Shown here one piece after another: positions 1 to 52,362 of a DNA stretch of 52,362 bases; position 1 is the stretch's first letter; each line of letters begins with the position of its first letter. The position numbers and the translations under genes were made by a program. The notes below the pieces were generated by a model, which was given only the letters and a program-made list of their open reading frames with translations, did not search any database and was not told the DNA's origin. Source of the DNA: a virus; IMG/VR virus record IMGVR_UViG_3300029787_000033, positions 5,744 to 58,105 of that record, one strand, 5' to 3'.

Positions 1-167
1 AAGTATAGGTTTTGTAATGTGACACAGCGTGCTAACTCGCCGATACTGTAGTCACGTACATTAGTTTCTACCCAGTCTGTTTTATTTGTTTCACGAGCTA
101 AGTTAATAAACTCTTGTGCTATGTACTTGCCTAATCGTTTTAAATTTTCATCTTTTATATTATCCAT
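1..167 (-). CDS. Hypothetical protein, C-terminus cut by window edge
   Basis: Reading frame open from an ATG at 167 to the window edge; the visible 55 residues begin MDNIKDENLKRLGKY. No family recognised. The start codon directly abuts the GATAATATA block of an early promoter-like element (156-182), so if that element is a promoter its transcript would begin inside this gene. The gene would then rely on read-through from the upstream operon, or start elsewhere. No in-frame ATG, GTG or TTG follows closely, so the ATG at 167 is kept. Confidence 0.6.
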   Translation of the reverse strand, partial: MDNIKDENLKRLGKYIAQEFINLARETNKTDWVETNVRDYSIGELARCVTLQNLY

Positions 168-189
168 AGGTTGTCGTATTTAGTCTGTG
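156..189 (-). promoter_or_regulatory. Early promoter-like element, copy 1
   Basis: On the minus strand the site reads CACAGAC, then TAAATACGA, nine bases, then GATAATATA. It is one of nine copies with identical 9-nt spacing. This copy is unusual because it overlaps the stop codon of the preceding gene and the first codons of the next one. Confidence 0.6.
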
Positions 190-590
190 TATTTATCTAA
201 TAGTGCTTGAGGTTTACCTACAAATATACACTCATCACCATCAAATATACTAATCCATATAGATTTATAGTAATCACCCCATATATAATAATGGTAATCT
301 ATCCAACTATGAGATTCTCTAGGTTCTATATATACGTCACCTGCACCATCTTTTAGTTCAGCTACTATTGAGGCGGCCATACAACCGATGCCATTAAATA
401 GTCTATCATTTTCTCTACCCATACCATTAACTATATGATAACCATTGAGATAAGATGCTAATGTCACACCTAATCCTTCAGGGTAACCATCCCAGTGATG
501 GTAAATGTCCACAATTGTCTTGTCTGGTATTTCGCTAAACGATACTCCTTCTTCACGTTTAGCTATACTTATCATTGCTCTTGTTGCCAT
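180..590 (-). CDS. Conserved phage protein with HWDGYPE motif
   Basis: This 136-aa protein begins MATRAMISIAK and carries YHHWDGYPEGLG near residues 30-41. Many tailed phages, T4-like ones included, encode a small conserved protein with an MATRS-type start followed by an HWDGYPE-type motif; its role is unknown. The Trp/Tyr/Asp-rich centre (SWIDYHYYIWGDYYKSIW) suggests a compact soluble domain. It is the last gene of the operon starting at 904, and its stop codon overlaps the next early promoter-like element. Family assignment is by recalled motif only. Confidence 0.8.
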   Translation of the reverse strand: MATRAMISIAKREEGVSFSEIPDKTIVDIYHHWDGYPEGLGVTLASYLNGYHIVNGMGRENDRLFNGIGCMAASIVAELKDGAGDVYIEPRESHSWIDYHYYIWGDYYKSIWISIFDGDECIFVGKPQALLDKYTD

Positions 591-594
591 ATTA

Positions 595-666
595 TTATTG
601 TTTTACTTGTATTATAGCTAAAGTAAATAAAACTAAATATATTATTATAACTATTTCTACTTGCAT
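595..666 (-). CDS. Tiny single-helix membrane peptide (23 aa)
   Basis: Short frame encoding MQVEIVIIIYLVLFTLAIIQ plus VKQ, almost wholly a single hydrophobic helix with a charged end. It fits exactly between its neighbours: one base separates it from the gene upstream (ending at 668), and its stop lies just before the next ATG at 590. Tight packing and the hydrophobic composition support translation. No family recognised. Confidence 0.5.
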   Translation of the reverse strand: MQVEIVIIIYLVLFTLAIIQVKQ

Positions 667-667
667 A

Positions 668-904
668 TTATTTATCTATTAAAAATTTATCACCCCACCA
701 CAAGTCTTGAACATCAACCGTGTCAAGAAGCTTTACATGTGAATGTATTATTATCGACCTAACGGCAGCTATTGATAGTTGTGACCAGTCAAGACAACCT
801 TTAAGCTCTTTGATAAGAGCTCTAGTTGTGTAAGGATATGTTTTCTTATCCGCTTTTATACTCGCCAGAATATCTGGTTTGAGTTTATCATGTATTGTCT
901 TCAT
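668..904 (-). CDS. Hypothetical protein (78 aa), first gene of an early operon
   Basis: Begins MKTIHDKLKPDILASIKADK and ends DLWWGDKFLIDK. It looks like a small, mainly helical soluble protein; no family recognised. Its ATG is exactly 3 nt after the GATAATATA block of the promoter-like element at 908-934. If that block is a -10 element, the mRNA would start at or next to the A of the ATG and be leaderless. Confidence 0.7.
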   Translation of the reverse strand: MKTIHDKLKPDILASIKADKKTYPYTTRALIKELKGCLDWSQLSIAAVRSIIIHSHVKLLDTVDVQDLWWGDKFLIDK

Positions 905-907
905 ATT

Positions 908-941
908 TATATTATCTTACTTTATTCGTATTTAATTCGTG
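908..941 (-). promoter_or_regulatory. Early promoter-like element, copy 2
   Basis: The minus strand reads CACGAAT, TAAATACGA, nine bases, GATAATATA, then AAT and the ATG of the 78-aa gene. It lies directly 3' of the structured RNA at 942-1326, so one transcription unit appears to end where the next begins. Confidence 0.65.
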
Positions 942-1326
942 ATTGCAGCTTGGGGAGGAATCGAACCTCCCACCTCGTCAGGCAACGACCCATCGGATAA
1001 TACTTGTGATTACTCACGTCATCTCCTCTTTGCGGACGTCGTCCAGTTCAAGCTGTTGTGAACCGTAGGTGTGGTACCATTAAAAGTATTCCAGCTCCTT
1101 AATATGTGGACCTTCTGTTATCTTCTAAATCGCTTTATCCTACATTGAACCACCTAGTTCACGGTTTTGAGCGCATTATTTTTCCCAACAATTACGGGGA
1201 CCAGGTGATTTCAACCTACGCTCACGCAGCAAGAAGGTTAGATACCGAGTTTCGGTGAGCCGAGTTTCGGTTACACTCCCTTCGCCTGCAATTTGAGAGA
1301 CTTACCCCATATAATGGATTGCTCTC
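942..1326 (-). ncRNA. Highly structured noncoding RNA with a tRNA-like T arm
   Basis: There is no convincing gene in this 385-base stretch, but it is dense in complementary segments. A T-arm-like hairpin lies at 953-971 (six pairs GGGAGG/CCTCCC, loop TTCGATT). Segment 1049-1055 pairs 7/7 with 946-952 as an acceptor-like stem enclosing 110 nt. Segment 1286-1292 pairs 7/7 with 942-948, which overlaps and so competes with the first pairing. A long-range helix joins 1150-1164 with 1058-1074. Two tandem copies of CCGAGTTTCGGT (1245-1256, 1260-1271) each form a small hairpin, and 1295-1299 pairs with 1321-1325. No standard tRNA cloverleaf (no anticodon arm) could be drawn. It may be an atypical tRNA-like or tmRNA-like RNA, but the class is unknown. 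Confidence 0.45.
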
Positions 1327-1340
1327 GTGTTTATAACTAA

Positions 1341-1721
1341 CTATTCGCTTGGCGACTCGTTGTCGTCGTCACTTTCATCAGTTACGCCAAATAAACTTTC
1401 AACATCTCTTATGATTTGCTCGTATAAATCAGCATGGCATTCAAATTCTATGTGTTCTAAGACCACTTTATTATCATATTCCATACCCATTTCAACATTA
1501 TAGTTGTCAGCTTGGTTAAAATCGAAGTTTTCCACGCTAGTTTCTATAACTGTATGTAGCTTAGCAAACTGTTTATTAGTTAACTTTGGCTTATCACAAT
1601 CTTCTAGCTTTTGTTTAGCTGTTGCTAAATCGTGATTTAAACCTTTTACTTGCTCTTCATGAGCTTCAAGAGAGGTTTTTAGTAACTCTACTTGTCTGGT
1701 TAATTCTTCTTTATTCATCAT
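1341..1721 (-). CDS. Coiled-coil hypothetical protein (126 aa)
   Basis: Residues 1-45 form a likely coiled coil (VELLKTSLEAHEEQVKGLNH). A charged middle and a very acidic tail (DESDDDNESPSE) follow. No enzyme motif seen. Two adjacent ATGs (1721 and 1718) could serve as start. The promoter-like element at 1735-1761 lies about 13 nt upstream, giving a short leader. The structured RNA at 942-1326 follows directly and is probably co-transcribed. Confidence 0.7.
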   Translation of the reverse strand: MMNKEELTRQVELLKTSLEAHEEQVKGLNHDLATAKQKLEDCDKPKLTNKQFAKLHTVIETSVENFDFNQADNYNVEMGMEYDNKVVLEHIEFECHADLYEQIIRDVESLFGVTDESDDDNESPSE

Positions 1722-1734
1722 TATTATATTTTAT

Positions 1735-1768
1735 TATATTATCTATTAGTAATCGTATTCAGTTTGTA
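1735..1768 (-). promoter_or_regulatory. Early promoter-like element, copy 3
   Basis: The minus strand reads TACAAAC, TGAATACGA (one mismatch to consensus), nine bases, GATAATATA. It overlaps the 3' end of the Cys-rich gene at 1739-2008 and precedes the coiled-coil gene. Confidence 0.6.
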
Positions 1769-2008
1769 ATTTGTATGTTTTAAGCATACAGTATCTTTTT
1801 CAAATTCTCTTATAATTAGTATACAGTGAGTCATACAACACTTGTCTGTTTTTACTCTGTTAAATATACCTACATATCTTGGGTGAACAGCTTCATACTC
1901 GTGCATTTTGTTTTTATATTTACTTTTATCGTAGTCACAATTTATACTACATTGAGCACCCATTAGTCCACTTATCACAAATCCTGCTATTAATAGTTTA
2001 TTCTTCAT
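1739..2008 (-). CDS. Exported Cys-rich protein A (paralog of the 3594-3962 gene)
   Basis: 89 aa with a clear signal peptide: MKNKLLIAGFVISGLMGAQ, positively charged start and hydrophobic core, with cleavage likely before or near the first Cys. The mature part is short and Cys-rich (CSINCDYD, then TDKCCMTHCILI and DTVCLKH). The same framework recurs in the protein at 3594-3962: AQCxxxCxYD, IFNxxKTxKCxxxxC, DTxCxxH. The protein is therefore likely secreted or periplasmic and disulphide-bonded. A.C start (AQC) leaves lipidation possible but not typical. It overlaps the preceding gene by 4 nt (ATGA). Function unknown; modification of the host envelope or superinfection exclusion is speculative. 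Confidence 0.75.
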   Translation of the reverse strand: MKNKLLIAGFVISGLMGAQCSINCDYDKSKYKNKMHEYEAVHPRYVGIFNRVKTDKCCMTHCILIIREFEKDTVCLKHTNYKLNTITNR

Positions 2009-2205
2009 TTTATAACCTCTACATAAGTTAAACCTTTATACTTAAACCAGTTGTTTATACCCGTTCTCCATTTACCGTTACGTTTGTACTCTAAACATCC
2101 AAAATCTTTTGGTAATTCACCGATCTTGTGTGGTTTGTAAGTTATTTCTACATTTGACTTAGTCATTACTAAGTTTCCATTTTTAAGTATTTTAAATCTC
2201 TTCAT
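2005..2205 (-). CDS. Small hypothetical protein (66 aa)
   Basis: Starts MKRFKILKNGNLVMTKSNV at 2205; a longer frame reaches 2232, but the ATG at 2205 lies one base after the upstream stop (TAATATG), which fits the tight packing here. Basic, β-rich-looking sequence with KRNGKWRTGINNWFKYKG. No family recognised. Four-base overlap with the Cys-rich gene downstream implies coupled translation. Confidence 0.65.
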   Translation of the reverse strand: MKRFKILKNGNLVMTKSNVEITYKPHKIGELPKDFGCLEYKRNGKWRTGINNWFKYKGLTYVEVIK

Positions 2206-2206
2206 A

Positions 2207-2416
2207 TTATTTAAGCATTGTACCATATCCACGTCTACGAGTCAGTTTAGCTATACGTTTAGCATCTTCTTGCGACATAATTTGAATAGTGTTGCCTGTC
2301 TTATGGTTTATGACTGGAGCACAACCGTATCTTTCGACAGTTGAACACTCAACGCACACTCTGAAACCGAGTCGCAAACGTCCTTCTGGTATATTATTTT
2401 TACATTTACATTTCAT
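2207..2416 (-). CDS. Zinc-ribbon-like small protein (69 aa)
   Basis: Cysteines C3, C5, C21, C24 and C32 (CKCKNNIPEGRL ... CVECSTVERYGC) form a plausible zinc-binding unit. The IP-x-x-RL plus CVxC arrangement recalls DksA/TraR-type zinc fingers, and the C-terminal half is basic (AKLTRRRGYGTMLK). It may bind nucleic acid or RNA polymerase, which is inference. Its ATG sits 3 nt after the GATAATATA block at 2420-2428, so its mRNA may be leaderless. Confidence 0.7.
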   Translation of the reverse strand: MKCKCKNNIPEGRLRLGFRVCVECSTVERYGCAPVINHKTGNTIQIMSQEDAKRIAKLTRRRGYGTMLK

Positions 2417-2419
2417 ATA

Positions 2420-2453
2420 TATATTATCGATGAGCTATCGTATTTAATTTGTA
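2420..2453 (-). promoter_or_regulatory. Early promoter-like element, copy 4
   Basis: The minus strand reads TACAAAT, TAAATACGA, nine bases, GATAATATA, TAT, then ATG of the zinc-ribbon gene. The upstream block overlaps the stop codon of the gene at 2444-2695. Confidence 0.65.
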
Positions 2454-2695
2454 TTATCATCTTCATCAGCTCTAGCATAGTCTTCACCAAACATTTCATC
2501 TATTTCTACCGTGTAACTCATATTTGAGTCGTTTTCACTAAGTAATCTTATCGCTGTTTGTAAGCCATCTAGATATCCTGCTTGATATACTGGTCGATCG
2601 TAGTCGTCTAGCACATTAGATGTTATCGCCATATACTCCTCTGGAGTAAGCTCGTCCATTGTTTCTTGTTCTAAATCTTTTAATTTTTCTATCAT
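2444..2695 (-). CDS. Acidic hypothetical protein (83 aa)
   Basis: Begins MIEKLKDLEQETMDELTPEE and ends with an acidic tail. The YMAITSNVLDDYDRPVYQAG stretch and the following amphipathic helix look like a small helical protein. No recognised family. It is the last gene of the unit starting at 3487; its stop codon lies within the next early promoter element. Confidence 0.65.
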   Translation of the reverse strand: MIEKLKDLEQETMDELTPEEYMAITSNVLDDYDRPVYQAGYLDGLQTAIRLLSENDSNMSYTVEIDEMFGEDYARADEDDNTN

Positions 2696-2701
2696 ATCTA
2701 T

Positions 2702-2779
2702 TTATTTTTGTCCATTAGGTGTGCCATTGGGATTAGTTACTAAAAATAATCCACCTGGTTTTGTTAATTCTCTTTTCAT
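2702..2779 (-). CDS. Very short peptide (25 aa)
   Basis: Encodes MKRELTKPGGLFLVTNPNGT plus PNGQK. It fills the gap between two confident genes (stop 2 nt after the upstream stop region, next ATG 7 nt downstream), which supports it as a gene. Gly/Pro/Asn-rich; no function suggested. Confidence 0.4.
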   Translation of the reverse strand: MKRELTKPGGLFLVTNPNGTPNGQK

Positions 2780-2781
2780 AT

Positions 2782-3363
2782 TTAACTTAAATTATAACGG
2801 TGTCCGTTAATTATTACTTGTACGTCATCTGTACTACTGAAGAACTTATCGTCTTCATCTACAAATGGTGATTGGTAGTCGTTTCTATTTGCTCTCCACC
2901 ACTCACCATGTACTTCTGCTACTCTTTTCATAGTATATTCGCCAACTAAAGCATACTCATTTTTATTGTAATAGTTTTTTAGTATATAGTTGCAAAGGTA
3001 TACTATTCTATCTCTGTGAGTATCTATCATGATTCGCTCTGTTCTGTTGCTTTTACGATATTTACCTGTCCAGCTACCATTACAGTCATAATCTTTGAAA
3101 TACTCATCAGATTTGCGAGTTTTATTTAGTTGATAACAACTATAACTTGCGTTACTGGTTGGGTGAACTACCATTTTGCGTACATAACCACTCTTGTAAA
3201 CAGAAAACCTGTTAGGTTCTGCATGACCATTGTAGTACATAGTTTTAAATGGTAATTCCCACACCTCAGTACCTTGCCTTTTTTGCCACGGTTTAGTGAC
3301 TTCTTTGATACCAAGTAATTCAAATACTCGGTATGCTTCTTGCATTGTTTTAACTTTATTCAT
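2782..3363 (-). CDS. Hypothetical protein (193 aa)
   Basis: Start chosen at the ATG at 3363 (MNKVKTMQEAYRVFELLG), one base after the upstream stop. A longer frame to 3438 would overlap the 40-aa gene. The protein is rich in Tyr, Trp and basic residues, with GTEVWELPFKTMYYNGH and AEVHGEWWRANRNDY. It lacks a signal peptide or membrane helix. No family recognised. Confidence 0.7.
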   Translation of the reverse strand: MNKVKTMQEAYRVFELLGIKEVTKPWQKRQGTEVWELPFKTMYYNGHAEPNRFSVYKSGYVRKMVVHPTSNASYSCYQLNKTRKSDEYFKDYDCNGSWTGKYRKSNRTERIMIDTHRDRIVYLCNYILKNYYNKNEYALVGEYTMKRVAEVHGEWWRANRNDYQSPFVDEDDKFFSSTDDVQVIINGHRYNLS

Positions 3364-3364
3364 A

Positions 3365-3487
3365 TTATTCTCTATTTTTATGCTTATTTTTACGAGTATA
3401 AGTCTTTTTACTCTTATGAACACGCTTGAAAGATGCAAGCTTCCAATAAGGATTTCTAGTTTTTATATCTTTTCTGCGTATTTTCAT
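3365..3487 (-). CDS. Very basic 40-aa protein
   Basis: Encodes MKIRRKDIKTRNPYWKLASF followed by a Lys/Arg-rich tail. Its ATG is exactly 3 nt after the GATAATATA block of the element at 3491-3517, and its stop is one base before the next gene, so position and spacing strongly support it. Net charge suggests nucleic-acid or ribosome binding, but no family is recognised. Confidence 0.65.
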   Translation of the reverse strand: MKIRRKDIKTRNPYWKLASFKRVHKSKKTYTRKNKHKNRE

Positions 3488-3490
3488 AAT

Positions 3491-3524
3491 TATATTATCT
3501 GTTACTTGTCGTATTTATATTGTA
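3491..3524 (-). promoter_or_regulatory. Early promoter-like element, copy 5
   Basis: The minus strand reads TACAATA, TAAATACGA, nine bases, GATAATATA, ATT, ATG. It lies 6 nt downstream of the 3' end of the tRNA-Arg gene and drives the 40-aa basic protein and the three genes beyond it. Confidence 0.7.
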
Positions 3525-3529
3525 TTTAG

Positions 3530-3603
3530 TGATCGAGGTGAGAGTCGAACTCACACTCTACAGCTTAGAAGGCTGTTGCTTTATCCAGTTAAGCTACTCG
3601 ACC
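3530..3603 (-). tRNA. tRNA-Arg (anticodon UCU)
   Basis: A complete cloverleaf is visible on the minus strand. The acceptor is GGTCGAG/CTCGATC (one G-U pair) and the D stem is GCTT/AAGC. The anticodon stem is ACAGC/GCTGT with loop CTTCTAA (anticodon TCT), and the T arm is GTGAG-TTCGACT-CTCAC. The discriminator base is A and CCA is not encoded. It reads AGA, by far the commonest Arg codon in the structural genes here, so it probably supplements host tRNA. Its 5' end overlaps the last codons and stop of the exported Cys-rich gene by 10 nt. Confidence 0.95.
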
Positions 3604-3962
3604 ATTCGTAAAACTTTAGTGTCCATCCACTCTGATTTAGTTAGTGGAGTTATTGGTCCACTAGGTCTACTATAAATAGAGTCGAACAGTTCATCAGTAC
3701 GCGGGTGATTCCAACATATAGTATCACCGTTTGCTATTAATATTAAACACTTTTTAATTTTACATTTTTTAGTTTTAGTTTTATTAAAAATATCTTCATA
3801 ATTAGTTGCACTTGATTCAAACATTTCTGTTATATTTTCATTACACCCTTCTACGTGAGTTATAGTTCCATTAGGAAGTCTATCATAACTACACTTCTTG
3901 TTACATTGAGCATCCACTAATCCACTTAGCGCAACACTTGTTATTAATAATTTCTTTATCAT
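3594..3962 (-). CDS. Exported Cys-rich protein B (paralog of the 1739-2008 gene)
   Basis: 122 aa with signal peptide MIKKLLITSVALSGLVDAQ followed by CNKKCSYDRL. It shares with protein A the signal peptide style (SGL-x-x-AQC), the CxYD motif, the core IFNKTKTKKCKIKKCLILI and a DTICWNH segment. It is longer by an insertion with an extra Cys (GCNENITEMFESS) and a C-terminal extension. The mature domain is probably periplasmic or secreted with disulphides. The stop codon TAG lies inside the tRNA-Arg gene. Function unknown; the two copies in one early region imply a sustained role in the infected cell envelope. Confidence 0.75.
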   Translation of the reverse strand: MIKKLLITSVALSGLVDAQCNKKCSYDRLPNGTITHVEGCNENITEMFESSATNYEDIFNKTKTKKCKIKKCLILIANGDTICWNHPRTDELFDSIYSRPSGPITPLTKSEWMDTKVLRMVE

Positions 3963-4189
3963 AAGTTAGATTCTATTAGGTTTTCTAATTGTAGCGAGTT
4001 TTTAACTTTAATCAACTCACTACACCTTTCATACTCTTCGGTGTTTTCGTAGAAGTTTATTACTTCATCAATATCAGCACACTCTATATTGTATGGATTA
4101 CCATAAAACATTGCATCTTCACCTGTATATTGTTCAAGAATATCTTCTACTGAACACCTGTTTGTTAATACTCCGTAAGTATTATTCAT
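3959..4189 (-). CDS. Hypothetical protein (76 aa)
   Basis: Start placed at ATG 4189 (MNNTYGVLTNRCSVEDILEQ). A GTG 42 nt upstream would overlap the previous gene. Acidic and helical in appearance (IDEVINFYENTEEYERCSEL). Four-base ATGA overlap with Cys-rich gene B suggests translational coupling. No family recognised. Confidence 0.65.
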   Translation of the reverse strand: MNNTYGVLTNRCSVEDILEQYTGEDAMFYGNPYNIECADIDEVINFYENTEEYERCSELIKVKNSLQLENLIESNL

Positions 4190-4214
4190 TATTATTTCTA
4201 TATTTACCACTCTT

Positions 4215-4340
4215 TTATTCTTTATCTTCACGTTTATTTATTTCTTCTATTACTTCTTGCTTTACTCTACCGCTGTATATTCGCTGGTTATGAGCTACTA
4301 GTTGTAGTTGTTCTAAGCTTAATGTTGTTAAATCTACCAT
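4215..4340 (-). CDS. Small helical protein (41 aa)
   Basis: Encodes MVDLTTLSLEQLQLVAHNQR continuing to a charged end (INKREDKE). The regular Leu spacing indicates an amphipathic helix. It is the second gene of the unit starting at 4413. No family recognised. Confidence 0.5.
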   Translation of the reverse strand: MVDLTTLSLEQLQLVAHNQRIYSGRVKQEVIEEINKREDKE

Positions 4341-4344
4341 ATTA

Positions 4345-4413
4345 TTATATTTTAGCGCCGTACTCGGCAATTCTTACTATTGTTGCTATTGTTATTAGTA
4401 TTATAAATTCCAT
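4345..4413 (-). CDS. Tiny single-helix membrane peptide (22 aa)
   Basis: Encodes MEFIILITIATIVRIAEYGA plus KI. Its ATG is exactly 3 nt after the promoter-like element at 4417-4443, and its stop is 4 nt before the next ATG. It resembles the 23-aa membrane peptide at 595-666 in size and composition, although no sequence identity is claimed. Confidence 0.5.
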   Translation of the reverse strand: MEFIILITIATIVRIAEYGAKI

Positions 4414-4416
4414 ATT

Positions 4417-4450
4417 ATTATTATCTTACTCAGTTCGTATTTATATTGTG
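4417..4450 (-). promoter_or_regulatory. Early promoter-like element, copy 6
   Basis: The minus strand reads CACAATA, TAAATACGA, nine bases, GATAATAAT (last block slightly degenerate), AAT, ATG. Its upstream end touches the 3' end of the structured RNA at 4448-4588. Confidence 0.6.
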
Positions 4451-4588
4451 GTAATGGTGAGAATCGAACTCACTCATCTCGATTGATGATACCATTTATT
4501 ACCTACTCATTCGCATTATTTATAAGACGCTAAATGTAGTCAACTACGTCTCAAGTTACCACTGATTACTCAGCACTTCATTAGTGGT
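4448..4588 (-). ncRNA. Second structured RNA with tRNA-like T arm
   Basis: Noncoding stretch with a T-arm hairpin at 4457-4473 (GTGAG-TTCGATT-CTCAC). A 7/7 acceptor-like pairing joins 4556-4562 and 4448-4454 (GTGGTAA/TTACCAC). A five-pair hairpin TCATC/GATGA lies just before the T arm, and AGAC/GTCT encloses GTAG/CTAC nearer the 5' end. The acceptor-like 5' strand can instead pair with 4583-4588 (ACCACT/AGTGGT). At about 115 nt it is too long for a tRNA and has no anticodon arm I can draw. Its plan matches the RNA at 942-1326: T arm near the 3' end, alternative pairing, and an early promoter immediately downstream. Confidence 0.45.
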
Positions 4589-4596
4589 TATATAAC

Positions 4597-4773
4597 TTAA
4601 TCTACCTCGTCACAGTTCATACAGTCGATGTATGTAGCACTTGTTTCGCTATTTACTTCGACATTTGCTTTGACATTGTTTATAAACATTGCTAACATTA
4701 TTATTCCGCTTACAATGTAGATGGTACTTACTACCCACTTCAGCACCACCTCGTGACTAAACTTTCTACTCAT
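4597..4773 (-). CDS. Small membrane protein (58 aa)
   Basis: Encodes MSRKFSHEVVLKWVVSTIYI and so on: a charged N-terminus, a membrane helix around residues 13-32, then a polar tail containing CMNCDEVD. The ATG overlaps the upstream stop by one base (TAATG). The terminal CxxC is unusual for so small a protein. No family recognised. Confidence 0.6.
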   Translation of the reverse strand: MSRKFSHEVVLKWVVSTIYIVSGIIMLAMFINNVKANVEVNSETSATYIDCMNCDEVD

Positions 4774-4994
4774 TACGCTATATCTTTGTCGCGTAGTACA
4801 GTTGGTATATTGTTAGTTGCAGTGTACGACTTGTACTTTGTCCAGCAGTTCATTGCTTCTAATTTATCTTTCATTATTGCAAACACTTTGTCGTGATTGT
4901 AAGTAATTGTTTTACCATTTTTGAAAGTTACGTTTATAGTTTCGTCTTTACCGACTAGTGATTGTCTCACTACAAATCTTTTAGAATTTATCAT
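4773..4994 (-). CDS. Hypothetical protein (73 aa), first leftward gene
   Basis: Begins MINSKRFVVRQSLVGKDETI; the first half (VTFKNGKTITYNHDK) looks β-rich and the rest helical. No family recognised. It is the first gene after the divergent region, with the promoter-like element at 5023-5049 giving a leader of about 25 nt, unlike the leaderless arrangement at other copies. Confidence 0.65.
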   Translation of the reverse strand: MINSKRFVVRQSLVGKDETINVTFKNGKTITYNHDKVFAIMKDKLEAMNCWTKYKSYTATNNIPTVLRDKDIA

Positions 4995-5022
4995 AATTAT
5001 TATATTTTATTTATTAGTTATT

Positions 5023-5056
5023 TATATTATCTTTACTGTCTCGTATTTACATTGTA
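5023..5056 (-). promoter_or_regulatory. Early promoter-like element, copy 7
   Basis: The minus strand reads TACAATG, TAAATACGA, nine bases, GATAATATA. It precedes the gene at 4773-4994 by 28 nt. Confidence 0.65.
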
Positions 5057-5059
5057 AAA

Positions 5060-5262
5060 GTATATACATTGTTTAGTTATTATTTTATTGTTGAGTGCTA
5101 TTGCGCCGCACTTCACTGCACACGATTATACATTTGTTTTGTTTAGTGTGACATTAGGTAGTTAAGTTATATAGAGTAACTGGCTACTGTCACATATAAT
5201 CTCTACTCTGCGCCCTCGATTCACTACTCTAATAAGTGGAGCTCGACTTATGATGTTGATTA
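5060..5262 (-). other. Non-coding stretch with hairpins; possible small RNA
   Basis: No gene is visible. The stretch lies directly downstream of the promoter-like copy at 5270-5296 in the leftward direction. It holds a nested stem-loop at 5147-5194 (TGTGAC/GTCACA outer, GTAG/CTAC, then AGTTA/TAACT), a hairpin ATAAGT/ACTTAT around a GAGCTC centre near 5236-5255, and AGTGC/GCACT near 5095-5115. It could be a leftward noncoding RNA, a leader, or part of a replication origin; the sequence does not decide. Confidence 0.35.
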
Positions 5263-5269
5263 TTATACT

Positions 5270-5303
5270 TATATTATCGTTGTATATTAGTATTTACATT
5301 GTA
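5270..5303 (-). promoter_or_regulatory. Early promoter-like element, copy 8
   Basis: The minus strand reads TACAATG, TAAATACTA (T replacing G in the upstream block), nine bases, GATAATATA. No coding start follows; the hairpin-rich stretch 5060-5262 lies downstream. Confidence 0.6.
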
Positions 5304-5361
5304 ATTATTTTATTTTTATTTTATTATTTATATTTAAGTATTTTTGTATTTTTGTTACATA

Positions 5362-5395
5362 TATATTATCGTAATATAGTAGTATTTAGTATGTA
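5362..5395 (-). promoter_or_regulatory. Early promoter-like element, copy 9
   Basis: The minus strand reads TACATAC, TAAATACTA, nine bases, GATAATATA. With copy 8 it forms a tandem pair at the head of the leftward arm. Both carry TAAATACTA, unlike the seven CGA-type copies. Confidence 0.6.
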
Positions 5396-5611
5396 AATGT
5401 GAAAAAATTAGAAATGAAAATATATAAAAATGAGTGCGGTGGTATTAAAAAAATGAGTTTTGTAGTAGTAGGTGTGTATATATAGTATAGCGTAGCACTT
5501 TACTTCTATATTTACAATACGGGAGTAAATATGACTAGTACTATGTGATTATCTACAATATAGGAAAACGGCAAAGTGTCGTACAATTATTAAAGCTTTA
5601 AATTATAAAAA
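5396..5611 (+). promoter_or_regulatory. Upstream region of the rightward operon
   Basis: A 216-base AT-rich stretch without a convincing gene. At 5553-5564 it holds CTACAATATAGG, which recurs with one change upstream of groEL (9202-9213), so it may be a rightward promoter or regulator site. The first gene starts at 5612 after an A-rich run and no Shine-Dalgarno sequence. Confidence 0.35.
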
Positions 5612-6085
5612 ATGAGTAAATATATTAAACCAACGTTCTCGCTTACGGCTAATGCATCTACTGCTACAACAGATCCAGGGCCATTAAGCATAGCGCTATC
5701 ATTATCTGCTACACCAGATGATAGTGGTAGATTAACAGTAGATGAACTAATAGCAGCAAAAACACATACATTTGCTAGTGCAACAGATCATTTTACAATT
5801 ATTGACGGTAGTACAGAAGATATAGGATCAAACCAAGCAGGTATAAACGGATGTTTTGTTTACTGTAGAAATGGATCGGCAACTGATTTAGATGTGTTTA
5901 TTGGTGTTGAACCAGACGATGACGCAGCAGCAGATTTAGCATCTAATGGAAACGTACAAAGATTGTTTACATTAAGAAAAGGAGAATTTGCGTTCTTTCC
6001 ATTTGATTACACAATGGATTTAACAACTGATGCTGAATCAGGTGCTGTTCTTGAGTACTTTATATTTAACAGAGCTAACTCTTAA
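5612..6085 (+). CDS. Putative minor structural protein (157 aa)
   Basis: Ala/Thr/Asp-rich and β-strand-like, beginning MSKYIKPTFSLTANASTATT and ending EYFIFNRANS. No signal peptide or membrane helix. The composition matches other β-rich virion proteins in this arm (11181, 12771, 46867). First gene of the rightward arm. The GxFxxCxxG segment (GINGCFVYCRNGSATDLDVF) and the strand-rich end suggest a decoration or adhesion role, which is inference. Confidence 0.65.
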   Translation: MSKYIKPTFSLTANASTATTDPGPLSIALSLSATPDDSGRLTVDELIAAKTHTFASATDHFTIIDGSTEDIGSNQAGINGCFVYCRNGSATDLDVFIGVEPDDDAAADLASNGNVQRLFTLRKGEFAFFPFDYTMDLTTDAESGAVLEYFIFNRANS

Positions 6086-6090
6086 TAGCA

Positions 6091-6285
6091 ATGGCGTTTA
6101 AGATGAGAGGTTTTAGAGCAAAACGTAGTCCTTTAAAAGTAGAGGACTACGAAGCTTTAACAGAAGAAGAGAAAGAAGAGCTTTACAAAAAAATAATAGA
6201 GGAAGAAAAACTAGAAAAGCAAGATAAAGAAGCTGAAAAGAAAAGACTAAAAATGCATCGACCTAAAGATAATGGTGCATATTAA
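6091..6285 (+). CDS. Small charged protein, FKM-tag family (64 aa)
   Basis: Starts MAFKMRGFRAKRSPLKVEDY, a divergent version of the MAFKMKGFSPFT N-terminus shared by at least six other proteins here. The rest is a Lys/Glu-rich helix (EEEKLEKQDKEAEKKRLK). Lies 5 nt after the preceding stop. Function of the tag is unknown; see the findings. Confidence 0.7.
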   Translation: MAFKMRGFRAKRSPLKVEDYEALTEEEKEELYKKIIEEEKLEKQDKEAEKKRLKMHRPKDNGAY

Positions 6286-6321
6286 CCAAAACTAATTAAT
6301 AACCAATAAAAATAAACCGAT

Positions 6322-6615
6322 ATGACATACATATACTATAAAAGTAGTACATATACTACTGAACCTAAAATTTCAGACAAACAAATGGACGAATGGAGAC
6401 ATTTAGCCGATAAAAAGAACTGGAGAATTACACAATTACCCAACGGGTTTTACCAAACAGAGGTAAATAAACCTGATAATGAAGAAACATGGGTCGATAT
6501 TACTCGAAGAGAGACGCTCGAAGGTGCCGAAGCTGCAATAAACGGAAGTGTTGAGCACTTTGAGAAAAAATTAGAGTACATTAAGGGCCCAAAAGTAGTA
6601 AAAACTTTTAAATAA
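6322..6615 (+). CDS. Hypothetical protein (97 aa)
   Basis: Starts MTYIYYKSSTYTTEPKISDK. Contains WRHLADKKNWRITQLPNGFY and a repeated W/E pattern (NEETWVDITRRETLEGAEAA). Soluble, mixed α/β in appearance. Its stop overlaps the next ATG by one base. No family recognised. Confidence 0.65.
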   Translation: MTYIYYKSSTYTTEPKISDKQMDEWRHLADKKNWRITQLPNGFYQTEVNKPDNEETWVDITRRETLEGAEAAINGSVEHFEKKLEYIKGPKVVKTFK

Positions 6616-7424
6616 TGAGAAAAAAAGGAAATAGAGGATTTAGAATGAAGGGATTTAGTCCATTTACGGCAAAATCCTCTTCTCCTATGAGAGAAACCGA
6701 AGAAGATGAAGCTTATGACTCGTCTGTAGCTGATTACGACAATGACGGCAGAGTAAGTAACAATGAACATCGTAGATATATGGAGTCAATGCGTGGCTCT
6801 GTTAATCCAGGTGAACGCAGTATTAGTTCTAGAGCTTCAAGAGGTAGCTATTATGATCCTAAATCAGTTCCTGCGTATCATAAATCGCAAACACCTGTTG
6901 ATGATTTAACAGCTAGAGAGCGTAGACTTATAGAACAAGCAGGAGGTTTTGATGCAGGAATAAATCCAGAATTAATGAGAGGCCTAGATCCAGGAACACA
7001 TGAAGGTAGAAGAAGAGTTAGTAGATTAAACGCTTACCACGAATTTCATAATCAATTAGCTAAAGGGAATATACAAAGTCCAGAACAATACAAAAGAGAA
7101 TATCATCAATATCAAGAAAAATTATCTGCTATGTTAGATCCAAAATCTACAACTAACAGGATAAGTGAATACGATAATTACGATGAATTTGGTAGACCTC
7201 ATAAAGAAAAAATAGAAGAATATAAAAAACATAAAAGACGTGCTATTGGTATAGATGAAAAAACTGGTAGATATATATTACCTGGTCCTGATATGACTAA
7301 AGAAGAAGCTGAAGAAGCTAGATTAAAGTTTCAATATCCAGAACTTTATAAAAAAAGAGAAGCAGATAGAGAAGCTTCTAAAAAAAGAAATAAAAATAAA
7401 AAGAAAAGGCGAGAGGGATATTAA
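6615..7424 (+). CDS. FKM-tagged basic protein with an EF-hand-like loop (269 aa)
   Basis: N-terminus MRKKGNRGFRMKGFSPFTAK carries the shared tag shifted by about six residues. Residues 40-51 read DYDNDGRVSNNE, a textbook EF-hand/dockerin-type calcium loop: D at positions 1, 3 and 5, G at 6, hydrophobic at 8, E at 12. The rest is hydrophilic, with Arg/Lys-rich segments ending KKRNKNKKKRREGY. A second SSSPMRE motif follows the tag. A virion-associated or DNA-binding role is likely but unproven. Confidence 0.7.
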   Translation: MRKKGNRGFRMKGFSPFTAKSSSPMRETEEDEAYDSSVADYDNDGRVSNNEHRRYMESMRGSVNPGERSISSRASRGSYYDPKSVPAYHKSQTPVDDLTARERRLIEQAGGFDAGINPELMRGLDPGTHEGRRRVSRLNAYHEFHNQLAKGNIQSPEQYKREYHQYQEKLSAMLDPKSTTNRISEYDNYDEFGRPHKEKIEEYKKHKRRAIGIDEKTGRYILPGPDMTKEEAEEARLKFQYPELYKKREADREASKKRNKNKKKRREGY

Positions 7425-7440
7425 TACATAATTATAAAAA

Positions 7441-7818
7441 ATGGCTTATAAACTAGGTAAAGAGCGCAGACAAATACGTAATTCTAATAATACGCCCATA
7501 TTTAGAAAAAAACTAGGTAAAGGTATATTAGGGGAAGCTAATAACGATGGATCTATATTTGTTGACAACAGTGTTAAACCTGGTTCAAAACAATATAAAA
7601 AAATAATAGCTCACGAAAAACAACACATAAAAGACATGAAGTCCGGTAGAGCTGGTTACACCGATTCAAGTGTTACATGGGAAGGTAAGAAGTTTAAAAG
7701 AGACGGTAATGGTAATATAAGTGGTACTTTAAACGGTAAAGTTGTAGTTGCTCCTGAAGGTAGTAATATATGGCCTTGGGAAAAGTCAGCAGTAAAAGCA
7801 GAGAAAAAAGTTAAATAA
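7441..7818 (+). CDS. Putative small zinc metallopeptidase, HExxH (125 aa)
   Basis: Residues 55-66 are IIAHEKQHIKDM, with H58-E59-x-x-H62 forming the zincin metal-binding and catalytic motif. The protein is very small for a peptidase. N-terminal part (MAYKLGKERRQIRN, KKLGKGILGEANNDGSIFVD) and C-terminal part (GNISGTLNGKVVVAPEG) flank it. Similar proteins of this size with the same start are familiar in marine phage data (recalled, not searched). It sits in the middle of the tagged basic proteins, so it could process them or other virion proteins. No other capsid protease is apparent in the head module. Confidence 0.65.
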   Translation: MAYKLGKERRQIRNSNNTPIFRKKLGKGILGEANNDGSIFVDNSVKPGSKQYKKIIAHEKQHIKDMKSGRAGYTDSSVTWEGKKFKRDGNGNISGTLNGKVVVAPEGSNIWPWEKSAVKAEKKVK

Positions 7819-7833
7819 TTTAAAACAAGAAAC

Positions 7834-8418
7834 ATGGCATTTAAAATGAAGGGCTTTAGCCCATTTACAGTTAATCTAACTCTTTCAGGTAGAGCGCAAA
7901 CTAAAGGTAAAGTTGAAAATATAGCAGCTGGACAAGAAGATATAGACAAACAGCAAGCTAGATTAGATAAAAAGGAAGAAAGATTTGCAAGGCAAGAACT
8001 TAGAAGAGCTGATAAAAAAAGTAGGAAAGCAGATAAAAAAGCTGAAAAAGGTAAAGATAAAGCAGCAACTAGAAAAAGAAGAAAAGCTAGAAGCATTAGA
8101 AAAGAAGCAACAGCTCTTCAAAAAAGAAAAGCTAGTAAGAGAACAAAAGGGGAAATGCAAGCAAATCCAGATCATGGATTCGCGGGACAAATAACTTCAC
8201 CTATGATGAAAAAAGATTCTTCTGCAATGAAACTAAAGACTGTACCTGCAATACCTACAAAAGGAGCAAAAGCACCTGCTGCTAAAGTTAAAATGTTGAA
8301 GAAGAAAAAGAAAGATGGAACTATAACAGCAAGTGAAACAAGGGAATTAAACAAGTTAACAAAGCAAATGGATAAGTTTTACAATAAAAAGAAAAAAGAT
8401 CCATTCGGCGATAAATAA
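7834..8418 (+). CDS. FKM-tagged very basic protein (194 aa)
   Basis: Starts MAFKMKGFSPFTVNLTLSGR, the canonical tag. Residues about 35-110 are a long Lys/Arg/Ala-rich helix (ADKKSRKADKKAEKGKDKAA). Later come SPMMKKDSSAMKLK and a Lys-rich end. Such composition suits nucleic-acid condensation or a DNA-packaged protein. No enzymatic motif. Confidence 0.7.
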   Translation: MAFKMKGFSPFTVNLTLSGRAQTKGKVENIAAGQEDIDKQQARLDKKEERFARQELRRADKKSRKADKKAEKGKDKAATRKRRKARSIRKEATALQKRKASKRTKGEMQANPDHGFAGQITSPMMKKDSSAMKLKTVPAIPTKGAKAPAAKVKMLKKKKKDGTITASETRELNKLTKQMDKFYNKKKKDPFGDK

Positions 8419-8432
8419 ATAAATATAAAATT

Positions 8433-8693
8433 ATGGCGTTTAAAATGAAAGGCTTTTCTCCTTTTACAAAAGATGGTGAAACAGCAGAAGAAAAATTAAA
8501 AAGACTACGTGAAAAAAGAAAAAAAGAAGCTGAAGCTGCTATGGATTCTGTTCAACAATCTTATACTAAAAAAATGCAATTTTCAGCAGACTCGTTAAAC
8601 GCTGCTGTTAATAAAGATATTAAGTTGTATAATGATGGTGAAATTTCTTTAAATGAATTAAAAAAGAGAAGACCTGGTTTAAAATACGATTAA
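8433..8693 (+). CDS. FKM-tagged basic protein (86 aa)
   Basis: Starts MAFKMKGFSPFTKDGETAEE, then a Lys/Glu helix (KLKRLREKRKKEAEAAMDSV) and a short tail ending RRPGLKYD. Only 14 nt separate it from the preceding gene and 2 nt from the next, which is also tagged; the three form a tandem set. Confidence 0.7.
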   Translation: MAFKMKGFSPFTKDGETAEEKLKRLREKRKKEAEAAMDSVQQSYTKKMQFSADSLNAAVNKDIKLYNDGEISLNELKKRRPGLKYD

Positions 8694-8695
8694 TT

Positions 8696-9196
8696 ATGGG
8701 ATTTAAAATGAAAGGTTTTTCTCCGTTTACTATTATAACGGATAAAAAGAAAAAGAAGAAAAAACCAGTTGACGACGATACTGATAGAATGACGAAGAGG
8801 CAAGAGAGGCAGCATATGAAGAAAGTTCTTGAATATAATAGAACTGTAGCTAAGCCTCATCCAAATCCAAAGGGTTTAAAGAGAAAACTAGAACTAGCAT
8901 CTAGAGAAACTAGATCACAAATAGATAAACTTCAAGATAAAGGTAGTTTAAACGCAAGTGAAAAAGCTAAATTAAAAGATCTAAAAGCTACATATAAAGA
9001 TCATCAAAAGATGTTACATGATATGCGTCGTTCTCCAATGAAAGCTTCTTTAATTCCTGCACTTAGCGGTGGAATGCTAGACTCTAATCCAGAGGAAGAC
9101 CATAGCACAAGAATGTCTAAAGATATGAGGTATCAAAAAAGATATAGTAAAAAAGAAGCTAGAAGAAAAGCAAGAAACAAAAGAAGAGGAGGTTAA
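8696..9196 (+). CDS. FKM-tagged basic protein (166 aa)
   Basis: Starts MGFKMKGFSPFTIITDKKKK. Highly basic throughout, with an internal RRSPMKASLIPALSGGMLDS that repeats the SP-M/F-K theme of the tag, and an Arg/Lys-rich end (KKEARRKARNKRRGG). Last of the tandem tagged genes before the groEL promoter region. Confidence 0.7.
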   Translation: MGFKMKGFSPFTIITDKKKKKKKPVDDDTDRMTKRQERQHMKKVLEYNRTVAKPHPNPKGLKRKLELASRETRSQIDKLQDKGSLNASEKAKLKDLKATYKDHQKMLHDMRRSPMKASLIPALSGGMLDSNPEEDHSTRMSKDMRYQKRYSKKEARRKARNKRRGG

Positions 9197-9201
9197 ATAT
9201 A

Positions 9202-9253
9202 CTACAGTATAGGTGATAATACCTACAAGCAATTAAATTAAATTAAATTAAAT
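9202..9253 (+). promoter_or_regulatory. Upstream signals of groEL
   Basis: Contains CTACAGTATAGG (9202-9213, matching 5553-5564), a small hairpin TAGGT-GATAAT-ACCTA (9210-9225), and four tandem AATTA units (9231-9250) immediately before the groEL ATG. The same 20-base AATTA array directly precedes the gene at 13670. There is no Shine-Dalgarno sequence. Confidence 0.45.
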
Positions 9254-10819
9254 ATGGAATATAACTTACCAAGTGATTTGGTGAAGAACCTTGATTTTGG
9301 AGGTGAAGCCAAAGAAAGAGTAATAAAAGGAGTTAATAAACTAGCCCAAGCCGTTAAATCTACATTAGGAGCGTCAGGTAAATGTGTTATCTACGAAGAC
9401 GGACGTGGCAAACCGGTCATAACAAAAGATGGTGTAACCGTTGCAGAAAGCGTAGTCTTGTTAGACTCGGTTGAAAACATGGGCGCAACTCTAATAAAAG
9501 AAGCTGCCAGAAATACAGTTAAAGATGCTGGTGATGGTACAACAACTGCTACAGTATTAGCTGAAGCGTTAATTCAACAAATAGACACTGCGGTCGCAGA
9601 TGGTCTTACAATCAGAGAAATTAAAGATGGAGTAAACGAAACACTAGACAGTGTCATTAGCTATTTAAATGATATAGCTATAGACGTTGAAGGTGACATG
9701 TTGAAATCTGTTAGTGCTATATCCTGTAACAACGATAAAGAGCTTGGTACTATTATAGCAGAAGCTTATGATAAGGTTGGTAAAAACGGTGTTGTTTTAA
9801 TGGAAGAAAGCGAATCAGAAGATACATATGTTGATATAGTAGATGGTGTTCAAATAGAATGCGGTATAACATCACCTCATTTCATAACAAGTAAAGATAA
9901 ACATACATGTGAACTAGATAATCCTTTAGTTTTAATATGTAGCTCTGAAATACCTAATGTACGTAAAATACAAAGTATACTAGAATATGTTATTAAGAAC
10001 AACAGATCATTATTAATTGTAGCGCCAGCTGCTCAACAAGTTAAAGCAGCATTGCTTATGAATAAAGTAAAAGGTAATATTAAAGTAAATATTATTGATT
10101 TACCAGGCTTTGGTCCTACTAAAAAGGATTCTACAGAAGATTTAGCTATACTTACAGGTGCTACAGTACTTAATGAAGAACTAGGTGATGATCTTGATCT
10201 TATGAAACCTGAACACTTAGGTGAAGCTGAGTTTGCTGTAACTAATGATAAAAACACTGTATTAACATTAGAAGGCATGACTGAAGGTATTGAAAACAGA
10301 ATAGATACTTTAAATAAAAAACTAGCTGAAGAACAAAACAAGTTTATGAAAAGAAAGTTAGAAGATAGACTAGCTATGTTGTCAGGTAGTGTAGGTATAA
10401 TACGCGTAGGTGCTAATTCTAAGGTTGAGTTAAAAGAAAAGAAAGATCGAGTTGAAGATGCTATATATGCTACAAGAGCTGCACTGCAAGAAGGTATAGT
10501 GCCAGGTGGTGGTGTAGCATTATTGAATGCTGCTCAAAAAATTTCAACTAGCGATGCTGGTAAGGTGTTGTTAAATGCTTTATCGTCACCATTTGAAGTA
10601 ATAATGGATAACGCTGGTATGAATCTAAATATGAACATGAAAGAAGGTTATGGTTGTAATGTTGTAACTGGTGACTTTGTTAAAATGATTGATAGTGGTA
10701 TTATTGATCCAGTACTTGTAACTAAGTCTGCGCTTAAAAATGCTGTGAGTGTAGCTTTAACTATTATGTCAGCAGACTGTGTAATATCAAATATAAGAGT
10801 ACCAAATGCAAGCAATTAA
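9254..10819 (+). CDS. groEL: Chaperonin GroEL, phage-encoded
   Basis: 521 aa; ATP-driven folding chamber subunit in the cytoplasm. All key signatures are present: KPVITKDGVTVAESV, the nucleotide-binding DAGDGTTTATVLAEAL, the apical-domain PGFG, and VEDAIYATRAALQEG with the Asp needed for ATP hydrolysis, followed by GGGVALL. The equatorial-apical-equatorial order is intact. The C-terminal GGM repeats of bacterial GroEL are missing (ends RVPNASN). In the apical substrate site, the E. coli GYLSPYF segment is GITSPHF here, so Y199 and Y203 equivalents become Ile and His. Overlaps groES by 14 nt. It probably folds capsid or other large virion proteins. Confidence 0.97.
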   Translation: MEYNLPSDLVKNLDFGGEAKERVIKGVNKLAQAVKSTLGASGKCVIYEDGRGKPVITKDGVTVAESVVLLDSVENMGATLIKEAARNTVKDAGDGTTTATVLAEALIQQIDTAVADGLTIREIKDGVNETLDSVISYLNDIAIDVEGDMLKSVSAISCNNDKELGTIIAEAYDKVGKNGVVLMEESESEDTYVDIVDGVQIECGITSPHFITSKDKHTCELDNPLVLICSSEIPNVRKIQSILEYVIKNNRSLLIVAPAAQQVKAALLMNKVKGNIKVNIIDLPGFGPTKKDSTEDLAILTGATVLNEELGDDLDLMKPEHLGEAEFAVTNDKNTVLTLEGMTEGIENRIDTLNKKLAEEQNKFMKRKLEDRLAMLSGSVGIIRVGANSKVELKEKKDRVEDAIYATRAALQEGIVPGGGVALLNAAQKISTSDAGKVLLNALSSPFEVIMDNAGMNLNMNMKEGYGCNVVTGDFVKMIDSGIIDPVLVTKSALKNAVSVALTIMSADCVISNIRVPNASN

Positions 10820-11063
10820 CGATTACGTAATAGTAGATAAAATAAAAGAAGGTCCAAAGAAAGTTGGAGGTTTAATTTTAACAGATAAGACTGATGAAAC
10901 AAATAGATATAAAAAAGCAAATATTATATCTGTAGGTAATATGGTTGAAATAGTAAAAGAAGGTGATAAAATATATTATGATGCTTTAGCTGGTCACGAT
11001 ATAGCTTATGATGATACCATGTATAGAGTTATACGAGCTAGAGATATAGTTATAGTAGAATAA
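10806..11063 (+). CDS. groES: Co-chaperonin GroES, short phage form
   Basis: 85 aa against about 95 in bacteria. It begins MQAINDYVIVDKIKEGPKKV and ends RARDIVIVE, matching the GroES β-barrel ends. The mobile loop that docks to GroEL is present with GGLIL in place of the usual GGIVL. The roof hairpin region is shortened, as in T4 gp31. Located immediately after and overlapping groEL, so the pair is translated together and presumably works as a dedicated phage chaperonin. Confidence 0.93.
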   Translation: MQAINDYVIVDKIKEGPKKVGGLILTDKTDETNRYKKANIISVGNMVEIVKEGDKIYYDALAGHDIAYDDTMYRVIRARDIVIVE

Positions 11064-11108
11064 TTACTATTTAGTAAAAACGTGTGATTACTATTAAAGT
11101 AGATTATA

Positions 11109-11119
11109 CGTAAACTATA
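11109..11119 (+). promoter_or_regulatory. Late promoter-like motif, variant copy
   Basis: CGTAAACTATA resembles TGTAACTATA at 23293, 34020 and 44089, with one extra A. It lies in the 117-nt gap between groES and the structural gene at 11181. The rest of that gap is AT-rich with no other feature seen. Confidence 0.35.
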
Positions 11120-11180
11120 AACCATAAACAATAAACAATAAATCAAAAATTAATTATTAATCCTTAAAAAAAAATAAAAA

Positions 11181-11906
11181 ATGGGAAAAAATATGTTAGT
11201 GTTTCATAACGCGTCTAATACGTCTTATGCAAACTACGCAGATAATATAACTAGTATATCATCTGCAACTGGAGCTGTAACTTTAAGATTTTTAGGCCAA
11301 GGTGCTTCTGCTACTGCAACAAGTACTGACGCTGTTGTCTTAACTGTCACAGCTGGAAAAGAAGAAGAAATGATTGAATTAGTAGCTAGTGCTGCTGCTG
11401 AAGGAAGATCTGGAATGACTGTAATTGCTGATGATGAAAGAAGCAAGTACATACATCCTAATATTACAGCTGTAGACTCTATATCTGTAGACACAGGAGC
11501 TGGTTTGTTTAAAAACGTTATTGATAAAGCTGCTACAGCAAACGTTCTTGAAATAACAAATGCTGATTCTGGTAGCAACGTTTACTTAAGAAACAACGGT
11601 GCTGGATGTGAAATTAGATTACCACTTGCTCCAGTAGATGGTTTTAACTTTAAGTTAATTGCTAAACAAGACATGGATAGTAATAACTATGATATTAAAG
11701 CTACTTCTGGTGGACCAACTGCTTTTGAAGGGGTTGTGCAAGAAGGTGATGCTGCTCCAACGTCTGAAACAGGAACTGCACAAGTTAGAATTACTGGTGC
11801 TAATTTTGAAATGGGAGATTATTTAGAGTTTGTATTTAATTCAACTGCTAATAAATATTTCTTTGACGGAATGTGCGCTACTGCTTCTGCTGTTACAGCT
11901 TCATAG
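11181..11906 (+). CDS. Putative virion structural protein (241 aa)
   Basis: Begins MGKNMLVFHNASNTSYANYA. Ala/Thr/Ser-rich β-type sequence without membrane helices, with EMGDYLEFVFNSTANKYFFD near the C-terminus. It carries an acidic/hydrophobic middle (KEEEMIELVASAAAEGRSGM). The composition is typical of head decoration or minor tail proteins. Placement before the winged-helix and holin genes does not settle its role. Confidence 0.6.
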   Translation: MGKNMLVFHNASNTSYANYADNITSISSATGAVTLRFLGQGASATATSTDAVVLTVTAGKEEEMIELVASAAAEGRSGMTVIADDERSKYIHPNITAVDSISVDTGAGLFKNVIDKAATANVLEITNADSGSNVYLRNNGAGCEIRLPLAPVDGFNFKLIAKQDMDSNNYDIKATSGGPTAFEGVVQEGDAAPTSETGTAQVRITGANFEMGDYLEFVFNSTANKYFFDGMCATASAVTAS

Positions 11907-11909
11907 TAG

Positions 11910-12350
11910 ATGCGATTAACTAGTCACGATTTACGTGATTTACAAATCCTTAAGTATTACAGGCTCGTTAGAAAATGGGCCTGTAAAACTTACGGGTTGA
12001 CTGATGCTGATCTTGAACTGCTAATTTATTTAGATTGTAAAGGAAGATTTACGCGTCAAGAATTTATCGACGGTACCTACACAATGAGTTGGGATAAAAA
12101 CCGTTGGGAAAAATTAAAGAGGAATGGTTGGATAGAAACTTGGAGGCACAGAAACAGAACAACCATCAAATACTCTGTATTCAAAACCTCTTTTAAGTGT
12201 TCACATTTAATAAGTAGAATCTATAGAATACTTTTAGGTGAAGAAGATATACCTACTTCAGTAAAGAGTGTTTTTTTTAATAATAAATCATACACCGATA
12301 AGGTAATGAATAAGTCTATTGATGATATGATAAAAGATAATGAAAGATGA
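11910..12350 (+). CDS. Winged-helix (MarR-like) DNA-binding protein (146 aa)
   Basis: Residues about 28-85 look like a winged helix: LTDADLELLIYLDCKGRFTR gives the first helices, RQEFIDGTY...WDKNRWEKLKRNG the recognition region, and WIETWRHRNRTTIKYSV the wing. Basic overall. Phages of marine Bacteroidetes often carry such a MarR-type protein among structural genes (recalled). It overlaps the holin gene by 4 nt. It may control late transcription or bind DNA at packaging; the target is unknown. Confidence 0.65.
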   Translation: MRLTSHDLRDLQILKYYRLVRKWACKTYGLTDADLELLIYLDCKGRFTRQEFIDGTYTMSWDKNRWEKLKRNGWIETWRHRNRTTIKYSVFKTSFKCSHLISRIYRILLGEEDIPTSVKSVFFNNKSYTDKVMNKSIDDMIKDNER

Positions 12351-12769
12351 TAGGAAATGTAATTGGAAGTTTATTCAGCAAAGTAGTTAATAATGCAGAA
12401 GGAATACTTGATAAAGTTATTACAACAGACAAAGAAAGAGATGAAGCCAAGCTTGCACTCAAGAGCTTATTACTCGAAGCTGAGAAAGAAGCCTTCGCAA
12501 AAGAAGTCGAAGACAGAAAGAGCGCTAGAGATATGTACAAAGACGACGCGTTTATTCAAAAAATACTTGCAACGTTATTTACTGCTGCGTACTTCGGACT
12601 AAGTTTTATGATGTTTAAAGTATTTGTAGTTAAAGAAATAAACTTAGGTGAGTTTGAAATTAGTTTTATCTCAACAATATTCGGTGCTATGAGCGCCAAA
12701 GTTAATACAGTTGTCGATTTCTTTTTTGGAGGATCGTCAAAGAAAAATGAACAAATAAATAATAAATAA
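12347..12769 (+). CDS. Holin, 3-TM GTA-type family candidate (140 aa)
   Basis: An N-terminal amphipathic part (MIGNVIGSLFSKVVNNAEGI) leads into a Lys/Glu helix with SARDMYKDD. Two membrane helices follow at about residues 70-92 and 104-124, and the end is VVDFFFGGSSKKNEQ. The D-x-x-SAR-x-x-Y segment and the terminal FFGSS-K motif resemble the GTA holin family (PF11351). It would form membrane lesions to release the endolysin. No endolysin is adjacent; the DUF5675-like gene at 47168 is the closest lysis candidate. Confidence 0.7.
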   Translation: MIGNVIGSLFSKVVNNAEGILDKVITTDKERDEAKLALKSLLLEAEKEAFAKEVEDRKSARDMYKDDAFIQKILATLFTAAYFGLSFMMFKVFVVKEINLGEFEISFISTIFGAMSAKVNTVVDFFFGGSSKKNEQINNK

Positions 12770-12770
12770 A

Positions 12771-13640
12771 ATGGCAAAATTTTTTAACAAAGTAGTTACA
12801 CCTTTAGTAAAAGCTTCAGCACAAAGCGCAGCATTTGCTGCAAATGATTTAGTTTTTGACTGGGCTGCTTTTGATATACCAAGAGGCGGAGCAAAATTAA
12901 TAGGTGTATCAACAGTTGTAAAAGCAAATAGGAGGGCGGATATTGTAACTTTTCCATCATACGTGTTTGCTAAAGATGATGGCACTGGAGCACCAACTTC
13001 ACTGGGTACACCCAATGCTGCTGTAACTACCGGTCAAAGCAGCTATCATCAAGTGTTAGGCTATGTTGACACAGCTAAACTTGAACTTAATCCATCTGAT
13101 GATGCAGTAACGCGTGTTAATAATGCAAATGCATTTAATATAGGTGTAGCGTCTAATATATATTATAATACTACGCCTGTAGAAACAGGTATAGTTTTTG
13201 ATAGTGAACCATACACTGGTGCAAACGTTGGTTTTGATAGATATTATATAGCTGCATTCGCTCCAGTAGCCGGGTTTCTTTTAAGAAGTGCTGTTAATTT
13301 AGATGACGATGTTACTATAGCCACTAACAATGGAACAATAACGACTCTTGATGGTGATGCTGCAAACCTAAGTTTTCAACAAGGGGACTTAATACACGCA
13401 ACAGATGATATTATTCTTGGGGAAATAGATACTGTAGATGCTGATAATATAACTTTTAGATTTGACGGTGGTACATCAAAAAACCAAGCTGTTTTAACTG
13501 GTACCGCAGAGTACACTATACCGGCAGATATAGCTGCTTGGAGAATACAAAACGGTGCAGGTACAGCTGGTGACTTAGCTAATAATGAACCACTATTTAA
13601 TGTACACCCTCTTAGAATAACACTGCACTTTGAAAATTAA
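12771..13640 (+). CDS. Putative virion structural protein (289 aa)
   Basis: Begins MAKFFNKVVTPLVKASAQSA and ends NVHPLRITLHFEN. β-rich with repeated Asp/Thr/Asn segments (TIATNNGTITTLDGDAANLS). No membrane segment. One base after the holin stop. The family is not recognised by name; a decoration or head-fibre role is a guess. Confidence 0.6.
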   Translation: MAKFFNKVVTPLVKASAQSAAFAANDLVFDWAAFDIPRGGAKLIGVSTVVKANRRADIVTFPSYVFAKDDGTGAPTSLGTPNAAVTTGQSSYHQVLGYVDTAKLELNPSDDAVTRVNNANAFNIGVASNIYYNTTPVETGIVFDSEPYTGANVGFDRYYIAAFAPVAGFLLRSAVNLDDDVTIATNNGTITTLDGDAANLSFQQGDLIHATDDIILGEIDTVDADNITFRFDGGTSKNQAVLTGTAEYTIPADIAAWRIQNGAGTAGDLANNEPLFNVHPLRITLHFEN

Positions 13641-13650
13641 AATAAATATA

Positions 13651-13669
13651 AATTAAATTAAATTAAATT
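13651..13669 (+). repeat. AATTA tandem array as translation leader
   Basis: Four AATTA units end directly at the ATG of the gene at 13670 (its A completes the fourth unit). The same array precedes groEL at 9231-9250. Confidence 0.6.
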
Positions 13670-13942
13670 ATGGCAAAAAAAGAAAAGATTGTTGATCTTA
13701 AGCCAAAGGTTGACAAGATATCAAAAGAGCATTTAGATGAATTATTAAATGCGGTAAATAAAATAAATAGTCTTCAATTTAATATAGGTAGATTAGAAAC
13801 TCAAAAACATAAACTACTACATGAAGTTGCTTTAGGTAATGATACTGTTTCTCTGCTACAAGATAAGATGATGAAAGAATACGGTAGTTATGATATTAAC
13901 TTGACAGATGGAACTATTAATTGGCCTAAAAATGAAAAATAA
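13670..13942 (+). CDS. Small coiled-coil protein (90 aa)
   Basis: MAKKEKIVDLKPKVDKISKE, then a heptad-rich segment (INSLQFNIGRLETQKHKLLH) and a short end with YGSYDINLTDGTINWP. Proteins of this pattern (LQxxIGxxExQKHxLLH ... EYG-x-x-DIN) are widespread next to terminase genes in marine phages (recalled). The role is unknown. Confidence 0.7.
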   Translation: MAKKEKIVDLKPKVDKISKEHLDELLNAVNKINSLQFNIGRLETQKHKLLHEVALGNDTVSLLQDKMMKEYGSYDINLTDGTINWPKNEK

Positions 13943-14156
13943 TATTATAAGAAAAATTACTATAGGTAAGGATTATAAAAACGACTCGATGCACTACTCT
14001 GTTAACCAAGAAGTTTATGGTGGTCATAAGATCTGTGATATAATAGAGGAAGAAGATAAGTACTGTGTTTATATTAAAAAAGAAAAGATAGTTATACCTT
14101 GGAAAGATTTTAATAAAAATATGGCTATATCAGTTGAATATAACTTAGAATATTAA
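13932..14156 (+). CDS. Small hypothetical protein (74 aa)
   Basis: Start chosen at ATG 13932 (MKNNIIRKITIGKDYKNDSM); an ATG at 13908 lies deeper inside the previous gene. β-rich: GGHKICDIIEEEDKYCVYIK. It overlaps the previous gene by 11 nt and the next by 1 nt. No function recognised. Confidence 0.65.
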   Translation: MKNNIIRKITIGKDYKNDSMHYSVNQEVYGGHKICDIIEEEDKYCVYIKKEKIVIPWKDFNKNMAISVEYNLEY

Positions 14157-14734
14157 TGAATGGTTATAAAGATTTTATTGTTTCTCCTATTGGCGAGCGT
14201 TACAATAATGTTAAGCGAGTCGATGACAAAGAACTAATATTAAATACTGAAATATTTAATCATCAGTATATTAATAGAAAAGCAAAAGTAATCGCTACTC
14301 CACTATTATTTCAATCACCTGTTAGTGTAGGTGATGAGGTAATAGTTCATCATAATGTATTTAGAAGATGGCATGATGTAAAAGGTAGAGAAAAAAATAG
14401 TAGATCATACTGGAAAGAAGATAAGTATATAATATCTGAAGATCAAATATATTTATACAACAATAAAGCTATGCCTGGTTATAGTTTTGTTCAACCTATA
14501 AAATCAAACAATAAACTATACAGTGATAATGAACAACCTTTAATTGGTATAATAAAATACACTGATGGTGAATTTAAAACTAACACGCTAGTTGGGTTTA
14601 CACCTAATAGTGAATACGAGTTTATTATAGAAGATAAAAGATTATATAGAGTTTTAAATAAATTTATTACAATTAAATATGAATATCAAGGAAACGAAGA
14701 AGAATATAATCCAAGCTGGGCGAAAAGCAGTTGA
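14156..14734 (+). CDS. GroES-like-fold candidate protein (192 aa)
   Basis: Residues about 40-80 contain KAKVIATPLLFQSPVSVGDE followed by VIVHHNVFRRWHD and GREKNSRSYWKEDKYIIS. The ATP(L)..VGDEVIVHHNVFR pattern recurs in a conserved marine-phage family that resembles the GroES/Cpn10 barrel (recalled, unverified). The later part has IGIIKYTDGEFKTNTLVGFT. The gene overlaps its downstream neighbour by 56 nt. If the fold is right, it could be a second co-chaperonin-type partner or a virion protein built on that barrel. Confidence 0.55.
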   Translation: MNGYKDFIVSPIGERYNNVKRVDDKELILNTEIFNHQYINRKAKVIATPLLFQSPVSVGDEVIVHHNVFRRWHDVKGREKNSRSYWKEDKYIISEDQIYLYNNKAMPGYSFVQPIKSNNKLYSDNEQPLIGIIKYTDGEFKTNTLVGFTPNSEYEFIIEDKRLYRVLNKFITIKYEYQGNEEEYNPSWAKSS

Positions 14735-14951
14735 AGAACTTATTAAAGTTGCTAAAGAACCTATTGTTGATTCAGATGATGATATATCGGCTGATAGATT
14801 AAAAAATGCAGCTGCTACAAAGAAATTAGCTATATTCGATGCTTTTGAAATACTTAATCGTATACACGAAGAAGAAAATATAATTGAAGGTAAAGTTGAA
14901 GAGAAAAAACAATCAACATTTAAAGGTTTTGCAGAAGGTAGATCAAAATGA
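14679..14951 (+). CDS. terS: Probable small terminase subunit (90 aa)
   Basis: Helical, acidic-basic protein (NIIQAGRKAVEELIKVAKEP, then ISADRLKNAAATKKLAIFDA) ending KGFAEGRSK. It lies immediately upstream of the large subunit with a 4-nt overlap, the usual place for TerS. Sequence identity to known TerS is not evident, so the call rests on size, helical content and position. Confidence 0.55.
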   Translation: MNIKETKKNIIQAGRKAVEELIKVAKEPIVDSDDDISADRLKNAAATKKLAIFDAFEILNRIHEEENIIEGKVEEKKQSTFKGFAEGRSK

Positions 14952-17185
14952 AGTACGAGCAGAGTTTATATAAAATAATAGAGCCAATACGTATAAACAC
15001 TTTAAAAAGATTAAATAAATCTAAAAAGTGGAAGTATGGTTATAACAAAGAAAATGATGTTGTTGTAATATCTAAGACCGGCATGATAGGTGATGTTATA
15101 GAGATACAAGGTTTAAAAATAGCTTTACCTAAACAACCAAAGCAAGTATATTCTTGTAGTAAAGTAAAGCTAGAGCAAAAATGGAAACGCTTTGCAGATA
15201 AACCTGAATTTAAAAAAATTAAAACAGTATTTGATTGGCAAGATTATTCTATTGATTTTAAAGAAGAAAGTTACTCTTATATAGATGAAGAGTTTAGAAG
15301 AAGAGAAGAGGGTTTTTGGTTTACAAACAAAGGTAAACCAACGTATATAACCGGTACACATTATATGTACTTGCAGTGGAGTAAGATTGATGTTGGAGCC
15401 CCTGATTTTAGAGAAGCAAACAGATTATTTTATATATTTTGGGAAGCTTGTAAAGCTGATAGTAGATGTTACGGTATGTGCTATTTAAAAAACAGACGAT
15501 CAGGCTTTTCTTTTATGAGCTCAGCTGAAACAGTTAATCTAGCAACACTTGCTAGTGATAGTAGGTTTGGTATATTATCAAAGACTGGTGCTGATGCAAA
15601 GAAAATGTTTACTGATAAGGTTGTTCCAATAAGTTTAAATTATCCTTTCTTTTTTAAACCTATACAAGATGGTATGGACAGACCAAAGTCAGAGCTAGCA
15701 TATAGAGTACCAGCTAAAAAGTTCACGCGTAGAAAAATACGTGAACGTGAAGAAATGGATGATGTTGAAGGACTTGATACGACTATAGACTGGAAGAATA
15801 CAGGTGATAATAGTTATGATGGTGAAAAGTTAAACTTACTAGTTCACGATGAAAGTGGTAAGTGGGAAAGGCCTGATAATATAAAAAATAACTGGAGAGT
15901 TACAAAAACTTGTTTACGTTTAGGTAGTAGAATAGTTGGTAAATGTATGATGGGTAGTACTAGTAATTCATTAGATAAAGGTGGTGATAATTTTAAAAAA
16001 TTATATAATGATTCAGATGTTACCAAGCGCAATAGAAATGGACAAACTAAGTCGGGATTATATTCTTTGTTTATTCCTATGGAATGGAATTACGAAGGAT
16101 TCATTGATGAATTCGGACGACCTGTATTCACTGATCCTGAGCAACAATCATTTGATCCACAAGGAGTAGAAATAGATCAAGGTGTAATAGATCATTGGGA
16201 TAACGAAGCTGAAGGATTAAAAGATGATCAAGATGCTTTAAATGAATTTTATCGTCAGTTTCCAAGAACTGAAGAACACGCATTTAGAGATGAAACTAAA
16301 AACAGTATATTTAACTTAATAAAAATATACGAGCAAATAGATTACAACGAAGGCAACAAACATACTTCATCTTTAAATATTGGAAACTTTCAATGGGTAA
16401 ATGGAATTAAAGATACTAGAGTTGTTTTTACTCCTAATGCTAACGGTAGATTTAAAGTAAGTTGGTTTCCGGATAATAATATGCAAAACAACGTTGTAGT
16501 TAAAAATGGTGTAAAATATCCAGGTAATGAGCATGTTGGTGCATTTGGTTGTGACTCTTATGATATATCAGGAACGGTAGATGGTACAGGATCAAAAGGA
16601 GCTTTACACGGGTTAACTAAGTTTTCTATGGAAAATGCACCTGCTAATAGTTTCTTTTTAGAATATATAGCTAGACCTCAAACAGCTGATATATTTTTTG
16701 AAGATGTTTTAATGGCATTAGTATTTTATAGTATGCCACTACTTGCAGAAAATAATAAACCAAGGTTGTTATATTATTTACGTAGAAGAGGCTATAGAGG
16801 TTTTAGTATGAATAGGCCTGATAAAATATGGAACAAGTTGTCAACAACTGAAAAAGAAATAGGTGGAGTACCAAACTCAAGTGAAGATATAAAACAAGCT
16901 CACGCAGCTGCTATTGAAATGTATATAAACGATCATGTTGGTTTATTAGAAAATGATGATTATGGCGATATGTATTTTAATGAAACACTTAATGATTGGT
17001 CGAAGTTTGATATAAATAAAAGAACTAGACATGATGCTTCTATAAGTTCTGGTTTAGCTATAATGGCTTGTAATAGACATTTGTACAAACCAAATCCAAT
17101 TAAACAAAAATCTTCACTAAATTTAAATATAGCAAAATATAGTAATAAAGGATTATCATCTAGAATTATAAATAAAAAGATATGA
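14948..17185 (+). CDS. terL: Terminase large subunit (TerL)
   Basis: 745 aa DNA-packaging motor. N-terminal ATPase: a degenerate Walker A, KNRRSGFSF at residues 181-189, with Arg-Arg in place of the Gly-rich loop as in many terminases. Walker B is LNLLVHDE with D301-E302. The C-terminal RNase-H-type nuclease shows GCDSYDISGT with D536, and later acidic residues near NDHVGLLENDDYGD. The end overlaps the portal ATG by 4 nt. This gene anchors the standard terminase-portal-scaffold-capsid order. Confidence 0.92.
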   Translation: MKYEQSLYKIIEPIRINTLKRLNKSKKWKYGYNKENDVVVISKTGMIGDVIEIQGLKIALPKQPKQVYSCSKVKLEQKWKRFADKPEFKKIKTVFDWQDYSIDFKEESYSYIDEEFRRREEGFWFTNKGKPTYITGTHYMYLQWSKIDVGAPDFREANRLFYIFWEACKADSRCYGMCYLKNRRSGFSFMSSAETVNLATLASDSRFGILSKTGADAKKMFTDKVVPISLNYPFFFKPIQDGMDRPKSELAYRVPAKKFTRRKIREREEMDDVEGLDTTIDWKNTGDNSYDGEKLNLLVHDESGKWERPDNIKNNWRVTKTCLRLGSRIVGKCMMGSTSNSLDKGGDNFKKLYNDSDVTKRNRNGQTKSGLYSLFIPMEWNYEGFIDEFGRPVFTDPEQQSFDPQGVEIDQGVIDHWDNEAEGLKDDQDALNEFYRQFPRTEEHAFRDETKNSIFNLIKIYEQIDYNEGNKHTSSLNIGNFQWVNGIKDTRVVFTPNANGRFKVSWFPDNNMQNNVVVKNGVKYPGNEHVGAFGCDSYDISGTVDGTGSKGALHGLTKFSMENAPANSFFLEYIARPQTADIFFEDVLMALVFYSMPLLAENNKPRLLYYLRRRGYRGFSMNRPDKIWNKLSTTEKEIGGVPNSSEDIKQAHAAAIEMYINDHVGLLENDDYGDMYFNETLNDWSKFDINKRTRHDASISSGLAIMACNRHLYKPNPIKQKSSLNLNIAKYSNKGLSSRIINKKI

Positions 17186-19560
17186 TGTACGCTCACATAA
17201 ACTTTCCGTCACAAGCGGTTAGTGATTCAGAAAAAATTAGTCAAGATTATGGTTTAAAAGTTGCCCAAGCTATAAGATATGAATGGTTCAATGGTCACAA
17301 CTCAAAATTTGAACATACATTAAATAGTTTTCATAAACTTAGATTATACGCTAGAGGTGAGCAATCTGTACAAAAATATAAAAATGAATTATCAATAAAT
17401 GGTGATTTATCTTACTTAAACTTAGACTGGACACCAGTGCCTATCATACCTAAGTTTGTTGATATTGTTGTTAATGGTATGGCTCAAAGATCTTTTGAAG
17501 TAAATTGTTTTTCACAAGACGAGTATGGTGTTAGCAAAAGAACAGAATACATGGAGTCTATACTTAGAGATATGAGAAGTAAAGAGTTTAATGATATAGT
17601 TCAACAGCAATTTGGTATGAACATTTACGAAAACGAAAAAGAAATGTTACCAGATACTGAAGAAGAATTAGCTTTACATATGCAGCTTAACTATAAACAA
17701 GCTGTTGAGCTAGCAGAAGAACAAGCTATAAACGTTTTGTTAGAAAATAGCGATTATGATTTAATTAGAAGAAGATGTTTATACGATTTAGCTGTTTTAG
17801 GTATATCTGCAACAAAAACTACGTTTGATTTTAGTGATGGCGCAAAGGTTAAATATGTTGATCCCGCTCATTTAGTTTATTCTCATACTGAAAATCCATA
17901 CTTTGATGATTTATATTATGTTGGTGAAGTAAAAGAAATACCGATAAATGAACTTGTAAAAGAGTTTCCAGAGTTAACAGAGTCTGAAATAAAAGAAATA
18001 ACAGACAAAGGACAAGATCCACTTAGAAGATCAGCTCATAGAGATAAAAACAAAATACACGTTTTATATTTTAATTACAAGTCGCATACTAATGATGTTT
18101 ATAAATTAAAGAAAACTAAAGCTGGTGGAGAAAGAATAATAGAAAAAGATGATACTTTTAATCCACCTGAAAATTTAGAAGGTGATTTTAGTAAACTAGA
18201 GAGAGTTGTTGAGGCTTTATTTGAGGGTGTTTATATTTTAGGTTCTAACAAGTTGTTAAGATGGAGAATGGTTCCAAACATGATGAGAAGTGACTCTGAT
18301 TTTAATAGAGTTAAAATGAACTATCAAATAGTAGCGCCTCGTATGTACGAAGGTAGAATAGAGTCTTTAGTTAGTAGAATAACTGGTTTTGCTGATATGA
18401 TACAACTAACTCATTTAAAGTTGCAGCAAGTAATGTCTCGTATGGTACCAGATGGTGTTTATTTAGATGCTGATGGTTTAGCTGAGATAGATCTAGGTAA
18501 TGGAACAAATTATAATCCACAAGAAGCTTTAAACATGTTCTTCCAAACAGGTAGTGTTATAGGTAGAAGTTTTACAGCTGATGGAGACGGTAATCCTGGT
18601 AAAGTACCTATACAACAAATAAGTAATGGTGTTAGTGGCGGTAAGTTACAAGCTTTAATACAAACGTATAATTATTACTTACAAATGATTAGAGATGTAA
18701 CCGGATTGAACGAAGCTCGTGATGGTAGTATGCCAGATGCTAACGCTTTAGTGGGTGTACAAAAACTAGCAGCTGCAAACTCTAACACAGCTACAAGACA
18801 CATATTGCAGTCAATGTTATACTTAACGGCTGAATCGGCAGAGTGTTTGTCGCTACGTATAGCAGATATAATAGAGTATTCACCAACACGTGATGCTTTT
18901 ATAAGAGCAATAGGTGCTCACAATGTAGCTACTCTATCTGAAATGTCGGATTTACATTTATATGATTTTGGTATATTTATAGAATTAATGCCAGATGAAG
19001 AAGAAAAGCAATTGTTAGAGAATAATATACAGCAAGCTTTAGCTCAAAAGTTAATAGATTTAGATGACGCAATAGATATAAGAGATACTAGAAATGTTAA
19101 ACTAGGTAATCAATTACTAAAAATAAAAAGAAGAAAAAAGCAAGAGCGTGATCAAATGATACAACAACAAAATATACAGGCACAATCTCAAGCTAATACT
19201 ATGGCTGCACAAGAAGCTACTAAAATGAAAATAGAAGAAGCTCAAAGTAATTATGAAAATGAAGTTAATTTAGAAAAAACTAGAAGTTCATTAAAAGCTA
19301 GATATTTAGAACAAGAAGCTAGAGTTAAAAAAGAATTAATGATGTTGGAATTTGAGCTTAACAACAGAATTAAAAAGCAGGAAAGAGAAAACTTAAACAA
19401 GGTTAACTCTATGAAAGAAAATAGAAAAGATGCTAGAGTTAATATGCAGGCTCGTAATCAAGAAAAACAAATAGATCAAAGAAATAGGGGTAAATCATTT
19501 AAAACTTTTGAGTCATCAGGTAATGATATAGTTACAGGAGACGTGGGTTTAGACCTTTAG
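17182..19560 (+). CDS. Portal protein
   Basis: 792 aa, dodecameric DNA channel at the capsid vertex. It follows TerL and precedes scaffold and capsid genes. Diagnostic segments include VAPRMYEGRIESLVSRITGF, the stem/crown part DVTGLNEARDGSMPDANALV, and QKLAAANSNTATRHIL. The last 130 residues are a Gln/Lys/Glu coiled coil (QQQNIQAQSQANTMAAQEAT) that may form the barrel. MMYAH offers two adjacent starts. Confidence 0.9.
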   Translation: MMYAHINFPSQAVSDSEKISQDYGLKVAQAIRYEWFNGHNSKFEHTLNSFHKLRLYARGEQSVQKYKNELSINGDLSYLNLDWTPVPIIPKFVDIVVNGMAQRSFEVNCFSQDEYGVSKRTEYMESILRDMRSKEFNDIVQQQFGMNIYENEKEMLPDTEEELALHMQLNYKQAVELAEEQAINVLLENSDYDLIRRRCLYDLAVLGISATKTTFDFSDGAKVKYVDPAHLVYSHTENPYFDDLYYVGEVKEIPINELVKEFPELTESEIKEITDKGQDPLRRSAHRDKNKIHVLYFNYKSHTNDVYKLKKTKAGGERIIEKDDTFNPPENLEGDFSKLERVVEALFEGVYILGSNKLLRWRMVPNMMRSDSDFNRVKMNYQIVAPRMYEGRIESLVSRITGFADMIQLTHLKLQQVMSRMVPDGVYLDADGLAEIDLGNGTNYNPQEALNMFFQTGSVIGRSFTADGDGNPGKVPIQQISNGVSGGKLQALIQTYNYYLQMIRDVTGLNEARDGSMPDANALVGVQKLAAANSNTATRHILQSMLYLTAESAECLSLRIADIIEYSPTRDAFIRAIGAHNVATLSEMSDLHLYDFGIFIELMPDEEEKQLLENNIQQALAQKLIDLDDAIDIRDTRNVKLGNQLLKIKRRKKQERDQMIQQQNIQAQSQANTMAAQEATKMKIEEAQSNYENEVNLEKTRSSLKARYLEQEARVKKELMMLEFELNNRIKKQERENLNKVNSMKENRKDARVNMQARNQEKQIDQRNRGKSFKTFESSGNDIVTGDVGLDL

Positions 19561-19593
19561 ATCTTAATATTTAATATTTTATAAAATTTTATT

Positions 19594-20742
19594 ATGGCAG
19601 AAGAAACAAAAAAAGTCGAAGAGACTAAAAAAGACAATATAACAAAGGTTAAAGTAAAAAAACCTGAAGACAATATTACAAGAGTAAATATAGATAAACC
19701 GTTAGCTGAAGAAAAGAAACAAGAAAATGTCAAACAAGAAGAAGATATTATTGTTGTTAATGAAGAACCTAAAAAAGAAGAACAAGTTGAGGAGGTATCT
19801 AAAGATGAAAAAACTATTGTTCAAGAAATAACTGAAGAACAAGTACAGGAGGTAGAGCAAGAAGTTGAACAAGCTATTGTAGAAGCTGAGCAAACTGGAA
19901 AGCCTCTACCTGAAAAAATAGAAAAGCTAATAAGCTTTATGGAAGAAACTGGTGGTGATTTAGTTGATTATGTCAATTTAAATAGAGATATAAAAAATAT
20001 GGATGATGCTGATGTTTTAGATGAGTATTATAGAACTACTAAATCTCACTTATCACCAGAAGAAAGAAACTTTATATTAGAAGAAAGATTTAATTACGAT
20101 GTTGAAGTAGATGATGAAAAAGATATAAAGAGAAAGAAAATAGCCCTTAAAGAGCAAGTTGCCGAGGCTAAAGCCTATTTAGACAGGCAAAAGTCTAAGT
20201 ACTATGAAAATATTAAAGCTGGAAATAAACTCACTAGTGAGCAAAAGAAAGCTATTGATTTTTTTAATAGGTACAATAAAGATTCTGAAAAACAAAAGAA
20301 GTTAACTGAAAGTAGCAAAAGAACATTTTTAAATAAAACTAAAACTCTCTTCAATGAAGATTTCAAAGGTTTTGATTATAAAGTTGGAGATAAAAAGTTT
20401 AGATTTAACGTTAAAGATGTTGATAAAGTAAGGGAAACTCAAAGTGATATTAATAACTTTATTAACAGGTTTGTTGATGAAGATAAGACAACTATAAGTG
20501 ACGCTGCTGGTTATCATAAATCTTTATACACTGCTATGAATGCTGATAATATTGCAAAACATTTTTATGAGCAAGGAAAAGCAGATGCTATAAAAGAAAA
20601 AATTGCTAAAGATAAAAATATTGATTTAACACCTAGACAAACACATGGCGAAACTAATGTTGGTGGAGTTAAGTACAAGGTATTAGGTCAATCAACTTCT
20701 GAAATTAAAAACAGATCTTTTAAAATTAGAAAACGAAAATAA
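19594..20742 (+). CDS. Putative scaffolding protein
   Basis: 382 aa between portal and capsid genes. The first 110 residues are an extremely charged Lys/Glu/Val region (EEQVQEVEQEVEQAIVEAEQ). Next come coiled-coil-like helices (LKEQVAEAKAYLDRQKSKYY) and a basic end (IKNRSFKIRKRK) typical of a capsid-binding scaffold tail. No protease motif was seen. Confidence 0.75.
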   Translation: MAEETKKVEETKKDNITKVKVKKPEDNITRVNIDKPLAEEKKQENVKQEEDIIVVNEEPKKEEQVEEVSKDEKTIVQEITEEQVQEVEQEVEQAIVEAEQTGKPLPEKIEKLISFMEETGGDLVDYVNLNRDIKNMDDADVLDEYYRTTKSHLSPEERNFILEERFNYDVEVDDEKDIKRKKIALKEQVAEAKAYLDRQKSKYYENIKAGNKLTSEQKKAIDFFNRYNKDSEKQKKLTESSKRTFLNKTKTLFNEDFKGFDYKVGDKKFRFNVKDVDKVRETQSDINNFINRFVDEDKTTISDAAGYHKSLYTAMNADNIAKHFYEQGKADAIKEKIAKDKNIDLTPRQTHGETNVGGVKYKVLGQSTSEIKNRSFKIRKRK

Positions 20743-20766
20743 TTAATAATTTAAAAAGAATATATT

Positions 20767-22299
20767 ATGGCAATTAATGCAGGAAGTAATTTGAATAGTG
20801 TACCTGCTCCACAACAGCAAGCACTATCTACAAATTACTTAAATTTTACGGGCACAACGGACACAACGTGGGCTCAACAATACCTGCCTGACTTAATGGA
20901 GCAAGAAGCAGAAGTTTTCGGTCCACGAACAATTTCTGGTTTTTTATCTCAAGTTGGTGCAGAAGAGTCTATGACTTCAGATCAAGTTGTTTGGTCAGAA
21001 CAAGGTAGACTACATTTATCATACAAAGGTAGAGTTTCAGACAACAACGGTGGTACAACTGTTGGTAGTGTTGCTGCTGCTCAAATATTAATTGAGTTTG
21101 ATATTGATGAAGCAGAAGGTAATACTGCTGGTATTTCTAATGGTTTAAGTATTAGAAATCACGGTATAAGAGTTAATGATACTGTTATCATAGCCAATGC
21201 TACTGATGGTGTTGTTAAAGCTTTAGTTACTAGAGCTGACAACTTAAGTACTATTGAAGTTGTTCCTTATGGAAACGCAGATCCAACAGCGGTACTTACT
21301 GATAGTGCTGTTAGCAAATCTTCAACTATATTAGTTTATGGTTCTGAGTTTGGAAAAGGTGATAGCTACAACGCTACTGATGGAACTACTACAAGTGACA
21401 CAAGAACTGCTAACGAACCAGCGTTTAAAACTTTTACTAACAAACCAATTATAATGAAAGATTACTACGAAGTATCAGGATCTGATGTTTCTAGAATTGG
21501 TTGGGTTGAAGTTTCAAATGAAATGGGTGAATCAGGTTACTTATGGTACTTAAAAGCAGAAGCTGATACAAGAGCTAGATTTGTTGACTATGTTGAAATG
21601 TCAATGCTAGAATCTGTTGATGGTTCTTCTGATTTAACTGACTCTTTCTTAACAGGTACTACTACTTTTTCTACAGGTACACAAGGTTTATTTGATGCTA
21701 TCACAAAGCGTGGTAACGTTACTACTGGTGTAACTGGTGTAAGTGGTCCTGTTGATTTAGCAGAGTTTGATGCTATACTAGCTGAGTTTGACAAACAAGG
21801 TGCTATTGAAGAATACATGATGTTTGTTAATCGTGCTACTAGTTTAGCTATTGATGACATGCTTGCTTCAATGAATTCTTACGGAGCTGGAGGTACTTCT
21901 TACGGAGTATTCGATAACGACGAAGATATGGCATTAAATTTAGGTTTCTCAGGATTTAGAAGAGGTTCTTATGACTTCTATAAATCTGACTTTAGATACT
22001 TAAATGATAAAGCTACAAGAGGTGGTATTAACGACGCTGCTGGTGCTGAAGCAATCAGAGGTGTAATGATACCAGCTGGTATGTCTTCTGTTTACGATCA
22101 AGTTGTAGGTTCTAACATTAAGAGACCATTCTTACACGTTAGATTTAGAGCTTCTCAAACTGATGACCGAAGAATGAAGTCTTGGGTTACTGGTTCTGTT
22201 GGAGCTGCTACATCAGCACTTGATGCGATGCAGATTCACTTTTTAACTGAAAGATGTTTAGTAACACAAGGTGCTAACAACTTTATGTTAATGAAGTAA
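20767..22299 (+). CDS. Major capsid protein
   Basis: 510 aa, located after the scaffold and followed by a strong terminator. It has the Asn/Gln-rich N-terminal arm, then TWAQQYLPDLMEQEAEVFGP. A mixed α/β core has EEYMMFVNRATSLAIDDMLA and the C-terminal HVRFRASQTDDRRMKSWVTG. Codon usage is orderly, suiting high expression. HK97-type fold is expected but not provable from the sequence alone. Confidence 0.88.
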   Translation: MAINAGSNLNSVPAPQQQALSTNYLNFTGTTDTTWAQQYLPDLMEQEAEVFGPRTISGFLSQVGAEESMTSDQVVWSEQGRLHLSYKGRVSDNNGGTTVGSVAAAQILIEFDIDEAEGNTAGISNGLSIRNHGIRVNDTVIIANATDGVVKALVTRADNLSTIEVVPYGNADPTAVLTDSAVSKSSTILVYGSEFGKGDSYNATDGTTTSDTRTANEPAFKTFTNKPIIMKDYYEVSGSDVSRIGWVEVSNEMGESGYLWYLKAEADTRARFVDYVEMSMLESVDGSSDLTDSFLTGTTTFSTGTQGLFDAITKRGNVTTGVTGVSGPVDLAEFDAILAEFDKQGAIEEYMMFVNRATSLAIDDMLASMNSYGAGGTSYGVFDNDEDMALNLGFSGFRRGSYDFYKSDFRYLNDKATRGGINDAAGAEAIRGVMIPAGMSSVYDQVVGSNIKRPFLHVRFRASQTDDRRMKSWVTGSVGAATSALDAMQIHFLTERCLVTQGANNFMLMK

Positions 22300-22309
22300 A
22301 CCATTTACT

Positions 22310-22344
22310 ATAGGGGCAGCCAAGTGCTGCCTCTATTTTTTTTA
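22310..22344 (+). terminator. Rho-independent terminator after the capsid gene
   Basis: An 11-pair stem ATAGGGGCAGC/GCTGCCTCTAT (one G-U) with loop CAAGT is followed by eight T residues. It ends the head-gene transcript. Confidence 0.9.
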
Positions 22345-22366
22345 TTAATTTTTATTATATTATATT

Positions 22367-23215
22367 ATGGCAAAGAAAAAACAAACTAAGGTTGAAGAAC
22401 CTGTAGTTGAAGAAACAGTAGCTGTTGTTGAACAGCCGGTTGTAAAAGAACAACCTAAGGTTGAAGCTCCTAAAGTAAAAGCTAAATCAAAAAATACCTG
22501 GGAAATAAAAGATAGGATTTATTATTTAAAAGGAAACAATAAACCACTATCATATTCTATTAGAGCATCTAGCTTATTTTGGTTCGATAAAGATGCTGGC
22601 TACGAAAGAGAGATAAAATATTGTCAAAATCAAAGAACTTGTTTTGTTGATGAAATGAAAGGAGATCAAAGATTAGAACATATTATATTTAGAAGCGGTA
22701 GCTTATTTGTTCCTAAAGAAAAGGTTATATTACAAAAATTTTTATCATTATATCATCCTCATAAAGATAAATTATTTTATGAGTTTGATCCAGTTGTAGT
22801 TGCTGAAGACGAGCTTGATTGGTTAGAATATGAAGTTGAAGCTTTAACAATAGCTAAAAATATGGATATTGATATAGCTGAAGCTATTATGAGAGTAGAA
22901 AAGGGATCTGAGGTAGCAAACTTGAGTTCTAAGGAACTTAAAAGAGATTTACTTATATTTGCTAAAAATAATCCACAACTATTCATAGAACTTGCAAGTG
23001 ATGATAATGTTCAACTTAGAAACTTTGGTATTAAAGCTGTTGAAAGCAACATAATTAAATTATCAAATGATCAAAGGTATTTTATTTGGTCATCAACTAA
23101 TAGAAAAATTATGACTGTTCCTTTTGATGAACATCCATATACAGCACTAGCTCATTGGTTTAAAACTGATGAAGGTATGGAAATATATCAAAATATAGAA
23201 AAAAGATTTAATTAA
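22367..23215 (+). CDS. Putative virion protein with extended N-terminal arm (282 aa)
   Basis: The first 45 residues are a Pro/Val/Glu/Lys-rich flexible arm (EEPVVEETVAVVEQPVVKEQ). The remainder is globular with YYLKGNNKPLSYSIRASSLF, FWFDKDAGYEREIKYCQNQR and LYHPHKDKLFYEFDP. It is isolated as its own unit between two terminators. The family is common next to capsid genes in marine phages (recalled), role unknown. Confidence 0.7.
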   Translation: MAKKKQTKVEEPVVEETVAVVEQPVVKEQPKVEAPKVKAKSKNTWEIKDRIYYLKGNNKPLSYSIRASSLFWFDKDAGYEREIKYCQNQRTCFVDEMKGDQRLEHIIFRSGSLFVPKEKVILQKFLSLYHPHKDKLFYEFDPVVVAEDELDWLEYEVEALTIAKNMDIDIAEAIMRVEKGSEVANLSSKELKRDLLIFAKNNPQLFIELASDDNVQLRNFGIKAVESNIIKLSNDQRYFIWSSTNRKIMTVPFDEHPYTALAHWFKTDEGMEIYQNIEKRFN

Positions 23216-23234
23216 TATCTTTTAACTTAATATT

Positions 23235-23268
23235 AATAGCCACTCATTACGGGTGGCTATTTTTATTT
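23235..23268 (+). terminator. Rho-independent terminator
   Basis: A nine-pair stem AATAGCCAC/GTGGCTATT is followed by TTTTATTT. With the terminator at 22310 it brackets the gene at 22367-23215. Confidence 0.85.
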
Positions 23269-23290
23269 GTAGGCTAACCTTCCGCTTTAT

Positions 23291-23302
23291 TATGTAACTA
23301 TA
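23291..23302 (+). promoter_or_regulatory. Late promoter-like motif TGTAACTATA, copy A
   Basis: TATGTAACTATA lies 22 nt before the connector gene at 23324 and just downstream of a terminator, the expected place for a promoter. The same 11 bases ATGTAACTATA occur at 34019 and 44088. Confidence 0.55.
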
Positions 23303-23323
23303 CTAATATAATAATAAATACAA

Positions 23324-24043
23324 ATGGCAGTAAATATAGACACAGTATATCAAAAGGTTTTGGCATTAGCTAATAAAGAACAAAGAGGTTATATAACGCC
23401 TCAAGAGTTTAATTTAATGGCTGATAGAGCTCAAATGGAAATATATGATAGTTATTTTCATGATGTTAAAACAAGTTATCATAAAATAAAAAATGATTAT
23501 AAATATGCTGACGAGTTAGAAATGTTAGCAGAAAAACTACATCCTTTTAAAGTAGAAGAATCTACTGATATAGAAGCTAATATTTCTAATGTTGCATTAC
23601 CAACTAATACGTATTTACTAGACACAGTATCAAGAGTAAAAACAGGTACTACTTCACCTGAACATTTTTTTAAAGAAGTTGATAGAAAAGATATTGGTAA
23701 TATAACTGATAGTCCTTTGTTAGCGCCTACAACTAATAGACCTGTGTACGTAAGACATGCTGGTGATATAGAGATATTTCCAACTCCAACTGAAAACACT
23801 ACTATAAACTTTCACTATTACACAAATCCAAGTACTCCACAGTGGGGTTATGTAGTAGTTAACGGTAGAGCTCTACACAATAATAGCACAACTTATACTA
23901 CCAACTTTGTTTTACATTATTCAGAAGAAGAAAATTTAGTTAATAAAATACTGCAATATTCTGGAGTTATAATACAAAAAGCAGGTTTAATAGAGGCAGC
24001 TATGACAGAAATAGCTCAAAAGAAACAATCACAAAATGATTAA
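23324..24043 (+). CDS. Putative head-tail connector protein (239 aa)
   Basis: Begins MAVNIDTVYQKVLALANKEQ and continues RGYITPQEFNLMADRAQMEI, a conserved segment in marine phage structural proteins lying downstream of the capsid gene (recalled). Helical N-terminal half and a mixed C-terminal half with VYVRHAGDIEIFPTPTENTT. Position in front of the adaptor- and nozzle-like genes suggests a connector. Confidence 0.65.
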   Translation: MAVNIDTVYQKVLALANKEQRGYITPQEFNLMADRAQMEIYDSYFHDVKTSYHKIKNDYKYADELEMLAEKLHPFKVEESTDIEANISNVALPTNTYLLDTVSRVKTGTTSPEHFFKEVDRKDIGNITDSPLLAPTTNRPVYVRHAGDIEIFPTPTENTTINFHYYTNPSTPQWGYVVVNGRALHNNSTTYTTNFVLHYSEEENLVNKILQYSGVIIQKAGLIEAAMTEIAQKKQSQND

Positions 24044-24045
24044 TT

Positions 24046-24945
24046 ATGGGACTATTAGATAATCAAAGTCAAAGTCAATATTATGGTAGTAGCAATGCAG
24101 CTAACTATGGTGATTATCAGTTTGTAACACTAGATAATATTATAAAGACTTTCATGGTAATATATGTAGGTGAAGGTAAAATAATATCTAAAGTTAGTAG
24201 AACTGACGTTCAGTTTCATGGTATGAGAGCGATACAAGAATTATCTTACGATGTTTTTAGATGTGTAAAGTCTCAAGAAATAGAACTACCAGCATCCCTT
24301 AAAATGATATTACCACAAGATTATGTCAACTATGTTTCTATATCTTGTGTTGGTAAAGATGGTATATTTAAAAATTTATATCCTACTAGTAAAACCTCAA
24401 ATCCTTTTGCTATATCTCAAGATGCTAATGGTGTTTATCAATTTGAAGATACAGATGGTGATGGTAATGTTGATGAATTATCTCAACAAACAGATAGTGA
24501 TTCATGGCTTAATTATCAAGAAAATTCTGATACAGTAAACACAGACGCTACAGATGCTTATGATATTGAACTAGATTTTAAAGGTAGAAGATACGGGCTT
24601 GATCCACAGTACGCTACTCAACATGGAACTTTTTATATAGATAATTTAAGAGGATTTATAAATTTTAGTAGTGGACTTTCTAGTAGCACAATAGTTTTAA
24701 AATACATAAGCGATGGATTAGGTACTGACTCTGAAATGGTGGTTCATAAGTTTTGTGAAGAAGCTATATATAAACACATAATGTATGGTGTGTTATCTAC
24801 TAGAAGTAACATACCAGAATATATAATTGCTAGATATAAAAAAGAAAGATTTGCTGAAACTAGAAAGGCAAAAATAAGATTATCAAATATTAAGATAGAA
24901 GAATTCACACAAGTACTCAAAGGTATGAGTAAACAAATAAAGTAG
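24046..24945 (+). CDS. Putative adaptor / tail-tube protein (299 aa)
   Basis: Two bases after the previous stop. Has YQFVTLDNIIKTFMVIYVGE and GMRAIQELSYDVFRCVKSQE, then a Pro-Asp segment (MILPQDYVNYVSISC) and a C-terminal EEAIYKHIMYGVLSTR helix. The layout (helices, β core, terminal helices) recalls T7 gp11-like adaptors. It contains an Asp-rich loop (FEDTDGDGNVDELS) that could bind calcium. Confidence 0.65.
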   Translation: MGLLDNQSQSQYYGSSNAANYGDYQFVTLDNIIKTFMVIYVGEGKIISKVSRTDVQFHGMRAIQELSYDVFRCVKSQEIELPASLKMILPQDYVNYVSISCVGKDGIFKNLYPTSKTSNPFAISQDANGVYQFEDTDGDGNVDELSQQTDSDSWLNYQENSDTVNTDATDAYDIELDFKGRRYGLDPQYATQHGTFYIDNLRGFINFSSGLSSSTIVLKYISDGLGTDSEMVVHKFCEEAIYKHIMYGVLSTRSNIPEYIIARYKKERFAETRKAKIRLSNIKIEEFTQVLKGMSKQIK

Positions 24946-24949
24946 AATT

Positions 24950-27900
24950 ATGCCAGAGATTAAACATACTTTCGCTGGTGCTAGGATGAATAAAGATGTC
25001 GATGAGAGACTAGTACCTAATGGAGAATATAGAGATGCTAAAAACGTAAAGATTAGAAACACTGATAGCGTTGGTGACGACGGTATAGGTGATGCTGGTA
25101 CTGTGCAGAATATAAAAGGTAATAAAATAATTAGCAGTAAGCATCATGTAGCCGAAACTTATGTTGGATCGTTTTCTTCTAAATGTATAGGTAGTGTTGC
25201 TAATGAAAAAAATAATAAATCTTATTTTTTAATTTCAGCTCCTAAGTTTGATAAGTTTTTTACAGATATTAAATCTATACAAAGTAGAGCTAAATTAATA
25301 GACTGTATAGTAGAAGTAGATGTTAAAGATAATAATTCTGATCCAGAAACTAAAATAGTTGTAAACGATTTTTTTGGTATTATAGATAAGAAAACAAATA
25401 TAATAACAGAATCACCTGTTATGCCTTTTCAATCTTTAACAATAGACTCTTCAGTTGATATAACTGGTATTAGAACTGGTATGGTTATGTCAGGTTTAGA
25501 TAATGATGGAGAGTTTTTATTTTCTTCTACGATACAAAACTTTGATAATCTTGTAATAACTTTTTACGATCAAATAAATATAGACAACTGGGACGATTGT
25601 AAAGTTATAACACTTATACATCCAAATAGACCTTTAAATTTTGATGTTGATAATAGGATAAACTCTATAAATATTATTGATGATTTACTATTTTTTACAG
25701 ATAACGTAAATGAGCCTAAAAAAATAAATATAAAAAGGTGTATAGATGGTACTAATCAAAGTGGAAAAGTACACACTAAAATAAAATTAAAAGATCCTAA
25801 AGATAAAGATGTTTTATTAGATTATGTGAATGTTGAAGACTCCTCAAGTAGTTCTTTAGAAGTTTCTTTATCACCAAGTGTTAATGGTGATTTAAAAGAA
25901 GAGCATATAACAGTAATTAGAAAAGCCCCTAAAATAGCACCAACTCTAGAAATGAAAGATAAAGATAGAGAAGGTGAAACTATTGCTACTGGTATTGATT
26001 TTGATATAGTTGGTCAAGCTGATTTAAATGGATTTGAATTTGAAAATGGATATCAGTTTTCAATAACAAGTAGTTTAATACAAGGAGGTAATGCTCCAAA
26101 CTGGTTTGAAAATGATATATTAATATTTGAAGAGCAAGTAAACTCAGACACTCCTGCTATAATAAAAGCTAGTTTAAATAGTTTTAATAAAGATACTGGA
26201 ACTATAAATTTAACAGTAATATCTTTTACTTTAAATGCTTTACCAGCTGTAGACGGTACATCTGGATCTGGTATTTGGGATATAGATATAGAACAAAAAA
26301 AGCCATTGTTTGAATTAAAAATGGTTAGATTTGGTTGTAGATATAAATATGAAGACGGTGAGTGTTCTAGTTTTGGACCTTGGTCTGAAATAGCTTTTTT
26401 ACCAGGACCTTATAAATATAATCACAAAAAAGGTTTTAACTTAGGTATGGTTAATAATCTTAGAAGTCTAGTTATAAAAGACTTTATTCCATATCAAAGA
26501 TCTAGAGAAGCTGATATTGTTGCTGTCGATATATTATATAAAGCTACAGATTCAGCTGTTTGTTATTTAGTAAAAACTATAAAAAGAGGTATTGATCCAG
26601 AGTGGGACTTACTAACAACATCATCTCCAGAAATACAACCACCCTCAAACTGGTTGTTCGGTAAGTTTACTATAACATCAGAAATGATATATAGAGCTAT
26701 TGAAGAAAATCAATTGTTAAGATCTTGGGATAACGTGCCAAGAAGAGCTTTAGCTCAAGAAATAGCTGCTAATAGATTAATGTTTTCAAACTATGTACAA
26801 GGTTATGATATTAATAGTGTTGTAAGTTTATTAACTAATCATAATTTTGAAGATACTGCTACTACTGGTGAACCTAAAAAATCTGTTAAAAGTATAAGAA
26901 ATTATAAGTTTGGTATGGTTTTTGGAGATAAGTATGGTAGAGAAACTCCTGTTGTAGCTAATGGCTTTTTACAAGGTGATAGTGTTAATAATCCAGAAAT
27001 GTTAAGTGGTGATGTGACTATAGAAAAGTCGTTTGCTGCAATGAGAAACTATTTTGAGTTAACACAAGACTGGAATAGTGTTGATCCAAACGGTGTGCCT
27101 GAAGACTGGATGGAGTATGTTAAGTATTATATTAAAGAAACATCTAATGAGTATTACAATATAATAATGGATAGATGGTACGATGCTCAAGATGGCAATG
27201 TTTGGATATCGTTTAACTCTGCTGATAGAAATAAAGTTGATGAAGAAACTTATTTAATACTAAAAAAAGAACAAAACAGTGACCAAGCTGTTTTAGAAAA
27301 AGCTAGATATAAAATCATAGCAATAGCTAATGAAGCTCCAAACGATATTAAAACAGAAGGCAGGTTTATGGGTGGAGTATCTGTAGGTTCTTCTGAAGCT
27401 GAGTCTATGTATAGTGCGGCATCTCCAGATTTCAACACTAATATACCAGATTTATTAATGACTGAAAATGTTATATTAATAAATCAAAATCAATGGGAAG
27501 ATTATTTAGACCAGTATGAACCTAAAGGTGATTTAAAAGTTAGAATAACCGGTACAGTAGGTACAACAAAACTAACAACACCTTATAGAAAAGTAACTTA
27601 TTTTGGAGTTGGTTTTAATGGTCAAGGTGTAGTAAGGTGGAATAAACCCTTTGGTGATACCGCTAATATGGTTAATAGATTTACCTCTGTAGGTATAACA
27701 CCATCAGCTAGTAATCCTCTTGTTTATGGCTTTGAGTTTGAAGAAGATGTTATTACAGAAAACAAAGCTGAATTTGATGGTAAGTTTTTTGTAAAACTAG
27801 AAAAAGATATTGTATTAGAAACAAAAGTTTTAAAAAGTTTAGATCAAAACATTACTTTTGAAAATACAGAAACATTTAATATAGGTTATTTAGATAATCA

Positions 27901-30900
27901 AGTAGATAATCCTGGTACTAGTTGGAGCTATGAAGATGCTAACGGCAACACTGTTACTGCTCCTAGAGCTAGTTACACTTGGATGAATTCTTCACCAGCT
28001 GCTAACAATGATAGTACTAACAACATTGATGGCACTAATATAGCAGAGCTTTTACCAACAAATCACTTAGCTGGATTTTTAGCTTCTTTTCCAACTCAAA
28101 ATTTATCAGAAGGAGCTTCGTACTACGCTTTTGGTGGTGACGCTGGAAGTGGTGATGGTGGTGATCAATATGATGCTATACCTACTTTTCAAGATGTTAA
28201 TGGTAATCTTAGGGTTAACATGGCTAGACAAACAGCTAGATTTTGGCAGTGGTATATACAAACAGCAAATCCTGATACTAGAAATAAATTGTTTATTGAT
28301 GGTTTTAGATTATTTAACGGCAAGCTAACTGGAGCTAATCAATCAGATCCATTTAGCAATAATGATGGTAATGGTAATTCTAAATCAGAATACTACTACA
28401 AACCAACAGGTGTTGATCCTGGTGTTTTAAGTGGTGAAAACTTTGGACCAACTAGTGGTGAGCTTGGTAGAATATTTTTATCTTTTCCACTGAGACAAGC
28501 TAGTAATCCTCAACTTGTTCAAAATTCATTTTCACAACCTGGTTTTGAAGAAACAGATTCAGCTAGATTAGCACAACACATGCAAGGTACAGGTAATTTT
28601 TTTAGATTTACTGATGATCCTACTAATAGTATTTATAAAATAGTTGGACAACCTGATACTTTAGAATTAGGTAGTGCTAAAAATTTTGCACAACTTCAAG
28701 ATTGTGGAGATTTTTCTTCTGGTGCGGTCAGTGAGTTAGCTAATCCTAGTACTTTATTTTTTCAAGCAGACGGTACTGGTCAATTAATGGACACTATTAG
28801 TGATAATGGATATCAAGGACCTGGAACTTTTTCAGAACCTACTTTAGAAAACTTTATAATTGGTGGTGCTAATGGGCAGAGTGTTAACAACGGTGTTCCA
28901 GCTTGTAATCCTCTTAGCTCGCTAGGCAGTTCAACGGCATCAACAGATCTTACAAGAGTTTGTCAAAGAGAAGGTTTTAGAGTTGAATTTAGAAAAGTAG
29001 ATGATAGTGGAAATTTAATAAACTCAGGTACTAGAGGTATAGATACAACTACTTTTGATCCAAGATCTATGGTTTGTCATGATGGTAGAGAATCTCTTAG
29101 AATTAGTATTGTTAATGCGGTTAATACTGGTGGCGAAGTAGCACCAACTGAAAATGCAGCTTTGTTTGAAACAGAACCTAAAGAAGATATTGGATTAGAT
29201 TTATACTACGAGGCGTCAAATGCTATACCAATGAGATTAAGCAAAACAAATGCTTCATACTTTGCTCCATATAAATCAAAGGTTACTTCGGCTGGTCCTG
29301 ATGGATTTACAACACAAATACTAGCAAATACACACATTGATCATCAGGTTTCTCATATTGGATTTACTGAAAACTCTGTTATAATAGCCGTTAAATCTTT
29401 AAATGTAGCAAATAACGCTACAGATTTAGCTTTACATGCTGTTACAGGTGATATGCAAATAAAGTCGTTTTTAATATTTGAACACTCAAATGGAACTAAA
29501 ACAAGGGCTAAAATTACTGGATATGCAACTCCAGATGATGATACTCAAGTTGATTACGGTGAAACTACATTTACAGTAAACATAAATCCTAGTACAACAA
29601 CAAATCCACCTACAGGTTATTATGAAATAGAAACTGAAGTTTATAAAAATAAAGTTGAATTAGGTTGGTTTAATTGTTATGCTTTTGGTAATGGTGTAGA
29701 ATCTGATAGAATAAGAGATGATTTTAATGCACCTCAAATAGATAATGGTGTAAAAGTTTCTGCAACTTTTTTAAACTATGGAGAAGAAGACAAGGGAAGT
29801 ACTTTAATATACTCAGGTATATACAACTCTATATCAAGTGTTAATAATCTAAATGAGTTCAACATGTCTGAACTTATTACTAAAGATTTAAATCCTTCGT
29901 ATGGATCTGTTCAAGCTTTAAAAACTAGAGATACAGATATAATAGCCTTAGCAGAAGATAAGGTTTTAAGAATAAGTACTCAAAAAGATGCTTTATTCAA
30001 TGCTGATGGTAATGCACAATTACTAGCTTCAAATAGAGTTTTAGGAACAGCAATACCATATGTTGGCGATTATGGAATATCTAAAAATCCAGAATCACTA
30101 GCAGTAGATGAATATAGGATGTACTTCACTGATAAACAAAGAGGCGCAGTCATGAGATTATCACAGAACGGTTTAACACCGATATCAAGTGTTGGTATGA
30201 AGACTTACTTTAGAGATACTTTACTTGATTCTAATGAAATGTTAGGTACATATGATAAAGTTAATAGTGAGTATAATTTAACTTTAAAAACAAAAGAAAG
30301 TGTAAGCGTTGAAAGTACTACTGTATCTTTTAATGAAGGTTCAAAAGGTTGGACTAGTTTTAAGTCATTTATACCTGATGACGGAAATTCTGTAGCTGGA
30401 AAGTACTTAACTTCTAATACGGGGTCTATATGGTTACATAATGATGATAGTACAGATAGAAATACTTTTTATGGCACTTACTATGAATCTTCATTAAGTG
30501 TTGTTTTTAATGATGCTCCAGGTGCTGTAAAATCTTTTTTAACAACAAAATACGAAGGCTCACAAGCTAGAGTTACTCAATTTACTGATTCACTAGAATA
30601 CACACAGCCAGACGGTAGTGATTTTAATGTAACTACAGATGGTGAGTATTTTAATTTAGATTCTAAAAACGGTTGGTATGTAAATAAAATAACAACAGAT
30701 CAATCTTTGAAAGATGCTGCAGATGAAAGAGGTTTAATAGAATTTATAAATAAAGAAGGTAAATGGTATAACAGAATAGATGGAGGTTCTAGAGCGACTA
30801 TAACAGACTCAGATTTAAACGAATTTAGTGTTCAAGGTCTAGGTGTTGCAACAGCTGTGGTAAATACAACAGAAACTAATATAGAAAACGACACTCTTAC

Positions 30901-30961
30901 AGCTATAAATCTTCAAGTAACAAGTGACTTTATAGATGATCCAACAAATACAATAGATTAA
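24950..30961 (+). CDS. Giant tail nozzle/stabilisation-like protein (2003 aa)
   Basis: N-terminus MPEIKHTFAGARMNKDVDER, then LVPNGEYRDAKNVKIRNTDS. This matches the start of podovirus tail nozzle or phage-stabilisation proteins (T7 gp12/P22 gp10-like: D-x-D-ER-x-x-PNGEYRDA-N). The last 450 residues return to that type of fold, with VQALKTRDTDIIALAEDKVL, AVDEYRMYFTDKQRGAVMRL and LGTYDKVNSEYNLTL, as in β-propeller tail proteins. The centre, from roughly residue 250 to 1550, is unusually large and Asn/Ser/Gly-rich. At 2003 aa it is more than twice the T7 protein, so it likely carries inserted receptor-binding or enzymatic modules. Confidence 0.8.
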   Translation: MPEIKHTFAGARMNKDVDERLVPNGEYRDAKNVKIRNTDSVGDDGIGDAGTVQNIKGNKIISSKHHVAETYVGSFSSKCIGSVANEKNNKSYFLISAPKFDKFFTDIKSIQSRAKLIDCIVEVDVKDNNSDPETKIVVNDFFGIIDKKTNIITESPVMPFQSLTIDSSVDITGIRTGMVMSGLDNDGEFLFSSTIQNFDNLVITFYDQINIDNWDDCKVITLIHPNRPLNFDVDNRINSINIIDDLLFFTDNVNEPKKINIKRCIDGTNQSGKVHTKIKLKDPKDKDVLLDYVNVEDSSSSSLEVSLSPSVNGDLKEEHITVIRKAPKIAPTLEMKDKDREGETIATGIDFDIVGQADLNGFEFENGYQFSITSSLIQGGNAPNWFENDILIFEEQVNSDTPAIIKASLNSFNKDTGTINLTVISFTLNALPAVDGTSGSGIWDIDIEQKKPLFELKMVRFGCRYKYEDGECSSFGPWSEIAFLPGPYKYNHKKGFNLGMVNNLRSLVIKDFIPYQRSREADIVAVDILYKATDSAVCYLVKTIKRGIDPEWDLLTTSSPEIQPPSNWLFGKFTITSEMIYRAIEENQLLRSWDNVPRRALAQEIAANRLMFSNYVQGYDINSVVSLLTNHNFEDTATTGEPKKSVKSIRNYKFGMVFGDKYGRETPVVANGFLQGDSVNNPEMLSGDVTIEKSFAAMRNYFELTQDWNSVDPNGVPEDWMEYVKYYIKETSNEYYNIIMDRWYDAQDGNVWISFNSADRNKVDEETYLILKKEQNSDQAVLEKARYKIIAIANEAPNDIKTEGRFMGGVSVGSSEAESMYSAASPDFNTNIPDLLMTENVILINQNQWEDYLDQYEPKGDLKVRITGTVGTTKLTTPYRKVTYFGVGFNGQGVVRWNKPFGDTANMVNRFTSVGITPSASNPLVYGFEFEEDVITENKAEFDGKFFVKLEKDIVLETKVLKSLDQNITFENTETFNIGYLDNQVDNPGTSWSYEDANGNTVTAPRASYTWMNSSPAANNDSTNNIDGTNIAELLPTNHLAGFLASFPTQNLSEGASYYAFGGDAGSGDGGDQYDAIPTFQDVNGNLRVNMARQTARFWQWYIQTANPDTRNKLFIDGFRLFNGKLTGANQSDPFSNNDGNGNSKSEYYYKPTGVDPGVLSGENFGPTSGELGRIFLSFPLRQASNPQLVQNSFSQPGFEETDSARLAQHMQGTGNFFRFTDDPTNSIYKIVGQPDTLELGSAKNFAQLQDCGDFSSGAVSELANPSTLFFQADGTGQLMDTISDNGYQGPGTFSEPTLENFIIGGANGQSVNNGVPACNPLSSLGSSTASTDLTRVCQREGFRVEFRKVDDSGNLINSGTRGIDTTTFDPRSMVCHDGRESLRISIVNAVNTGGEVAPTENAALFETEPKEDIGLDLYYEASNAIPMRLSKTNASYFAPYKSKVTSAGPDGFTTQILANTHIDHQVSHIGFTENSVIIAVKSLNVANNATDLALHAVTGDMQIKSFLIFEHSNGTKTRAKITGYATPDDDTQVDYGETTFTVNINPSTTTNPPTGYYEIETEVYKNKVELGWFNCYAFGNGVESDRIRDDFNAPQIDNGVKVSATFLNYGEEDKGSTLIYSGIYNSISSVNNLNEFNMSELITKDLNPSYGSVQALKTRDTDIIALAEDKVLRISTQKDALFNADGNAQLLASNRVLGTAIPYVGDYGISKNPESLAVDEYRMYFTDKQRGAVMRLSQNGLTPISSVGMKTYFRDTLLDSNEMLGTYDKVNSEYNLTLKTKESVSVESTTVSFNEGSKGWTSFKSFIPDDGNSVAGKYLTSNTGSIWLHNDDSTDRNTFYGTYYESSLSVVFNDAPGAVKSFLTTKYEGSQARVTQFTDSLEYTQPDGSDFNVTTDGEYFNLDSKNGWYVNKITTDQSLKDAADERGLIEFINKEGKWYNRIDGGSRATITDSDLNEFSVQGLGVATAVVNTTETNIENDTLTAINLQVTSDFIDDPTNTID

Positions 30962-30963
30962 TT

Positions 30964-32295
30964 ATGTCAGCAGTAAATTATCAAGTAACACCACAAAGCA
31001 CATCAGTAGTTCCAGGACAAACTGTAGCACAGTCTATGCAGGCTAGTGGTGGTTTTTATACAATAAGTTCTGTTATAACACCAATAAATCCATCTACTCA
31101 TACAGTTCAAGCTAGTTTTTTTACAATAGCTGGATCGAACGGTGTAGAGGATTTTAGTACTACAACAGGTTTAGGTAATAGAACTTATGAAGATATTAGT
31201 ATTTTACCAGAAGGTGTACTAAAAGTTACAATTAATGACACCGGAGTTAATGAGGTAGTTTTAAAAGTTTCTTTATTACCAAATTTTATTATACCTTCTA
31301 ACGCGACTAATCCTTTTCAAATAATATTAGATATTGATGGTGATGCTCAAACAATAACAACAACTACTCAAGCAACTGGTAACGTTGGTATTTTTACACT
31401 AGAAGTTGACTTAACAAGTAGTACTCCCAATGCTAAAGTGTTTGCTGTTATACCACCTTCGGTAGGTAGTTTTAACATGTTTAACACAAGTTCTTGGAGC
31501 ATATCTAGTCAAGTAGATCCTAGTGATTACACAACAGCTAAGGCTATTTTTATTCCTAACTCTCAAACAACAGAACAATCACCTATTTTAGGTGCTGGTA
31601 GTGTAGTTGATGCAGCTTCACCAACTAGTCAAGCTTGGTTTTGGATAGTTCCAGATCCTGGTTATACTATTTCAAAATATAATTTTTCTATACAAAATAC
31701 TAATAGTGGAAATCAATTTAGTGTTTTACCTTCTATAAGTCAAAATCCTTATTCAGGTAATACAACTTTATCTTCATCTTCATCTACTAGTAATTTTAAC
31801 TTAACATACAATGCTGCATCTGTTATATCAGATCAAACAAATTTAATAGGTAATTTACAACCTGGTTCTTACAGTTACTCTGGTTGGAGTAATAGCTCTG
31901 TTACTGTTACATCTCCAGCGGTTTCACCATCTACATTAAGCACTGTATCTACTGTAAACTACAACGATTTAGTTCAAGGAGCAACAGTTAGTAGTTATTC
32001 TAATTTTGCTCAAATATTATTAGTTGATACAGTTTCATTTAGTGACTCTTATCCATCTAATTTTATACCAACAAGTGGTCAACTAGCTACGCTGCAAAGT
32101 AGTGAAGTTCCTTCGGGTTACGCGACTAGTGATTGGGTTAACAATGCTATTTTAGTTGTGTTAAACGGTTTTTATAATTACATTCCTGGAGCTAACACTC
32201 CAAGTTTAAAAATAAACATAGCGGGATCAGCTATGTTGGCAGACAATAATCAAAGTGAAGAGTTTAACTTTTCAATACAAGATATATCAGACTAA
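30964..32295 (+). CDS. Ser/Thr-rich tail protein (443 aa)
   Basis: β-type sequence rich in Ser, Thr and Asn, with few charges (NTTLSSSSSTSNFNLTYNAA). ATG lies 3 nt after the nozzle gene stop. Probably part of the tail appendage or a fibre-like protein. No catalytic motif seen. Confidence 0.6.
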   Translation: MSAVNYQVTPQSTSVVPGQTVAQSMQASGGFYTISSVITPINPSTHTVQASFFTIAGSNGVEDFSTTTGLGNRTYEDISILPEGVLKVTINDTGVNEVVLKVSLLPNFIIPSNATNPFQIILDIDGDAQTITTTTQATGNVGIFTLEVDLTSSTPNAKVFAVIPPSVGSFNMFNTSSWSISSQVDPSDYTTAKAIFIPNSQTTEQSPILGAGSVVDAASPTSQAWFWIVPDPGYTISKYNFSIQNTNSGNQFSVLPSISQNPYSGNTTLSSSSSTSNFNLTYNAASVISDQTNLIGNLQPGSYSYSGWSNSSVTVTSPAVSPSTLSTVSTVNYNDLVQGATVSSYSNFAQILLVDTVSFSDSYPSNFIPTSGQLATLQSSEVPSGYATSDWVNNAILVVLNGFYNYIPGANTPSLKINIAGSAMLADNNQSEEFNFSIQDISD

Positions 32296-33647
32296 TGGCT
32301 ACAGAAATTAAAACACTTAAAAACGGTAATAGCATAGAAATAACAACTATTGTTGGTGATCTTTCTGTGCAAACATTAAACCCAGGTTTTGATAATGAAA
32401 AGTTTAATTTTATTTTTTCTGGTAGAGCTGTAAAAAATAAACCTACTAAAATTGCGACTTTAAAATTAAGTAACACTAATACTAACAAAAAATTAAATTT
32501 AAGCGAATTTAAAAAACAAATAATAAACACTGTAAAAAGTAAAGTACAATTAAAATTTGTAAGTTCTACTTTAGATGCGAATGGTAATAAAGAGTCTATT
32601 AATTTTGATATTATTTACACATCTAAAGGTGAGACTTTAAAAAAAGATAATTTAATCTATGATTTAATTAGTAGTAATTTTGATGTACCTACGGTAAAAA
32701 CTGGTATTAGTAGTGTTTTTTATGGAACAGATACTATAAGTCAAGATGGTGAGGTTAGAGAAATAAAACTAAGCGGTGTACCTAAAACAACATCTTTTAT
32801 AACAGTTACTAGGCTACAAGACTCGTTAGATTCAAGTGGTAATATACTAACAACTATAAATGAAAATTTTAATAAATCTTTTATTAATTCTACTCATAAG
32901 CTTCAAAGTGGTAGTATTTTAAAAGGAGCTTCAATTATAATTGGTAGTGAAGGTAGAGTTTCAGTTTTTGTAAATTTTCCTAAAGTTACAACTAAAACTA
33001 GATATGCGATACATGTTTTATCTAGTAGCTTATCTACCAATTTTGCTACTAATAATAATTTCTTATCATCATTAGAAGCTAATAATAGTACACCTGGATT
33101 AGGTATTGATAATTTTTCTACAAAAATTTTAGAACAAAATGTAAATCCTACATTAACATTTAGAGCAACAACTACTGAAAGTGCTGGTGTTGTTAAATTA
33201 ACTGTAAATGGTGGTGCAGATCAAACATTTAACAGTAGCGCTAGTGTTGATAAAGTTTATAATGGTAAATTTAACTCATCAGAGGGATTAACTTCTTTTA
33301 CTATAACTTACGTGATGACAGCTTTAAGTGGAGCGTTTTCTGCTAGATCTGGTGCTGGTGGTGCAGTTACTTTTACAAATAGTTTAGGTGATGAAGAGAC
33401 TACAGAAAATACACTTGGTGCTGCACTTTTTAGTAACATAGAGCAGTCAAGTTCTGACTGGACAAATAGTATTGCTTCTAAAAACGGTGGAACAAATTTA
33501 CAAATAATAAAAATAAGTCAAGCTGTAAGTACTGTTTCATCAAGTAATGATACATTAACTATTTCTTTTTCTGTAATAGTTAATAATTGGGGTACTAAAA
33601 ATACTATAATGGCTTTGGCTTTAAATACTTTAATAGCAAGATCTTAA
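32295..33647 (+). CDS. Ser/Asn-rich tail protein (450 aa)
   Basis: Starts MATEIKTLKNGNSIEITTIV. The N-terminal third has basic strands (KIATLKLSNTNTNKKLNLSE), the rest is Ser/Asn/Thr-rich (NNNFLSSLEANNSTPGLGID). The ATG overlaps the previous stop by one base. Probably partners with its neighbours in the tail tip; unrecognised family. Confidence 0.6.
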   Translation: MATEIKTLKNGNSIEITTIVGDLSVQTLNPGFDNEKFNFIFSGRAVKNKPTKIATLKLSNTNTNKKLNLSEFKKQIINTVKSKVQLKFVSSTLDANGNKESINFDIIYTSKGETLKKDNLIYDLISSNFDVPTVKTGISSVFYGTDTISQDGEVREIKLSGVPKTTSFITVTRLQDSLDSSGNILTTINENFNKSFINSTHKLQSGSILKGASIIIGSEGRVSVFVNFPKVTTKTRYAIHVLSSSLSTNFATNNNFLSSLEANNSTPGLGIDNFSTKILEQNVNPTLTFRATTTESAGVVKLTVNGGADQTFNSSASVDKVYNGKFNSSEGLTSFTITYVMTALSGAFSARSGAGGAVTFTNSLGDEETTENTLGAALFSNIEQSSSDWTNSIASKNGGTNLQIIKISQAVSTVSSSNDTLTISFSVIVNNWGTKNTIMALALNTLIARS

Positions 33648-33648
33648 T

Positions 33649-34008
33649 ATGGCATTAATAACAATAACACTACCTACACCTTTAAACGTATCTCTACAAG
33701 CTGGAGATATAGCTTATTATATAGAAATAAATGATAATTTAGTCGGTGGCTTTCAAGTGAATCAAGGTACTAACCCGCCTATTGAAATAGGTCCTATAAC
33801 AAGTATAAATGGAGGTGTAATAGTAGTTGAAAATGAAAGTACTAATGAAGAGCCTAGTTCTGGAGACTTTATACTGTTTGGTAAAAATAGAAATGTAAAT
33901 GAAGCTTCTATTGTGGGGTATTTTGCTGAAATAGAGTTTAAAAATAATTCTAAAGAAAAAGCTGAAATGTTTTCATCTGCTTGTGAGGTAGAGCAAAGTA
34001 GTAAATAA
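33649..34008 (+). CDS. Small tail-associated protein (119 aa)
   Basis: Begins MALITITLPTPLNVSLQAGD, followed by AYYIEINDNLVGGFQVNQGT and FILFGKNRNVNEASIVGYFA. This reads like a compact β-sandwich; the GYFAEIEFKNNSKEKAEMFS part is often found in small tail proteins of marine phages (recalled). It closes the tail unit before the promoter-like motif at 34019. Confidence 0.65.
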   Translation: MALITITLPTPLNVSLQAGDIAYYIEINDNLVGGFQVNQGTNPPIEIGPITSINGGVIVVENESTNEEPSSGDFILFGKNRNVNEASIVGYFAEIEFKNNSKEKAEMFSSACEVEQSSK

Positions 34009-34018
34009 TTAACAAAAA

Positions 34019-34029
34019 ATGTAACTATA
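34019..34029 (+). promoter_or_regulatory. Late promoter-like motif, copy B
   Basis: ATGTAACTATA, followed by TTTAAAGAATAAAA. Nearly the same stretch follows copy C at 44088. It lies 22 nt before the ATG at 34052, the first gene of the ejection-protein unit. Confidence 0.55.
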
Positions 34030-34051
34030 TTTAAAGAATAAAAGTAAAATT

Positions 34052-34693
34052 ATGGCATATAAACAAAATTCTCCAAATAAATTTTTAGGTAAAGCACTGC
34101 GTAAGGCTAGAGGTGGTATGATGAGAGCTTCTACAAGACTTTTTGGTGGTGGACAAGGTGGTAGTTCACTTTCTACTTTAGCCGGAGGCGTTGGAAGCAT
34201 GATACCAGGAGTTGGTTCTGGACAAGGTCCACTTGCTGGCATGGGTATGCTTGGTGGTGCAGCTGGACCGATGATGAAAAGAAAAAGAAAAAAAGGATAT
34301 ACTCAATACAAACAACCTAGTCCAATGAAAACAGATGTAATGTTAGTAAGAGGTGCATATGATGCTGCTTCTGGTAAAGGCACTAGAAAGTACGGACAAA
34401 TAGCTAAGTCAAGAGCTTTTGCTGACATGGTTGATAGTGTTGAAAGAACAACTAATAGATCATCTAGAGTTCAACTTATGAAAGCTAGAAGAAGAAGTAA
34501 AAGAACTGTAAGATCTAATGATAGGTTTGCTAATTGGAGAGAAAGATACGAAAGAAGACAACAGAGAAAAGAAAGATTTAAAGATAGATTTAGAGGTAAA
34601 AAAAGAAAAGCTATAGATTATGATAAATATAATGACCAATTTTCACAACAACCAACTGGACAAAGATTTACAAACACAGGTGTTGGTTATTAA
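34052..34693 (+). CDS. Basic Gly-rich virion protein (213 aa)
   Basis: Starts MAYKQNSPNKFLGKALRKAR with a Gly-rich hydrophobic segment (LSTLAGGVGSMIPGVGSGQG), then Lys/Arg-rich stretches, QPSPMKTDVMLVRGAYDAAS and an Arg-rich C-terminus (RERYERRQQRKERFKDRFRG). The SP-M-K motif links it to the tagged basic proteins. Position next to the ejection proteins suggests an internal, DNA-associated virion protein. Confidence 0.65.
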   Translation: MAYKQNSPNKFLGKALRKARGGMMRASTRLFGGGQGGSSLSTLAGGVGSMIPGVGSGQGPLAGMGMLGGAAGPMMKRKRKKGYTQYKQPSPMKTDVMLVRGAYDAASGKGTRKYGQIAKSRAFADMVDSVERTTNRSSRVQLMKARRRSKRTVRSNDRFANWRERYERRQQRKERFKDRFRGKKRKAIDYDKYNDQFSQQPTGQRFTNTGVGY

Positions 34694-34702
34694 ATTTTTA
34701 TT

Positions 34703-35434
34703 ATGTTAGCGTTGGGTTTAGGTTTAGCTGTTGCTGGTACTGCTATTGGTGCTATAAGTGCTGATAAAGCTCAAAAAAAAGCAGAACGTAGAGCTAAGAG
34801 AGCTAAAGAAGAGTTAAAGGGTTTAAAAGATAAGTACTCTTTATTAGATACTACAAATCCGTTTACGGATATGGAGAACACTATGGAAGATCTTACTATA
34901 AATCAAAGACAATTTGATATTCAAAGTCAACAATACGCTCAAAGTCAATCAAGTGTTTTAAGTGGAATAAAGGAAGCTGCAGGAAGTTCTGGTATAGGAG
35001 CGGTTGTAGATGCTTTATCTAATGATGCTAAAAGAGCAGTTAATAGAGCTACGTCTTCAATTGGTTTTCAAGAAAGTCAAAATCAAATGAAAGAAAGAGG
35101 TATGGCTAGGAATTTACAAAACTTAGAAGGCGAAGGTGAGTTGTGGTCTAGAAATGCTGAAAAAGATAAAGTTGGAACACTACTAGGTATGTCACAACAA
35201 GAGGTTGCGGCATATAGAGAACAAGCCGCTGCTGCGCAACAAGCTAAGTGGGATGCTATAGCTGATGGCGTTGATTCAATAGGTAATATGCTAGTTCAAC
35301 CACCAGGCCCACCTGAACCAGGTAATGTTTCAGAAGGTGTAGAACCTGGTAGAGAAAGACCGCCTGGAAAATACATTTTAGGTATAAGAGTAGGTGATGT
35401 TTATGTTCCACCACCATGTAATGGTTTAGTATAA
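34703..35434 (+). CDS. T7 gp14-like internal virion (ejection) protein
   Basis: 243 aa. N-terminal Gly/Ala-rich hydrophobic helix (MLALGLGLAVAGTAIGAISA), then a basic coiled coil, a conserved NPFTDMENTMEDLTINQRQF and MSQQEVAAYREQAAAAQQAK. This layout matches the small ejection protein that inserts in the outer membrane. The C-terminus has an extra Pro/Gly-rich tail absent from its paralog at 49078. Lies with the other two ejection proteins. Confidence 0.75.
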   Translation: MLALGLGLAVAGTAIGAISADKAQKKAERRAKRAKEELKGLKDKYSLLDTTNPFTDMENTMEDLTINQRQFDIQSQQYAQSQSSVLSGIKEAAGSSGIGAVVDALSNDAKRAVNRATSSIGFQESQNQMKERGMARNLQNLEGEGELWSRNAEKDKVGTLLGMSQQEVAAYREQAAAAQQAKWDAIADGVDSIGNMLVQPPGPPEPGNVSEGVEPGRERPPGKYILGIRVGDVYVPPPCNGLV

Positions 35435-35444
35435 AAATTTAATT

Positions 35445-36503
35445 ATGATAAATAAGTACGATAAAATTGATAGATCTGACGAACAGCTAGCTTCGTATAG
35501 TAGAAAAGTACGCATGGGTAAACATGTTGATAAAATACTAGATACATCTGGTGAATTGCCAGCTGAAGAGTATAGTAATGTATATAAAAGCTTACTGCAA
35601 AAAAGACTTGATTTTATTAACGGTGACAAACAACAAAGATCTTTAATAAAAAGAGATGTTAATCAAATGAAAGAAGCTATTGTTTCTTACAGAACGTTTA
35701 GACAGGATTTAGCAGCTGCTTATAAAACTGGATCACTAATGAATACTTGGATAGATGGTGAACAAGGAGAAGCTGTTATGAATTTGCTAGATGATGTTCC
35801 TAGATTAGTACAAAAAAAATATCCTGAAGGATTAAATGGTCCTAACAAAAACGAAATAGGCGTTATTATGCCTGATTTTAAAGCTGTTAACGACGCTATG
35901 AAAAGAGTTGTTGAGTTAGATTCTAAAAAAAATCAACTTACAAGCAACAGTGAGAGCAAAAAACAATACGATGAAGCTATGTCTTCTTTGAAAAAAATTA
36001 TTGATAATCAAGCTATGAGATGGGTTGACATATCTAATCTTAATAAGATGATAATGTTAAAAGATGAAGACAGTAAAGAAGTTTTAAGTAAAATGGGTAA
36101 TAATTATCTTAGATCATCTTCTAATCAAAACGAAGTAGAAGATATGCCATTTAACGAACTTGCTGCTAGAAGACAAGTTGAAGGAACTTTAATATCAAAA
36201 GCATCTAATCTTCAATCACTAGCTTATGACGAAATGATACCAGGTAGAACCTTCTTTAATGATGTTAAAGAAAAAATAAAAATGACCACGCAATTTAAAA
36301 CAGATGAACAGGCTGATAGAGTTGCTAAGTTTATGGTAAATGATCCAGCGCACAAAAAAGAATTTAAAGCAGAGCTTACTGATTATTTTACTAGATTTTT
36401 AAAGAAACAACACGACATCGGAAAGTTAAATAGAAGAAAAGTAATAAAAAAGAAAGATAAAAAATTTAGCGGCATAAAAAAATATAGACCAGGAACTTTA
36501 TAA
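35445..36503 (+). CDS. Putative internal virion protein (352 aa)
   Basis: A helical, charged protein (MINKYDKIDRSDEQLASYSR; MNLLDDVPRLVQKKYPEGLN). It lies between the gp14-like and the giant gp16-like genes, in the place of T7 gp15. No other homology visible. A basic C-terminus (IKKKDKKFSGIKKYRPGTL) may contact DNA. Confidence 0.6.
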   Translation: MINKYDKIDRSDEQLASYSRKVRMGKHVDKILDTSGELPAEEYSNVYKSLLQKRLDFINGDKQQRSLIKRDVNQMKEAIVSYRTFRQDLAAAYKTGSLMNTWIDGEQGEAVMNLLDDVPRLVQKKYPEGLNGPNKNEIGVIMPDFKAVNDAMKRVVELDSKKNQLTSNSESKKQYDEAMSSLKKIIDNQAMRWVDISNLNKMIMLKDEDSKEVLSKMGNNYLRSSSNQNEVEDMPFNELAARRQVEGTLISKASNLQSLAYDEMIPGRTFFNDVKEKIKMTTQFKTDEQADRVAKFMVNDPAHKKEFKAELTDYFTRFLKKQHDIGKLNRRKVIKKKDKKFSGIKKYRPGTL

Positions 36504-36527
36504 TAAACGGGTAACTAACGAAACAGT

Positions 36528-39500
36528 ATGAAAAGATATTTAATAGATGGTCAACCTATAGAGGTTGATCCAATACACGAAGAAGCTTTTGTAGAAGAAG
36601 CTAAAGCAAAAGGACTTTCAGTTGATTTAGAAGAAACTGAAGAAGAAAATAAAGAAGATAAAGAAAATAAAGAAACTGACAAAAAAGAAGAGTCGGGAAA
36701 GCAACAAGGCTCTACAGACAGTGCGACTGTGGAGCAAACTCCTACAGCACAAAATCAACCAAGTATTCTAGGTACGGAATCCAGCTCGGAAGATATTTTA
36801 TCGGGGCAACCGTCGTTCGAGATACAAAACACACTAAATAAAAACGAAAAAACAAAAGTTAATAAATCTGAATTAAAGCGTTTATTCGGAAGCCCTAACT
36901 TTATAAATCATGTTAAGAACAATAGGATCAGTTTAAATGTATCTAGTGATGAAGATTTAAAAAAAGAACTAGATGAAAGGTTAGAAAATTATAACGAAGC
37001 TACAGATAGTGAAGGTAACGTTGTAGCTTATGAAGTAGATGATAATAATAAAAGAAGATATTTAGATACTAGAAACAACACTTATGAAGAAGAGGTTGAT
37101 TACGACTATGATAGATCTTATGGTATAAGATTTAAAAAAGATAGTCAAGGTAAGTTTCTTGATAGAATAAAATATAACTTAGTAGAACCTTTTCTCGACA
37201 CAACCATGCAAGCTATAGACTCTGGTCAAGATGGTGACTACACAAATGTTATGGTAGACTTATTTTTTGATGATGAACTTGATGATGAAGAAGCTGATAG
37301 AATTATACAAGAAATGTTAGAAGCAGCTAATAAGCCTCCAGACGAAGATATGATGAGGTTTATGCAAACAGCCAGTAATCCTGATGTTAGTGGTATAAGA
37401 TCTTTTTTTGATGCTGTTGTAGAGGGTGGTGTAAAAACTGCTTATAAGGTTGCCTTAAGTTCATTTGCTGGACAGGCAAAAGCTGTTAAAGAATCTTTTG
37501 ATGAAGGTGGTGAAATAATAGGTCTTGCAGCTGGTGGAGCTGCAGCTGGAGCTGCTACTGCTAGTTTTGGTGGTGGAATAACTATGATAGCTGGTGGTTT
37601 AAGAGGTGGTATGAGTGTTGTTGGTGGTGTTATAGAAGCTTCTTCAATACTAGGTGAATTAATAAGAGAAGAATTTGGCGGTAGAGTTCCAAATAAAGAA
37701 GAGTTAATAGACTTATTTAATGATAGAAATAAGTTTAATGAAATGCTTAAAAAATCTGCACTAAAAGGTGGTAGCATAACGCTAGTTGATTTTATTGGCG
37801 GTACTGCTGTTGCTAAAGGTACTTTTGAAGTAGCTAAAAAAGGTGGTAAAGTTAATAAGATTTTAGCTGCTACTGGTGGTACAATAGCTGATGGTGGTGT
37901 TGGTGGTTTTGGTGAATATGTTAGTGGTGAAATAATAGGAAGACCAGCTACAAGAGGTGATATTGGGCTTGAAATTATTGGTAGCTCTTTTACTGGTGGG
38001 GTAACTGATGTTGGACCTTCTATTATTGCTGCTGCAAGAACTAGATACACCATAACAAAACCAGGTGGTAAAAAAGAAAACATAACGTTACAACAGTTGC
38101 TAGGTATATTAGAGTCTTCTACGCCGGGTGAATTAGCTAGATTAGATATAGAAGTAGTTGGTGATAACGTAACTAAACAAAGAGTTGATAATGCTAAAAA
38201 TAGAGCTGATATAGAAGTAACGCTACCTCCTGTTGTTATTGATAATATAGAAAGACAAGCATTAACTAGTTTAATAATAGATAAAAGAAGAGCTCAAATA
38301 AAGCAAGAAGAATCTCAAAACAAAGGAAACTTAGAAGATCCTACTTTAACTAATGAAATAGAGCAAATAGACGATGCTATTAAAAGTATAATGTCTGAAT
38401 ATAAGAACATAGATAAAAGAACAAAGCCTGTTAGAGAACAGAAAAAAGATAGTCAAGAATATAAAAAATATAGATATCAAAGCGAATATGATTCAAGAGC
38501 CCAGTTTTTAAAAGATATAGGTGAAATATATAAAGTTAAAGTTGGTGATCCAAAAACAGATAAAGAAATAAAAGAAATTATATCTCAAAATCCAAGCATG
38601 CAAGGCAAAGGTCTTGAAGACGCCGCTGGTTTTTACGATCCCAACACTAATGAAGTTTTTCTTAATATAGATAAAATTGCCATGACAGGTAATTTTACTG
38701 TTGATACACATGAAGCTTTACACGCTATACTTAAAAACGCTGTAGATGAAAATGGTAATTCTTTAATAACTCCAGATTTAGTAGTTGATATAGAAAAAAG
38801 TTTAGGTCCTGATAATTGGAATATTTTAAAGAAAAGAGCTGAAGAAGTAAATCCTAAAACAGGTAAAAGATATTACACAGATGAGTATCTGAAACAAAAT
38901 CCTGATGAGTGGTTTACTTTTTTATCTGATGCACTACAAAACAATGAAATAGTTTTTGATAAAACTATGACAGATGGTATTAAAAATATACTAGAGTCTA
39001 TAATAGGTAACTACTTAACCTCAAGAATACCTGGTTTAAATAGAAAAATAGGTTTTGCAACTGGAGAAGAAGCTGTTAATTTTGTAAGAACTTATGTTGA
39101 AAGTATAGATAAAGGTGCTTTAAATACATCAATAACAGACTTAATAAAAGATAAAAAAACTAAACCCGGTGATATTAAAAAATCAGTAGTAAAACCTACA
39201 GAAGTAAACTTAGAAAAGTCAAAATCAGAATTAGATAAACATATAACTGATGATATAAAAACTCAAGATGACTTTAAACAAAAAGGCGCTAGAGATAAAG
39301 TTTTTGAAGAAATATATTCAAATAATGAATTAGATGGTGTTATACGTAATAGATTAATAAGAGATCCTAGATTTGGCGCTGTTGTTAGTGATGAAAATAG
39401 AGTACAGGATTTAATTGACGATATAAAATTTAGATTGTTAACTAAAATGGATGCTCAATATAAGCCAGTTGTTGATGGTAATAAAAGAAGTATATTTAGT

Positions 39501-42500
39501 TATTTTTATGGAGATGCAAGTGGTAGACGTGGTGCTATTGGTTTTGTTATAGAAGATGTTGCTAAAGCTTACAAGCAAACTGTTAGAGCACCTGGTTCTT
39601 TAGAAGTACAAACAGACGAAGGTGTTAGAACTATAGACGTTGAAGATGAATCTACGGGGTTAGAAGCATTTGAAGAAGAAGAAATATTAACAGATAAAGT
39701 TAAGCCAACAAAAGATATAGTTGTAGCTGATATACTAGGTTTATCTGATGAACAAAAGCAACTTATAACTAAAAACATACAAGATGCTGATTTAGATATT
39801 ACTAAGCTTAACTATAAGAATATAAGAGAATTATTATTAAAAGGACCACTTTTAGATATATTAGATATAGTTTCTAAAGAGTTTGGTATAGAAACTAGAA
39901 GAATACAAATTAAACACGATTTAAACGGTAAACAAAGAAACTCAGCAAGAAATAAAATAATAGAAAAATCAAAAGAAATAAATCTGTTTGATTTATTACC
40001 AGAGGGCCAAGATCCTGACGGTAGAGCTACGGGTGTTGCTAATACTAAGTTTGGCGAGTTTTATGTAAAAGGTCCTAGAGTTAAAGTTAGCGAAGGTGCT
40101 ACAAAAGGTTTAGGTCAAAAAGAATCTCAAAATAAAAGAACAGATGTTGATAATGAAGAGTTTTTAACTATATTTGGTATAAAAGAAGATGGAACTATTG
40201 AGTCTGGTAGAAAGTTTGATGGATCGTTAAGAGAGTTTGTTGTTCAAGTTGCTCAAATAATAGCTAATCAAGAAATAAGAAAAGACGCTTCAGAAAGAGG
40301 TACTGCTACTGAGTCGCAAATAGTTTCTATAGGTAGAGGTAAATCTGAAATTGTATTATCAGCTGGTAGCTTTGATATTGTTAAAAAATATAATCAACAA
40401 GATACGTATTTTGAAATTAAAACTATGGATGATGCTAAAAGATATGTTGAAGAAGTTGTACCTTTATTAATACGAGTATTTAAACCGCATGTTGGTTTGT
40501 TAAATCAAAATGAGATAATGCCTAGAAAAGGTTTGTCTAAAGAAATAAAAGATTATTTAAAACAAGAAATACCTAAGTTGTATTCTGAAGATTTAAATGT
40601 TAGAGGTAATTTTCCTAAAAGAGAGCTTTCTAGTTATGTTGGTAAGAATAATAATGAAATAACTAAAAATAAAAATAAAATACCAGGTTATAATGCTCAA
40701 GTTAAAATAAACTTTGAAACACAATGGTTAGCTATTGACAAAGCCTTACAAGATGATCCTACGTTATTAGGACCTATAATGATGTATCTTGATTTATCAC
40801 AAAATTCAAGGACACATATTAATAGAGCTGGTGCTCAATATGGTGGTAGAGATATAACCGCGCCAGGTAATATGACTTTAAAATTAGAGCATGCGGTGCA
40901 AAATGCTTATGCTTATAGATTCTTAATAGAGTCTTCTTTAATTGATAAATCTGATGATAGAAGTGGCTTTAAATTTGATTTAAAACAATTACAAAAAAAC
41001 TATAAACTAATAGCAATAAAACCTACTGATGATACTAAGTTAAATTCATCTAGTTATATTGATGAAAATGGTAATAAACAAAGCTATAAAGATGGTATGG
41101 GACCTGGTTGGAATATATATACTGACAATTGGTGGCAAAGATATTTTAATGAAGACGTTGTTAAAACAAATGGTGGTTTAAATCCGAATAATATAGTTGA
41201 TGAAAATGGTGTTAGTCTTGCTGATAAGTTTAAAATAAATAGTAGTGGCGGTAGTATTTTGGTTAAAAATTCTATTAACGATATTAATGCTGATAAAAAT
41301 ATAATAGAAGCTTTTAATAAACAAGCTGAATTTATTAGAAAACAAAACAAAGAAATACAAGAAGATTTAGAAAAGCGTGGCTATAAGTTTAGTAAAGGCA
41401 TGTCTACTTTTGATTTTGATGAAACATTAATTATTGATGGTGAAAATTTTGTTATCGCTACAGATCCTGTTACAGGAGAAACTCAACGAATAAAATCTGG
41501 TGATTGGCCTATTAAAGGTCCACAGCTCACTGAAGAAGGTTTTACTTTTAATTTTGATGATTTTGTTAATGTTAGAGGTGGTGTTGAAGGTCCATTATTA
41601 AATAAAATGAGAAATCAAATAGAAAAGTATGGACCAAATAATGTTTTTGTTTTAACAGCTAGACCACAAACGGCTGATGTAGCTATACACGCTTGGTTAA
41701 AATCTAAAGGTATAAACATACCTTTTAAAAATATAACAGGACTAGCTGATAGTAGAGGTGATGCTAAAGCTGAGTGGATGCTTGAAAAGTTTGCTGAAGG
41801 TTATAATGATATGTACTTTGTTGATGATGCGCTACCAAATGTAGATGCTGTTAAAGCTGTGTTGGATCAGTTAGATGTAAAATCAAATATTGTTCAAGCT
41901 AAAATAAAAACTAGTAAAGGTCTTAGTAGAGATTTTAATAAAATGCTTGAAAGAACTAAAGGCGTTGGAGCACATAAAGTTTTTTCAAAAGCTGAAGCTA
42001 AAAAAAGAGGTATAAACAAAGGTCGTTACGAATTTTTTGTACCACCATCAGCAGAAGATTTTAAAGGTTTGCTATATAGGTTTTTAGGTAAAGGTAAGCA
42101 GGGAGAAAAAGATTTACAGTTTTTTAAAGATAAATTAATTAATCCTTACTCTGAAGGTATAAAAGCTTTTAATACGTATAAACAAGGTATGGCAGAGCAA
42201 TACGCTGCTATTAAAAAAGAATATAGAAATGTATCAAAAAACTTAAATCAAACTGTAGCTGGAACTAGCTTTACAAACGATACTGCAATAAGAGTTTATT
42301 TATGGGATAAAGCTGGTTTTACTATACCTGGTATATCTAAAACTTTACAAAATAAACTAGTTAAACATGTAAAGCAGAATCCTGAGATGATGGCTTTTGC
42401 AGACGCATTAAGTAAGATAGTTAAAACAGATGATGTATACGTAGAACCAACGGATAGTTGGTACGCTCAAAGTATATCTAGTGATTTAAAAGAAATTACA

Positions 42501-44084
42501 CAATCTGTAGGTTTACCGCAATTTTTAAGTGAGTTTATTGAAAATAAAAATGAAATATTTAATGAAGATAATTTAAGTAAAATAGAGGCTACTTATGGTA
42601 ATCCAACTAGAAATGCACTAGAAAATATATTGTTTCGTATGGAAAACAATACAAATAGAACTACTAGTCCAGATGCTAATGTTAATCTTTGGCTAGATTG
42701 GATAAATGGTTCTGTAGGTGCAACCATGTTTGTTAACATGAGATCTGCTATTTTACAAACTTTATCATCTGTTAACTTTATAAACTGGTCTGATAACAAT
42801 ATATTTAATGCTGCTAAAGCTTTTGCTAATCAACCGCAATATTGGAAAGACTTTTCGATGATATTTAACTCTGACATGTTAAGACAAAGAAGAGCTGGTT
42901 TATCGATGGATGTGTCATCTGCTGAGTTAGCTAGAGTGTTTGCTAATGGTGGCAACACTATGTATCAAAAAACTCAAGCTGTTTTATCTTATTTATTACA
43001 ACTTGGTTTTACACCAACTCGTGTTGCTGATAGTTTTGCTATAGCTTCTGGTGGTGCTACGTTTTATAGAAATAGAGTTAACGCTTATGTCAAACAAGGT
43101 AAAAGTAAAGCTGATGCGGAGAAGCAGGCGTTTTTAGATTTTCAAGAAATAGCAGAAGAAACTCAACAGTCATCAAGACCTGATATGATATCACAACAAC
43201 AAGCTGGTGTTTTAGGTAGACTTATATTAGCTTGGCAAAACACACCAATGCAATATACTCGTTTAACTAAAAAAGCACTAGATGATATTGTTAACAACAG
43301 AGGTGATAGAAAAACAAATGTATCTAAAGTTATATACTACGGTGCTGCACAAAATATATTGTTTGGAGCTTTACAACAAGGTATAGCTTTTACTATGTTT
43401 GGAGGTGGTATAGATGAAGAAGATATTAGAGATGCTGAAATAAGAGTTGCTAATGGAGCGTTAGATACGTTTCTTAGAGGTACAGGTATCTATGGTGCTG
43501 CTGCTTCAACGATTAAAAATACTTTGATACAATGGCAAGCTATACAAGACAAGCCGTATGGTAGACAAGATTTTACAAAAATATCTCAAGCTGTTATTGA
43601 TATATCACCACCTATTGGTAGTAAAGTTAGAAAAATTACACAAGCTTCTAAAACAGATTTGTTTAATAAAAATGTATATCCTAAGTTAAAATATAGAATA
43701 GAAAATCCTAAACTATCTGTTTATGCTAATGTAATAGAAGCTACAACAAATGTTCCGCTAGCTAGATTAGTTAATAAAGCAAATAATATAGAAGAAGCTT
43801 TAGACTCTAATCATCAAATGTGGAAACGTATGGCTTTAATATCTGGTTGGAACACTTGGAACTTAGGTATACAAGATCAAGAAATAATACGTGCTAGAGA
43901 AGAGGTTAGGCAAGATAAGTTAGAGCAGAAGAAAAAAGATAAAGCGCAAAAAGAAATAACAAGAGAAGCTATAAAAGAGTCTAAGAAAAAAGCTAAAGTT
44001 AGGTGTATCGCGTTAAAAAGAAATGCTGAAAGGTGTAAAAATATGACTGACAATAAAAATGGTAAGTGTTATGCTCATCAGTAA
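36528..44084 (+). CDS. Giant multidomain ejection (polyvalent-type) protein (2518 aa)
   Basis: Residues 1-90 are an acidic low-complexity arm. Around 310-480 there are Gly/Ala-rich hydrophobic segments (GLAAGGAAAGAATASFGGGI). VDTHEALHAIL carries an HExxH motif at H728-H732 (zinc peptidase-like). From 1625 a complete HAD phosphatase core is present: FDFDET (D1629, D1631), VLTARP (T1710), K1747 and YFVDDA (D1766, D1767). The last 600 residues are helical with GAAQNILFGALQQGIAFTMF, as in gp16-type inner-membrane ejection proteins. The end carries C2493, C2503, C2514 and H2517 in a zinc-finger-like spacing. Likely injected with the DNA to build the translocation conduit and deliver enzymes. Confidence 0.8.
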   Translation: MKRYLIDGQPIEVDPIHEEAFVEEAKAKGLSVDLEETEEENKEDKENKETDKKEESGKQQGSTDSATVEQTPTAQNQPSILGTESSSEDILSGQPSFEIQNTLNKNEKTKVNKSELKRLFGSPNFINHVKNNRISLNVSSDEDLKKELDERLENYNEATDSEGNVVAYEVDDNNKRRYLDTRNNTYEEEVDYDYDRSYGIRFKKDSQGKFLDRIKYNLVEPFLDTTMQAIDSGQDGDYTNVMVDLFFDDELDDEEADRIIQEMLEAANKPPDEDMMRFMQTASNPDVSGIRSFFDAVVEGGVKTAYKVALSSFAGQAKAVKESFDEGGEIIGLAAGGAAAGAATASFGGGITMIAGGLRGGMSVVGGVIEASSILGELIREEFGGRVPNKEELIDLFNDRNKFNEMLKKSALKGGSITLVDFIGGTAVAKGTFEVAKKGGKVNKILAATGGTIADGGVGGFGEYVSGEIIGRPATRGDIGLEIIGSSFTGGVTDVGPSIIAAARTRYTITKPGGKKENITLQQLLGILESSTPGELARLDIEVVGDNVTKQRVDNAKNRADIEVTLPPVVIDNIERQALTSLIIDKRRAQIKQEESQNKGNLEDPTLTNEIEQIDDAIKSIMSEYKNIDKRTKPVREQKKDSQEYKKYRYQSEYDSRAQFLKDIGEIYKVKVGDPKTDKEIKEIISQNPSMQGKGLEDAAGFYDPNTNEVFLNIDKIAMTGNFTVDTHEALHAILKNAVDENGNSLITPDLVVDIEKSLGPDNWNILKKRAEEVNPKTGKRYYTDEYLKQNPDEWFTFLSDALQNNEIVFDKTMTDGIKNILESIIGNYLTSRIPGLNRKIGFATGEEAVNFVRTYVESIDKGALNTSITDLIKDKKTKPGDIKKSVVKPTEVNLEKSKSELDKHITDDIKTQDDFKQKGARDKVFEEIYSNNELDGVIRNRLIRDPRFGAVVSDENRVQDLIDDIKFRLLTKMDAQYKPVVDGNKRSIFSYFYGDASGRRGAIGFVIEDVAKAYKQTVRAPGSLEVQTDEGVRTIDVEDESTGLEAFEEEEILTDKVKPTKDIVVADILGLSDEQKQLITKNIQDADLDITKLNYKNIRELLLKGPLLDILDIVSKEFGIETRRIQIKHDLNGKQRNSARNKIIEKSKEINLFDLLPEGQDPDGRATGVANTKFGEFYVKGPRVKVSEGATKGLGQKESQNKRTDVDNEEFLTIFGIKEDGTIESGRKFDGSLREFVVQVAQIIANQEIRKDASERGTATESQIVSIGRGKSEIVLSAGSFDIVKKYNQQDTYFEIKTMDDAKRYVEEVVPLLIRVFKPHVGLLNQNEIMPRKGLSKEIKDYLKQEIPKLYSEDLNVRGNFPKRELSSYVGKNNNEITKNKNKIPGYNAQVKINFETQWLAIDKALQDDPTLLGPIMMYLDLSQNSRTHINRAGAQYGGRDITAPGNMTLKLEHAVQNAYAYRFLIESSLIDKSDDRSGFKFDLKQLQKNYKLIAIKPTDDTKLNSSSYIDENGNKQSYKDGMGPGWNIYTDNWWQRYFNEDVVKTNGGLNPNNIVDENGVSLADKFKINSSGGSILVKNSINDINADKNIIEAFNKQAEFIRKQNKEIQEDLEKRGYKFSKGMSTFDFDETLIIDGENFVIATDPVTGETQRIKSGDWPIKGPQLTEEGFTFNFDDFVNVRGGVEGPLLNKMRNQIEKYGPNNVFVLTARPQTADVAIHAWLKSKGINIPFKNITGLADSRGDAKAEWMLEKFAEGYNDMYFVDDALPNVDAVKAVLDQLDVKSNIVQAKIKTSKGLSRDFNKMLERTKGVGAHKVFSKAEAKKRGINKGRYEFFVPPSAEDFKGLLYRFLGKGKQGEKDLQFFKDKLINPYSEGIKAFNTYKQGMAEQYAAIKKEYRNVSKNLNQTVAGTSFTNDTAIRVYLWDKAGFTIPGISKTLQNKLVKHVKQNPEMMAFADALSKIVKTDDVYVEPTDSWYAQSISSDLKEITQSVGLPQFLSEFIENKNEIFNEDNLSKIEATYGNPTRNALENILFRMENNTNRTTSPDANVNLWLDWINGSVGATMFVNMRSAILQTLSSVNFINWSDNNIFNAAKAFANQPQYWKDFSMIFNSDMLRQRRAGLSMDVSSAELARVFANGGNTMYQKTQAVLSYLLQLGFTPTRVADSFAIASGGATFYRNRVNAYVKQGKSKADAEKQAFLDFQEIAEETQQSSRPDMISQQQAGVLGRLILAWQNTPMQYTRLTKKALDDIVNNRGDRKTNVSKVIYYGAAQNILFGALQQGIAFTMFGGGIDEEDIRDAEIRVANGALDTFLRGTGIYGAAASTIKNTLIQWQAIQDKPYGRQDFTKISQAVIDISPPIGSKVRKITQASKTDLFNKNVYPKLKYRIENPKLSVYANVIEATTNVPLARLVNKANNIEEALDSNHQMWKRMALISGWNTWNLGIQDQEIIRAREEVRQDKLEQKKKDKAQKEITREAIKESKKKAKVRCIALKRNAERCKNMTDNKNGKCYAHQ

Positions 44085-44087
44085 ATA

Positions 44088-44098
44088 TGTAACTATAA
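44088..44098 (+). promoter_or_regulatory. Late promoter-like motif, copy C
   Basis: ATGTAACTATA followed by AATAAAAGAATAAA, almost as at 34019. It lies 15 nt before the ATG at 44114. Confidence 0.55.
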
Positions 44099-44113
44099 AT
44101 AAAAGAATAAATT

Positions 44114-44296
44114 ATGATTAATTGGATAAACTCTTGGAACTCCAAGAATAAAAAAGAAGTATACGAATTAAACTTTAGATTAGGTACGATAACTATTTTA
44201 CAGTTAGAGTTTTGTCCTTGTGTTAAATGTGACAATAAAAAAGGAACGTGTGCGAAGTTTAGATTTATGTTGTTTAACTTTGGATTTGAAATATAA
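44114..44296 (+). CDS. Small Cys-containing protein (60 aa)
   Basis: Starts MINWINSWNSKNKKEVYELN and has FCPCVKCDNKKGTCAKF with four clustered Cys, possibly a zinc site. Follows a promoter-like motif and is joined to the next gene by TAATG, supporting it. Function unknown. Confidence 0.6.
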   Translation: MINWINSWNSKNKKEVYELNFRLGTITILQLEFCPCVKCDNKKGTCAKFRFMLFNFGFEI

Positions 44297-44364
44297 TGTG
44301 TCCTTGTCCAATATGTATAACAGCAATGGTTATTGCGGCGTGTAGCTACAAATTGTTAAAATGA
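44296..44364 (+). CDS. Tiny Cys-rich peptide (22 aa), possible lipopeptide
   Basis: Encodes MCPCPICITAMVIAACSYKL plus LK. Its start overlaps the previous stop (TAATG) and its stop overlaps the next start (ATGA), a packing unlikely to arise for a non-gene. It has four Cys; MVIAAC resembles a lipobox, though the preceding part is shorter than a normal signal peptide. Function unknown. Confidence 0.5.
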   Translation: MCPCPICITAMVIAACSYKLLK

Positions 44365-46175
44365 AATTTATAGGACAGTACATACAGAGTCTTATAGCTA
44401 GGTTTCGTAGCGATGTATACTTAGAAGATATTTCTACTGGTACAATAGCTAGTGGTGGTAACCTTGGTTTAGATGCTAATAACAAAATAGTTAAAGCTGC
44501 TGAAGTTGGTAGTTCTGTTGACTTAACAAGTGAGGTTACGGGTGTATTACCAGTATCAAATGGTGGTACAGGTAATAGCACTTTAACTAGTAACTCTATT
44601 TTAACTGGTAACGGGACTTCTGCTGTTGTAGCTGAGTCTTTATTAACATTTACAAATCAAACTTTAACAATGTTAAATAGTAATGATGATAAGTTTGAGA
44701 TAGTGGTTGGTAGTGTTGGTGACACTACTATTAGTACCGTGGATGATGGAGGCGGTGGTGGTGATGGTACATCTGCTAACCTACTTATTGATGTTGATGG
44801 TGATGTAACATTAGATTCTCACACGGGAGTGCATTACGTAAAGAATAGTGGAACTACGTTTGCTACATTTGTAAGTCAAACTTTACGGCTTGAATCTGCA
44901 ACATCTAATGCCCCTCAAATTCAATTAAAAAACACAAACACTGACGCAACTGGTCCTGTTATTATTTTTGAGCAATCAACAACTGGGGCTGATGATGATG
45001 TTTTAGGTACTATCCAGTGGGCAGGAGATAACGAGAGTGACGTGTCGCACGCATTTGCTCAAATAGATGCTTCAATCAAAGATGCTACCCCTGATCAAGA
45101 AGCGGGTGTATTAGAACTCAAGGTCGCTGATCATGATAATACAATGACCACTGGTTTGAAACTAGATGGTGATCAAACTGATGGAAGAGTTGATGTAACA
45201 ATTGGAGCTGGTGGATGTGTTACAAGTATAAATGGAAGTAAAATACTTTTAGGATCTTCAGATGATGCAGTTGCAAATATAGCAAGAGAAGTTCATGATG
45301 ATGGTGATGGTGGAATACTTAAGATTGTAGCTGGTAGTGCAACAAATGGTCAAACAGATAAAGCTGGAGGTGATCTACAACTACATGGTGGTCTTGGTAC
45401 TGGAGCATTAAATGGCGGTGATATACAATTTTATAGTCACAAAAGAGGTAGTAGTGGTACTACTATAGGTACATCCGCGCTTTTATCAACGTTTGTAGCT
45501 GGATCAGTAAATACAGACTTTATTATATATGAAAATGCTGGAGCTAGTACAGATGATTATTGTAGAATAAGAGTTCAGGAACATGGGGTAACGACATTAC
45601 AAACTGTAGATGCGGCTGCAGCGGCAGCTCATTTAACTCTTACTGCTGATGGCGACATAACTCTTGATGCAGAAGGAACTATCAACATGTCAAGTACAGT
45701 CCAAAAGATAAATAAAATTTACGATTTTAACACCACAGTATTTGAAAGTCTTTATTCAGATGATCAAGGTTCTGGAACTATACTAAAGTATTCGCCTGGA
45801 GCAGATGAATCACCAACTGGTTCGGCATTGTATTTTTTGCATACTGATGGAACGTGGAATTATACCGATGCGGATAGTGTAGCGAATGGAGCGTCTCAAC
45901 TTTTAGGAGTTGGATTAGGTGCGTCAGCTAGAACAACAGGTGTCTTAATTAAGGGTTTCATTAGAATAGCCTCTAATAAAATAGAAAATTTACCAGGTTC
46001 TGGAGCTGTAGATGGTTTACCATTATATGTTTCAACAACACAAGGGTATTTTAATTTTACAGCACCATCTAATTCGAATGATTTCGTTAGAATAGTTGGA
46101 CACGCAATTGATGATGATAGTGGGGATGTTTTAATATACTTTGATCCAAGTAAATCTTGGGTAGAAATAGCATAA
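44361..46175 (+). CDS. Tail fibre protein (604 aa)
   Basis: N-terminal 20 residues are an amphipathic attachment-like helix (MKFIGQYIQSLIARFRSDVY). VSNGGTGNSTLTSNSILTGN, an NGGTG repeat typical of tail fibres, follows. The long Asp/Gly/Thr shaft has TISTVDDGGGGGDGTSANLL. A globular C-terminus ends SGDVLIYFDPSKSWVEIA. It probably binds the host surface. Overlaps the preceding gene by 4 nt. Confidence 0.8.
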   Translation: MKFIGQYIQSLIARFRSDVYLEDISTGTIASGGNLGLDANNKIVKAAEVGSSVDLTSEVTGVLPVSNGGTGNSTLTSNSILTGNGTSAVVAESLLTFTNQTLTMLNSNDDKFEIVVGSVGDTTISTVDDGGGGGDGTSANLLIDVDGDVTLDSHTGVHYVKNSGTTFATFVSQTLRLESATSNAPQIQLKNTNTDATGPVIIFEQSTTGADDDVLGTIQWAGDNESDVSHAFAQIDASIKDATPDQEAGVLELKVADHDNTMTTGLKLDGDQTDGRVDVTIGAGGCVTSINGSKILLGSSDDAVANIAREVHDDGDGGILKIVAGSATNGQTDKAGGDLQLHGGLGTGALNGGDIQFYSHKRGSSGTTIGTSALLSTFVAGSVNTDFIIYENAGASTDDYCRIRVQEHGVTTLQTVDAAAAAAHLTLTADGDITLDAEGTINMSSTVQKINKIYDFNTTVFESLYSDDQGSGTILKYSPGADESPTGSALYFLHTDGTWNYTDADSVANGASQLLGVGLGASARTTGVLIKGFIRIASNKIENLPGSGAVDGLPLYVSTTQGYFNFTAPSNSNDFVRIVGHAIDDDSGDVLIYFDPSKSWVEIA

Positions 46176-46176
46176 T

Positions 46177-46836
46177 ATGCCTACAATAAACGTAAATAGA
46201 CAAGGAAGCGCGACTGGTACTACTAGTGGTACTTTTAGTACAGCTAGAACTAGTAACGCGGCTTCAGTATCAGATGGAGATACAAGCACAGCTACTGTTC
46301 AGTATTTTACCAGCGGTAGAGGTAAACGTTTTACAAGAATTTTTCTACATTTTGATACAAGTGGTATAACAGGAACATTATCAGCTGCGCATATAGATGT
46401 AAACGGTGGAAGTGCAAACGATCCTGACCCAAACGATACTATATTGGTAAAGAGCACAGCTTTTGGAGGTGATGGTGGAACAGCTTTAGCAACAACAGAT
46501 TTTTTTAGCTCAATAGATTATAGTACAGCATATTCAACAGCGCTAACAAGTTGGTCTGCTAATAACAATGAATACACACTAACAGCAGCAGCTTTAGCTG
46601 ATATTAAAAATAATAATAATTTTACATTAGCTATAGTTGAACAAGACAATGACTATGCTGGTGCTGACGTAACTGCTACCTCTGATATAATTGTTGATCT
46701 TGGAGTAACAATAACATTAGACTACACATTAGCACCAACAGGGTACGCTAACACAGTTAATGGAGTAGCAGCAGCAAGCATAGGTAAAGTTATGGGAGTG
46801 GCAACAGCAAGTATAAGTAAAGTAAATGGAATATAA
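46177..46836 (+). CDS. Minor structural protein with C-terminal repeat (219 aa)
   Basis: β-rich body (TSGRGKRFTRIFLHFDTSGI) with a C-terminal near-repeat, VNGVAAASIGKVMG followed by VATASISKVNG, an Ala/Ser-x-x-KV-x-G motif repeated twice. Such endings are common in marine phage structural proteins (recalled). Likely a tail-associated adhesin. Confidence 0.65.
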   Translation: MPTINVNRQGSATGTTSGTFSTARTSNAASVSDGDTSTATVQYFTSGRGKRFTRIFLHFDTSGITGTLSAAHIDVNGGSANDPDPNDTILVKSTAFGGDGGTALATTDFFSSIDYSTAYSTALTSWSANNNEYTLTAAALADIKNNNNFTLAIVEQDNDYAGADVTATSDIIVDLGVTITLDYTLAPTGYANTVNGVAAASIGKVMGVATASISKVNGI

Positions 46837-46866
46837 ACAATTAATAAATATAAGTAGAGGGTAATC

Positions 46867-47166
46867 ATGATAGTATACAGTAACGTAACAGGCGATGGTA
46901 CAACATCTACACTTATAACTAAAAGTGGTAATGTGGGTGGTAACATAAACAACGTGTTAGTGACTAATAATAGTGATAGTAATGATGTTACTGTTAGACT
47001 TTATTTAGATGATGGATCAACAGAACATAGTATAGCTAGAAAAGTATTAATACCTGTTGGTGCTAGTGTAGCTTTTGTAGACGGCGTTAGATTTGATCCT
47101 GCAGTGTTTAACTTAAAAATACATATCGCAGGTACATCTGCTTCAATATCTGTAATAATAAGTTAA
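46867..47166 (+). CDS. Small structural protein (99 aa)
   Basis: Begins MIVYSNVTGDGTTSTLITKS. β-rich with RLYLDDGSTEHSIARKVLIP. No signal peptide. One of a run of small tail-associated genes; possibly a decoration or fibre-tip protein. Confidence 0.6.
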   Translation: MIVYSNVTGDGTTSTLITKSGNVGGNINNVLVTNNSDSNDVTVRLYLDDGSTEHSIARKVLIPVGASVAFVDGVRFDPAVFNLKIHIAGTSASISVIIS

Positions 47167-47167
47167 T

Positions 47168-47626
47168 ATGGAACTACAGGTAATTAGATTTTCAAACGGT
47201 ACAGATAGTACCAACGGAATATTAATAAATAAAACAAATAATAAATTTTTAGCATACACGCTTGAAGATGAATATAGAGATGAGAAAAAATATGGCGAGA
47301 CAAGAATACCTGAAGGAACTTACAAGTTGGGTTTACGAAAAGTTGGTGGGTATCACGCAAAATATTCTAAACGCTTTTCTAACATTCACGTTGGTATGCT
47401 TCATGTTCTTGATGTACCTGGTTTTGATTATATTCTTATTCATTGTGGTAATACCGATGAGCATACTGCAGGTTGCTTACTCGTCGGAGACTCGCAAGAA
47501 AATAACCAAATCACGAAGGACGGTTTTATAGGTAAATCAACACAAGCTTATAAAAGAATATACCCTGATATAGCAAACGCTATAGACTGTGGCGAAGAAG
47601 TAACAATAACATATAAAACAATATAA
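47168..47626 (+). CDS. DUF5675-like protein, lysis candidate (152 aa)
   Basis: Contains YTLEDEYRDEKKYGETRIPE, KVGGYHAKY and the signature DYILIHCGNTDEHTAGCLLV with the H...G..D..GC pattern seen in DUF5675 and L,D-transpeptidase-like proteins. Such genes occur with lysis or tail genes in Bacteroidetes phages. A cell-wall role is inferred from resemblance only. No signal peptide is present, so export would need the holin. Confidence 0.65.
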   Translation: MELQVIRFSNGTDSTNGILINKTNNKFLAYTLEDEYRDEKKYGETRIPEGTYKLGLRKVGGYHAKYSKRFSNIHVGMLHVLDVPGFDYILIHCGNTDEHTAGCLLVGDSQENNQITKDGFIGKSTQAYKRIYPDIANAIDCGEEVTITYKTI

Positions 47627-47627
47627 C

Positions 47628-48026
47628 ATGGGATTTAAAATGAGAGGCTTTAGTGCTTTTACAAAGAAAGGAGATTTTAAAAAAACTAAAAAAAAGATAT
47701 TATTTTCAACTAATATTCCTACTAAACAAGAATCTGAAGGAATACCAAGTGAATACACTATTGGAGATATAGCTACTGATGTATATAGAAAGGGTACAAA
47801 GAAGTATGTTGCAGAAACTGATTTAGAACATAGACCTACTGGTGAGTTTCAACAAATAACTAGAAAAGGTAAAAGAAAATTAAAGAAAGAAGGCTCTTAT
47901 GTTTCAGGTAGAAAAATGAAAAGAATAAAAGATGATTATCTATCTGGAGAATATGCTAAAAAAATGCATAAAAAAAGAGCTAAAAAAGTAAAATTAAAAC
48001 CTGGTCACACTAAAAAAATAAAATGA
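47628..48026 (+). CDS. FKM-tagged basic protein (132 aa)
   Basis: N-terminus MGFKMRGFSAFTKKGDFKKT is a variant of the tag, 39 kb away from the main cluster. The rest is Lys-rich (KKMHKKRAKKVKLKPGHTKK). Follows the DUF5675-like gene by one base and overlaps the barrel-like gene by 4 nt. Confidence 0.7.
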   Translation: MGFKMRGFSAFTKKGDFKKTKKKILFSTNIPTKQESEGIPSEYTIGDIATDVYRKGTKKYVAETDLEHRPTGEFQQITRKGKRKLKKEGSYVSGRKMKRIKDDYLSGEYAKKMHKKRAKKVKLKPGHTKKIK

Positions 48027-49075
48027 AAAACATTATTATATTATTACTGTTTGTTAGCACCGTGTGTGTTGGACAAATAAAAGATTTTTTTAAGTACTCT
48101 ACGTTTTATGCATCAATGACTACTGGTACTTCTTTTGTAGAAAGAGAAGACTATAGAGCTATTGGTAAAGGCTATGAAGATATAACAGTTGTTAATCCAT
48201 ATGATTATAACTTAACTATCGGCCTTCGTAAAATAGCTAGATTTGATTATGAATATAAAGTAAAAACTTGGTACTATGGTACTGAAGACAACGTAGCTGA
48301 TAATGTTACTATAGGTAATGCTAATGGCTGGGAGTATTTACTTAATTATTCTTTTATACGCGAGCGTGGCGAGAAGTTTGATAATCAAAACTTTTGGCTA
48401 AGGTACTTAGGTGATGTATATGTAGCTAAAGCTCAATACACAGATAATCAAAGAGTGAATTTAAAATATATGTCAACAGATCTTAGATTTAGAGTTAATG
48501 TTGGCAACTGGGATTTAACAGCTGGTGTTGTAGGTAGAATACATCCTGTGTATGGTATTAATCCTATTAGAGATATCTGGGTACCAGGTTCTTCTAATTT
48601 TCAAGACATAGCCCAAGACTTTGGTTACGCTCCCGAACAATGGGTGCAAGGTTTTTATGTTAATCAAAACTGGTACGACGTTAGTAGTGGAGACTCTATC
48701 CTACTCGCTACCTCAAACGATGAGTTTTTTAAGCACTACTTTGGTGAAGCTGTCGCTAGGTTTAACGAGCGTGAGCTTGATAAATTAGGTTTACAAAGAG
48801 AACTAAGCGCTGTCATTGGCGTTGCTTATTATAAGTACACTAATAAAATGTGGCTACATGCTTGGGCTAATTGCTTACCAATACATCACGGTTTAGATGA
48901 GTACTCGTTTGAGTATGGAAAACAAGATAATGATAATATAGAGTGGGATGCTGGTATAGTATTTGGTTCTAGATTAACTAAATCACTTGGTATGTTTGTT
49001 GAAGGAACACACCAAAGATACTGGATGAAACCAGTATATGAAATTAAATTTGGTTTTAACTATTTAATATTTTAA
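48023..49075 (+). CDS. Outer-membrane-barrel-like exported protein (350 aa)
   Basis: Signal peptide MKNIIILLLFVSTVCVGQ. Mature part has many Tyr/Trp/Phe-rich amphipathic strands (WEYLLNYSFIRERGEKFDNQ; VAYYKYTNKMWLHAWANCLP), and the protein ends FGFNYLIF. The terminal aromatic strand (Phe last) is the β-signal recognised by BamA. This suggests a β-barrel inserted in the host outer membrane, unusual cargo for a lytic-type phage; superinfection exclusion by receptor masking is one possible role. Confidence 0.65.
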   Translation: MKNIIILLLFVSTVCVGQIKDFFKYSTFYASMTTGTSFVEREDYRAIGKGYEDITVVNPYDYNLTIGLRKIARFDYEYKVKTWYYGTEDNVADNVTIGNANGWEYLLNYSFIRERGEKFDNQNFWLRYLGDVYVAKAQYTDNQRVNLKYMSTDLRFRVNVGNWDLTAGVVGRIHPVYGINPIRDIWVPGSSNFQDIAQDFGYAPEQWVQGFYVNQNWYDVSSGDSILLATSNDEFFKHYFGEAVARFNERELDKLGLQRELSAVIGVAYYKYTNKMWLHAWANCLPIHHGLDEYSFEYGKQDNDNIEWDAGIVFGSRLTKSLGMFVEGTHQRYWMKPVYEIKFGFNYLIF

Positions 49076-49077
49076 TT

Positions 49078-49680
49078 ATGTTAGTATTAGGTACAGCTTT
49101 AGCATTAGGAGGAACAGCTATAAGTGCTTTGTCGGCTAATAAACAACAGAAGCGAGCTGAAAGAAAAGCTAGAGAATCACAAAAGGAAATGAATAGATTA
49201 AAAGATATTTATTCACAGTTAGATACTAGTAACCCATATTTAGATATGGAAAACACAATGGAAGATTTAACTATCAACCAAAAGCAATATGAGTTAGGTG
49301 ATGAAATGTTTCAACAAAGCCAATCAAATATATTAGAAACATTAAGACCAGCTGCGGGCGGTACAGGTGTAGCTAATTTAGCTCAAAAAATAGCACAGCA
49401 ACAACAAGAACAAAGACAACAAGTTGCTGCTGATATTGGAGATGAAGAAAGAGCTAACGAAATAGCAGCTCGTCAAGAAGAAGGTCGACTTCAAGAGATG
49501 GAAAGAAGAGGTGAGATATTATCTAGAGACATGGAGAAACAAAAACAAGGAACGCTAATGGGTATGAGTCAACAAGAATTAGCCGCTTATAGAGAGCAAG
49601 GTGCTGCAGCAGAGCAGGCTAAGTTTGATGCTATTGGAGGTGGTGTTTCTTCTATTGGTAATATGCTAGTTGGAATGTAA
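49078..49680 (+). CDS. Second gp14-like protein (paralog of the 34703 gene)
   Basis: 200 aa. Shares with the protein at 34703 the Gly-rich start (MLVLGTALALGGTAISALSA), NPYLDMENTMEDLTINQ, LMGMSQQELAAYREQGAAAE and the ending SIGNMLV. It differs by a Gln-rich middle (AQKIAQQQQEQRQQVAADIG) and no Pro-rich tail. It is therefore a duplicated ejection protein, placed away from the other ejection genes. Confidence 0.75.
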   Translation: MLVLGTALALGGTAISALSANKQQKRAERKARESQKEMNRLKDIYSQLDTSNPYLDMENTMEDLTINQKQYELGDEMFQQSQSNILETLRPAAGGTGVANLAQKIAQQQQEQRQQVAADIGDEERANEIAARQEEGRLQEMERRGEILSRDMEKQKQGTLMGMSQQELAAYREQGAAAEQAKFDAIGGGVSSIGNMLVGM

Positions 49681-49697
49681 TTTAAAGTTAAATAGAT

Positions 49698-50402
49698 ATG
49701 AAAAATATATTAAAGATATTATTAGTTATAAGCTCATTTGCTTATTCTCAAGTTTATGATTTTCAGCAATTGTGTTTAGACTGTGCTGAACAAAATGGTT
49801 TTTACTGTGGTGATGATCCAGCAAACTGGACACAATATTCACCTAATGGTTGTGTGCCAAATGGTTATCAAGATTTATTTTATCTTAATGATGGTTGGGA
49901 GGATTGTGCTGATGGGTCGGACGAAGATAACGCTGAACCAACTTCGCCTGATCAATGTTTACCGCCGCTACCATTCGAGTGTGATACTGTATTTATAACT
50001 TTAACAGAGCTTGAGTTTATATTTGATACTATAATTGAAACTGAATATGTATATAACATTGTTTTAGACACCGTAGAGATTGAAACTTTTGTTCCGGAAT
50101 ACATTTACATAACTGATACAGTTTTTGTTTACGAGGATGTATTAGATACATTATTCGTTGATGTTATTGAATACGTTGATGTAATAGTTTATGATACTGT
50201 TGTAGAAATAGAATATGTAGAGTTTATAGAATACATCACTGAGTATGTAGACTGTGACACTGGGCTTCCTTGTAACTTTGGTATTGATGAGTTAATTGAT
50301 AAATCAAAGCAAAATAGTGTAGTATATAATATTAATGGGCAGGCTATAAAAGAAAGAGAAGGTTTATATATAGAGAACGGTAAAATTTATAATAAAAAAT
50401 AA
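49698..50402 (+). CDS. Secreted protein: LDLa-like motif, acidic repeats, T9SS-like tail (234 aa)
   Basis: Signal peptide MKNILKILLVISSFAYSQ. Six Cys in the first 90 residues, with GWEDCADGSDED at residues 66-77. This is the calcium-binding core of LDL-receptor class A repeats (DGxxDCxDGSDE). Residues about 95-185 are a Val/Asp/Glu/Tyr-rich stretch with repeated DTV and EYV units (VFVYEDVLDTLFVDVIEYVD). The C-terminus, VVYNINGQAIKEREGLYIEN followed by GKIYNKK, resembles type IX secretion sorting domains of Bacteroidetes (YN-x-x-GQ ... G-x-YI ... GK). A phage-coded, surface-exposed adhesin or decoy is plausible. Confidence 0.6.
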   Translation: MKNILKILLVISSFAYSQVYDFQQLCLDCAEQNGFYCGDDPANWTQYSPNGCVPNGYQDLFYLNDGWEDCADGSDEDNAEPTSPDQCLPPLPFECDTVFITLTELEFIFDTIIETEYVYNIVLDTVEIETFVPEYIYITDTVFVYEDVLDTLFVDVIEYVDVIVYDTVVEIEYVEFIEYITEYVDCDTGLPCNFGIDELIDKSKQNSVVYNINGQAIKEREGLYIENGKIYNKK

Positions 50403-50404
50403 TT

Positions 50405-50620
50405 ATGGCGTTTAAAATGAAAGGGTATTCAGCTTTTACAAAAACTGATCCACCGAAGAAAAAATATCCAAAACATTACACCAAAGAGGATATAAAGTTT
50501 TTAGAAGAACAGAATGAAGATGTAGTTAGGGAAGAAGATAAATATCCAAAAGGTAAACCAAGATATTGGAAAAATCTTAAATACAAAATTACTAAAAATC
50601 CTAAACACTTAAAAAAATAA
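50405..50620 (+). CDS. FKM-tagged small basic protein (71 aa)
   Basis: MAFKMKGYSAFTKTDPPKKK is a variant tag with S/Y and P/A changes, followed by a Lys-rich body (KNLKYKITKNPKHLKK). It is 2 nt after the LDLa-like gene. Together with the copy at 47628 it shows the tag also in the host-interaction segment. Confidence 0.65.
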   Translation: MAFKMKGYSAFTKTDPPKKKYPKHYTKEDIKFLEEQNEDVVREEDKYPKGKPRYWKNLKYKITKNPKHLKK

Positions 50621-50964
50621 TGGCTAAAGAATTATCAGAAGACAGTAAGTTTCAGGTAAGCGTTAAAACATTAATCAGTATAGTTGTAGCAGTAGTTACA
50701 GTTGTATCTGCTTATTTTGGTTTAATGGCGAGTATCAACTCTAAGTTTGGTGAACTAGAAGCTAAAGTTGAAAAAGCTTTAGAGCTACCTAAGCCTGGTA
50801 CTGGTATATACACTATAGACATGGGTGATCCAGCTGCTACTAATACGTGGCCACCAACTCGCATGGAGTTTAACATGAAAGATCAAATGGCTCGTAATAA
50901 AATCGATGCAGTAATAAAGGAGATGGATGAATTGAAAGATGAAATAAAACTATTAAGAAAATGA
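50620..50964 (+). CDS. Membrane protein with coiled coil, possible spanin/holin (114 aa)
   Basis: One membrane helix near residues 14-38 (VKTLISIVVAVVTVVSAYFG). This is followed by an acidic coiled coil (ELEAKVEKALELPK), a linker and a second helical part (MDELKDEIKLLRK). This is the layout of inner-membrane spanins or T4-like holin partners; no outer-membrane partner is clear. It overlaps the thioredoxin-like gene by 4 nt. Confidence 0.55.
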   Translation: MAKELSEDSKFQVSVKTLISIVVAVVTVVSAYFGLMASINSKFGELEAKVEKALELPKPGTGIYTIDMGDPAATNTWPPTRMEFNMKDQMARNKIDAVIKEMDELKDEIKLLRK

Positions 50965-51368
50965 AAAAAAGAATAGACGTTACAATTTGGGCTTATGTTG
51001 CTACTATATTAATAATATATTTTTTAGGTACAACAATAGGTTTAGCTCAAGAAACTATAACAGCTAGCAACTTTGATAATAAAATAGCTAAAGATGTTGT
51101 TGCTGTAGAATTTTGGGCTGAATGGAATCAAGCTAATCAATTTAATGAATTAGCTAAACTAAAAGACACTAGCGTCTACAGAGTTGATATAATGCACTGC
51201 TCTAGTCTACAGGTTGATTATAATATAACAGCTATACCTACTGTTGTTATATTTGATAACGGTGTAGAAAAAGAAAGGTTTAACGCAAATATAATGTTTC
51301 AATTAGAAGCTGATAAAAAAGTTATACAAAATTCTATTGATACAATAATACTAAATAAATTTCAGTAA
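50961..51368 (+). CDS. Membrane-anchored thioredoxin-fold protein without CxxC (135 aa)
   Basis: N-terminal membrane helix about residues 9-27 (IWAYVATILIIYFLGTT), then a thioredoxin-like domain. It has VEFWAEW at residues 49-55 where active proteins have W-C-x-x-C, but here N56-Q-A-N59 replaces the cysteines. The cis-Pro site is present (AIPTVVIF, P93). Redox activity should therefore be absent. It could act as a structural or scavenging protein on the periplasmic side. Confidence 0.75.
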   Translation: MKKRIDVTIWAYVATILIIYFLGTTIGLAQETITASNFDNKIAKDVVAVEFWAEWNQANQFNELAKLKDTSVYRVDIMHCSSLQVDYNITAIPTVVIFDNGVEKERFNANIMFQLEADKKVIQNSIDTIILNKFQ

Positions 51369-51369
51369 C

Positions 51370-51714
51370 ATGAAAAAAGCAGGGTTTAAAAAATATGATT
51401 CAGCATACAAAAGAGCAGAGTCTCCTTTTACAAAATACGTCTCAGATGCTCAACGCAAAGCTATATGGGCTAGTAAGAACGAAAAGAAAAGTGCTATGAA
51501 GAAAGTAGATAAAAAAGCACTAAATGAAGTTTCTAAAGAATTAAAAAAAGCTAGTAGAACACATGCTGGTCAAGCAAATAAAATACAAAGTGCTATGAAA
51601 AAGATTAGTGCTAGTTGTAAAGCTCAAGCTAAAAAGAAATTTAAAGTATGGCCTAGTGCTTATGCTTCTGGTTGGGGTGTAAGATGTACAAGAGGTGATT
51701 TTAAAAAGAAATAA
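51370..51714 (+). CDS. DUF5872-like basic protein (114 aa)
   Basis: Starts MKKAGFKKYDSAYKRAESPF with an SPFT(K) block matching the tag's SPFT, then SDAQRKAIWASKNEKKSAMK. The C-terminus, KKFKVWPSAYASGWGVRCTR plus GDFKKK, is the WPSAYAS-type ending of DUF5872-like proteins. Such small, Lys-rich proteins occur in several large DNA viruses and marine phages, but their role is unknown. The WPSAYAS recall is not verified by search. Confidence 0.65.
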   Translation: MKKAGFKKYDSAYKRAESPFTKYVSDAQRKAIWASKNEKKSAMKKVDKKALNEVSKELKKASRTHAGQANKIQSAMKKISASCKAQAKKKFKVWPSAYASGWGVRCTRGDFKKK

Positions 51715-52280
51715 TGTTTAAGAAATTTAATATAAGTAAATTTAAAAAAATAAAACCACCTGCAGATAATTCGTTTACAACGATGCAGGAAATAAAATAT
51801 ATTAAGTCTATACCTATGGACAAAGCTAATGTTAAAAAGTATGATGATATTGAAAAAACATTTGCTGAAATAGCTTATAAAAATAATATAAAAGACTATG
51901 ATTCTGATTTAGTAGGTAATTTAATAGAGCAATCATCACCTATTATACTTAAATTAAAGAAACACTTTAATAGACCAAGACCAAAAGTTATAGCAAAAAA
52001 GATGGGTATTAAAATAGATCATTATGAAATGAACTCAATGAAAACAGCTTCATACCCATCAGGTCACTCAGCTCAAGGAATATTAATTGGTAGAGTACTT
52101 GCAGCTAAATATCCTAGTGCAGCAAAACAATTTATAAGCGCTGGTGATAAGATATCAAAGAGTAGAAACATAGCAAAAGCTCATTATAAATCAGATAGTA
52201 AAATGGGTGAGAAACTAGGAAACGAATTATATAATCACATAAAACAAAAACAAAATGAGAAAAGCTCCAATGAAGCTTAA
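51714..52280 (+). CDS. PAP2-type acid phosphatase (188 aa)
   Basis: All three PAP2 signature motifs are present: KX6RP (K80...R87-P88), PSGH at 115-118, and SRX5HX3D (S150-R151, H157, D161). This is the vanadate-dependent haloperoxidase/PAP2 fold that removes phosphate from lipids or small phosphoesters. No signal peptide or membrane helix is seen, so the protein would be cytoplasmic or packaged. Overlaps the next gene by 26 nt. Confidence 0.85.
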   Translation: MFKKFNISKFKKIKPPADNSFTTMQEIKYIKSIPMDKANVKKYDDIEKTFAEIAYKNNIKDYDSDLVGNLIEQSSPIILKLKKHFNRPRPKVIAKKMGIKIDHYEMNSMKTASYPSGHSAQGILIGRVLAAKYPSAAKQFISAGDKISKSRNIAKAHYKSDSKMGEKLGNELYNHIKQKQNEKSSNEA

Positions 52281-52362
52281 AAAAGCTTCTCCAACAAATA
52301 AAAAAAATAATAAAAAAAGAATGGCAAAAAAAGCGGCAGCAGCTGTTGGTGGTAAGATAGGA
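52255..52362 (+). CDS. Basic protein, C-terminus cut by window edge
   Basis: Starts MRKAPMKLKKASPTNKKNNK with Lys/Arg-rich composition and an A-P-M-K / A-S-P-T pair recalling the tag-like motifs. Continues open to the window end with AKKAAAAVGGKIG. Confidence 0.6.
   Translation, partial: MRKAPMKLKKASPTNKKNNKKRMAKKAAAAVGGKIG

Follow-up and report, generated by a model that had tools for sequence, protein, structure and literature searches.

The window analysed here is a stretch of 52,362 nucleotides (G000:5744-58105) taken from G000, an IMG/VR viral record of 61,942 bases. Non-structural genes run leftward from ~5.4 kb and structural genes run rightward from 5612. Within positions 156-5388 lie nine leftward sites, each consisting of two blocks separated by a 9-nt gap, and all nine were present where a preliminary description of this DNA had placed them. 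The copies had been described as alike. Seven are exact matches to TAAATAC[G/T]A-N9-GATAATATA, while the sites at 1735 (TGAATACGA, one mismatch) and 4417 (GATAATAAT, two mismatches) are variants. The reported TACA(A/T) element two bases upstream was found at six of the nine sites; the remaining three have CACAA, CACGA and CACAG. The predicted features are as follows, with the upstream box of each putative promoter given before its predicted start (+1).

5358..5396 (-), putative promoter 1: box at -38..-22 TTACATAC-TAAATACTA, -10 element GATAAT, predicted +1 at G5358; would drive a noncoding leader
5266..5304 (-), putative promoter 2, in tandem with promoter 1: TTACAATG-TAAATACTA, predicted +1 at A5266
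5019..5057 (-), putative promoter 3: TTACAATG-TAAATACGA, predicted +1 at A5019, 25 nt from the ATG of ORF 4773-4994
4413..4451 (-), putative promoter 4: CCACAATA-TAAATACGA with GATAATAAT, predicted +1 at the A of ATG 4413; 22-aa ORF, predicted leaderless
3529-3603, tRNA-Arg, ending just upstream of promoter 5
3487..3525 (-), putative promoter 5: ATACAATA-TAAATACGA, predicted +1 at the A of ATG 3487; 40-aa ORF, predicted leaderless
2416..2454 (-), putative promoter 6: ATACAAAT-TAAATACGA, predicted +1 at the A of the ATG of ORF 2207-2416, predicted leaderless
1731..1769 (-), putative promoter 7: TTACAAAC-TGAATACGA, predicted +1 at A1731, 10 nt from the ATG of ORF 1341-1721
904..942 (-), putative promoter 8: TCACGAAT-TAAATACGA, predicted +1 at the A of the ATG of ORF 668-904, predicted leaderless
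152..190 (-), putative promoter 9: ACACAGAC-TAAATACGA, predicted +1 at G152, with an ATG at 151

Every site had been thought to lie at the start of an operon. This was borne out at seven sites; those at 5270 and 5362 form a tandem pair inside a noncoding stretch. The predicted +1 coincides with the first ATG at 4413, 3487, 2416 and 904, and precedes the first ATG by 1, 10 and 25 nt at 151, 1721 and 4994, respectively. Promoter 9 is the nearest motif upstream of an operon that continues to the left of the window and encodes DNA ligase, thymidylate synthase, an HTH-like protein, a sigma factor, ERF and an exonuclease. ARAGORN detected no tmRNA in the interval 900-1345.

The frequency of the motif was assessed in 300 first-order Markov windows, a shuffled-sequence control of the kind that the preliminary description had called for. 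No exact match was obtained, and a tolerance of ≤2 mismatches returned 20 matches (~0.07 per window) against the nine observed; thus, the motif occurs above chance. The full-genome and related-phage scans proposed at the same time were also performed. With ≤3 mismatches allowed across the whole record (61,942 bases), the nine leftward matches were recovered and the rest of the 61.9-kb genome contained no further site on the same strand. The opposite strand gave a single three-mismatch match and a reversed-pattern control gave one match. A scan of IMG/VR identified at least 119 viral stretches carrying the motif. A candidate late-strand counterpart, ATGTAACTATA, was also considered and was rejected; it is found ahead of the genes at 23324, 34052 and 44361, yet relatives show hardly any enrichment of it. 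No description of the motif was found in the published literature searched, the coverage of which stopped short of subscription papers.

Alignment of 206 unique sites from relatives, picked solely by TAAATACGA-N9-GATAATAT, gave the consensus TTACAAAC-TAAATACGA-N9-GATAATATA followed by a purine at +1. TACA belongs to an almost uninterrupted box, TTACAAAC-TAAATACGA, and ranks among the best-conserved parts of the motif in relatives (A 95%, C 97%, A 98%, A 91%). A purine (A or G) occupies +1, seven positions past GATAAT, in 206 of 206 sites, a base on which the set had not been selected. Where GATAATAT occurs without the box, by comparison, a pyrimidine is found at the same position in 49 of 148 cases (33%). 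When gaps of 3-17 nt were scanned, the spacing was 9 nt in all 141 unique sites from loci fetched by TerL or the sigma factor. GATAAT was kept in 241 sites selected by PWM, as were A-11 and T-7. The motif therefore has the features of a generic sigma70-family promoter, namely a -10 element with A-11 and T-7 and a predicted start 7 nt past it. Analysis at the level of sequence thus supports the motif as a real, fixed-spacing, phage-specific promoter family.

Among 273 unique sites from sigma-bearing genomes, an ATG stands exactly at +1 in 44 and within the next eight positions in just 13, with many more beyond. Since the ATG either coincides with +1 or, for the most part, follows it by 9 nt or more, the predicted +1 appears to mark the transcription start, and many of the mRNAs are predicted to be leaderless. 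This phasing of the ATG, together with the purine at +1 and the invariable orientation of the sites towards genes, also argues against the sites being operators or replication elements and not promoters. Although a multi-copy motif limited to one genome arm would suit such a role, we regard it as very unlikely.

Next, the motif was compared with the housekeeping promoter of the presumed host phylum. The sigma-A box of F. johnsoniae reads T-12 A-11 n n T-8 T-7 T-6 G-5 (PMC6847099). The phage motif departs from it at four of six positions (G-12, A-8, A-6 and T-5), such that the Bacteroidetes pattern TAnnTTTG at -12..-5 is absent from GATAATAT, which differs at -12, -8, -6 and -5. The motif is thus distinct from the housekeeping promoter of Bacteroidetes, as originally claimed. 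The sites might still be ordinary early promoters, used by the host sigma-A holoenzyme without any phage protein, given that phages need some host-read promoters first and that A-11 and T-7 are common to the host -7 box. The four departures speak against this, as do the switching of the -13 base between genomes (see below) and the recovery of a stricter form of the motif from just eight stretches in 84,980 cellular genomes. Several of these lie on very short MAG contigs, and we interpret such matches as phage contamination or chance. We consider exclusive use of host sigma-A improbable. Host-type sites of the form TTTG-N17-21-TAnnTTTG were not enriched on the early strand, where five were found compared with eight in Markov sequence.

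The preliminary description had suggested that a phage-coded activator or a phage RNA polymerase reads the motif, and that the rest of the genome should be searched for either. This search revealed a gene for a sigma70-family protein of 252 aa (G000:2370-3128, minus strand), situated left of the window on the strand of the motif and downstream of the site at 156 in the same leftward gene run. The protein matches Pfam Sigma70_r4 (8e-7) and the NCBIfam sigma70 superfamily (4e-16) above cutoff, with Sigma70_r2 just below cutoff. Its profile matches FliA and RpoD structures, FliA being the best PDB match; the NCBIfam FliA model scored 48 bits, far below its cutoff of 190. In an AlphaFold model, region 2 superposes on sigma70 with 2.3 A over 97 residues (Z 12). 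Both regions 2 and 4 of a sigma70-family protein are accordingly present. The proposal of a phage-coded reader is hence probably right, with this sigma70-family factor, and not a phage RNA polymerase, as the best candidate. Reading by a single-subunit or crAss-like virion polymerase was weighed in view of the giant virion proteins (2003 and 2518 aa) and the rigidity that T7-like promoters likewise display. The giant proteins, however, contain no RNA polymerase active-site motif; multi-subunit polymerase (PF00623) was absent in a search whose control worked; and the -10 element, +1 purine and overall geometry are sigma-like. The search for single-subunit polymerase (PF00940) gave no control match and hence says nothing either way. 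In our judgement a phage polymerase is an extremely improbable reader.

The sigma gene was then examined across motif-bearing contigs. It is present in 31 of 41 such contigs of ≥45 kb and in every near-complete genome (21 of 21 of ≥56 kb), the latter all encoding a single family of the factor on the strand of the motif. In the ten sigma-less contigs of ≥45 kb the adjacent HTH and ERF genes are missing as well, so that these contigs appear to be truncated at that module. A single sigma-family region-4 match was found per genome in 23 of 24, and the 24th (G015) has the sigma by direct comparison. Sigma-bearing early regions for which at least 8 kb of upstream sequence was available numbered 27, and each of them contains between 4 and 13 sites (median 8); the opposite strand has at most one. 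G059 and G064 carry the sigma and no detectable motif; judged from gene direction, these contigs do not include the early region.

The terminase and portal resemble those of Cellulophaga and Flavobacterium podophages and uncultured kin, with TerL identities of 62% to MW202828.1 and 47% to elemo phages. Five cultured relatives with related terminases yielded neither motif nor sigma in a search that had no internal positive control, and tblastn of the sigma against the phage collection returned nothing. Across the 26 motif-lineage genomes tested, TerL identity is never below 70%. These genomes form one lineage by this measure, and co-occurrence of motif and sigma is consequently no proof by itself; the pairing could reflect shared descent without contact.

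The motif also varies among genomes. Every selected site has G at -12, whereas the base at -13 is genome-specific (MI 1.18 bits, z 21.6) and nearly fixed within genomes, being T in 13 of 13 sites of L263, C in 9 of 9 of L272, G in 7 of 7 of L274 and A in 8 of 8 of L277. The upstream box varies by clade, with TTACAGTC in L268 and AAAATAATA in L295 and G058, and L243-L245 combine TTGCA in the box with an altered recognition helix. This variation seemingly links the DNA to a reader that is not the same in every genome. Box distances correlated with protein distances for the sigma linker (r 0.52), region 4 (0.47), region 2 (0.27) and the HTH protein (0.25). When the divergent pair L243/L244 was removed, the region-4 correlation fell to 0.36; the order held when the whole box or -30..-22 alone was considered and was lost for -38..-31, where the HTH correlation exceeded that of region 4 (0.24 versus 0.12). 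The correlation for thymidylate synthase came from only four genomes and was unusable. In a single-residue association scan the sigma was not singled out, HTH columns scoring equally high. Residue 114 of the sigma was entertained as setting -13, T/S/N/H occurring mostly with A-13 and I mostly without it. The pattern was seen post hoc, and the candidate was rejected; residue 114 was unranked for -13 in the unbiased column scan.

The architecture of the box raises the possibility of a second protein. At 17 bp and reaching to -22, the element is longer than a -35 element normally is and also lies closer, and it contains a direct repeat, TACAA-N6-TACGA, with an 11-bp period at -37..-22 that looks like a tandem activator site. 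This reach and this repeat make a second protein on the box a real alternative. A MotA/PhoB-like phage protein would then bind the TACAA/TACGA half-sites and bring RNA polymerase to GATAAT, the polymerase carrying either host sigma-A or the sigma of the phage. A period of one helical turn, an absolutely rigid 9-bp spacing and an HTH-like gene beside the sigma gene, often overlapping it by 4 nt, all suit this arrangement. The HTH protein, the only evident candidate, is, however, missing from G062, G063 and G008, all of which bear the motif, and so is not the obligatory reader; moreover, in the full set the box tracks region 4 and the linker of the sigma better than the HTH protein. Foldseek gave no match to the HTH protein fold below E 0.09. 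Overall, we hold an activator of this kind, be it the HTH protein or another, unrecognised one, to be unlikely, though less so than use of sigma-A by itself.

We consider it probable that the nine sites serve as the promoters of a regulon governed by a phage sigma factor, and that host core RNA polymerase reads them together with this sigma. The host core would carry the 252-aa protein, and the holoenzyme would read the upstream element TTACAAACTAAATACGA at -38 to -22 and the -10 element GATAAT at -12 to -7, with transcription beginning at the purine that lies 7 nt beyond the -10. For many genes this start would be the A of the ATG, giving a leaderless mRNA. In sigma70, Q437 and T440 contact -12. 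These residues align to invariant G106 and R109 of the phage sigma, and region 2 may accordingly lie on GATAAT, placing R109 (aligned to T440) opposite the invariant G-12; the upstream box would be occupied by the linker and region 4. The roles of the sigma as reader and of the host as source of the polymerase core are both inferred. Because a promoter of this family also precedes the sigma gene, the sigma is expected to reinforce its own synthesis. The strand and the kinds of gene present would suit early and middle transcription alike, and the 'early' of the preliminary description is best taken in that wider sense. More tentatively, and with some doubt, we suggest that the linker and region 4 together read a continuous 17-bp -38..-22 element at one fixed spacing and that the sigma governs only the non-structural strand; the sigma would be virion-delivered or self-bootstrapping, and the earliest genes, many of them leaderless, would depend on it and not on host sigma-A.

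If the sigma-factor regulon is correctly identified, an abundant uncultured phage lineage has a sigma and matching promoters that differ among its genomes, providing a natural data set on the evolution of sigma specificity in which -13 varies by genome and GATAAT is fixed. It would also supply Bacteroidetes promoters independent of host sigma-A and permit annotation of the regulon in metagenomic stretches numbering well above 100. The question would arise of how transcription first begins when non-structural genes sit behind the promoters of their own sigma.

Precedents of related systems exist in other phages. Bacillus phage SPO1 gp28 is a middle sigma, encoded in the non-structural arm, that opens the middle gene class; the sigma gene here likewise lies in the non-structural arm, whereas host phylum and consensus differ. 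In the MotA/AsiA middle promoters of T4, the distance between upstream box and -10 is fixed, as it is in the present motif, although box and spacing differ and the motif is accompanied by a sigma gene and not a MotA homologue. The FliA/sigma28 promoter, TAAAGTTT-N11-GCCGATAA, shares GATAA in the -10 but differs in spacing and -35. Flavobacterial sigma-A promoters (PMC6847099, PMC9723704) share the -10 register with A-11 and T-7; the phage motif lacks T-12, T-8, T-6 and G-5 and has a long upstream box instead.

Phage sigmas with phage-only promoters are an already established kind, exemplified by gp47 of phage 7-11 and gp36 of phiEco32, which steer host core RNA polymerase to such promoters (PMC8948821). 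Those of 7-11 are bipartite (GTAAtg-16-aCTA) with a start 6-9 bp from the element, and gp47/gp36 promoters serve late genes and, in phiEco32, also some middle genes (PMC8948821). The present phage resembles both in placing early/middle and late genes on opposite strands and, as proposed here from sequence, in pairing a phage sigma with phage-only promoters. It differs in that only the non-structural strand bears the motif, which has another consensus and combines a rigid gap of 9 nt with a box extending to -22 and frequent predicted leaderless starts. The share of the latter, 44 of 273 phage sites, compares with 5.5% leaderless in F. psychrophilum (PMC6847099, PMC9723704).

The following tRNA or tRNA-like elements adjoin leftward promoters of the early region:

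935-1335 (-), noncoding stretch of 400 nt whose 3' end holds a perfect T-arm like that of a tRNA, GGGAGGTTCGATTCCTCCC
3529-3603 (-), tRNA-Arg
4446-4503 (-), tRNA-like element of 58 nt, matching the Rfam tmRNA model at 18 bits, below cutoff

The 4446-4503 element and the tRNA-Arg each stop at the upstream edge of a promoter box or no more than a few bases away from it, and the T-arm element does likewise near position 942. The 935-1335 stretch is conserved in part among relatives; ARAGORN detected neither a tRNA nor a tmRNA within it. Within the annotated phage collection, the nearest relative is L210 (MW202828.1); its early region (about 43700-50000) contains 11 perfect palindromes, GTGTCGTTAACGACAC, in place of the promoter motif.

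The gene beside that of the phage sigma factor, which it often overlaps by 4 nt, encodes a conserved HTH-like protein of ~200 aa (L089:3125-3736, -, in one of the compared viral loci). Its structure was predicted with confidence (pLDDT 88), and comparison of the model with solved structures returned no match.

Candidate signals were also identified on the late strand:

5508-5570 (+), conserved block 5' of the first late gene, comprising an inverted repeat, ATATTTAC-N9-GTAAATAT, followed by TATGTRATTATCT
23292, 34019 and 44087 (+), ATGTAACTATA, 5' of three late genes

The conserved block is possibly a late promoter, or the operator of one. The first copy of ATGTAACTATA (23292) is retained in the near relatives L012-L014.

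At least eight late proteins carry M[A/G]FKMKGFSPFTK, or a near variant, close to the N-terminus, while differing in sequence outside this tag, which may act as a signal for packaging, cleavage or targeting. These and further late-strand products are:

6091, 6615, 7834, 8433, 8696, 47628 and 50405 (+), and L090:451 in a compared locus, tag-bearing late proteins
9254-11063 (+), gene for a phage GroEL, together with a GroES-like gene, situated among structural genes
24950-30961 (+), 2003-aa protein with a match in Pfam to the C-terminal domain of the crassvirus muzzle
36528-44084 (+), protein of 2518 aa that contains HEALH and motifs of HAD type (DFDETL, TARP, VDD)

No RNAP motif was found in the 2518-aa protein. 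The muzzle domain match of the 2003-aa protein links the lineage to crAss-like tails.
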